Both the position numbers and the translations under genes were made by a program. Under the pieces are notes generated by a model that did no database searches, was not told where the DNA came from, and was given only the letters and a program-made list of their open reading frames with translations. From positions 186,001 through 250,000 of the forward strand of contig JACVTC010000071.1 of the NCBI GenBank assembly GCA_016946835.1: a stretch of 64,000 nt of DNA. The letters run 5' to 3'. This DNA is from Neocallimastix lanati (nom. inval.). Taxonomy: Eukaryota; Neocallimastigomycota; Neocallimastigomycetes; Neocallimastigales; Neocallimastigaceae. The first letter of the stretch is position 1. Each line of letters opens with the position of its first letter. Shown here in pieces: positions 1 to 64,000 of the stretch.

Positions 1-64
1 TATATTTCATTAGTAATTTATTTTATTACATTATACATATTATAAATTATAATAAAATATAAAG

Positions 65-3553
<3,489 letters not shown>

Positions 3554-3623
3554 AAAAATAATATATTATTAATTTTAATTTTATAGACATTTTATGATCT
3601 TGTCATTAAAAATATTAAATACC

Positions 3624-3660
<37 letters not shown>

Positions 3661-4031
3661 TTACTATAATTGTCAATTCAAAAAATAAAATAGAATAAAA
3701 TAAAATAAAGTAATATTAAAAGATAAAATATATTAAAGTCATAAAAAAAATTTATAATTTTTTTTTTATTAATACATTTCTATATTACTTCATTATTTAT
3801 GTTATTTAATTTTATTTTATTCAATCTGCACTTTACATTTATATTTCAACTATTTATTTTATTTTATTTTATTTTGCTCTATATTATCTTGTAATAGTAT
3901 TATATTTTGTACTTTATAATTTATATCCTATTATAAATTATTAATTATAAAGTTATTTATTATTAGTATATGTAACATACATTATTAATATTTTAAATAA
4001 GTTTTATAAGTTTTATATGTTTTATTATTAT
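3554..4031. other. AT-rich spacer, no gene seen
   Basis: This is the sequence between the TOG gene stop and the first gypsy LTR. It contains an (AT)n run near 3640-3661 and poly-A/poly-T tracts that could serve as the TOG gene's 3' end. I see no coding or RNA signal. Confidence 0.7.
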
Positions 4032-4435
4032 TGTAACGGATCACAGAAATAAATAATATATTTTAGTGTTTAACACTTAATAATTTATAGCTAAGTTCGC
4101 GAGTTCGAATCCGAACATTTACCTTAAAAATTTTTATCATTTTTATTTATTTAATATTATTAAAATATTTTAGTTTATAATTATTTGATTGGTTTAAATT
4201 ATAAAAATTTAATTCATAAAAATTTAATTAATTTATTTAATTGAAAAAAAATATAAATATCTCAAAAAATTTCATGTAAAATTTATAAATCGTGCTTTTA
4301 TTAAAAAAATTAATAATTAATAAATTATTATTTAACATCAACCTTTTGATTCAAGATTTGTGTTTAATAATAAGTTTTATTTTATTAGGTTATTAATTTA
4401 AATTCTTGTTTCTTATTGTTAAGCACAGCTTTACA
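4032..4435 (+). repeat. 5' LTR of gypsy-1
   Basis: It pairs with 9473-9873 over its whole length, starts TGTAAC and ends TTTACA. Near 4088-4120 it holds a segment resembling a Pol III B box (AGTTCGAATCC) preceded by TAGCTAAG. Confidence 0.9.
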
Positions 4436-5012
4436 ATAAAAACACCTTTGGATATAATCAAAACCTTGGTGTTGAGAAACAAATAAAAATAAAGTTATAG
4501 ATATTTTAATATTACCTTTGATAAAAGATAAGTCAGTAACAAATTATTTTAATTTGTGAATAAGGACGTCTTTTATTAAATATTAATAATATTATTGTTG
4601 AAGCTTTATAAAAATAATAAAATTTTTCTTAATTTTATTTTTAATTATCATTTAATTTAGTACGCTTTAGAAGCGTAAATTATAAGAAATAGAAGAAACG
4701 TAAAGTTTCCGAATTAGTTACTCTTAGTGTATAATTATTGTAATAATTTGCACTAAGCTCTGGCCTTTCTATTCATTTGAGAGTAGATGAGTCTGGTGTG
4801 AACAGGGCATGATGCCGTAATAGGCAAGCTGTCTTGAATTAATTCACATACTATTTTACGTGTTTCCTATAATTTACGGAAAATTGCAGGAAATGCTTTT
4901 GATAATTAAAATAAAATTTTAGAATTTTTATTATTAAGAATTTATATTATTAATCAAATTTAATTAATTTTCTTATAAAATATTTTTTTAATAAAACCAT
5001 TATTATATTAAC
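4436..5012 (+). other. gypsy-1 leader with structured segment
   Basis: This is the untranslated leader between the 5' LTR and the gag start. The part from about 4660 to 4895 is richer in G and C than its surroundings. It holds several perfect inverted repeats: ACGCTT..AAGCGT near 4660, GAAAC..GTTTC near 4695, and a longer stem CTTAGTG..CACTAAG with inner ATTATT..AATAAT near 4722-4757. No TGG-type primer-binding site directly abuts the LTR, so the priming mechanism is unclear. Confidence 0.55.
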
Positions 5013-8000
5013 ATGGAAGAATCAAATATCTTCGATACTGCTAATCTGATGGATGGATTCGCTGGGGACAGAAAGTATCTTAAGGGATTTCTTGCCAAGA
5101 TGGAGCTTATCTTTCTTTTATATCCTGAAAGGTTTCCTGGAGATGAAGATAAGGTAGTATATATTATCTCTCGCTTCTACGGTAAAGCTATGAATTGGGC
5201 AGCTACCTTGATAGAACATCGTGATCCATGTCTTAGTAACTATGAAGCTTTTATTGGCCGCATAAAATCTTTTTTTGGGAACTCTGATGCTACCTATGTT
5301 GCAAACCAAATGTTAAGAAATATACGCCAGAGGAATCTAGGGGGAATTCAAGGATATATTTTAGAATTCAACAAGTATGCTGACGACTCAAATTGGAATG
5401 AAGAAGCAAAGATGGATGCCTTTATTGCTGGATTAAATAACCAAGTTGCTACCAAGATTATTGAAATATTCCCAGGACCCAAAAGCTTACTTGCTCTTCA
5501 AACTATTGCTTCTCGTATTGATGCTAGACTATCTACAACCCAAAAATTTCAAAGAAATAGACAATCTTATACCAGTAATAGGTTTTCTACTTTTAAAAGA
5601 AATAGTACAAACAAAAAATCTAGTAATAAACAATTTTATGGATATCTCTCAAAAGAAGAAAAAGAATATCGTAGGAAAGAAATTTTATGCTTATATTGTG
5701 GTTCTCCTACTCACTCTATTAAGGATTGTCCTAAAAGAACTAATAAAGATGAATCTTCTTCAAGTACTACCTTAGTTTCAAAACCTCTTTCGAATTCTAC
5801 TCTTAATCAAGTCAATAACTCCGAATCTTCTCAAAGTCTTTTCAATTTTATTCTTGGATTCAATAGCTCTTCTATCCCAGTAGATATATTAGTAGATTCT
5901 GGTTCATGTTATAATCTTATTGATGAAACCTTTGTTAAAAATAACAATATTCCTACTACTTCCATTGATAATACTCACAAAATCCGTGGTATTGGTGGTA
6001 TTCAAACTCTTTCTCTGCAAACAATTCCAGTTACTCTCAAATACTCTAACCACCGTTGTATTACTTCTTTTTATGTTACTAATTTACCTTCTTGTAATTG
6101 TATTCTTGGATTCGATTGGTTAAAGACTCATAATCCGTCTATTGACTTTGCCAATATGAAACTCCTCTTTAACTCAAATTATTGCAACTCTAATTGTCTT
6201 GTAATTCCTTCTTCTTATCCAGTAACTCCTTGTGAACAATCTTCTACTAATAAAGCTAATATTAAGATTTTTACTTCTTTCCCAATTTCTAACACTTCTT
6301 CTAGCTCTAATTCCTCCTCATACACTACTGATTTGGAAACTCTATCTAAGAAACTCCCAAAAGAACTTGTTGAGTATATTGATGTTTTCAACGAAGCTAT
6401 TGCTAATGTCCTGTCTCCTCACAGACCTTATGATTGTGAGATTAAAATTAAAGATGACGGTAAACTCTATTATGGTCCCATATACCCTCTTACTGCCGAA
6501 GAATCTGATACTCTTGAAGAATATATTAAAGAAAACCTTGCAAAAGGGTTTATAAGAAAATCGAAATCTCCAGCTGGCGCTCCGATCCTCTTCGTACGAA
6601 AAAAGAATGGAAAACTCCGTATGGTTATCGACTACCGGCGGTTAAATGAAATCACAATCCGAGATTCATACCCTCTTCCGTTGATCAATAATATGCTTGA
6701 GAGTTCAGGTAATGGTAAGATATTCTTAAAGCTGGACCTGAAATCGGCTTATAACCTAATTCGGATTAAAAGTGGTGATGAATACAAAACTGCTTTTACT
6801 TGTAAATTAGGTCATTTCGAGTACATTGTAATGCCTTTTGGACTCAAGAATGCTCCCGCGGTCTTTCAACACTTTATAAATGACATCTTTGAAGATATTA
6901 TTGGCAAATTTGTATACTGTTATATCGACGACATCATTATATTCTCTTCAGATTACTCTACTCACGTTGAACATATTAAAGAAGTTCTCTCGAGATTAAG
7001 AAGTTCTAATTTGGTCGCTACTTTAGAAAAATGCGAGTTCTTTGTTCCCTATATTGATTTTCTCGGTCACCGCATCTCTGCTGAAGGTATCAATATGGAT
7101 CCAAGTAAAGTTTCTTCCATCCTGAATTGGCCCATCCCGAAGAATATTAAGGAACTTCAATCGTTTTTAGGTCTTGCAAATTACTACCGTCGCTTCATCC
7201 AAGGTTTTGCTATGCTAGCACATCCTTTACATAAACTTTTAAGAAAAAATGTTACTTTTAGGTGGAATAATGAACAACAAGAAGCCTTTGATGCCTTGAA
7301 ACATTTTTTACCTCTGCTCCTGTGTTAATTTTTCCAAATCTAGGTATTCCTTTTGTATTAGAAACAGATTCCAGTAATTTCGCAATTGGTGCTATTCTTT
7401 CTCAAGTCTCTCCATCCGATAATAAACTTCATCCTATAGCTTATTTCTCTAGATCTCTTCTTGGTTCTGAAAGAAACTATCCGATATACGATAAGGAATT
7501 ACTTGCTATTGTTAACTCTTTAGAACATTGGAGACACCTCCTCAAAGGAACTTCAGAACCTTATACTATATACTCTGACCACAGAAATCTACTCTTTCAA
7601 AAAAAGCCTGAAAAGATGACTCAGAGATTGGTTCGTTGGTCACTTTTTCTTTCTGAATTTAACTTTATTATTAAATATCGCTAAGGTTCTTCAAATGGCA
7701 AACCGGATTCCCTTTCTCGCCGTCCTGATTATATTTTTTCAATTTCTTCTGATGATGTGCCTTTCACAGTACTTAGACCAGAAAACTTTTGTGCTGTTGC
7801 TACGTCGATTTCTTCTTTTAGTGATGAAATCCTTTCTTCTTATAAATCTGACGAATTTTATTACAATATTTGTAACTATTTAGATAATCCTAAATCTCCA
7901 ATTCCTCATCCACAAATAGATAAATTTACTATAAGTAACAGTTTCCTTTTATTTAATAATAAAATTTATATCCCACCTAAATGCCGTTCTTTCATCCTCA

Positions 8001-9247
8001 AGATTTGTCATGACTCTCCAGCTGCAGGACACTTTGGTATTAAGAAAACTTCCTCCCTCATATCTCGCGATTTCTGGTGGCTCTCTCTCAATTCTGATGT
8101 TGCTGATTATGTTCGTTCTTGCGAAACTTGCTCTCGTTCAAAGCCTTCTCGTCATAAGCCTTATGGATTCCTTAAACCTCTTGCAATCGCTGATCGTCAT
8201 TGGTCATCTATTTCAATGGATTATATTACGGATCTCCCTTCATCTAATGGGTTCACATGTATTCTTGTTGTTATTGATCGATTAACTAAAATGGGTCATT
8301 TTATTGCTTTTGCTGGTATTCCTTCTGCTGAAGAAACTGCTATTGCTTTCATTAATGGTATCTTTTGTCTTCATGGACTTCATACAGAAATTATTTCCGA
8401 TAGTGATTCACAATTCACTTCCAAATTTTGGAAAGCTGTTTGCCAAACTTTATTTGTTGATCTTAAATTTTCTTCTCCCTTTCACCATCAAACGAACGGC
8501 CAAACAGAGAGATTGAACTCCGTTATTGAACAATATTTAAGATGTTTCTTTAACTATAAAGGAACCAATTGGAGTAAATTTATAAAGTTAGCTGAATTTA
8601 GTTACAACAATGTAATCCAAGAATCTGCAAAACAGTCACCCTTTTTCTTGAATTATGGTTATCATCCCAAATATTCACCTGTTATTCGAAATCAAGTTAA
8701 TGTTCCAAGAGCTGAAGAATTTACCAGAAATCTAAACTAGTTAATAGAAGAATTAAAAGTAAATCTAAAACAAGCAAACGAAACACAGAAGAAATTTGCA
8801 GACAAATACAGAAGCAAACCACCCGATTTCAAAGTTAATGACAAGGTTTGGTTAGATAGTTCTCTAATACTTCACTCTGGTAATAAGAAATTTAATCCTC
8901 GCAAATTAGGACCTTTTAAGATAATGAAGAAAGTTTCTGAAGTTTCGTTTAAATTGAAACTACCTAAAAACATTAAAATTCATCCTGTTGTGCACGTATC
9001 TAGTTTAGAACCCTATTACAAAGATAATAAATTTAAAAGAAAGCAATCTCCTCCACCTCCAATTATTGTAAATAATAATGAAGAATACGAAGTCGAAGAA
9101 ATCTTGGATCAACGAAAACATTACGGAAAGATTCAGTACCTGATAAAGTAGAAAGGATATCCTCTAAGTGAATCGTCATGGGAGCCCGAAGAAAACTTGA
9201 ATTGTCCTGAACTTTTAAAGGAGTTTAAAAACTCTCATAAATATTAA
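5013..9247 (+). pseudogene. gypsy-1 gag-pol with C-terminal chromodomain (broken)
   Basis: The start ATG is at 5013. The order of domains is Gag, a zinc knuckle CX2CX4HX4C at about residues 226-239, and protease with DSGS at about residue 293. Reverse transcriptase follows, with MPFGL near 606 and YIDD near 637, then RNase H and an integrase with an H/H/C/C finger, D, D and E residues. A basic tail leads to a chromodomain (VEEILDQRKHYGK, then KGYP and SWEPEENL). The reading frame is lost in a T run at about 7303-7308, where one base is missing. Stops follow at 7682 (TAA), 8738 (TAG) and 9149 (TAG); the last replaces the chromodomain tryptophan before KGYP. In an intact relative the chromodomain guides integration to marked chromatin. 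Confidence 0.88.
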
Positions 9248-9472
9248 CTCATTTATTTATAAATTAAATGTAATAAAATTGTCTTGTATATAGTTTAATT
9301 TTATTTAATAATTTAAATTAATATGAAAATAGTTTTAGTCTAGTTTAATATATTAAATTAGTTTGTAAATAGTTTTATATAATCTAATAGCTTTAGATTA
9401 ATTTATAGATATTTAAAACAAATATAATTAAAATTTTGATTCGTCTGGTATCCGAATCCTCAAGCGGGACCA

Positions 9473-9873
9473 TGTAACGGATCACAGAAATAAATAATAT
9501 ATTTTAGTGTTTAATACTTATAATTTATAGCTAAGTTCGCGAGTTCGAATCCGAACATTTACCTTAAAAATTTTTATTATTTTTATTTATTTATTATTAT
9601 TAAAATATTTTAGTTTATAATTATTTGATTGGTTTAAATAATAAAAATTTAATTTATAAAAATTTAATTAATTTATTTAATTGAAAAAAAATATTAATAT
9701 CTCAAAAAATTTCATGTAAATTGAAAAATCGTGTTTTTATTAAAAAATTAATAATTAATAAATTATTATTTAACACCAACCTTTTGATTCAAGATTTGTG
9801 CTTAATAATAAGTTTTATTTTATTAGGTTATTAATTTAAATTCTTATTTCTTATTGTTAAGCACAGCTTTATA
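9473..9873 (+). repeat. 3' LTR of gypsy-1
   Basis: It is the partner of 4032-4435 and starts TGTAACGG. It ends CTTTATA where the 5' copy has CTTTACA, so the terminal CA has decayed. The B-box-like segment is conserved between the two copies. Confidence 0.88.
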
Positions 9874-10311
9874 AATAGTGAAATTATTCTAAATAGAAAT
9901 GTTAACGAAGATATTTATTTTAATAAAAGTAAGAGGGAAGGTATTAACGACGAAAAAGTATCTATTTTAAATAAAAACAAAGATAAAGATAAAGAGATAT
10001 TAGAATTAGATGACCATGATAAAGAAGAAATTACCATTAAAAACAAAAACAATGAAAATGACGCTTTTAATTTAAAAGAAAACATTATAATTGAAGATAA
10101 TTCTAATAAAGATATTTTAATTGAAAATAATTTAAATAAAAATTTAGTTGAAAATACTTTGGGTGAAAACACTTTTAGTGAAAATAATTTGAGTGATAAT
10201 AATTTGAGTGAAAATAATCCCAATGAAGAGTGTTCTTATTTAAATGTAAACAAAGAAATTTTTGAAAATAACAATAAACAAATCGTTAAAAATATTATTC
10301 CAAATAATAAT

Positions 10312-10362
<51 letters not shown>
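9874..10362 (+). pseudogene. old copia element, Asn-rich linker, left piece
   Basis: A single open frame runs from the gypsy LTR boundary into an (AAT)n tract at 10311-10362. The protein is low complexity, rich in Asn, Glu, Lys and Ile, with repeats of the form ENNLSDNNLSENN. It has the composition of the linker between integrase and reverse transcriptase seen in both copia elements of this window. It continues, after removal of the inserted copia, into the Asn-rich frame at 16272 and then a copia reverse transcriptase. No integrase is found upstream, so the 5' half of this old element is missing. That the two pieces once joined is inference from frame, composition and insertion geometry. Confidence 0.65.
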
Positions 10363-10613
10363 TGTTAATTACACTTTAGTTTTTATTTAAAAATATAGTT
10401 TTATTTATTTATTTGTTTACTTTATTTATTTATTTTAAAGACCATTTTTTTCTAATTCATAAATGGTTAGTACATTTTATATACTCAATCATGTGATTAT
10501 TCATTTGTTACACAATAGAATTACATTACATATATTTATGTAGTCTACATTAATTTATAATAATTAATTACATATAGTTATATTTATTTAATTCATTTAC
10601 TTATATAATAACA
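10363..10613 (-). repeat. 3' LTR of copia-1
   Basis: It is almost identical to 16016-16271. On the plus strand it begins TGTTAATTAC and ends ATAATAACA. It lacks five bases (within TATAATATATT) that the other copy has. Confidence 0.92.
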
Positions 10614-10623
10614 CTCCCCCCTC
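10614..10623 (-). other. polypurine tract of copia-1
   Basis: The minus strand reads GAGGGGGGAG directly before the 3' LTR, which is the expected plus-strand priming site. copia-2 has a similar GAGAGGGAG tract in the same place. Confidence 0.8.
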
Positions 10624-10639
10624 AAATTAGTTTGTTTTT

Positions 10640-13600
10640 TTATTTAAAAGAAAACTCGATTTGCGAATTCTTTAATTTTGGTCTATTAACAGATTTAGTT
10701 AAAATGTCAGCTAGCATATTCTTTGGTTCAATATATTTTAGTTTAATAATGTTTTTAGATATATAGTCGTAGTTGAAATGATATTTGATTGAGATATGTT
10801 TTAATTTTGGATTTAGATTACCATTTTCCATAGATTTAATACTTGCAGTGTTATCTGAATAAATTGTAATTGGTCTTGAATATCTGAATAGTTCATATAA
10901 AATATTTTTAATCCATAAAATCTTTTTAATACAAATTGAAGTACTAATGTATTCGGCTTCAGCAGTAGAAGTAGCAACTATTGATTGCTTCTTAGACATC
11001 CAGCATATTGGGTTATTTCCCATGAGAATAATATATCCTGAAGTAGATTTCTTGTCCTTAATGTCACCGGCAAAATCAGAATCTGAGTATCCTAAAATTT
11101 CTCCTGTTCCATTATAACTTAATTTATAATTTTTAGTACTATTTAAATATTTCATAATGTTTTTAACTTTTACCCAATCAGAGACTGTCGGACTTTCTGA
11201 ATTCCTTGCTGCTTTGTTAACTGCAAAGGCTATATCCGGTCTTGTACACTTAGATAGGAATATGAGCATTCCTATAGCACTTTTGTAAGTGGTTTCATCA
11301 AAGGCTTGTTTATTTTCAGAAATTTTATTATCTCCCACACATGGAGTACTGACTTTCTTTAAATTATTTATATTAAATTTGTGTAAGATATTGTTTATAA
11401 AATGAATTTGAGATATTTTATAATTGAAATTATTGTTTTCAACTTTTATACCTAAAATGAAGTCTATTGGTCCTGATTTTGATATTTTGAAATTGTTTTT
11501 AATTTTATTAATAATGCATTTAATTTCTTTTATTTCTCCCGTAATTACCATATCGTCAACATAAAGTCCAATTAAGCATACCAGTTTATTGTTGACGATT
11601 CTTTTAAATAAACATTTTTCTGAGGTTAATTGTTTGAAACCTTGATTAATTAAGAAACTAGAAATGGTGATATACCATTGTCTTCCGGATTGTTTCAAAC
11701 CATATAATGCTTTGTTGAGCTTCCAGTATCCCCTCCCAAAGTTAGTATCTCCGGGTGGAATTGTAGTATAAATATCCTTATCAAGGTCAGCATTTAGATA
11801 AGCGGCTTTAATGTCTAATTGATGAATGGGCCAATGAAATTTTGCAGAAAGAGAGAAGATCAATTTTAAACAATCGATGTTGAGTGTAGGAGAGAAAGTA
11901 AGTTCAAAGTCTATGCCATATTTTTGATTGAAACCTCTGGCAACTAGTCTTGCTTTCCATTTAGTAATGTTACCTTCACTATCAGACTTGCATGCAAAAA
12001 CCCATCTGGTAGTAATGATGGTTTTACCTTTTGGAACAAATGGGACAAAAGTCATGATTTTATTGTTGTATAGATTGTCTAGTTCTTCAGCAATAGCATT
12101 TTCCCAGCGAGAGTGGTCCTTACAGGTAACAGCCTGGTGGAAACTAGAAGGGACTTTAAAATTAATGTTACAAATGGTTTTAGTGTTAAAATTAATTTTT
12201 CTAAATTTATTAAATACTTTTTGAGAGGTTGGACTAAGTGGTCTTTTAGATCTGAAGGGGTGTTGAGCATTATAGTTATTATAATAAACATTATTAATAT
12301 CACTGTTAAAAGGTTTAAAAATAATTTTATTATTTGAATCAGAAGAATTATTATTATGTAAATTTTTGTATAAATTTAATCTACTAAAAGTAAAATTTTT
12401 AATATTGAAATTTGGTAAATTATTGGAGACGTTTTGATTATTATCAATAATTAAATTTTTAACACTTCTTCTTTTATTAAAAATGGACTTTTTGTTTACA
12501 TTTTGTTTATTTGAATTGTCTTTAATGTTTATTGTACTATTTTCATAAATATTATTATTATTATTATTATTTAAATTATTGTCCGAATTATTATTTTGAT
12601 TATTATTTATTTGTATATTATCATTTGTATTTTGTAATATATTATTAGAATTATAATCACTTATATCAAATAATTTATTAATTTTAACATCTAAATTAGG
12701 TAAAAAATTATTGTTATTTGCATTATTGTTTATATTGAAATTTTTATTAGTATTGTCTTTATTTTCATTATTTAATTTATTATTAATTAAAAGATTTTCA
12801 TTATTTGATTTTTCATAGTTAATTATTGAGTTTTTATCATTTAATATATTATTTCGTGAAAAATTATTATTATTTAATATATTGTTTGAAAAATTTTTGT
12901 TATTATTAAATGGGTTATTATTATTTAAGGTTTGATTAGAGTTCTGATTTATTAAATTTTTATCAATTAAGGTTTGATTAGAATTTTGATTTATTGGATT
13001 ATTATTAATTAAGGTTTGTTCAATTTTTGAATCAAAATTTGAAAAATTTTTATTAATAAAATTTTTTTCACGAAAATTTTCATTTTTATTTTCATAGTTA
13101 TTTGATTTTTCTTTGAGTGTAGTGTTTTGTGTGTTAATATTGGTATTATTTTTATTAGAATTAGACTCGTTTAAACTCTTCTTATTATCTATTTTCAAAG
13201 AGGTTTCAGAATTTATATTTATTTCTTCATCTTTATTATTAACATTGTCTTTAATATTAACGTCAGGATTATCACTTGATTTATCAGAAATTAAAATAAT
13301 TTTTTCATTATTTAATTTCATTTTCATAATTTTCATAATTATTCTGAGTAAAATTATCATTTAATTCTTGTTCATTACTATTCTTGTTTGTGAAATGAAA
13401 ATCGAAATTAAGAAAATTTGGGTCATTAAATTCATTTTGGTGAGTATTGGGGAGTCTTAAACTTGAAGGAGTATCTTCTAGACAATATATTTCTCTCACA
13501 TGGTGTATTTTATGATCTTCATAATCCATGATTATATAGCAATGTGAGTTTTGATTGAAACCAAGAAATATACCTTTTTTAGCGTTAGGAGAAAATTTTC

Positions 13601-15977
13601 CCTTATTTTGTGAAAAATCTTTATAGTAAGTAATGCATCCCCAAACTCTCAGATACTTGATATCTACCTTTCTTTTATAATATATTTCGTCAGGAATCTT
13701 ATTACCTATTCCACTATGAGGCATTTTGTTGTAAATGAGATTAGCATATGTAATTGCATAATCCCATAAATTATCACTTGTTTTACTCCAAAAGATTAAA
13801 GTTTTAGTACTTGAAATAATAGTTTGATTAAAACGTTCTACTAGTCCATTATTTTCAGGATTATAGGGAGGTGAATATTCTTTACTAATACCATTTTCGC
13901 TGCAGAATTTTTTAATTCGAATATTGTCAAATTCTTTTCCATGATCTGATTTGAAAATTTTAATGTTATTCTTGTTTTGATTATTTAGAAATTTTAACGT
14001 ATTTATAACGATGTCTATTGCCTCAGATTTTCTTTTTAAAAGAAATATCCAACTCTTTCTGCTATATTCGTCTATAATAACTAGGATAAATCTATAACCA
14101 TTTACAGATTTGTTTACAGGACCCATAATGTCTGAGTGGATTATTTCTATGGTATCGGAGGCTTTTGGTGTTTCTTTATTGTGTGGATTTCTTCTCATTT
14201 TTGCAATTTTACAATCATTACAAAAATTTTCATCCACATTATGTAACTTTAAGTATTTATTCAGGTCTTTTGTGTAGTAATGACCTAGCCGTCGATGCCA
14301 AATTATTTCTTTGGCACTTCGAAAATTTTGCATGGCCATTATATTATTGCTGTTTTCTATAGGTTCGTTATTTTTATGATTATAATGATTAGGTGGTATA
14401 GCTGTGATATTTATTTCATTTCTTTTGTTTGCCTGAAAAGTTGCAACGGTTTTGTAGTTTTCATCCAAAAGGCTCATGATTACTTCATTGTTTATTTCTT
14501 CAATGAGCACTTTTGTTCCTGTTCTGGCGAATTCAATACCACTAATCATATTTTTCGCAACGTCTTTTGAATACAGAACCCTTTTTAATTTAATATAGTG
14601 ATTGTTGACCTTAAAATCATACTCGCCATATCCTTCGAAGTCGCAATATGTATTATTGGCACATTTTAAAGTAACTGGATCATTAATGAAATTCTTTAAA
14701 ATGTTTTTATTATTAGTTATATGTTCTCCGGCTCCAGAATCATATAACCATTGTGTTTTTTCATCTTCGTTTATATGAAAAATATTATTTAATGAATTTA
14801 AATATTCTGTAACTCTAGGAACCTTAATTTCTGATTGTTTTGAATTAATACAACTATTATTGTTTACTTTTTCTTCATTATTATTACTTAATTCATAAAT
14901 TTTGTCACAGAAGTTTATTAAACAAGTTGATTTCATATTTTCACTAGTATTTTGATCATTAGATGTGGATGGTCTATCAAGATATGGTCTAATTTGGTCA
15001 TAGTTTACTTCATAATTATATTCATTATTTAAATTAGCATCATTTACGTAACCAATATATCTCTTGCTGTTATATTTTTTATTTCTATTGTAATTTTCAT
15101 TATTACCCTTTTTATTTTCATTATAGTATTTATTAAATTTGCTATTCGGGTTTTTCGGGTTAAAATAGCATTCTTTTGTGTCATGATTATTCATGTCACA
15201 AATATAGCAATATTTATCTTTTTCTTCTTTACCCTTTTTGGTATTTCTCTCATGTTCTTTGTTATTGCTATCATATTTTTGTGTTTTATTAATTCTTCTA
15301 TTTTGTTTTCCTTTACCTTTAAATTTTCCAGCGTAGTCGATATCCATTGGGTCATCATGAGTTTCTTCCTTAGTAGTGTTTCCCCAATTATTAAAGTAAT
15401 TCCATAATTTCAAATCTTCTTTTATTTTATTATATAGACTATCAACTGTTATATCACTATCTAAGATAAATTTTGATTTGTAGCTTGTTGGTAAAGCACG
15501 TAAGAAATATTTTACCTTTTCCTTTTCTTCCATGGGTGCTTTTGCCTCTTTCATATTACTGAAAATTTTAATCATTTTCTTACAGGCAGTTGGTATTTCA
15601 TTTTCGGTTCTTGCTTTTATTGTTGTGAGTTTATTAATTCATTGAGTAAGGTCATTGGCTTCACTGTTATATTCAGTTTTTAAAGATTCTATAATAGCTG
15701 AGGCTGCTTCAATGCCTATGATATCCTCATGGATTTTTGGAGTAATTGAATTTATTATAATTAAACGTACTCTTTTGTTTTCTCGTTTAGCTTTCTTAAT
15801 GGCCTCAATATTAGTTGGGTCATTATCATATAATTCTTGAACAACATCCTTTTCGAGATATTCTTCTAGCTCTAGTTGTTCAACAACAGTATTGATGGAA
15901 TCATACCAGATTCGATAATTTGATCCATTTAAGAATTTATTACTGCTTATGATATTTTCATTATTATTTATCGACAT
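10640..15977 (-). pseudogene. copia-1 gag-pol polyprotein (one stop, one frameshift)
   Basis: The first ATG is at 15977. Domains in order are Gag, a zinc knuckle CX2CX4HX4C near 15195, protease with LYDSGAGEH near 14735, integrase with an HHCC finger near 14210-14320 and D, D, E residues, a long Asn-rich linker (about 12250-13400), reverse transcriptase with YVDDM near 11555, and RNase H. A TGA at 15639 falls where a Trp is likely (before INKLTTIKAR). The frame changes once at 13308-13360, at the start of the linker, needing a +1 step. Everything else is open, which fits the nearly identical LTRs. The product would make virus-like particles and copy and integrate its own RNA. Confidence 0.9.
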
Positions 15978-16001
15978 TTTTATATATATGTTGTGAGCCA
16001 C

Positions 16002-16015
16002 TGAGACTCTTAATC
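16002..16015 (-). other. primer-binding site of copia-1, tRNA-Lys(CUU) anticodon-arm type
   Basis: Directly inside the 5' LTR the minus strand reads GATTAAGAGTCTCA. Its complement TGAGACTCTTAATC is the anticodon arm of a typical eukaryotic tRNA-Lys(CUU), containing the CTCTTAA loop. It is not a tRNA 3' end, which would give TGG. This suggests priming by a tRNA fragment, as known for Drosophila copia with initiator tRNA-Met. Confidence 0.7.
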
Positions 16016-19115
<3,100 letters not shown>

Positions 19116-19118
19116 TTT

Positions 19119-21180
19119 CCAATAATAATCTCTTTTTAGTCTGTTGTATGTTTTATATACTCCTTCATGGCCAATTTGATGAGCTTGATCAATTAATGTT
19201 AATTTTTCTTCTATGCTTTTCACTATGTACCTTAATTTATCACCTTGTTTATAATATTCCTTGTCATCAATAATTATTATTCTTTTTTTGATATAATCTT
19301 CTATAAATTTATTAATACTATTACTATTATTATTATTATTATCACTTATACCATTATCACTATTATCAACTTCATTATTATTGTTATATATAATATTTAT
19401 TGTTTCTTTAAGTTTATCAGAAGTTTCCAATCTAGAAAGGACATCAGCTATGACATTCTTCCTCCCCTCTTGATATTCGATCTTAACATTCAAGATGGAT
19501 AATTCTGTAACCCATTTGAGATGTCTACTGTTGGTAGGTTCACGATTATTAAATATACTAACAAGCGATTTATGGTCAGTATAAACTATAGTTATAAAAG
19601 AATTACCAGTAATAAATTGTTTAAATTTCTGAACTCAGTTGAAGACAGCTTTACCTTTCAGGTCAGTAATACTACAATTTTCCTCAGATTTACATAATGA
19701 TCTACTTTCATAAAAAATAGGAACCTCAAGATTATTTTTATCTCGTTGTAGAAGAACACCTCCTAGTCCATCTCTAGAAGCATCGGTACGTATAATAAAT
19801 GATTTAGAAAAATCTGGGGGAGTTAATATAGGTACTTGTATTAATTTATTTTTTAATTCTTCAAATGCTTTAATACACTCTTCGGAAAAGTTAAATATCA
19901 AATTCTTCTTTAAAAGGTAAAATAATGGTTTTGCTATTTGAGCAAAATTTTTAATAAATTTTACGATAATATCCTATAGCACCAAGAAAAGATTTAAGTT
20001 GTGTAGTATTTTTAGGTGGTAACCAATTAACAATTGTTTTTACTTTTTCAGGAATAGGAGAAATACCATCTGTCGAGAGCTTGTGACCAAGTAGTGAAAC
20101 TTCTTTTTTAAAGAATGAACATTTTTCCAAATTAATTTTTAATCCATTGCCTTTTAGTATCTTAAAAACACGACGTAAGTGTAAAATATGTTCATTTATA
20201 TCTTTAGAAAATATTACTATATCATTAATATAAATAAATACACATTCACCGATTAAATCAAAAAAATATTTTGTTCATTTCTCTTTGAAAGATTGCTGGG
20301 GCGTTACATAAACCAAATGGCATTACTCTAAAGTTGTAATTACCATACATTGTGGTAAATGCAGTCTTTTCTTTATCTTCGGGAGCCATTGGAATTTGGT
20401 GGTATCCTGAAAAAAGGTCAATGGTAGAAAGGATTTGTGAATTATTTCCGATTTGCAAAAGAATTTCATCGATTAAAGGTAATGAATATTAATTTTTAAT
20501 TGTTATATTGTTTAATTTACGGTAATCAACGCACATTCTCCAATCTTTATTATTCTTTTTAGGTACTAAGACAACAGGAAGGGACCAGGCAGAGAAAGAC
20601 GGTTCAATCAACCGATTATTGATTAAAAATGTAAGTATTTCTTTGAGAGCCATAGATTGAGCTTTAGAAAGTTTATATGCTTTCAGTTTTATTAGTTTAG
20701 AATTAGGAATTAAATTAATTCTATGTGGTAATAATTTAGAAGTTTCAATGTCATCAGTCTTCACAGCTAATATGTCTTTAAAAATTTCGAATAACTCTTT
20801 TATAGAGTTCTTATGTTCACTAGGTACGGCATTAATAATATCATTTATTAGATTTTCTTTAACATTAATAGTTTGTTCTAATTGTTTATCTTTATTCTGA
20901 ATAACTATAGTAAGTAGTAAGGGTGTAGATGCATTTGCATTTTCTTTATTAATTTTTTCTCCCTAGTCAATTTGATTTTTCAGATTAATATCGTAGTAAA
21001 GGTCAGCTAATTTCTTATAAGTATTATCTTCATTAATATAATATAATGAGTCATTAACTAGGTTAATGTAACGGAAACCTGGGTGTTCCAATACTAAAAG
21101 GACACTTAGAATAAGTAAACTAAACACAAGAATTAGTAAACACAAAATATTAATATTGGAGCACTTGATTCCTTTGTTGA
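19119..21180 (-). pseudogene. gypsy pol fragment, decayed, both ends missing
   Basis: Reading down the minus strand there is a short N-terminal stretch (about 20770-21180), then reverse transcriptase. Visible motifs are PVVLVPKKNNKDWRMCVDYRKLN, STIDLFSGYHQIPM, VMPFGLCNAPAIFQ and LGAIGYYRKIY. RNase H (RTDASRDGLGGVLLQ) follows, and then the start of the integrase region (GHEGVYKTYNRLKRDYYWK), cut at 19119. The catalytic YxDD reads YINDI near 20230, so one aspartate is lost (GAT to AAT). A TAA stop sits at about 20489-20491 and further frame breaks are present near 19640 and 20270. It appears to have truncated the old copia on its left. Confidence 0.85.
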
Positions 21181-23309
21181 TTAGGAAGGTCGGTGCTGAA
21201 ATATTAGTAATATTGGTTTTATTTATTATTTTATTTATTTAATTATTTATTTAAAAATTGTTTTATTAGAAAGATGTTTTATTACTAATAATAATAATCT
21301 ACGTTAAAATACGATAAAAGCACTAAGAGAAATATTTTCAAGTGAAAATTCATACCTATTTATACTTTTTTCGGAAAAACAGTTTTCATGATTTTGAAAA
21401 ATTATAGAATTATGGAAAATTCGTTTAAAACCGATTTTAGCCACAAAAACAGAAACTAATAAAAAGAAAGAATAAAATAGAATAAAATATAATTTTAACT
21501 ATTAAGAATTTCTATAAAATTCTTAAAGAAATTACAGAAAGAAATATCTAAAAAATGAAAATAAAAATTATTAAAATTTGCTTTGAGTGTGAATCTAACC
21601 CGAGTAATTCGATTCATGGTCATAGCTTTAGCCATTATGCCAAAATTTCTTTTTCTGAAATTTTAATACAGAATGAACAAATAATACTAATTGTGCTAGA
21701 ATAATATAAATTATTCTAACCTTATAGATTATTCTATTCTATATAATTGGAACTTTCCAATATTCTTCAAATATTACTAAATAGAAATCTTAAGTTAATA
21801 AATCACCAATTAAAATATAATTCCTTTTTGAATTATTGATCCGATTCCATTATAAAGTATTAAAAATCTTTAGCCAAGAATATTGTCCTTGCCCACTTAA
21901 TATATTAATATTATATTTCTTTTGTAATATGTTATATTGAAAATAATCAAATCTATTTAATTAGTTATTAAAATTTTCGTTATCAATTTAAATTTATTTT
22001 TAATTACTAAATTTAACTAAACCACAATTAAAATATTCTGTATAATTTCTTTATTTTTATTTTATATATATTAATATTAAACTATTATTAAATAATTAAT
22101 AATTCAATAATATAATACTAATATTTATAACAATAATATTATTAACTAAAATAATAATTCAATTTCAATTTAAATGTTTTATTTATTAAAATAATTAGTA
22201 ATTAGTTTATTAAGAAATAGTTAGGCTTTACAAATTTTAAATTGATAAAAAAATATAAATACATGTAATTTTTAGTGAAATAAAATATAATCAATAACTT
22301 ACTTTTATTAAATAAATAATTATATCATTATTTTTCTTTTATAAATTTAAATAAATAAATAATGATTTTAAAACAAATTATTTTTTTTTTATTGTAATTT
22401 AATTATTTGTGTTAATTATTATTATATTCCTAAAACTATATGAACCATACCAATTTGATAAATAACAAAATTATTAAATTAAAATAAATAATAAAGAACA
22501 AATTCTTGTCTAACTTAACCCAAAAATTAATCCATTCTAAAAAAAATTAAATCCATATTAAAGAAAATTTAATTAAATAAAATAATTAAAATAAAATAAT
22601 AATAAATTAATTAATCATTAATAATTTTAATTGAAAACTAAAATAAATTAATAAATAATATTTTTCTAAAACTACAAATAAACAAAATAATAAACAAATT
22701 TAATAAATTATAAATAACAAATAAACAAACTTATAAACATCTCAAAATTAAAATTAAATAATTAAATAATTTTTAAGTTACTTTTATTTAAAATAATGAT
22801 TATTTTATTTATTTTATAACTCAACTTTTATAAACAAATTGTAATTAAAATAACATTTTAAAACTCATCTTTATTAATATTTTAATTGTAAATATTGTTT
22901 AATTTAATAATAAATTATTCTTTATATCTCTTTTATTAATTTTATTATTTTTAATGTAAATAGTTTAAAATCAAAGAAAAATATAAAAACATGTAAATAT
23001 TTCTTATTAATTATTTAATAAATTATTATAGATATTTTATTATTTTTAATAATCAAAAAGTATGATTATTAATTATTTAATAAATTATTATAGATATTTT
23101 ATTAGTTTTAATAATCAAAAAGTATGATTATTAATTATTTAATAAATTATTATAGATATTTTATTAGTTTTAATAATCAAAAAGTATGATTATTAATTAT
23201 TTAATAAATTATTATATATATTTTATTAGTTATTAATAATCAATTTTATTATTAAAATTTAAAATAAATTTGTATAAATAATAAATATTTCATTTTATTA
23301 TTTTATTAG
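21181..23309. other. AT-rich region, no gene
   Basis: No open frame or family match is visible. A stretch at 21588-21650 resembles a decayed tRNA on the minus strand, but no arm folds cleanly. The region may include LTR remains of the gypsy fragment to its left. A minisatellite lies at 23003-23242. Confidence 0.6.
23003..23242. repeat. 62-bp minisatellite, almost four copies
   Basis: The unit runs TATGATTATTAATTATTTAA to TTTTAATAATCAAAAAG and recurs every 62 bases with few changes. The last copy has ATATATATT in place of ATAGATATT and then diverges. Confidence 0.85.
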
Positions 23310-23327
23310 TTTTAACAATTATTTTAT

Positions 23328-23401
23328 GCCATGTTGGTCCAGTCGGTTAGGACGATACAGGTCACTGTAGAGGGCGGGGTTCGAATCCTCGGCATGGCAC
23401 C
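23328..23401 (+). other. tRNA-like head of the SINE (Asp-like, with encoded CCA)
   Basis: A 7-bp acceptor stem GCCATGT/GCATGGC closes with one G-U pair. The D arm is GTCC/GGAC. The T arm has a 5-bp stem with loop TTCGAAT, followed by discriminator A and a genomic CCA. The A box (TGGTCCAGTCGG) and B box (GGTTCGAATCC) are intact, so Pol III transcription is plausible. The anticodon arm TACAG-GTCA-CTGTA has a 4-base loop instead of 7, so it cannot be a working tRNA. GTC suggests an aspartate tRNA ancestor. Confidence 0.8.
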
Positions 23402-23772
23402 AAATAATCGGATGAGGTTTCTATCCTGGGATATCATGAGACCACACGTGATGTCCATAAGGCTTTCCCTCAGATGATTATTTCACCCAACCCTGATACT
23501 ACGCTTTGAATTGAAGCATAGACCTTGATGATTGTAAAATTTCCAATCGCCAATGATTACACCCACTAGGGAGGAGTTAATGGTTCCATTCTGATGCTCG
23601 TGGTCATTAGAGATATATGTAGGAACGTTAGGAATGCATCTCCGGGCAGTGTGTAACGACGATTGAGAGCGGCGAAGCTGATACAGTATGCCAATAACTC
23701 ATCACCTTACAGTTAATTAATAACTGTATGGCCATATGGGAGATGGGTACCCATATGTGCAAGTCTATGTTT
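23328..23772 (+). mobile_element. tRNA-derived SINE, full-length copy
   Basis: This is a 445-bp element, clearly richer in G and C than its flanks, with an 18-base target duplication TTTTAACAATTATTTTAT at 23310-23327 and 23773-23790. The 5' part (23328-23401) is a tRNA-like head. The body (about 23402-23690) has no coding frame. The 3' part has two hairpin sequences (near 23712 and 23730-23755) and a short T run. A second copy lies at 29421-29826. Long duplications and 5' truncation of the sister copy point to LINE-driven copying. No LINE is present in this window, so the partner must lie elsewhere. Confidence 0.88.
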
Positions 23773-23790
23773 TTTTAACAATTATTTTAT

Positions 23791-24700
23791 TAATTTAAAC
23801 AAAATTAATTATTAAATAAATAAAGATTAATATTAAAATAAAAATAAATTTTTTTTAATAAAACATTTTTGTGTTTAATAATAAAACATATTTATTTTTT
23901 TTAAATTTCTTAAATCTATTTTATTCAGTATTTATCCTTTTATTCACTTCTACAAAATTTAATTTTTGTAGATTAAGAATATCAGGTATAAATCAAATTT
24001 TGATCCGGAATTAGCTTATTTACTTCAAATAAGCATATATAAAATGATAAAAAGAAAAAAAATATAAAATGGTTATAATAATGAAATTATTTAAAATTAA
24101 AATAGTTATAATAAAAAAAAAATTATTTATAATAAAATTATTTATAATAAAAATAATTATCTATAAATTGCTTTTAATAAATAAATACAGAAATATTTAA
24201 TTCTGTATAAAATTAAATCGATTGGCAATACTAACTATTATTTTTATTGTTTTCTCTAAAATAGATTATTATTTTCTGTATTCTTTTTACAATAATAAAC
24301 TTTATGAGAATATGATATTAATAATTTACAAGAATATTAAATTATATATTAATTGATAAATTAAAATATTATTAGAATAGATAGTTATTTTAAATATAAA
24401 TAAATCATTAATAATTATACAACTATATTTTAAAATAGATACTTTAGAATAGGTTAATTTTAAAATATATTAATATTAAAATAACATTCATAATAGAATA
24501 ATATAAATAAATTTATAATTTATATTTTAATGATCAATTCAAGATTCATGTAAAAAATAACTATAAAAGGAAGAAATTTTCTTTCTTTTGAAAAAGGGAT
24601 GACAATAAAATAAAATAAAAATTTATAAAATACTTTTAAACTAATAAAAATTTATTTATTTAATATTGTGTTTTTAAAATATTGTGTGTGATCTGTGCCC
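23791..24700. other. AT-rich region, no gene
   Basis: I see no open frame and no clear repeat pair. It may contain the decayed downstream part of the gypsy relic at 24710-27117, but reverse transcriptase motifs are absent. Confidence 0.6.
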
Positions 24701-24709
24701 ATATCAATT

Positions 24710-25805
24710 TTAGGATTCGTTACAGTTAATATCAAACCTATTTTTCTTTAACGAATCAACTCCAATTAGAATGTCGAAAAGGTCATCTTTTTCAATTACT
24801 CTAAAATGATCTTGGAAAGTCTTGTCTCCTATAGTTACTTCTAGATCATATATTTCGGATTCAATCGTCGGGTTTGAACAAGCTTGAAAAATAGTTTCTG
24901 AGATTCTTCCCATGGCAGGTTTGTTTATATTATATTTTTCTAAAGCAAATCTTGTAATAGCATTAACACTAGCGCAAGTATCTAAAAATATCTCACAATT
25001 GGTATTTTCAACTTTTCCTTTTACTTTAATTATTTTAAATTTATTAACTATTGTCATTACATTATTAATAGCATTACTTTTAGGAGTAAGCTTCAAAGCT
25101 TTACTAAATGCTATTCTGAATTTTGGGAATAGATCAAGTAAGTATCCTAATTTAGTAATAACTTCATTAGATGCAACTTCTTTTAATAGATCTTGTATTA
25201 AATAATCATCAAATTGTTCTATTAATTTAATATGTTTTTTTTTAGATTCTTTGTTGTTACTTTACGAAGGTGGAGATTTCTTTGTATTTTCAATAATATC
25301 TTTAATTCTTTCTTCATGGTTGTTTCTTTTACTCGATCTAATATTCTTCTCAGCTATAATTGAAGGATCTAAGTACTCCAATTTTTCGGTTTGATTACTA
25401 TTAAAGGTAGTTTTATTATTTTTATCTAAAGAAGTATTCTTATCTATGGTATTTGTAAACTTATTTTATTAATTTCATTATTTGGTATACCATTTTCAAT
25501 ATCATCTTTAATCATAATTACATCTTCAATTGGTAAAGTATAAGTTTCCACATTTTGATTCTTTTGGTTATGCTCCTTTTTTCCTTAATCAAGACAAGCA
25601 TCATATTTGTTGTTATGACTCATAACTACTGTTTGAATCGGCGTCGGATTATTCTTTAATGTATCATTGGATTTCTCTTAATTATAAGGAATGGATCTTA
25701 CGTTTTTTTCTTTTTTTTTCTGACAGCTGGTGCAAGAACTTCAATTAGTTTATTAATACGTAAAGGTTGATAATTTGATATTGATTTATTATGGTTATTC
25801 ATATT

Positions 25806-25838
<33 letters not shown>

Positions 25839-27117
25839 ATTGTTACTATTATTATTACTATTTCTATTATTATGATAACAATTATTATCATTGTCTTCCA
25901 TGGGGTTGGTTTGTTTACTAGAAGTTATCCTTCTCCCATTTAGTGGTTTAAAGATTTGTTGATCATTCCCCTTTCTTCCATTTCCGCTAATTTTTTGAAC
26001 GAATAGGGGCAGTTTGAAGCCTTGTGCCCATATTGGAAACAACGGAAACAAGTAGTTTTCCTATTTTGGTAGTCTTTATTAAAATTTTTATTATATTCCT
26101 ATTTGGAATAACCTCTGGATTTCTACTTATGGTGGTTGTAAGTATATTAGCATCAATACCGTATTTATTGTCATATACGTTACTATTTTGAGAAACTGCA
26201 GTAGATATATTGTTGGTATTGTTATCGTTATTGATATTATTGTTTTTATAATTGTAATTAGAGTTATTACTATTTTGCATTCTATTAGGTAAATAATTAT
26301 AATTATAGTTGTTATCCATGATATTATTCATATTTTGATTGACGTTAGTATTATAATTACTATTGAGATTCATAAATCTCGAACTATTACTAAAGTTTCT
26401 GTTGTTCCTTCTAAAAGGTAGACGAAAATTATTATTGTAAATATTTCTATTGGTACTTTGATTTATATTATGTTGATAAGAAGGTTCTTCATAAAAATTC
26501 TGATAGAATGGATGGTTCATTATAGGGCTATCCAAATTTTGCACAAACATTAAATTAGATCTATTCTTATTATTATCTTGCCCAATATTAATGATTATTT
26601 CTTTTTCAGCTTCTTCGGATATTTCAGCTACCTTAAAAGCTTCAGATAAAGTTTCACATTCGGTTGTAATAACTCTTTAACAAGGAAAGACCCGTGTACT
26701 TATAGCAGTAGTATAGTCCTTTATTGAAATTAGTTTTTGATATTCTCTTGGTAGGCCTTTGTATAATATTTTGTATCTATAATTAAATATTTTTATAGTT
26801 TCTTTATTATTAATTTTTAATAATTTTAATACTGCACATTTATCATTAGGTGTGATGTGCAAGTACTCCTCAACGGCAGCTTGGATTTCTTTAAAGTTGG
26901 GATATCTAACTTCGTTTCCATTCTTACTTTTTAAAGAGTTTTAGCCCCCATGCATGTCTTCTTCGACTGCTTCTTTGGCCCAAACAAAAATTCTTCTTGG
27001 TTCCACAACATCGTAGAGCTCCATCACTCTGACGAATTCATGCATCCATCCATCAACATCTTTTCCATAGTCGATGAGATTTGGTAATGCTTTCTGTAAT
27101 TTGGCAGCGTTAATCAT
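24710..27117 (-). pseudogene. gypsy-A gag and protease relic
   Basis: The Gag start ATG is at 27117 (MINAAKLQKALPNL). Gag is broken by stops at about 26941 and 26678 and by frameshifts near 26050 and 25700. A zinc knuckle CX2CX4HX4C lies near 26010-26050 but is split between frames. An Asn-rich stretch follows. The protease (24710-25096) has the retropepsin pattern IFLDTCASVNAI, where the usual Gly after DT is Cys, and a later ILIG. It ends at a stop before any reverse transcriptase, so pol is missing. The element lies on the same strand as gypsy-B, and its primer-binding site (27331-27346) is similar to that of gypsy-B. Confidence 0.8.
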
Positions 27118-27330
27118 AATAAATAGAATTTATAAAAGAAGTAATATAAAATAGTTATTTATTTATAATATAATAATTGTTTTGTAAAAAAAATGAAGAA
27201 ATAAAAAAGAATTGTTTTATAATAATATAATAAATGCTTTTGTACTATAAATATATAAAATAAAAAAAATGAATGAATTAAAGTATAGTAATTTCTCTTA
27301 TTATTTTCATATTATTTTATCTTGCTTCCG

Positions 27331-27346
27331 CCCGGATTCTCCACCA
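27331..27346 (-). other. primer-binding site of gypsy-A
   Basis: The minus strand reads TGGTGGAGAATCCGGG, complementary to a tRNA 3' end including CCA, four bases inside the presumed LTR edge at 27351. The tRNA identity is not assigned. Confidence 0.6.
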
Positions 27347-27350
27347 ATTT

Positions 27351-28744
27351 TGATACGATATTTTTATATATTGTACCTTTTATATGATTTGGGAAAGCAA
27401 GTTGTAAAATTATAAAATAATATATTCTAATAAAAGAAATAAATAAAAAAAATTATAACACAAAATTAATAATAAAGTTTTAATGAATAATTGTTAAGAA
27501 GTAGACAGATTGAATTTAATGACGGAATCAGGTTGATATATCTATATAATATAACTATATAGATATAAATAAATTACTAAAATAAAAGAGTTATAAAGTT
27601 AAATTTGTTAATTTAACACTTAATTAAAACTAATAATTGGTTTGGTATGATAAAAAAATTTTATTTATTAATAAGAAAAATATAGTTATATTATAATAGG
27701 TTAACTATAACCTTACAAAGAACAAAAAGATAAATTTGAATTTTCTTTTTATACTTTGTAAGTTTGAGAATATTGATAATAATAATATAAAGTTGATAAT
27801 AATAATATATAGTATAAGAATATGTTTAATATAAATAAATTATATTTTTTAATCTAATATATTAGCTAATATATATAATATAATATTAAATTTAAATATT
27901 TAATATAGTAATTGATAATTAATAATTAATTAAATCAATATAACATAAATTAATACATAAACATTAATTTATGAATCAAGGATGACATGACCAAATGATT
28001 CATGTTGAATAAATATTTTATTTATTAATAATATTTAAGTTTAATATGATATCATTAGAATCAGTAGGCCTAAGCTGGTCCTAAGATGATCAAATAACTT
28101 ATAATATTATAAAATAAATAAAATTTAAAGAATAATTAATGAATTATAAATTTTTATTAATTATTTTGTTATTAATAATTTAATTGAAATTAATTGAAAT
28201 TGAAATTTAATTCAGTTGTAATTTCAACAATATGTTAAAGCTTTTAGATAATTTGGTCTTAACGATTAGGTCAAGTGCCAAATTATAGTAATTTATTAAT
28301 TTATAACTTAAATTTACTCTTATTTAAAACATTATTGTTATTAGTAAATTTTAAATTTACTCTTATTTAAACATATTGTTATTAGTAAATTTTATAATTA
28401 AGTTTTTATTTAAAATATAAATTTTATTTAATCTTAATAATATTTTATTACATTATTATTTTATATAATTATTTACTATAATTTAAATTACAATAATCCT
28501 ACAAAGGATTAATCAAAAGATTTAAACATGTATTTATATAAAATAATTAATTATTAAAATATTAATTTTTAATATGAATATGTAATAGTATTAATATAAG
28601 TTTGATATTGATAATATAAACTAAGATAATAATATAAATATTTAATATAAATAAAATATTAGAATATAATATTTGCTAAATATTATATTTTATAATTAAA
28701 ATATAATATGTAGAAATTAATTTAATGACAATCACGTGTTTACA
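27351..28744 (-). repeat. LTR-like segment of gypsy-A
   Basis: It starts TGATACGATA next to the primer-binding site. It shares diverged blocks with 36257-37380 in partly the same order: a GGCCTA..CCTAA block, a run of GAAATT repeats, a GGTCAAG block and an ACAAAG block. The outer edge at 28744 (TTTACA) is a guess. It is AT-rich and non-coding. Confidence 0.45.
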
Positions 28745-28748
28745 TTAT

Positions 28749-30357
28749 TGATATGCGGGACTTTTATGTGCTACTAATTTTTAATAGTATCGTTATATTT
28801 AATTAACCTTTATTAATATATTTTAATTTAAAAACCCAATTAACCAAGGGTCTTCTCTAAACTACAATCAAGAAGAGTAGTTATTAGGAATCTTTATAAT
28901 AATTTAATTATTAATAATAATAAATATACATTTAAAATATATTATATCGGAGTATAGTATAATATAATAAATATACATTAAAATAATAAATATAATAAAT
29001 ATAACTATATAATTCTTAAAATGAAAATAAGAATAATAAAGTTAAATATATAAGAATATAATTATATAATAAATATGAATATAATAAATAATATCAACTA
29101 TATATATTTAATTATAATTAAAATAACTAAAACCATTTCATTATATATATATTATAATATATAGAAGTATTATGTATTTTTAATATAAATTTTAAAATAA
29201 ACATGAATAGTTAAGTTATATATATAATATTCTTATTATATATATTTAGAAGAAATTAACTATTTAATTTAATATATTTAATATATTTCATATTATAATG
29301 AATAATATATATATGAATATTGAATAATATATGAATTAGAAATTATTTCAAATATTATTATTGACAAAATAGATATAAATTTAATATTTAATAATTATTA
29401 TTAAATATACAAATATGTTAAAACATAGACTTGCACATATGGGTACCCATCTCCCATATGGCCATACAGTTATTAATTAACTGTAAGGTGATGAGTTATT
29501 GGCATACTGTATCAGCTTCGCCGCTCTCAATCGTCATTACACACTGCCCGGAGATGCATTCCTAACGTTCCTACATATATCTCTAATGACCACGAGCATC
29601 AGAATGGAACCATTAACTCCTCCCTAGTGGGTGTAATCATTGGCGATTGGAAATTTTACAATCATCAAGGTCTATGCTTCAATTCAAAGCGTAGTATCAG
29701 GGTTGGGTGAAATAATCATCTGAGGGAAAGCCTTATGGACATCACGTGTGGTCTCATGATATCCCAGGATAGAAACCTCATCCGATTATTTGGTGCCATG
29801 CCGAGGATTCGAATCCCGCCCTCTACATATACAAATATGTTACTACACATATTTGTTTTATACTTTTATATCAGAAATGCCCTCGCTAAAATAGCTGATT
29901 ACTGGTGAAATTGAAATTTATCTCTATACGAGAACAATTCTCAATTGAATCTGTAAATTAGCTACAAATTCAATAATAAGTTGAAATGATCATAGTTCAA
30001 ATAAGGAAAAATATAAAATTAAAAGAAATTTTATATTTTTGTGAATAATTATTAAAATATGTATTAATAAAAATTAATTGTATTATTTGAAAATTTTATA
30101 AAATTTTTAACTCAATTTTTGAAAATTTTTCATTAATAAAAAAAATTTTTTTTTTTTAAAATAATTATATATAATTTTGATATTATAATAATTAATATAT
30201 ATAATTATTAATAATTAATTTTGAATTTTAATTTGGAAATTTATTTTGAAATTTTGAAATTTCAATTTCGAAAATTTAAAAATAAAATTAATTATGAAAT
30301 ATATATAAGTTAAATGTCCTATTAGCATAAATATGAATAATATTTTGCTATTTTAAC
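28749..30357 (-). repeat. LTR-like segment of gypsy-B, left side, carrying a SINE
   Basis: It starts TGATATGCGGGACTTTTATG, matching the edge of the right LTR-like segment at 36257. A second shared block runs 29340-29420 and 29843-29870 (against 36540-36640), with the SINE inserted between. Beyond 29870 the similarity is lost, so the inner border (a possible TTTTAACA end at 30357) is uncertain. No gene is seen in 29843-30450. Confidence 0.45.
29421..29826 (-). mobile_element. tRNA-derived SINE, 5'-truncated copy
   Basis: Read on the minus strand, it matches 23367-23772 with about two base differences by eye. The first 39 bases of the head, including the A box, are missing. A 16-base target duplication ATATACAAATATGTTA flanks it at 29405-29420 and 29827-29842. 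The same sequence occurs uninterrupted at 36605-36620, followed there, as here, by CTACACATATTTG. This is the expected pattern of target-primed insertion with incomplete reverse transcription. Confidence 0.9.
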
Positions 30358-30450
30358 AGTAAATATTAAAATGAATTGCTGAAATTTAAATTCAAAATTT
30401 TGAAATTTATTATTATTTATTATATTTTTTTATTTATAATTGATTTTTAC

Positions 30451-33400
30451 TTATTCTCTATAAGGTAGGATATTTTTAATATGGATATTTCTTTTTAATA
30501 TTACTCCTGACCTATCTTCTTGTAGTTTCACCGTATTCCAAGTTATTTCCTTTATCGTATAAGGGCCAATGTAGTATGGGTCTAATTTTTGTCTTTGAAA
30601 TAATTTAATCTTTACCTTATCACCAACTTTATACTCAGGAAGTTTTTCCATACTTCTTTTCGCTTTTCTTCTAGTCTTCCAATAATTAATTGTACCTAAT
30701 TTTTTGTTTGCAGCATCCTTTACCCATTTAGTATGTTCCAAAATTCTTTCAATTAATACTTCGTCAATTGAGCATTCAACAGGTTCCTCCAAAGAATTCA
30801 ATAAGGTAATTTCAGTAGGAAGTAAATCTTCTCTTCCATATAACAGTTCAAAACTAGAGTATCCACTAACAGAGGATTTTGCCGTCCTTATAGCCCATAA
30901 AGCCAACGGTAACAGAGTATCCCATTCGTCGTTCTTACCAGCAAAATTCCTTAATTGTTTTCCTATTTCTCGGTTTCTATTTTCCACTAAACCATTAGAA
31001 GGTGGATGATAATTGGCAACAAAATGAATGTAAACTCCATATAAATCTAAGAAAATTTTTGTATAATCACAGTTCAATTGTGGTCCATTATCCATATTAA
31101 TTATTTGGGGTAGTCCATGCCTACTAAACACATTCACTAAGAAATCAACCACATCTTGCGAAGTAACAGAAGGATAAGCTTCTGCTTCAGTCCATAAAGT
31201 GAAATAATATACACAAACAATTATATATTTATTACCTTTAGTAGTAGTTTTTAAAGGTCCAATAATATCTAGGCCCATTCTAACAAAAGGAGCTTCTACA
31301 GGAGTTCGAAATATTTCAACCAAATTAGAAAGGGGTTCAGATCTATTAAGTTGACATATTTTACAAATAGATATATATTTTTTTATATCTAAAATCATAT
31401 TTTTCCAATAATAATTTTTCTTAATTCTATCATACGTCTTTTGTAACCCTCATGGCCGATTCTATGAGCCATTCCGATAATTTTTATCTTTTCTAGATAA
31501 TCATCTTTCACTAGTCTTAGTTTATCTTTATCTCTAATATATGTTTTATCATCTATAGTAACAATTCTATCTTTTAAAAACTTTTTCATGAATTCAGAGA
31601 TATATTTTTCATTTTCGGCTTCATCCAAAAAGTTTGATTGGTCATTTTCATTATTGTTATTACCAATAATTTCTACGTTATTTTCATCAACAATATTATT
31701 ATTATTTTCAATATTGTTTCCTAAATTATTATTATTTTCTTCAACAATAACATTTACTACAATATTTTCTTTTTTTCTAATGCGAGATAATGCATCAGCA
31801 ATAATATTCCTTTTCCCTGGTTGGTAGACAACTTTTACTTGTAGTTGACTGAATAAATCACACCAACGAGCGTGTTTACTAGTATTAGGTTCGCATTTCA
31901 TAATGATAGGGACTAAAGGTTGATGATCTGTATACAGTATTGTCTGGAACGGATTACCTAATATATATTGTTTAAATTTATTTACACAAAAATATGCCGC
32001 AGTACCTTCTAACTCTGTTATTGGGTAATTAAGTTCTGACTTATGCAGGGAACGACTAATATAAAATACTGGGTGTTCTACTTCATCATTATATAGTTGC
32101 AATAAAACACCACCAATTCCTTGATAACTAGCATCAGTGCGTATAATAAATGGTTTATCATAACGTGGATAACACAAAATAGGTGCTTGACAAAGAGCTC
32201 CTTTAATTTTTCTATACTAGTAGTATGCTCATTAGTCCATTCAAAAGTAGAATTTTTCCTTAGTAATTTGCATAACGGGGAAGTTAATGTAGCATAATTT
32301 TCAATAAAATTCCTATAGTAACCCACCATTCCAAGAAAAGAACGTAATTCTGTAACATTAGAAGGATTATCCAATTTCTTTATTGCATCAATCTTCTTCT
32401 CTAGTGGTAATAATCCTTTGTTTGAAATCGTATGTCCTAAAGCCTCCACTTCAAAAACACAAAAATGACATTTCTCAATGTTCATTTTTAATTTAAATTT
32501 TCTGAGAATTTTAAATACATTTGTTAGGTCGATTAAATGTTGTTCAATGGATGGTGAACAATAATATCGTCAAGATAAATTTGAACACATTTATTAATTA
32601 AGTCAAAGAAAATCCTATTCATTTTGCATTACCTTAAAGTAATAATTTCCAAATTTAGTTGTAAAAGAAGTAATTTCTTGGTCGCTTTCATACATGGGTA
32701 TCTGGTGATACCCACTAAAAAGATCAATAGTAGAAAATATTACTGCATCTTTTAATGCATCAAAAATTTCTTGAATTATAGGGATGGCATAAGCATCTTT
32801 TTTTGCTATTTTATTTAATAACCTATAATCTATGCACAGTCTCCATCTACCATTTTTCTTTGGTACTAAAACAATAGGTGAAGACCAAGGTGAATGAGAA
32901 GGTGAAATTAATCCTTTATCTATTAATTTTTTTAATTCTTCTTTTAGTGCTGAAAGTTGTACCAGGGAGATCCTATATGCCTTTTGTTTTATTGGCTTGC
33001 TACCTTCTAGTAATTCAATATGGTGAGGTAGCAATTTGGATGGTTCTAAATCATCACTAGATATAGCTATTACATCTGAATATGAAGTTAATATGGATTT
33101 AATTTCATTTTTAAAGTTTCTATCTTTGATATCCATATTGCTAATTAATTCTTCCAAAATTTTATTTTTATTAGTTGTATTAATTTTATTGGTACTAATT
33201 ACTTTATTAATACTAGTATTTATTCTCTAATATATAACAAAACATACACTGTGTATGAAGTTCATGCACATCTTCTAAAGGAACCAATGGGACCGCACTA
33301 AAGGTAAACACACCATTAACATTATTAATACCACTTTTTACGTATAAATATTTACTATCTGCATCTACTAATAATTTATAATCTGCTTGAGTTTTTAAAT

Positions 33401-34147
33401 TAATTATTATATCAAATATTGAGTCATCATTATCAAATACTCTAAAGACTGCATTAATTTTTAGAGTACCAATTTGTACTTCTAATTTTACTATTTCATA
33501 AACACGTTCTTCCGTATTAGATAATGCCTGATGCACTCTACCAGAAGTAGAACCAACTATGGTATAATTTTTAATATTTTTATTTAGAAAATTTCTGGTT
33601 ACCAAATTTGTATTACTACCACCATCAATTAATACAGCAGCAGAATGACCATTAACCGTACCATTGACAATAGCAATATCGTGTTCTTGAATTTCTCTTG
33701 TAGCGTAGCAATGGGTAGGATTATTTACTATTTCAAATTCTTCTATATCATTATGATATTCTGCACATCCTACCACTGCATCATCATCCTCAGTTCTTAC
33801 TTTTTTAAAACTTTTAGTGATATCCGAACGTAGGGCACTACTTATACCTATTAATTGGGCCAAAGTAATATTTACTGGGGTATTTTGTAATTCTTCTATA
33901 ATATCATAAGGTTCAATACCCTCTAATAATTTAATGATTTGGCCTACCCTAGTAGTTTTTTTTTTCTTATTATTTTGTTCCAATATTTTTGTACTATTAT
34001 TTTTATCGTTAAATTTATTACCAATATTAGATGCAGGTATATTTAATTCCACTGAATCTATGTCAATTTTGTTTTCCAATGTGCCATTTTTATTATTATT
34101 TTTATTATTTTTATTATTATTATTATTATTATTATTTATATTATTAC

Positions 34148-34181
<34 letters not shown>

Positions 34182-35686
34182 TGTAGTCAAGTTGGATGTA
34201 TCATTATTGATATTATAATTACTTGAATTATTATTAATTAAATTTTCATTAATATTATTATTACTATTATTTTCATTATTATTATTGCTTCCTTTATTAT
34301 TAATATTATTCTTAATATTATTATTTAAATTTGGTTTTAGAATTTTACGATTTCGTAAATTGTATAAGATATTATTGTTAACATTATCACTTATATTTAA
34401 ATCGTTATTGTTATTTTCATTTATATTGTTATTGTAATAGTTATTATTTATTTTAATATTATTATTGTTGTTATAATTTCTTTTTGCCTTAGGTAGAGAT
34501 GCATATTTTTCATCTCTACTACGTTTTGCTGCAGCAATAATTGCATCATAATTATTGTTCCATGTTGCTGCAGTTATTACTGGAGAAGTGGCAATTTGAT
34601 TATGGGAAGTTTGCCTTCTTCCATCATTCATTTTTTTTGTAAATTAAAATAATTTATAAAATTTGGATCTTGTTTAATTTTGGCTAATTCAGTACAATCC
34701 TTAACAAGATGACCAGGTTGGTTACAGAAATAGCATGTTTTAATCTGTAAACTCTGCATTCTATTTACCAAGTCATCCATTCCATCATTATTAGGTATTT
34801 GATTGTTGTTAATTTTATAATTATTATTGTTTCTATTATTTAAATAATTATTATTTATATTATATGGATTATTAATTCCATTATTATTAAAATTATTTAG
34901 CATATTATGATTATTTCTATGAATGGGATTGGGAGGTATATTCGTGGGAGTATTCCTAGGGTTTCTAGAGTTTCTACCACTAGTTCTATTCCAAGAATTG
35001 TTATAATTATAACCATTATTATTAGAGAATGAGTTATTATGATAATTATTTCTGTTATAATTATTGGAATACATTCTTTCCTTTTTACTACTTTTATTAT
35101 TATAAAAATTAGATTCTTGTAGAATGCTTTCATATTTTTCAGCTTGACTACATGCATCCTCTAATGATTTGTATTCTTCCATTGCTATTTTCTCATATAT
35201 TTGTTGTCTTGGTCTAAGAGCATTCTCATAGTCAATGACTGAAATTGAAGCTCTGTCTTCATTATCTAATAAATCATATAAATTCAAATATCTAGTGTTA
35301 AAATCGTAGACAGTTTCTCTTGGCTCTATAGTCATACGTTTGAACTGTCTAAGTTTATCTTCCTTTTTATTCTCTCGCCAATATTTCTTTTTGATGACTT
35401 CAACACATTCATCTAATGTGTGAGTTTTACCTAATTCATTTTCTTTCATTTTCAATACTCTTACTAAATCATCTTCTGCGGAAGAGATAATATAACTAAA
35501 CTTATCTTTGTTGGTAGTTATCCCTTCTCTTTTAAACCATTGTTCGATTCGGAACTGCCAGATCTCCGCGTCTCTTTGAGGACCACCTATCCTTGGAAGA
35601 GTCTTTGTATCCGACATGGTTTTGTTAGTACTACTATTATTATGTTCACTACTGCTACTACTACTACTACTACTACTACTTCTCAT
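30451..35686 (-). pseudogene. gypsy-B gag-pol, nearly full length but broken
   Basis: Gag starts at 35686 with a poly-Ser run and carries a zinc knuckle CYFCNQPGHLVKDC near 34700. A second long frame (33213-34631) is Asn-rich and ends in a protease with LIDGGSNTN, where DSG is usual. Reverse transcriptase follows (VDYRLLNKI on the 32615-33157 frame, YLDDI near 32570). A small deletion near 32615 removes the segment after VM that normally carries the PFGL..NAP motif and breaks the frame. RNase H (RTDASYQGIGGVLLQ) and integrase follow. Integrase has D, D and E residues near GLDIIGP, MDNGPQ and VENRNREIG, and a GPYTI motif near its end. Another frameshift lies near 31425. Confidence 0.88.
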
Positions 35687-35700
35687 AAAAGAAAATTAAT

Positions 35701-35740
<40 letters not shown>

Positions 35741-36234
35741 TACTAATCTCTTATTTTATTTTAAATTTTTTTTTCTATTATGAAATAATTTATTATTCTA
35801 CTCTTTTATTTTGTTATTGCTAACTCTACTTTATTAATATTATATACAAATAATTATTATCCTATATTTGGAATAATTATATTATTATTTTTTTTTTTTT
35901 TATCAAATATTTTTTTGTATAATTATTATTATTATTCAACTAAAATATTATTACTAAACAATTATAACTAATCCTATTTTAATAATTTTAATATAAAGGA
36001 AAATTAAAGACTTGTTCGTTTTTATTCTGGTCCGAATTCCCAGTTGTTTCTAATTATATATCCTTTTAATAATTTAAATTAGTTTTGTGTTATTTAATGA
36101 TTTATTATTATTAATTATAACCAATCTCAGCTCAATAACCAATTATAAAAAAAAACAAAATATAATATTTAATATGTATAATTAATCCTCAAATTTATTT
36201 TTTTTTAAAACAATATAACAACACTATTGCACAT
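35687..36234 (-). other. gypsy-B leader with a long poly-T
   Basis: This non-coding sequence between the primer-binding site and Gag contains a run of about 36 T at 35702-35738 on the plus strand, so the RNA would carry poly-A just before Gag. No other structure is clear. Confidence 0.55.
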
Positions 36235-36251
36235 CCCCGATATCTCCACCA
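36235..36251 (-). other. primer-binding site of gypsy-B
   Basis: The minus strand reads TGGTGGAGATATCGGGG, as expected for pairing with a tRNA 3' end with CCA, five bases inside the LTR-like edge at 36257. It is similar but not identical to the gypsy-A site. Confidence 0.65.
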
Positions 36252-36256
36252 ATTTT

Positions 36257-37380
36257 TGATATGCGGGACTTTTATGTGCAATAATTTATAAGCAGTGGGT
36301 TTTAAATAATGGTAGTTTAGTAAATTTTATTAATAAAATTATAATATTCGTACAATTAAAAATAATAATTCTAATTCCTAAAATTTTACAAGAGAGTTCT
36401 CTATTTCTAGTATAAATAATTTAATCTATTCATAAGAAATAGGTAATATATTAATTATATATTCTAATATATAGAAATATATAAATTTTATATGAAATAA
36501 AGTATTATAATTATTATAATTATAATAATATATATTGAAAAAAAATAAAATAAAATAATTATTATCAAAAAAATTTAAATTTAATATTTAATAATTAATA
36601 TTAAATATACAAATATGTTACTACACATATTTGTTTTATATCATTATTTAATATATATTAATTTCAATATGTTAATAATATTTAGTAATTAGTTGGCCTA
36701 GACTAATTCCTAAATATTTTAATAAAGTTAATTTAATAATAATTATTATATTATTATTTTTTAATATTGAAATTCAAATAACTGAATTATTGAAATTGAA
36801 ATTGAAATTGAATTGAAATTCAGTTATTATCTTAACACAATAGTTGTAAAGGTTTTTGAGGTAGTAGGTAAGATTCTTGCTATATCTTTCCTAGTTTGGA
36901 TTAAATTAGTCAGGTCAAGATGTTTTTTATTAATTATAACAATTAATTAAATTTAAATAATAAATAACACACACAGAGTTTTACAATTAAGATTTCAATA
37001 TTTAAGATTTATGTTTTATTAGAACTTTATTTAATATATATTTTAATAGTAAATTTTAACTAATATTAATACAAAAAATTATTTATTGTTATAATTGATT
37101 CATTAACTTTAAGTTAACACATTAAATTAATAATCTTACAAAGAATTCAAAATATAGAATTTCAAATCCTTTTTATACTAAACTAAAATAATAATTAACA
37201 ATATAATTAATTAATACATTTTAATCTTAATATATTCATACATGTATATAAACTATATAAAATATAATAATAAAATAATATTGATAAGAATCTTTTAATA
37301 AAATAACTATATAACTTATTCATAAAACAATTTAATAATAAAACTAATTTAATAATAAAATATAAAATAAAATAAAATAA
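36257..37380 (-). repeat. LTR-like segment of gypsy-B, right side
   Basis: It begins TGATATGCGGGAC next to the primer-binding site. It contains the empty SINE target at 36605-36620 and blocks shared with 27351-28744. It is non-coding and AT-rich. The outer end is not defined, because a broken plus-strand gypsy starts at about 37383. Confidence 0.5.
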
Positions 37381-37382
37381 AA

Positions 37383-40300
37383 ATGGGGTCTCTCCCTAAA
37401 AACTGATAATATTTTAGAAAGTTTAAGTTATAAAAAATTTAAACATCTACTTATAAAAATTTTTGGAGATACGAAAGAGCAGAAATACGCTCTTATCGAT
37501 CAATTATTGGAGTTAAAACAAAAACATTTAGGTAAAGCTACCTTTTATACCATTGAATTTAGAAGGTTGTCAAGGAGGATCGGATGGCAAGATAATGTCC
37601 TTATAGACTTAATAAGACGTGGATTAATTGATGAAGTTAAAGAAGAATTTGACAAGGTAAAAAATAAACCTCAGACTTTATTTGAAGCTACCAACAGGAT
37701 AATTGAAATTGATAAAAGATGTCTTTTGAACTTTTGAATAATAAAATAACCAACAGTCATATTAACAAATTTAACAAAAAATCAACGTTCAGAATGAAAA
37801 GACATGAGCTGAACAAGAACGATAAAAAAGCATATAATCATTTCAAACATAACTAATTAAGAACTAAAAAGAAAAATTTATTATCAGCAAATTTCACACC
37901 CAGTTTTACAGGAAAAATGACTAATACTTTTACTATATCCTTCAACAATAAGCCTTTAAAAATAAAACTCATGATAGACTTCGGATCTGCTAGAAGCTTT
38001 ATATGTAAAGACTTTGTAACCGCTAACAAAATACCAGTTTCTGGCCTCCCTTCACCAATAAATATCCAGCTACCGAATAATAAAAATATGAATATTAAAC
38101 AAACAACTAAAAGTCTTCAACTTCAATTTATGGATCATAAAGAAAATTTTGAATTCTGTGTAGCAAATCTTCAACTCCATGGAATCTCAGGAATTCTCGG
38201 AAGAGATTGGCTTAATATCCATAAGCCATATATTAACTTTGAAAATAATTATATTTACTTTTTGGAAAAATTCTGTTCTGATCATTGCCCTTCCTCCAAA
38301 GGAAACAAATTCATGTTACACTCTAAAGAAATAACTGCATCTATGGTACCCGAGGCTATCCTTACTAACGATTCGATCTTTTCTGAAAGCAACGTTGAGG
38401 AAGATATCTCTGACGGTGATTTGTATGCTGTTATGGTAGATAATATCAAGCAACAAACAATGGAAGAAAAAGAAGAGATAATCAATAAATATTACTTAGA
38501 ATTTAAGATAGTTTTTGAGACACAACAAGCTGACAAATTACCAAAGCACAGAAAGTATGACATGTCGATAGAACTCATTCCCGGAAGTCAATTATATTAT
38601 GGTTCAATATACTCACTAACTGCAAAGGAATTAAAAGCACTTAAAGAATACATAAAAGAAAATCTGAAAAAAGGCTTTATTCGGAAATCAAAATCTCCCG
38701 CAGGCGCACTTGTTCTTTTTGTTATGAAACGTGACGGAACACTACGTCTTTGCGTAGATTATTGAAAATTGAATGCGATAACTATTCGCAATAGTTATCC
38801 AATTCCAAGAATAAGTGATCTAATTGAATGTTTCAAGGGTGCAATTATATTTACGAGACTTGACTTAAGGTCTGCGTATAATCTTATACGCATCAAAGAA
38901 GGACAAGAATATCTTACAGCATTCCGCACACCATTGGGTCATTACGAATATTTAGTTATGCCCTTTGGATTACGCAATGCTCCTTCTGTGTTCCAGAGAT
39001 TCGTTCAAGATATATTTTCTGAAGTTATTGGGAAGTTCGTACAGGTTTACTTAGACGATATAATTATCTACTCAAGTAACAATACCAGTCATATTGATCA
39101 TGTTAAGACAGTTTTGAATCTCTTAATTAGTAATGGACTCTATGCAAAGTTAGAAAAGTGCGATTTCCATGTGAAATCCACAACATTCCTAGGATTCACT
39201 GTCTCATCTACAGGATTAATAATGGATGCAAGTAAATTAAACTCAATATTAGAATGGCCAACCCCAACAAATATCAAAGATTTGCAAAGCTTTCTCGGTC
39301 TTTGTAATTATTATAGAAAATTTATAAAAAATTTTGCCAAGATAATGGAACCTCTAAGAAATTTATTATAGAAAAATGTAACTTTTATTTGGGATGAATC
39401 TAAAGATGAAGCTTTCAACAAATTAAAGTCTGCTTTTAAAGATAATGAATTTTTAATTTTTCCTGACCCAGAGAAGGAATTTATACTGGAAACAGATGCT
39501 AGTGATTATGCTGTCGGTTGCGTATTATCACAAATTTATGACAAAGATAAATTACTCCATCCAATTGCATTTCACTCAAGAGCACTAAATAAAAATGAAA
39601 TAAATTATACTATATACGATAAGGAACTCTTAGCCATCATCGTTGCATTCGAAACGTGGAGACATCACTTGGAAGGTGCCAAATATCCCGTTCGAATTAT
39701 AACTGACCATAAAAACCTACTGTATTTTAGGAAACCTCAAAATCTTAATCAACGCCAGGTTAGGTGGAGTCTATACTTGTCAAAATTTGATTTTAGAATA
39801 TCTCATAGACCAGGAGAAAATAGTGTAAAACCAGATTCATTATCCAGACGCCCCGATTATAGAAATAAAGTTCCCAAAAACGATTTCAATCCAGCTGTTC
39901 TTGATGATAATATTTTCTGTTGCGCTTCTGTTGAAAATATAAGCTTACTTATCGACGCCCAGAAGAAGGATAAATTTTGTAAAAATACTATGGAAAAGAT
40001 TTATGATAAATCTTCAAATAAAGTTAATTCATCATTATTCACCCTTGTTGATGGAGTTTTACACTTCCAAAAAAGGATTATTGTCTAATCCTCTCTTAAA
40101 CATAAGGTGCTCAAATCTTTTCACGATACTCCTACAAACGGACACCAAGGTATTGATAAAACTCTCGAAAAACTTCGGAGATATTATTGGTGGCCGAACA
40201 TGAAAATTACATTAAGTCATGTATCACTTGTGGAAAAAGCAAAGTACGTAAGCATAAACCTTACGGAAAAATACAACCTCTTCCGGTGCCCAGTAAACCT

Positions 40301-41155
40301 TGGGAAATCATTGGAGTAGATTTCATAGTATCACTCCCTAATTCTCAAAACTGCACCTGCATTTTGGTTGTTTCAGATCATTTGACAAAAATGATACACC
40401 TTACACCTTGTTCTGACGTTCCATCCGCTGATTTAACTGCCAGACTCCTCTTAAACAATGTTTTCCGATACCACGGATTCCCGAAGATTATAGTTTCTGA
40501 CCATGGTTCCCAATTTTCCTCCGAATTTTAGACTTCACTTTGTAGTGCCCTTAGTATAAAACCAAGTCTAGCTACTGCATTCCACCAACAATCAAATGGC
40601 CAAGTAGAAAGGGCTAACGCTGTAATATAGCAATATTTAAGATGCTATTGTTCTTCTGCCCAGACAGATTGGTGTTTTTATTTACCATTATGTGAACTCG
40701 CATATAACAATTCATTGCATAAATCAATAGGATGTTCTCCCTTTTATGCCAATTACGGATTCAACCCCAGTTGTAATAATGATTCTCCTCCAATTCTTCT
40801 TACTGACAATGTTTCTGTCAGCACAAGAGATTGGGCTTCTCATTTCAATGGCCTTAAGAAACATCTTATTAAGGCTAAGGAAGACTACAAGAAATTCGGA
40901 AATAATAGAAAATCTTTCGGTCCAAAATTAAAGGTAAACGATAAAGTATGGTTAAAAAGACATTACTTTTCTAATGAACCTTCACTCAAATTATCTTCTC
41001 AATATTTAGGACCCTTTAGAATAATTGAAGAAAGAGAAAGATTAAATTATCGGTTAGAGCTACCAGAAAATCTGCATCTGCATCCGATTTTCCATATTTC
41101 ACAATTGGAACCATACTCTGAAAGGAATCCTGAATTAAAGGAAAACAATGTGTAA
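37383..41155 (+). pseudogene. gypsy-C gag-pol, 5'-truncated and broken
   Basis: A Gag fragment (37383-37737) is followed by a frame break, then protease (37917 on) with IDFGSARSF where DSG is usual. Reverse transcriptase is interrupted at 38763 by TGA in the conserved VDYRKLN (CGA to TGA fits). After that come MPFGLRNAP and YLDDIIIYSS, a TAG at 39369, and RNase H (LETDASDYAVGCVLSQ). Another stop lies near 40086. Integrase shifts frame near 40200 and has stops at 40529 and 40628, but D, D, E motifs are visible (GVDFIVSLP, VSDHGSQF, GQVERAN). The tail ends HPIFHISQLEPYSE with no chromodomain. It resembles gypsy-1 more than gypsy-A or gypsy-B. It has no 5' LTR here. Confidence 0.87.
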
Positions 41156-41191
41156 GTATTTTCCCATTTCAAATTAAGAAAAAAAGGGCAA

Positions 41192-42243
41192 TGTAAGAAT
41201 ATAGATTTATTTCTTATAAAATAATCTATCTTCTTATTTAATTAATTTATATTTCATTTATATTTCAATATTTATTAACATGTAAAAAATATATTAATTT
41301 ATCCAAATTAATATATTGAAAAATAATGTATACAAATTTGTTGTAATGTATTAATTACTTAAAAATATTATTTATATTTTATTATTTCAATTAGTTGATA
41401 ATTTATAAGATTTTAGTAATCGGTTAATTAATTTTTTCCCCAATATTATTATGATTGGGTTTTTATTAATTAATACGATGATTAATATATTAGAATATTA
41501 ATCGAAGTTATTCAGGTTTTTCTACTAATCTTTTCCTGAATATCAATTTGTTAAGATTAGATACCTTTATTTGATTTGTTAACTTTATCTTATCTATTTT
41601 ATTTATTTAATAATTTCATCTATTAAAATAATTATAAATAAAAAAGTATAAAAGAACTCAAATTTCTTTGATTAAAGAAATTAGAGTTATTATTATATAA
41701 TGCTATATAATAAATTAAAAGAAATAAAGTCTTTTGTTTATATCTATATTTAGTGTTTATAATAAACTCTATATAAAGTTAAGTATAAATTTTTATATCT
41801 TAAAATATTAATAATCTAGTTATAGTTAGTATATTATAAATAGATTATTACACATAACTAGCAAATTAGTAATCATGGTTCAATGGTAAGTTACCACAAC
41901 CATCGGGCTGAACCCTTAGGATTTGACACCCGCTCTTTCCAAATTTTAATAACTTTTTATTTATTATAACTAGAATATTAAAGAAATTGAACCGATAAAA
42001 CTAGAAAAATCTATTTTATTAATATTTTTTATCATTTTTTATCTAAGATTCATTTTCTAGAAAGAAAACTTGTTTTCTTTAATTTTCTTTAATTTTCTTT
42101 TATTTCTAATAATTACTAATAACAACTGATAACTTAAAATAATTAATTTTCCTGAAAAACTATAAATAGGTGTAAAATTTCATAATAAAATGTTTTTACT
42201 TGTGCTTTTATTAATTAATTTTAAAGTAATTTAAAATATTACA
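41192..42243 (+). repeat. probable 3' LTR of gypsy-C
   Basis: A purine tract (AAGAAAAAAAGGG) directly precedes TGTAAGAATATAG at 41192. The end TATTACA near 42243 mirrors the TGTAA start. No partner LTR is in the window, so the right border is inferred. A tRNA-like stretch (41878-41940) lies inside. Confidence 0.5.
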
Positions 42244-43790
42244 ATAATTAATTAATAAAATAATAATTTACATTTTTACTAATAAAAAAACTTATTTTAA
42301 TAAAACATATTTTGAATTATTTTAGTGTAGAGAACCTTTTGTGTAAAAAACCTTTAAACAATCTTAAGTAACATAAAGATTTGTTATAATTTATAAGTTT
42401 CTTTCTTTATATAAGTACATATAATTTTATTATAATTTAATTATATCCTTAAATTTATATTTTATTAATAATATTAACCAAATATCTTAAATATTTATTC
42501 ACCCGAATAATATTTTATAATCTTTATTTCCTAAATATTACTTAAATTCCTATTTTAACTATTATATTCTTTAAAGATATTAGCTTATTAAGTTCCTCCT
42601 TTTTTTAATATTTTATCTTTTACTTATTTTTATACTGTAATTTATTTTAATTCTTATTGGTTATCTATTAATTAAAATTATTATATTTTAACCAATTAAA
42701 CCTTATACCTATTATAATAAAATAAATAAAGAATTATTTATTTTCTTATATTTTTAATAATTTATTCTATTTTAGTGAGTAACGTACCATAAATGATATG
42801 ATATATTTTATTTATGTATCTAAATTAATATTTATTTATGGGCAATGACAATAAGGAATTATGACAAAATAATATATTCTAATATTAAATAGAAATAACA
42901 CATACAATAATACAAAATAAAGTAATAAATATATCTTTTTAATATTCTCTCTTATTTATTATTAATTATTAATTATTACATTAATTATTATTACTCTCTT
43001 ATATAAATATTATAATTAATTATCTCAAATATATATAATATCTCTTTTTAACTATACTAAAATAAAATATAAAAATAGCTATTTATGTGAATTAGTTTAT
43101 CATAAGTATAAACTTTTAAATAAAATAATTCTCCGTTTAATAATTATTATTCTAAAATTATATATATTATTATAAAATTATTATTGACCAATAATATTTA
43201 AGTATTTCTTTAACCTAAAGAATCTACTGTGAAGATATCTTTATATCGGGGGAGGAGCATTTCGCAAAATTTCATTTCGGAAAAGTTTCATTTCGCATAA
43301 TTTTTAATAAATAAATAAATTAATAATAAAATAAATAAATAATATATATAATTTAAATAAAAAACTAAATAAATAAAAATAAATATATAAAACTATAATA
43401 AATAAATAAATTTTAAAATTAAATTTTTAAAAAAAAAATATACATATATGGACATATATATATTAAATATACATTATATAATAATAAATATTCATTAGAA
43501 TTAACGCTTTAAAATAAAGTATTTTATCATATGTTTTAAACGTTTTATAATTTTTTAAAATATATATAAGAATTTTATATATATAAAAAAAATAAGTATT
43601 AATAATTTAAAAGATGTAAAGGATAATAATTTAAAATATAATTGTTAAATTTAAAATATATTTATTAAAAAAAATATTAAAAAATAATATTTAAATAATT
43701 AATTGATCATTTTACACCTTTTAAGTCCTTGCGCAGTATTTTAAAAATCTTAAATTGCTAATAAATTTTTTTATTAAAAGAAATATTTAT
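42244..43790. other. AT-rich region with an odd TTTCATTTCG motif
   Basis: There is no gene. A less AT-rich patch at about 43245-43305 has the sequence CATTTCGC or TTTCATTTCG repeated three times after GGGGGAGGAGC. The block 42205-42345 is similar to 44660-44800. Confidence 0.55.
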
Positions 43791-43802
43791 AAATAATTCA
43801 GT

Positions 43803-43827
43803 AAAAAAAAAAAAAAAAAAAAAAAAA
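43803..43827. repeat. poly-A run
   Basis: An uninterrupted run of about 25 A, followed by GATGAGGACATC and a long T-rich array. It could be the tail of a retroposed sequence, but no body is recognised. Confidence 0.7.
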
Positions 43828-43884
43828 GATGAGGACATCATAAAAAAGGGAGTTAAAAGTAGCACAAAATTAGGATGATTTTAG

Positions 43885-44058
43885 GTGGTATCTATTTTTT
43901 TATTTTATATTTTATATTTTATATTTTATATTTTATATTTTATATTTTATATTTTATATTTTATATTTTTTATATTATATTTTTATTTTATATTTTATAT
44001 TTTTTTTTTTTATTTTATATTTTATATTTTATATTTTTATTTTTTATTTTTTATTTTA

Positions 44059-44089
<31 letters not shown>

Positions 44090-44640
44090 TATTTTTTATT
44101 TTTATTTTATATTTTATATTTTATATTTTATATTTTTTATTTTATATTTTTTATTTTTATTTTATATTTTATATTTTATATTTGTTATTTTATATTTTTT
44201 ATTTTTATTTTATATTTTATATTTTTTTTTTATTTTATATTTTATATTTTATATTTTTATTTTATATTTTTTATATTTTTTTTATTTTTTTTTATTTTTT
44301 ATTTTATATTTTTTATTTTTATTTTTTATTTTTTATTTTATATTTTTTATTTTTATTTTATATTTTATATTTTTTTTTTATTTTATATTTTATATTTTAT
44401 ATTTTTATTTTATATTTTTTATATTTTTTTTATTTTTTTTTATTTTTTATTTTATATTTTTTATTTTTATTTTTTATTTTTTATTTTATATTTTTTATTT
44501 TTATTTTATATTTTATATTTTTTTTTATTTTATATTTTATATTTTATATTTTTATTTTATATTTTTTATATTTTTTTTATTTTTTTTTATTTTTTATTTT
44601 ATATTTTTTATTTTTATTTTTTATTTTTTATTTTATATTA
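43885..44640. repeat. TATTTTATA-rich satellite with about 148-bp higher-order units
   Basis: The strand is almost pure T and A. The left part repeats TATTTTATATTTTA. From about 44220 a larger unit of about 148 bases repeats three times, each with the same order of T runs and ATATTTTATAT blocks. The long hydrophobic open frames across it are by-products of the lack of stops and are not genes. Confidence 0.85.
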
Positions 44641-44659
44641 ATTATTTTTTATTTTATAT

Positions 44660-44880
44660 TAATTAACTTATTACTTATCTATTTAACTTAAAGTAATTTG
44701 AAATATTATATCAGTTAATTAATTAAATATTATTTTAAATTTTTAAATATTAATAAAACTTATTTTTATAAAGCATATTTCAAATAACTTTCCATTTTTA
44801 AATTGCACTGACCTGTAGTGTTTAATACCTTTCGTAACAAACATAATAAAATATAAGATTTTAATATAACTAAAGATATA
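44660..44880 (+). repeat. segment similar to 42205-42345, LTR-like remnant
   Basis: Both contain AACTTAAAGTAATTTGAAAT or a close variant, then ATTAATTAAT, then AATAAAACTTATTTT..AAA..CATATTT. The shared order suggests remains of a second gypsy-C-type LTR end. Confidence 0.4.
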
Positions 44881-45091
44881 ATTTAATTTGCTAAACTTTA
44901 TTTCTAACATTATCAATACTGTTATTAAGATTATTAGAATTAAAATTTTTTTAAATCTAAATTATTATTATTAATTTTATTTTGATTTAAAAATTTAATT
45001 CTTCTGAACTAAAATTATTATTATTCAGATTGCTTTGATTTTTGTTTGTGTTTAAATTATGATTATTTTAATGGAATAAATTACTTTAAAG

Positions 45092-45630
45092 ATGACAGTC
45101 ATTATCGAGATTAGTCTCAGGAGTAGATATAAAGATAAAGCTAATCTAAATGCTCATAATATCGGCCATATAGGGGTTTTCATTCAATGTCCATCAACTA
45201 ATCAACATGCTAGAATTCATTGTAGAGATTACTTAATAACTTTATATAGTGAAAAAATTATTACATATGAGCTATTTCATAATGATACATCAGATATGAA
45301 TTTTCGAATTAAAAAACAACAATAAAAAAATTATATTGAAATTTATTGATTATAACTTCAGAACATATAGTATTACATTTAGAAAGAAGCTACAAATATA
45401 CAATTTCTCAGGAGGAAAAGAAAAAGAGTGGAATTTAGAAATAAATAAATATATTAAAAGTTTTTGGTTACCTGTATTAGTTGGATTAAAATATGGTCAA
45501 ATTTTAAAAATATTCTTAAATAATGTTTTCACTTTGAAATTATAAAGTTAAATTCAACAATCCATTGTTGTGATATTAGTTTGTCTCGAAATAAATTAGC
45601 AGTAATTGATAAATAATATATTTAGTATAT
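45092..45630 (+). pseudogene. IFT122-like fragment (intraflagellar transport), decayed
   Basis: Two short open stretches (45092-45325 and 45336-45545) and a third frame (to about 45613) together look like the middle of IFT122, at the second WD40 propeller. Visible matches to the family as I know it are HCRDYL, KIITYELFHNDTSDM, the pattern KKLQIYNFSGGKEKEWN, then LVGLKYGQILKIFLNN and finally SRNKLAVIDK. They fall in the family's order but are separated by stops near 45325 and a frameshift near 45545. IFT122 belongs to IFT-A, which moves cargo in cilia. Introns were considered, but no splice sites join the pieces, so a pseudogene is more likely. Confidence 0.6.
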
Positions 45631-45729
45631 TTACTCTTTTTATTATTTATAATCTAAATTTTATTATACTAAAAAACTAATGCAAGTAATTTATCATAGA
45701 ATATAGAAAATAAGGATATGCTTTGCTAT

Positions 45730-46286
45730 TCTGACAAAAATATATTATATGTTAAATTAAAAACTTTCTCCGATGCATGTGATCTGAAGACATGAAGATC
45801 GATAACAAGATTTATAGTAACAATTGGAAATTTACCAACGAGTTGGTGCTCCAAGCTCCAACAATGCATTTCAACTTCTACGGCTGAGTCCGAGTACTAC
45901 AGCCTTAGCGGATGCGGTAAACATTGAATATGATATTTAAATCTACATAACGAGCAAAATTTCAAAATAAACAACATCGGAATTAATATTGATAATAAGG
46001 CTACCATCCATAATGTTGAGAACCAAACTATCAATCCAAAAACAAAACATGTAGACATCAGGGTACACTATATTAGAGAATTAATAAGAAGTAAGAATAT
46101 AAAACTAAAGTACAACATAATCCTGCGGACGGATTTACTAAGTACCTTAACAATACAACTATGGATAAGTTCAGAAATTTTATATTAATGAAAGCTAGTG
46201 AAACCTTCTGATAATACTATAAAGTTAATATTATAGTCAATAATAACTTTAGAATAATTAAGTCAAAAGTTATAATTGAGGGGAAA
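45730..46286 (+). pseudogene. copia-3 RNase H relic
   Basis: The fragment reads FSDACDLKT, then RFIVTIGNLPTSWCSKLQQC and STAESEYYSLSGCGK. It continues INIDNKATIHN, KTKHVDIRVHYIRE and finally ADGFTKYLNN in a shifted frame. Stops and a frameshift are present. This is the 3' end of a copia of a different lineage from copia-1 and copia-2. A purine tract (TTGAGGGGAAA) follows, directly before TGTTAGAAAC, where its LTR should start. Confidence 0.8.
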
Positions 46287-46800
46287 TGTTAGAAACAAAA
46301 TATTACTCAATCAAAATTATTAATCTTATATTTCATCCAATTATAAATCTAGAATATAATATAATTTAAATTTAATGTATAAATTTAAAAAGAACTTAGA
46401 TGCAGAAAAAAAATTTTTAATTGATAAAACAAAACAAATAAATTATTATAATTATAAAACATTTTTCACAAAACATTAATTCGTGTATGTTATCCCTTTT
46501 AGTGTATTTTTTAATTTCAAAAGATAATTCAATTTATTTTTAAAAGACATTTATTACTGATTAAGACAAAAGTATAAATTTAAAAAAAAAATAAATAAAA
46601 ACAAAAATATTTTGATTAAAATAATTACAGTAGTTATTTATGCAATATTTTTATTTTATAATATTACATTTTTTTTTGATGATTTACTTTATTTAATTGT
46701 GATTTCTTTTAATAAATATTTTATTTTATGCTAAAATGTTACTTATTGGTAATTCATTTTTAATAATGTTTTAATTTAATACATATATACTAAGTTATTA
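46287..46800 (+). repeat. possible 3' LTR of copia-3, right end undefined
   Basis: It starts TGTTAGAAACAAAATATT right after a polypurine tract. No second copy is present to define the end. The rest of the stretch up to the AXDND1-like gene at 46908 is AT-rich with no gene seen. Confidence 0.4.
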
Positions 46801-46907
46801 ATTAAAAAATTATAAAAAGAATTGTTTAAAGCTAGTAGATTTCATTTTTAATATTCTATAGATTTTTTATTTATATTTAATAAATAATAAATATTATAAA
46901 TAAAATT

Positions 46908-49900
46908 TTATTTTTTGTCTTCCATTTTTTGACTTCTTAAGCTATTTATTTTTTCTACATCAATATTTAAGTCAGGATTTATTATAGATAGTGATTGGTT
47001 TTCTACTTTTGTACATTCATTAATTGAGTTTATTATACTCATAGATACATCAGGTTTACTAATCAATTCTTCAATATTTAAATTTTCATTCTTTTTTATT
47101 TCATTAAGTCTGTCTTGTTCTTCTTTTTCATGCTTTAATAATTTTTTAGCATTTTTTTCCCAATTTTCAGATATATTTCTGTATTATAAATATATTTTCA
47201 AAATTATTATAATAATTAATATTTTTAGAAAAATAATTTTATAATATTTAACAAAACATTAATAATATATTATATTATTGAGATTTTCATTATAAAAATA
47301 TAAAGATTTATAATACTTAATAACATCGATTAATTTTGTGATTTTGTCATTAGTTTCTCCTGCTTCAATATAATTTTCACAATCTTTTAATGTTGTATTA
47401 AAAAGATATATTTCTTGCAAAAGTTGTGATAATTCTTTTTCATTTTCATCTAATGCTGTGGTTGAATCTCTTGAAATTTGGGCTAGTACATTGGCCATCC
47501 ATGATAACATATTTTGATTAATTTTTTCATTTTCTTCTTTTTGAAATTCATAGTCAGAATTTAATAATTCTCGGATATTTGAAATCCATGTTGATATATT
47601 TTTTGGAACTTTAATCATATCTGATTTTGATGATACTCTTAGGTTTGCTATTGTTTTTAAAAATATTATTAATTAAAAAAACCTAAAAATAATATTAAAA
47701 TATACTATTAATTTCTACATACAAAGTAAAGTATCTATTTGTGTTTTCCACTGATTAAAATATCCATTTAACATATATTTATCTTTATTTGAAAGTTTTG
47801 ATGTTGGTCCTTTTGATTTCATAGAGTTATACCTATATATATATATATATAATTATATGAAATTAATGATCCAAGCGCTTTGATTATATAAATTTTTTTT
47901 AAATTTATTTTTTTTATTATTAAAAAATTTTATAAAATAAATTACCTGTCTTCAACTTGATTTTGTAAACTTATTACTTGACTTGCAACACCATCCTCAC
48001 CTGTTACTCTTACTTCTAATTTTAAATACCATTCCTTTATTAATTTAATAATAATATTTAGTTTATCAGTAACAGCAATAAATCTTTTTCCATTTGGTGA
48101 TTTTTTTAATTTTCTCAAATAGTTATATGCATATTCACACCATTCTTGACTAATCGATTTTGATAGTTTAATTTTTTCTAAAACAATAATATCTCTATCA
48201 CTTGTAAATCGTATAGAAACTTTAGAGGTCATATTAATCCAATCGTTTAAACTTTTAATTAATACAGAAATATCAAATATATTTACATTTTTTGTGAATT
48301 CTGTTTCATTATCTGTATCACTATAAAAATCAAGATTGTTTTGTAATAAGACTATTTCATGAGATAACTTAGTAAGAACTTCAATATTATTTTCATCTTC
48401 TTCTATAATAGAATGTGAAAGATTTATTAATTCATGACTCCATTCATCAATTTTTTTATCTAATTCATTTAATGATTTATTCTTTTCTTCATTAATAAAT
48501 GATATAATTTGAATTGATGAATATAAACGTGTATTACAATAACTTTGCAATTGTAAAATCTCTGTAAAGCCATGCTCTCTACCAATACGTAATGCCAATG
48601 TGATCGCTAGATTTGTCCATGTTCTTTTTTCATTTTCAGTTAATTTATTATTTTCTTCTAATCTATTTCTTTGCATACGATATAATTTTTGATACTCTTC
48701 TAAAATCAAATCATTACCATCCGATTCTGTAAGAATATTTAATAATTTATTCTGAGTTCTTTCTGCTTGTTCAGTAAATTCTTGATCATGAATTTTTATT
48801 TCATCAATTTCTTTAATTAATTTTAAAATAACTTCTTTTGATCTCATTAATTCAGTCGCTAACCTTTCACTTATTTTATTTTGGGCAATTAATTCTGTGT
48901 GAATATTTAATATATGTTCCGGAATTTTTGAAAACATATTTGAATATCTTTTTCTTAAATAGGAAAGTAATTCCCCTCTTTCATTCATTTGAATTGAGAC
49001 TTGTCGTATTAATTCTTTAAGCACTATATCATATAATTGTTGTTCTTCTTTAACTACTTTTAAAAATGAATTCATGTCAGTTGGATAATTAATATCATTT
49101 CCTTTATTATCAATTAATCCTTTTTTCTCAAGTGATTTTATCATTTCATTTTTTAATAATACTACTTCTCTTCTTGATATAGGGGTTAATACATGATGCA
49201 AATTGTTGTTCTTTAATTAGAAATTGTATTAGAACGAATAATTAAATATTTAGATTAAATTTTTAAAAATTAATAAGTGCTTTTAAAGTTATTTTTTTAT
49301 CATTGTTATTATAATTTCATTTATTATTATTTTTATTACTATTAATTATTAACCATTAATTATTATTATTTATTAATTATTACTAGTTATTAATTATTAT
49401 CATTATTATTAATTAATTAAGTATTATATATTATTATATATTATTATTATTATTATTATTAATTAAATATTATTATAATTATTAATTATTATCTATATTA
49501 AATAATATATATTATTATGTTATTAATATTATTAAAAGTACTATTATTATTATTATTTAAATGAAAGTATACTTCGTTGTCATCATTTTCATTGTTAATA
49601 AGGTTCAATTCTTTTGGATTTAAGCCTTTTGGAATTACAATCTTTGTTAAAAGATCAACTTCATTTTTTGAGTATTTCTGATTATCTGACTTATTTAATA
49701 ATTTATTTGGTCCATCAATTAACGTATTTTTAACATTGATGTTAGAAGTTTCACTAATTTTTGGAATAATTTCATTAACTATGGTTTTAATATGATTTTC
49801 TTGTTTTATTTCATTATTTTCTTTTTCCATTAACACATTACTATTATTGTCTTCTAAATTATTTGAAATATCATAGAGAAATGCTAATTCCTTCTTTAAT

Positions 49901-50445
49901 TTAATTTTTTCTGAATTAGTTTTTTTTTCTTTTGTTAATAAGTATTGAAAAGTAGGCTCTTCAATAGGAGATATTGTATTGTTTCTTTTAATATTTATAA
50001 TTTCTTCTTTATTTGATGAATTTGGATTTTTTATTGATTCATTAAAATAATTCTGATTGTTTTTCAAATTTTCATTTAAATGATCAATATTTTTATTATT
50101 TGATTTTATTAAATTGTTTTTAGTACTTATTTTATTATTTTGTATTGATGATGTACTTATATTATTATTATTTACATTTACAATTTCACTATTTAATGAT
50201 ATTCTATCTATTATATTTGATTTATCATTTTTCAAGACTATTTTTTCATTTAATAATGGAAGTTGACTTCCTTTTGTCTCAATTTTATTCAGTTCAATGT
50301 TTGAATTTCTTTTCTTTCTATTATGATTTCGGATTCTCTTTTTTTTTGTGTTGTTAATAGTGGGATATGCTATTACTTCACCCTCTTTTTCAATATTTGC
50401 TAATTTTTTAATATCATTTAGTAATCCCGTAGGTATAAATGACAT
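46908..50445 (-). CDS. AXDND1-like protein (axonemal dynein light chain domain)
   Basis: I rebuilt this as complement of 46908-47178, 47317-47647, 47723-47832, 47946-49210 and 49573-50445. All introns are GT..AG and every splice phase agrees, giving 949 residues, near the length of animal AXDND1 (about 1,000). The ATG at 50445 begins MSFIPTGLLND. The first exon is Asn/Ser rich and ends with PKGLNPKELNLI. The second starts HHVLTPISRREVVLLKNEMI and carries IRQVSIQMNERGELLSYLRKR, the pattern of the axonemal dynein light chain (p28/DNALI1) domain, followed by long coiled coils. Such proteins belong to the cilium or flagellum. The exon 1 donor was chosen by phase (GTATAC at 49567-49572). The family call rests on recognition by eye; another dynein-light-chain-domain coiled-coil protein is possible. 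Confidence 0.75.
49217..49566 (-). repeat. intron with TTA/AAT microsatellite
   Basis: The first intron of the AXDND1-like gene holds interrupted ATT/TTA repeats. The nearby exon frame can be read through some of them as Asn and Ile runs, but phase requires splicing before that point. Confidence 0.6.
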
Positions 50446-50817
50446 ATTTATATATTTAAATTTGGTTTTAATTAAATAAATAATGAATTGAATTAAATTT
50501 TTGAAAATTTGTAAAATAAATAGTTAATTAAAAAAAAATTTAAGTTTAAATTTTTTTATTTATTTTGTATTTAAGATTTTTAAACAAAAAAATTTTAAAA
50601 AAAATTTTTCGATCAAAGTAAATGAATAGATATTTATTAAATTATTGAACAATATAATTAATAATATGAATGTTTTTTATTTTTAATTACGTAATGTATT
50701 CATTAAATTAATTACATTTTTTAATAAATAAGATAGAAATAATTTACAAATTATATTTATTAACATATTTTAAATTTATTTATAATGATAAAAAATTAAG
50801 ATTTGAAATTGGTTATG

Positions 50818-53635
50818 TTAATTAAAATTTATTTCTGATTTATTTCTGTACGTTATGGGAGCAAGCTGTTTTAGAACTGATTTTGCATAATTACTATTTA
50901 ATAATCCTTCTTTTTGAAGTTCCTCAGTAATCCTTACTCTATAGAATTTAATAAAACAAAATGTGGTTAGTACTTTATTAAATTATATATATAATTATAT
51001 GTTCAAGATTATTTTTACCTTTTATCTTTCATAAATTGCTTATCTGAATATCCAATTATGTCAAATATATTATCCTTTTCATATATATTATTATACATTA
51101 ATTTAGGAATTAATATTAATTTAAATAATTCATAGTTCATAAATGATAGTAATTATAGAAATAAAAACTGATATTTCTTACTTTATCATATGTAGATTTT
51201 GGTTTCATCGACGATAATGTTGGTTTTTTCACTCTTTCTGGGTCACTAAATAAATAAATAAATAAATTTATTAATATACTTATATTAATTAATCAAATTT
51301 TATTTAAAGTATATAAAATAATTTTAAAATCTATTATTTACCATTCTGCTGTAATACCAACGGATAATCTTATCTTTTCTAAATATAATTCATGTAATTT
51401 TTTTTGTTTTAATTCTTCTTCCTTTTTCATACGTTTTTCTAATAAATGATTTTGATATTCTTGTTTTCTGAAATCAATTCTTTCTTGATTATACTAGTAT
51501 TAAATATGTTATTATTTTGTTTTTATTTAATAACTTCATGTAATAAAGATAAAATAAATGGTTATATAAATATTAATTACTTTTGATATTTCTATTTGTT
51601 TTATTTCTTCAAGTCTTTTAAATTCTTCTTCTTCTTTCTTTTTTTGTTTTTCTTTATTTTCTTTTATCTCATAATATTTATTTAACTTTTCTTTATTTTT
51701 CATTTCTCTTAATTCTTTTTTTTTTTTTATAATTTTCTATAATATTGTGTATAATAGTTATATTTAGCATTTATTATTTTTAAAATATATGTTAAATATC
51801 ATGTAAAAGATATAATATTATTAATAATATTATCTTTTTTGTTAATTTTTTATTAAAACAATTCTGTTATTATTATAAAAACCTTTATTTTTATATTTTC
51901 CAATTTTTTTAAATTTTCGATTTTTTCTTCTTCTTTTAATTTTAAAATTTTTTTCTCCCTCCATTTTTTTAATTTTTCATGGAGTTTTTCTATTAATTTT
52001 AATTGTTTCTCTTTATCTTTTTCTGTAATATTTTTTCTCTTAATATCTTCATTTAAATTCTAGAATTATAATTTAAATTAATATTAGTTTTTTCAAAATT
52101 GATATTAAATATTTTAATTATTTAAATTTGTTTTCTACCTTAATAGAATTAATTATTTCATTTATCATTTCATTTTTTTGATTAACAAACGTTTTTATAC
52201 TATATTTATAATTATTTTTTTCTCTTAAATAATTTTGATATAAATCTATTAAATTCTTTTTAAATATAAATTAATCTAATGATTTTTTTATATATATTAA
52301 AATAAAAATAAAAATTTCATACTTTGGCTTCATTTATATGAATATTTAATTCATTTGATATTCGTTCTTGTAATAATATAAATCTATTATTTGAAGCTTT
52401 CATATATTCTTCATAAAGTTTTTCAATTAATAAAAAATTACTAAATACTATTTTATTTGGCTTGCTTATAAATATTTCATTCCTATTTGTTTCAATAAAT
52501 CTTTAAAATAAAATTATTAATATTATACCTATATATATATACTATATACTTTTTAAAGATAAATATTTTATATAATTATATTTATATTACTTTATGTAAT
52601 TTTCAAAGCAAATTTTCCTAAATTCTTCATTAAGGCATGTTAATTCTAAAAATAAACATGGCTTTTTTGTCTCAGAATCAATTATCCATGGATTAATAAC
52701 TCCAAATTGTAATTCATCTTCATATTTACTGTAAGCATTTGAAATCTCTTTATATAATTTTTTTTCTTCTTCTTTTAACTATTTTATTAATAAGATTATA
52801 TAGAAAATTCAAATTTATTAAATTTTTATTTCATAATATTATTTTAAATTTATCAAACTCAAAGTTATATTTTTACCATTTTAAATTTTTCATTAAGTTT
52901 TTCATTTAAATTTGTCATATTTGTTTTAATTGATTTTTTATTATTTTTCAAATCATTTAAGTTTTGAGATGTTAATGACTTTGAAAAGGATAATACGTCG
53001 GAAATTGTATCTTTATAATATATTTATTTATATATAAGATAAATTATTTTGTTATTTAAGATAATAAATTATTTATTATTTTTATGATACCATTTTTGTA
53101 CTTGATATATTCGTTTTTATTCTTATTAATTTCATTAATATAATTTTCAATAATATTAATTGTTTCTCTATTGGTAGAACATAATATTTGTTTACTTAAA
53201 ATATTGAGTACATCACTTTCAAGCTTTTTACTATTTTAAATAAATATTTGTTAATAAATTAGAATTACAAATTTACTTATTTATTAATATAAATTAATAC
53301 CATATATTTAAATTATAATTTAAATAATTTATCCATATTTTTTTATGAGCATTGAGTTCTTCATTATTTCTATTAACATTCGTTAATTTTTCATATTTAT
53401 TAATCTATTACCAATATAAAATATTAATTCGTATTTAAAAAGAATATTTAAAAGAAAGATATAGTTTTTTATTAATATGAACCTTTTGAAGAATTAATTT
53501 ATTATTTTCTTTTTGATTATTTAAAAATGTTTTATAGCAATCATAGTAATTATCGTTATTATAAGATGAATCTTTTATATCTTTAAATAATTTTGAAAAT
53601 GGTTTATTATATATTATATTTTTATTTTTATTCAT
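50818..53635 (-). CDS. CCDC148-like coiled-coil protein, 13 exons
   Basis: Exons (complement) are 53483-53635, 53301-53404, 53091-53230, 52877-53010, 52591-52778, 52323-52500, 52139-52255, 51883-52059, 51581-51736, 51342-51493, 51182-51245, 51019-51074 and 50818-50938. Every junction is GT..AG and in phase. The product is 579 residues, close to human CCDC148 (about 590). The middle is strongly charged coiled coil (Glu/Lys-rich exons 8-10). The C-terminus has DPERV, then GYSDKQFMKDKRVRITEELQ and LLNSNYAKSVL, which resembles the conserved end of CCDC148. The function of that family is not well known; it tracks with organisms that have cilia. It lies 372 bases upstream of the AXDND1-like gene on the same strand. 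The family name is tentative, but the gene structure is firm. Confidence 0.65.
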
Positions 53636-53828
53636 TTTTTAGTAACGAAATTCATCACTTTTTTTACTTCATCAATAAATCTTTAAATATGTTTAATAAA
53701 AAAAAAATATTATATCAAATCATTTTTCGGAGTTAATAATTTTAATATTATTTATTAATTATATATATTTTATAAACAAATAATTGATATTTGTGTTACA
53801 AAATAGAAAATATATTTTTTAGTTTAAA

Positions 53829-54631
<803 letters not shown>

Positions 54632-54645
54632 GATTAAGAGTCTCA
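54632..54645 (+). other. primer-binding site of copia-2, tRNA-Lys(CUU) anticodon-arm type
   Basis: GATTAAGAGTCTCA directly abuts the 5' LTR. It is the same 14 bases as in copia-1, and the next bases are also alike (GTTGACTC here, GTGGCTC there). The complement contains the CTCTTAA loop of tRNA-Lys(CUU). Confidence 0.7.
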
Positions 54646-54706
54646 GTTGACTCATATCATTTATTATTAAAAGTACTTAATTAATTCGCTTCACCGCTCC
54701 GAAATC

Positions 54707-57700
54707 ATGCAAGACTTTAACTTAGCTAAGGACCAACGCCTCCATGGAAAATCCAACTTTAATGAGTGGAAATTCCTTATTGACAATGCCGCTAAACGTC
54801 AAGGTATTAAGGAATTCATGGAAGTCGACGTCGTTGGAAAACTTAATGATGTAGGTTTTGATTACAACCCCAATGTCAACGATGTTATCAACAAGGTAAT
54901 TACTAAATTAATTACCAAAATGTTACCGCAAGCTCCTGCCGAACCTATTCGAAACAATAATGCTGAGGTTAATCGAAACAATAATGTTGATATCAATACT
55001 CAGCTAACTAACTTTTTTGGTAATCCTCTTAATCATATCAGATTAGTTGAGGAAGCAGAAAGGATCGATGCTGACATGATACTCATGATCAGTAAGAATG
55101 TCGATGATTCTGTTTTAAGAGAAATCAGCAGACTTAATAATGGTTTCCGTATAATGGAAAGACTCAAATCAAAATATGGAAATTCAAATGCTGATATGGA
55201 ATACTGGCTTAAAAGATTAAGAAGTATTAAAGCCAGAGATAGAAATCAAATCATCGAAAAGCTAGAACTTATGAAAGAAACTTTCGATGATATGGAAGAA
55301 CAACATGTGGAGATCACTGATAAGGAAAAATTAAAATATCTCTATAACGTACTACCGGATGATTATAAAAATATCATTCAAATTAATTTGAATAGTGACC
55401 CTAATGTATATATTAATAATCTCAAAAGTTTTATTTATGCAAAATCTTACCTAGAAAATTGGGAAGATAACAAAACCATTGAAAAAGATGATCCAATGGA
55501 TCTAGATTTTATCAGTAGAGGAAGAAGAACTAGTAATTCCTCAAAGAAAAATGAACACAACAACCATAATAACAAAAGCTCTAACTCTAAGAAAAGAGGA
55601 AAGCAAAATGGTAACCAATATAACAATAATAATAAAGATAATAGTAACAAAGACAATAATAATAAATCATATTGTCACATTTGTGAAGTTAAAGGACACT
55701 CTACCAGAAACTGCATATATAATATGAAGACGAAGTCAAATCATAATAAAGGGAGGCAAGAAAAGCTTCAAGTAAAGACCACATTAAATGATCATCCAAA
55801 GAAGTCTTTACATTTAATAAGTAAAATTTCTGATCCAGACAGTGCCAGTAGTTATGACGATAATTTTGATTTTGAAGACGCAAGGGCACTGATAGAAAAA
55901 CAAGAAGAAATAAACATTGACAATAAGGTTAAATTTTCTGGATTAATTGAATACGTGAATGATAGTTTTATTATTCCAAAGGAGATAACAATTCCTAATA
56001 AAAAAGAGGAATTATATGTAAACAACATCAATTATTATGAAGAAAATGATAAGACTAGTGAATGGTTATATGATACTGGTGCTGGAGAACATATAACTAA
56101 TGATTTTAATTTGCTAAATAATTTTATTCACTGCAAAATAAAGTTAAGATGTGCCAATGGGACAATGTGTAGCTTCGAAGGATATGGTACTTACGAATGT
56201 TACATTAATGGAATATATTTACGACTAGACAAGGTATTATATTCAAAATCTGCAACTAAAAATCTTATTAGTGGAATAGAACTGGCCAAAATAGGATATA
56301 GAGTCATTATTGACACTGATGATTATACACGTGGTAGATTTAACTTATGGGGTCCAAATAATGTATATATAGGAACTTATTATTCTACAAATGATAATCA
56401 ATTCTTAGTAAATACTTACAAGATTAATAAAAACTTTGAAGAAAAGGATAAAAATATTATGGCTTTAAACGAAGTTGATGAAAAAAGCCTTGAAATTTGG
56501 CATAGAAGACTAGGTCATTATTACCTAGAAAACATAAACAAATATCTAAGTTTACACCAAATAAAAACTCCTAAATGCATAGAATGTAAAGTAGCTAAAA
56601 TGTCAAGGAAATCACACGGAGGAAAAACACCGAAAGCTACGAAAATATTAGAAATAATACATTCAGACATTTCAGGTCCATACAATTCATCTATCAATAA
56701 TAAAAAATACTTTATTACATTCATGGATGAATTCTCAAGAAAAGTATGGATATATACTTTAAAATCTAAAGCCGAAGCCCCCGAATTAATTGTGGAATTC
56801 TTCAAGTACTTAAATAACCAATTTGAAGAATATAATATTAAAATATTTAAATCAGATGGAGGAAAGGAATTTAAAAATAAAACAGTTAATAAATACTGTA
56901 AAGAAAATGGAATAGAAAAAACCTATTCTCCTCCAGGTTGTCCTGAAGTTAATGGAAAAGCTGAAAGAATAAACAGAACTCTTAGAAATTCAGCTAAAAC
57001 TCTTCTATATTGGGCAGAATTATCAGAAAACTTTTGGAATTTCGCCATAAAACAGGCATGCTACATATATAACTTAATTCCCCATTCAGGAAATAAATTT
57101 TTAATACCCAATGAAGTATTTTACAACAAAAAGGTAGAGTTAAAACATTTAAAAACCTTTGGTTGTGTGTGTTATTACAGGGATGATACACAACACAAAT
57201 CAAAATTTTTACCAAATGCTAAGAAGGGCGTATTCTTGGGATTTGATGATAAAAAATATTCATATATTATCATGGATATTGAAAATAATAAAATACATTA
57301 TACTAACGATGTAGAATTCGTTGAAGAAGAGCCTAGTAAACACAAATACGAAACAAGCAATTATAAAGACTCTTACTTCTCATTTATGAAAGACAACAAT
57401 AGAAAAGATATGAATCCAGAAGATAATATTATAAATGAAGATAATAATATAAATGAAGATAATAATATGAACAATGAAAATAATTTTAATGGAAGAAACA
57501 TCTTAAATGAAGAAAACAGTTTAAATGAAAATATTAATAATGAAAGGACTACTAATACAGAACATAAAAGTAATTACATTAAAAATAAGCATGTCAATAA
57601 TATATCGTTAAATGAAGAAAATCAAGAATTTGATAATAAAGATATAAACCAGAAAAATAACCATAATTTAAATAAAGATGTTGAAATTAATTCTAAAATT

Positions 57701-58555
57701 AATCCTGAAATTAAAAATAAAAATAATTGTGAATTTAAATTGAAATTCAATTTCAACAATGTTGACAAAAATAATTCTGAAAATAATTATTTGAATGAGA
57801 TAAATAGAAATTTAGAAATAATAAATAAAAATTATAATAAAAAGTTTAGAAATAATACTAAGAATACCAATTTTAATTCTAACATTATTGAAAAATATAA
57901 ACCAGAAGATCCTGCTTACACCGCCTCAACTTCCAGCAGGAACAAAGGAAAAGAAAAAATAACCGAATTTGAAAATTTTGATAAAAATAAAATATTTTTA
58001 AATAATGAAAAATCAAGCCAAAATTTACAGAATTTTACAATAAATAATAATAATATGAAAAAAAATTTTAATAATAAAAATTTTTCAAAAAATGATGAAA
58101 AAATTCAAGAAAATCTATTGGCTGAAGCAAAATCACATTCATATCATATCAAAAAATTTTCAAATAATTCAATAATTTCAAATAACACTAATGAATCACA
58201 TATTACATATGACAACAATAATGATTCACATAAATCTATTAATAATTCAAATAAATCAATGAATATCAAAAATTTTCCAAAAAATGATCAAAATTTTATT
58301 AATAAAAATTTTTTATCGAAAAATAATAAATTAATTCAACAAAATTCAAAATCCAGCGACTCTATGAAGAAAAACTATAATTTCTCCACTCCTACAATAG
58401 ATATCAATAATATTCCTTCAGATAATAAAAATACGGTAATGGAAAATCTTAAAAATATAACTCTTCCATATAATATTAATCAGAATTTACCTTTAATAAC
58501 CGATTCTTCAACCAACCAAATTTCTCAAAAAAACAGACGAAATTTCACTTACTAA
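54707..58555 (+). CDS. copia-2 gag-protease-integrase with Asn-rich linker
   Basis: This open frame of 1,282 residues starts at the first ATG after the primer-binding site. Gag occupies roughly residues 1-320, with a zinc knuckle CHICEVKGHSTRNC near 323. The protease motif LYDTGAGEHITND is near 453. Integrase has an H/H/C/C finger (HRRLGHYY..CIECK) near 598-625 and catalytic D, D, E near 651 (HSDISGP), 715 (KSDGGKEF) and 750 (GKAERIN). From about residue 880 a long low-complexity linker of Asn, Lys, Ser and Glu runs to the end. The frame closes at 58555 only because of a one-base change in an A run near 58527; the next frame continues to reverse transcriptase. Confidence 0.9.
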   Translation: MQDFNLAKDQRLHGKSNFNEWKFLIDNAAKRQGIKEFMEVDVVGKLNDVGFDYNPNVNDVINKVITKLITKMLPQAPAEPIRNNNAEVNRNNNVDINTQLTNFFGNPLNHIRLVEEAERIDADMILMISKNVDDSVLREISRLNNGFRIMERLKSKYGNSNADMEYWLKRLRSIKARDRNQIIEKLELMKETFDDMEEQHVEITDKEKLKYLYNVLPDDYKNIIQINLNSDPNVYINNLKSFIYAKSYLENWEDNKTIEKDDPMDLDFISRGRRTSNSSKKNEHNNHNNKSSNSKKRGKQNGNQYNNNNKDNSNKDNNNKSYCHICEVKGHSTRNCIYNMKTKSNHNKGRQEKLQVKTTLNDHPKKSLHLISKISDPDSASSYDDNFDFEDARALIEKQEEINIDNKVKFSGLIEYVNDSFIIPKEITIPNKKEELYVNNINYYEENDKTSEWLYDTGAGEHITNDFNLLNNFIHCKIKLRCANGTMCSFEGYGTYECYINGIYLRLDKVLYSKSATKNLISGIELAKIGYRVIIDTDDYTRGRFNLWGPNNVYIGTYYSTNDNQFLVNTYKINKNFEEKDKNIMALNEVDEKSLEIWHRRLGHYYLENINKYLSLHQIKTPKCIECKVAKMSRKSHGGKTPKATKILEIIHSDISGPYNSSINNKKYFITFMDEFSRKVWIYTLKSKAEAPELIVEFFKYLNNQFEEYNIKIFKSDGGKEFKNKTVNKYCKENGIEKTYSPPGCPEVNGKAERINRTLRNSAKTLLYWAELSENFWNFAIKQACYIYNLIPHSGNKFLIPNEVFYNKKVELKHLKTFGCVCYYRDDTQHKSKFLPNAKKGVFLGFDDKKYSYIIMDIENNKIHYTNDVEFVEEEPSKHKYETSNYKDSYFSFMKDNNRKDMNPEDNIINEDNNINEDNNMNNENNFNGRNILNEENSLNENINNERTTNTEHKSNYIKNKHVNNISLNEENQEFDNKDINQKNNHNLNKDVEINSKINPEIKNKNNCEFKLKFNFNNVDKNNSENNYLNEINRNLEIINKNYNKKFRNNTKNTNFNSNIIEKYKPEDPAYTASTSSRNKGKEKITEFENFDKNKIFLNNEKSSQNLQNFTINNNNMKKNFNNKNFSKNDEKIQENLLAEAKSHSYHIKKFSNNSIISNNTNESHITYDNNNDSHKSINNSNKSMNIKNFPKNDQNFINKNFLSKNNKLIQQNSKSSDSMKKNYNFSTPTIDINNIPSDNKNTVMENLKNITLPYNINQNLPLITDSSTNQISQKNRRNFTY

Positions 58556-58670
58556 TAATAACGAAATAAATAATAAATTTAACAACAATAATATAGTAAA
58601 TAAAGAAAATTATGCCCACAAATCTCTTATAGATGCATCAAGTGTTATTGATTTTAATAATGATGAAATT

Positions 58671-60332
58671 ATGGATGACATTGTAGCCAATACAGAATAT
58701 GGCAATATCCATAAAAGACCACTTAGTCCAAAATATAAAGAGACTGCACCTACTAATATTAGTTCTCGTAGAAAACTAGACCAAATCAACGACATTATTA
58801 TTGCTTCTATATTTTGTCACATTCCTAATACATATGAAGAAGCAATAAACAGTGAAGACAAAAATAACTGGATTGAGGCTATTAATGATGAACTTAATAA
58901 CCTTTATTCTAATAATATTATGACTTTTGTTAAAAATGTACCTAAAAACAAGAACATCATTACCACAAAATGGGTTTTCAACACTAAACGTGATTCAAAT
59001 AATAATATTTATAAATATAAAGCTCGTTTAGTTGCTCGTGGATTTAAACAAAAATGGGGAATCGATTATGAATTAACTTATTTTCCTACTCTAAACATTG
59101 ATGGTCTTAAATTAATATTCGCTATTTCTGCTGCTCTTAAGTGGAATATTTTCCAGCTAGATATAAAGGCCGCTTACCTTAATGCTCCGCTTGATAAAGA
59201 TATTTATACTACTATTCCTAAAGGCGATACGCGCTTTGGGCGGGGATATTGGAAGCTCAACAAAGCTTTGTATGGCCTTAAGCAATCTGGTAGACAATGG
59301 TATAATACCATTAGAAAATTCCTAATAAAAAATGAGTTCATTCAAATTAAATCCGAACAATGTATTTTCAAATTTACAAAAAATAATATAACAAAATGCA
59401 TTATCGGCTTATACGTGGACGACATGGTCATCGCTGGAGAAAACGAATACATTAAACAAATAATAAATAAAATAAAATCAAAATTTAAAATATCTAAATG
59501 TGATCCAATTGAATACATATTAGGAATTGAAGTAAAGAAAGAAAATAATTCATATATTATTTCACAAAAAAATTTTATAAATAATATGTTATATAAATTT
59601 AATATTGATAATACAAAGAAAAGAAAAACACCATGTACTGGTGATAATAAAATATCAGAAAACAATAAACCTTTCGATAAAACAATCTACAAAAGCGCAA
59701 TAGGTTCCTTAATATACCTTTCGAAATGTACTAGACCTGACATAGCTTTCGCTGTAAATAAAGCTTCAAGAAAATGTGAAAATCCAACTATATCGGATTG
59801 GAACAAAATAATAAATATTCTAAAATATATTAATAGTACCAAAGAATTTAAGATAGAATATAATGGAAAGGGGGAGCTTGTTGCATATACCGACTCTGAC
59901 TTTGCCGGCTGTTTGGAAGATAGAAAATCTACCTCAGGAGGAATAATACTTATGGGAACAAGTCCGATATGCTGGTTGTCCAAGAAACAAACAAGTGTTG
60001 CTACGTCTACTGCTGAAGCAGAGTACATAAGCACTTCCGAAAATATAAAGAAAATATTATGGATTAGAAATATAATAAAAGAAATTTTAAACAAATGGAT
60101 AACTGTTAAAATCTATACAGATAATCAAGCAAGTAAGAAAATAATGGAGAACGGAGAAATAAATACAAAATTAAAGCATATAAGTGTAAGATATCATTTC
60201 AACAGGGACAATATTGCAAAGAAGAAAGTAAAATTAGAATATATTGATACTGAAAACATGCTAGCGGACATATTAACCAAGGACTCAAATGGACCAAAGA
60301 TACAAAAATTTACAAACAACATTTTTATCTAA
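58671..60332 (+). CDS. copia-2 reverse transcriptase and RNase H
   Basis: The frame is open upstream of this ATG back to about 58530, so the protein is probably the continuation of the frame ending at 58555, reached by a +1 step or after a sequencing or mutational indel. Reverse transcriptase motifs are TTKWVFNTKRD, KARLVARGFKQKWG, FQLDIKAAYLNAPLD and the catalytic YVDDMVIAG near residue 247. RNase H shows YTDSDFAG near 406, TSTAEAEYIS near 445 and YTDNQAS later, so its acidic residues are kept. The end NMLADILTKD is typical for copia. It copies element RNA into DNA in cytoplasmic particles. Confidence 0.9.
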   Translation: MDDIVANTEYGNIHKRPLSPKYKETAPTNISSRRKLDQINDIIIASIFCHIPNTYEEAINSEDKNNWIEAINDELNNLYSNNIMTFVKNVPKNKNIITTKWVFNTKRDSNNNIYKYKARLVARGFKQKWGIDYELTYFPTLNIDGLKLIFAISAALKWNIFQLDIKAAYLNAPLDKDIYTTIPKGDTRFGRGYWKLNKALYGLKQSGRQWYNTIRKFLIKNEFIQIKSEQCIFKFTKNNITKCIIGLYVDDMVIAGENEYIKQIINKIKSKFKISKCDPIEYILGIEVKKENNSYIISQKNFINNMLYKFNIDNTKKRKTPCTGDNKISENNKPFDKTIYKSAIGSLIYLSKCTRPDIAFAVNKASRKCENPTISDWNKIINILKYINSTKEFKIEYNGKGELVAYTDSDFAGCLEDRKSTSGGIILMGTSPICWLSKKQTSVATSTAEAEYISTSENIKKILWIRNIIKEILNKWITVKIYTDNQASKKIMENGEINTKLKHISVRYHFNRDNIAKKKVKLEYIDTENMLADILTKDSNGPKIQKFTNNIFI

Positions 60333-60341
60333 AAATATTAT

Positions 60342-60352
60342 TTGAGAGGGAG
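60342..60352 (+). other. polypurine tract of copia-2
   Basis: TGAGAGGGAG directly before the 3' LTR marks plus-strand priming and matches the position of the copia-1 tract. Confidence 0.8.
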
Positions 60353-60672
60353 TGTTGACTGCACTCATAATTTAACTATATATTTAATTTATTTATTTAT
60401 AGTATTTATTTATATTTATGTGTATTTATTTATTTATATTTAATGATTACTTAAATGTATTATGATCTATCGTCTTGTATAAATCTATGTTAATTATCTT
60501 TTAATATTTATTTAATTAATTTTTAATTTATTTTATGTTATGGAAAACGCATGTTGTAACATGTGACTTTATTACTTATTTAAAGCTGAAAGATAGATCA
60601 TACACTTATTTCCCTTGTATACCATATTCCATAAGGAATATTATTATAGATCTAAATTTAATAAAGCTAACA
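60353..60672 (+). repeat. 3' LTR of copia-2
   Basis: It looks identical to the 5' LTR and is followed at once by ATTATTATT. It would supply the transcript end. Confidence 0.95.
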
Positions 60673-63880
<3,208 letters not shown>

Positions 63881-63889
63881 TTTAGTTTC

Positions 63890-63995
63890 GTCGATAACGT
63901 TCACCCTTTTTAGATATATATTATTATCCCATCCAATCTCAGAACTAAGCTAATCTTTCCATATTGTACCCACAAGTGGACATTAATAGGTATAT
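63890..63995 (+). other. 5S rRNA-like remnant
   Basis: TATCCCATCC followed by CTCAGAACTAAGCT near 63927-63951 resembles the conserved ATCCCATC..GAACTC..GAAGTTAAGC part of 5S rRNA. A later GTACCC..GTGG is vaguely like the 3' control region. The 5' third does not match, so it is at best a decayed copy or a 5S-derived SINE, close to the window end. Confidence 0.3.
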
Positions 63996-64000
63996 ATTTT

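Follow-up and report, generated by a model that had tools for sequence, protein, structure and literature searches.

The window analysed here, a stretch of 64,000 nucleotides, is filled to a large extent by frames of Ty3- and Copia-type retrotransposons (5013-8740, 10640-15575, 17023-17835, 30451-32177, 34628-35686, 37917-38765 and 54707-60332), with gag, protease, integrase, RNase H and RVT_1 or RVT_2 domains. It also holds a gene with a CLASP_N domain (693-1988), for which a protein search returned the gene itself and three relatives 75-77% identical to it, and frames of 263-472 aa (33213-34631, 43875-44666 and 49498-50445) that have no Pfam match at E 0.001. The host, predicted to be a zoosporic fungus, is probably an anaerobic gut fungus: CBM_10 domains in large numbers mark these organisms, and a first look at the genome yielded 1440 CBM_10 candidates, all of the 150 that were scored lying above the cut-off, as compared to none in 14 control genomes. 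The GC content of the window is 22%; for the rumen fungus Neocallimastix californiae, the available part of PMC11003543 gives 18.2%.

The unit under study occupies 445 bp on the forward strand (23328-23772) and is, nearly certainly, a SINE, namely, a full-length copy belonging to subfamily A1 of its family. It is bracketed by a perfect target-site duplication of 18 bp, the left copy (23310-23327) being identical to the right one (23773-23790), just as the original prediction described it; also in line with that prediction, the unit is rich in G and C, with 45% as compared to 22% in the window. The first 72 bases, discriminator base included, form a tRNA-like head (23328-23399), which scores 38 bits against the Rfam family RF00005 (gathering score, 29) and is called by ARAGORN as a tRNA with an incomplete anticodon (tRNA-???), the anticodon loop being short by one base. 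An A-box-like motif, TGGTCCAGTCGG (23335-23346), and a B box, GGTTCGAATCC (23378-23388), are read in this head by eye against what we take to be the consensus sequences, so that the predicted promoter boxes are indeed in place. The head is immediately followed by CCA (23400-23402). That this CCA is a sign of origin from a mature tRNA was considered and set aside, because the older B relatives described below appear, by eye, to have no CCA at this place. Farther downstream, a 10-bp hairpin is predicted (23429-23456), with element positions 102-111 paired to 120-129; its 3' arm coincides with a recurrent 5' truncation point (see below). The body of the unit is short, non-coding and unrelated to tRNA, in agreement with the earlier description: there is no long reading frame, the longest overlapping stop-to-stop stretch being 71 aa, and no Rfam family other than tRNA reaches its own threshold on the unit. 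The predicted fold of the whole RNA is not clearly better than those of shuffled sequences (z -1.12; 13 of 100 shuffles were equal or better).

At the 3' end of the unit, two hairpins are followed by AAGTCTATG and then by a T-run. The first hairpin is ACAGTTA-ATTAA-TAACTGT (23709-23727), the second, CATATGGG-AGATGGGTA-CCCATATG (23733-23757), and both together make up what had been noticed earlier as a hairpin tail; the relatives examined have a second hairpin much like it, which for most of them was the criterion of selection. The terminal motif AAGTCTA (23761-23767) is common to the unit and to the 3' end of one LINE family of the same genome, family A. The T-run (23770-23776) overlaps the right duplication. 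In 55 copies, the run that follows CTATG ranges from 0 to 40 in length, with at least 10 in 26 copies and at least 20 in 16, and part of it may be target DNA; because of this variation, the border between unit and duplication is uncertain by a few T.

A second copy lies in the window on the reverse strand (29421-29827). The predicted identity of about 99% holds, at 99.5% over 407 bp; this copy is, however, 5'-truncated, consisting of element positions 39-445 without positions 1-38. It carries a target duplication of its own, TAACATATTTGTATAT, on the 5' side (29827-29842, reverse strand; its last base doubles as base 39 of the element) and on the 3' side (29405-29420, reverse strand). That only these two copies exist is excluded by the genome-wide counts: in the 199-Mb genome, a 26-mer covering the B box has 299 matches with at most 2 mismatches, and a 32-mer from the tail has 330 matches with at most 3 mismatches, the reversed control giving none in either case. 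Thus, the youngest subfamily comprises about 300 near-identical copies, and these were made recently, as had been proposed: between pairs of the 46 copies that have more than 95% identity and begin no later than base 60, substitutions amount to a median of 0.79%.

The starts of the copies were determined in a non-random sample of 64 distinct copies, made up of the 7 best-scoring ones, 27 loci with an exact match to the head, 28 with an exact match to the tail and the 2 copies in the window. The 27 head loci come from 30 taken in contig order, of which 2 were already among the best-scoring 7 and 1, L026, is interrupted; the tail loci had no exact head match listed nearby. Loci met twice were counted once (L001, which is the window copy, L004, identical with L022, and L006, identical with L019). 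The interrupted L026 was left out of the duplication, start and divergence counts, and L012, with 89.9% identity, was left out of the duplication count. The idea that the tail-selected copies are hidden LINEs was rejected: all 28 loci hold SINE copies, 5 of them with nearly whole heads.

The mode of insertion can be read from the ends of the copies. Under an automatic rule that demands at least 10 bases at the 5' boundary of the element, a target duplication was found in 47 of 55 distinct copies, with a length of 11-19 bp and most commonly 15-16 bp; 8 copies have none by this rule, and 3 of the 47 (L023, L036 and L044) are homopolymer-like and unconvincing. Wherever found, the left copy of the duplication abuts the start of the element, be it truncated or not. 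The copies selected by their tail begin at many different positions, and duplications flank the majority of them. The starts are spread from element position 1 to 301, with 32 of the 64 copies in the non-random sample starting at base 1, and the 3' end is common to the copies; in particular, it is identical in 29 of the 30 loci picked by an exact head match, the thirtieth being the interrupted one. The target duplications, the fixed 3' ends and the 5' truncations taken together identify the insertion mode as target-primed reverse transcription that begins at the 3' end of the RNA. The copies examined have different flanks and different duplications, and the notion that the unit belongs to some larger element whose ends lie elsewhere was accordingly discarded. 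The family numbers hundreds of copies, with duplications that vary, a constant 3' end, truncation at the 5' end and little divergence, and is what it was predicted to be, namely, a recently active tRNA-derived SINE family.

We hold with considerable confidence the explanation that combines these parts. The tRNA-like head would promote transcription by RNA polymerase III, and the transcript would end at the T-run, hence a U tail; a reverse transcriptase, presumably LINE-encoded, would copy this RNA from its 3' end into nicked DNA, in the insertion mode that the copies display.

The original prediction considered fungal SINEs of this size uncommon, a view that does not stand: the available parts of PMC5063351 list MgSINE (472 bp, about 100 copies), Foxy (about 160 copies), nrs1 (500 bp) and AfuSINE2 (140-493 bp). 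Going by their descriptions there, MgSINE, Foxy, AfuSINE2 and SINE2-1_BG share with the present family a tRNA-related head, a non-coding body and target duplications; MgSINE and AfuSINE2 are of similar size, and MgSINE and Foxy have, as here, a copy number of the order of 100. These elements, however, reside in other fungi, none of them gut fungi, and the T-run tail is a feature of the family described here. In this latter respect the family resembles, by description, the plant SINEs Au, p-SINE1-3 and ZmSINE1, which end in T-runs and for which Table 2 of PMC3747384, in the portion at hand, gives no partner LINE, although the tails of Au are T2-5 as compared to runs of up to 40 here. Since SINEs of similar length are on record in fungi, and T-tailed ones in plants, what we describe is, going by published descriptions, a new SINE family of a known kind. 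Among the open-licence papers listed in literature searches, as judged by titles and the beginnings of abstracts, none describes a SINE of anaerobic gut fungi, and none is devoted to SINEs or other mobile elements of gut fungi or of chytrids; the available parts of PMC11003543, PMC8778642 and PMC6416283 describe no such SINE.

Which LINE could supply the enzyme? Two endonuclease-domain searches (PF03372 and PF14529) provided a sample of 16 LINE loci in four families, A (6 loci), B (2), C (4) and D (4), the 3' ends of which were examined. As a general family, PF03372 also has matches in 10 of 14 control genomes, as compared to 3 of 14 for PF14529; in the genome studied here, the endonuclease matches sit in many long open frames, often of 1200-1500 aa. 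One copy of family B encodes both an endonuclease and a reverse transcriptase, and its nearest solved chain is the L1 ORF2. Families A, B and C terminate in GTCTA followed by poly-A, with a possible stem-loop, seen by eye, just before the GTCTA of family C; family D ends in GCCGTT plus poly-A, without GTCTA. Altogether, 15 of the 16 LINE 3' ends are clearly poly-A, the exception being a family A copy, L061, in which GTCTA is followed by G and a short A-rich end. The terminus of the SINE, in turn, reads AAGTCTA-TG plus poly-T. The search for a LINE sharing the 3' end of the unit, which the original prediction called for, brought up 5-7 shared bases in the terminal motif: beyond this motif, BLAST gave no significant match of the unit to the LINE ends examined in the four families, with E 0.2 at best. 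The A1 end has AAGTCTA in common with family A (shuffle fraction 0.003) and AGTCTA in common with family B (0.013); for the SINE B end, five bases are shared (shuffle fractions 0.08 and 0.05). These comparisons were chosen after the match was seen.

The LINE insertions themselves are comparable to those of the SINE in that duplications of 12-15 bp lie next to the LINE start in 8 of the 12 copies with both ends, namely, in 3 of 5 in families A and B (a fourth match, at L060, has no LINE start after it), in 3 of 3 in family D and in 2 of 4 in family C, one of the latter being 5'-truncated. The target sites of SINE and LINEs are hard to compare, because the T and A tails blur the position of the cut. 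By their sequence, the LINEs ending in GTCTA(A)n are candidate partners of the SINE; since the tails differ (T as opposed to A) and the match is short, we take the GTCTA match only as a lead. Accordingly tentative is the attribution of the enzyme to an L1-like LINE of this genome with such an end: it may be right, and we would sooner expect it to be wrong.

A stronger contender, to which we assign an even chance, is that the unit is indeed a SINE and that its partner is an unsampled LINE that starts on U-tailed RNA, rather than one of the poly-A LINEs seen here. The T tail of the SINE, as against the poly-A of nearly all LINE ends, fits this possibility, as does the brevity of the motif that SINE and LINEs have in common; moreover, the SINE duplications start with T at 91% of the 47 sites, a preference that is partly forced by the T tail. 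Unidentified LINEs recognizing poly-U have been suggested for Au and the p-SINEs (PMC3747384, in part). On the other hand, none of the 16 LINE loci from the endonuclease-domain searches has a T tail, and GTCTA occurs in three of the four families. Furthermore, the T-tailed ZmSINE2 of maize is tied to LINE1-1_ZM, an L1-clade LINE with a 3' stem-loop, as can be seen from the available part of PMC3747384, so that a U-tailed LINE is not a necessary partner of a T-tailed SINE. The proteins of stringent-type LINEs recognize a 3' stem-loop, according to the accessible text of PMC4176376. The maize LINE thus belongs to the clade whose ORF2 is also the nearest solved chain for the LINE examined here, but the maize pair shares about 50 nt, whereas SINE and LINEs here share 5-7 nt and not tens of nt.

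The history of the family extends beyond subfamily A1. A hairpin pattern derived from diverged copies found by BLAST has 164 matches in the genome, and the 23 loci fetched for this pattern all turned out to be SINE relatives or fragments. Five of them constitute subfamily A2, with 92-94% identity to the unit, and one of these five has an additional segment at 92%; the remaining ones are B relatives or fragments, roughly 70-80% identical over the aligned part, several of them over a short stretch only. The older relatives have the same layout as the A1 unit, and A1, A2 and B represent successive layers. Some B copies show, by eye, a decayed tRNA head, and ARAGORN found no tRNA in any of 21 A2 and B sequences, which implies that the heads of the older copies have decayed or disappeared. 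The ends of many B copies are T-rich or (TTA)n. In the 14 bases after the hairpin, GTCTA is present in 15 of 19 B copies and in 2 of 5 A2 copies. The conservation of the 3' hairpin partly reflects selection of the loci, because they were picked by it, and pair counts revealed no covariation in it, with no pair changed on both sides. A single suggestive event is the step from an A-U pair in B via a mismatch in A2 to the loss of both bases in A1. At one locus (L100, C268:715900-720400), the hairpin matches recur in a tandem unit with a spacing of about 3.85 kb, and in the two units examined, a SINE B fragment lies a short way downstream of an intact tRNA-Ala(TGC) gene. The arrangement resembles a chimeric SINE headed by tRNA-Ala, a reading that was rejected: two other copies have the same hairpin variant without that head, so we take the locus for a tRNA-Ala gene with a piece of a SINE next to it.

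The internal starts of the truncated A1 copies are not evenly distributed. Among the 16 copies truncated beyond base 76, 9 start at element base 119 or 120 (window 23446/23447), a density equalled in none of 100,000 random placements, and the 3' arm of the predicted 10-bp hairpin begins at base 120. The cause would be either cleavage of the RNA at this point or a halt of the reverse transcriptase. Four more copies begin at element positions 55-58, in the T-loop, where base 57 corresponds to what we take to be tRNA position 58. This tRNA position is often methylated, and the T-loop starts, four copies only, could mark a site of arrest at an m1A58. A truncation point that recurs so exactly yields a testable prediction about the RNA template.

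The start of nine copies at a single hairpin arm inside the element, which might point to a processed RNA as their template, and the tRNA-like fold in the sequence would also suit another reading: the unit would be a gene for a cellular non-coding RNA that is headed by a tRNA-like part, and its copies would be retropseudogenes. This we consider quite improbable, given that the whole promoter-bearing head is kept in half of the sampled copies, that the subfamilies form successive layers and that the Rfam search brought up no RNA family besides tRNA at threshold. That the unit is a MITE-like DNA element or a dispersed satellite, as its high copy number and internal hairpins might suggest, can be dismissed, since the 12 inverted repeats found do not include one that links both ends of the unit, the duplications vary in length and sequence, truncation affects one end only and the tail is of variable length.

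Returning to a SINE mobilized by a LINE, one can envisage a more specific, and rather speculative, scenario, which we think is probably not correct in full. A poly-A L1-like LINE would recognize the terminal GUCUA whatever homopolymer follows and, hence, would mobilize a U-tailed SINE; the SINE RNA would, in addition, be cut or arrested at the hairpin (element 120) and in the T-loop (55-58, near tRNA position 58, which may carry a methyl group), and the insertions would thus record the processing and modification of the RNA. If true, the GUCUA-recognition reading would answer, for fungi, the question of what mobilizes poly-T SINEs, which is posed in the available part of PMC3747384. A young, abundant and well-preserved T-tailed family residing beside LINEs with long frames is a good system for addressing this question.

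Two observations concern these LINEs themselves. In 25 of the 150 scored PF03372 places, the open frame is exactly 1399 aa long, and four such copies (family C) have 3' ends with 95-99.7% identity to one taken from among them; judging from these sequences, the 1399-aa LINEs of family C were probably active recently. At L101:83-221, a very short, 5'-truncated tail of a family A LINE can be discerned by eye, with a long duplication of its own.
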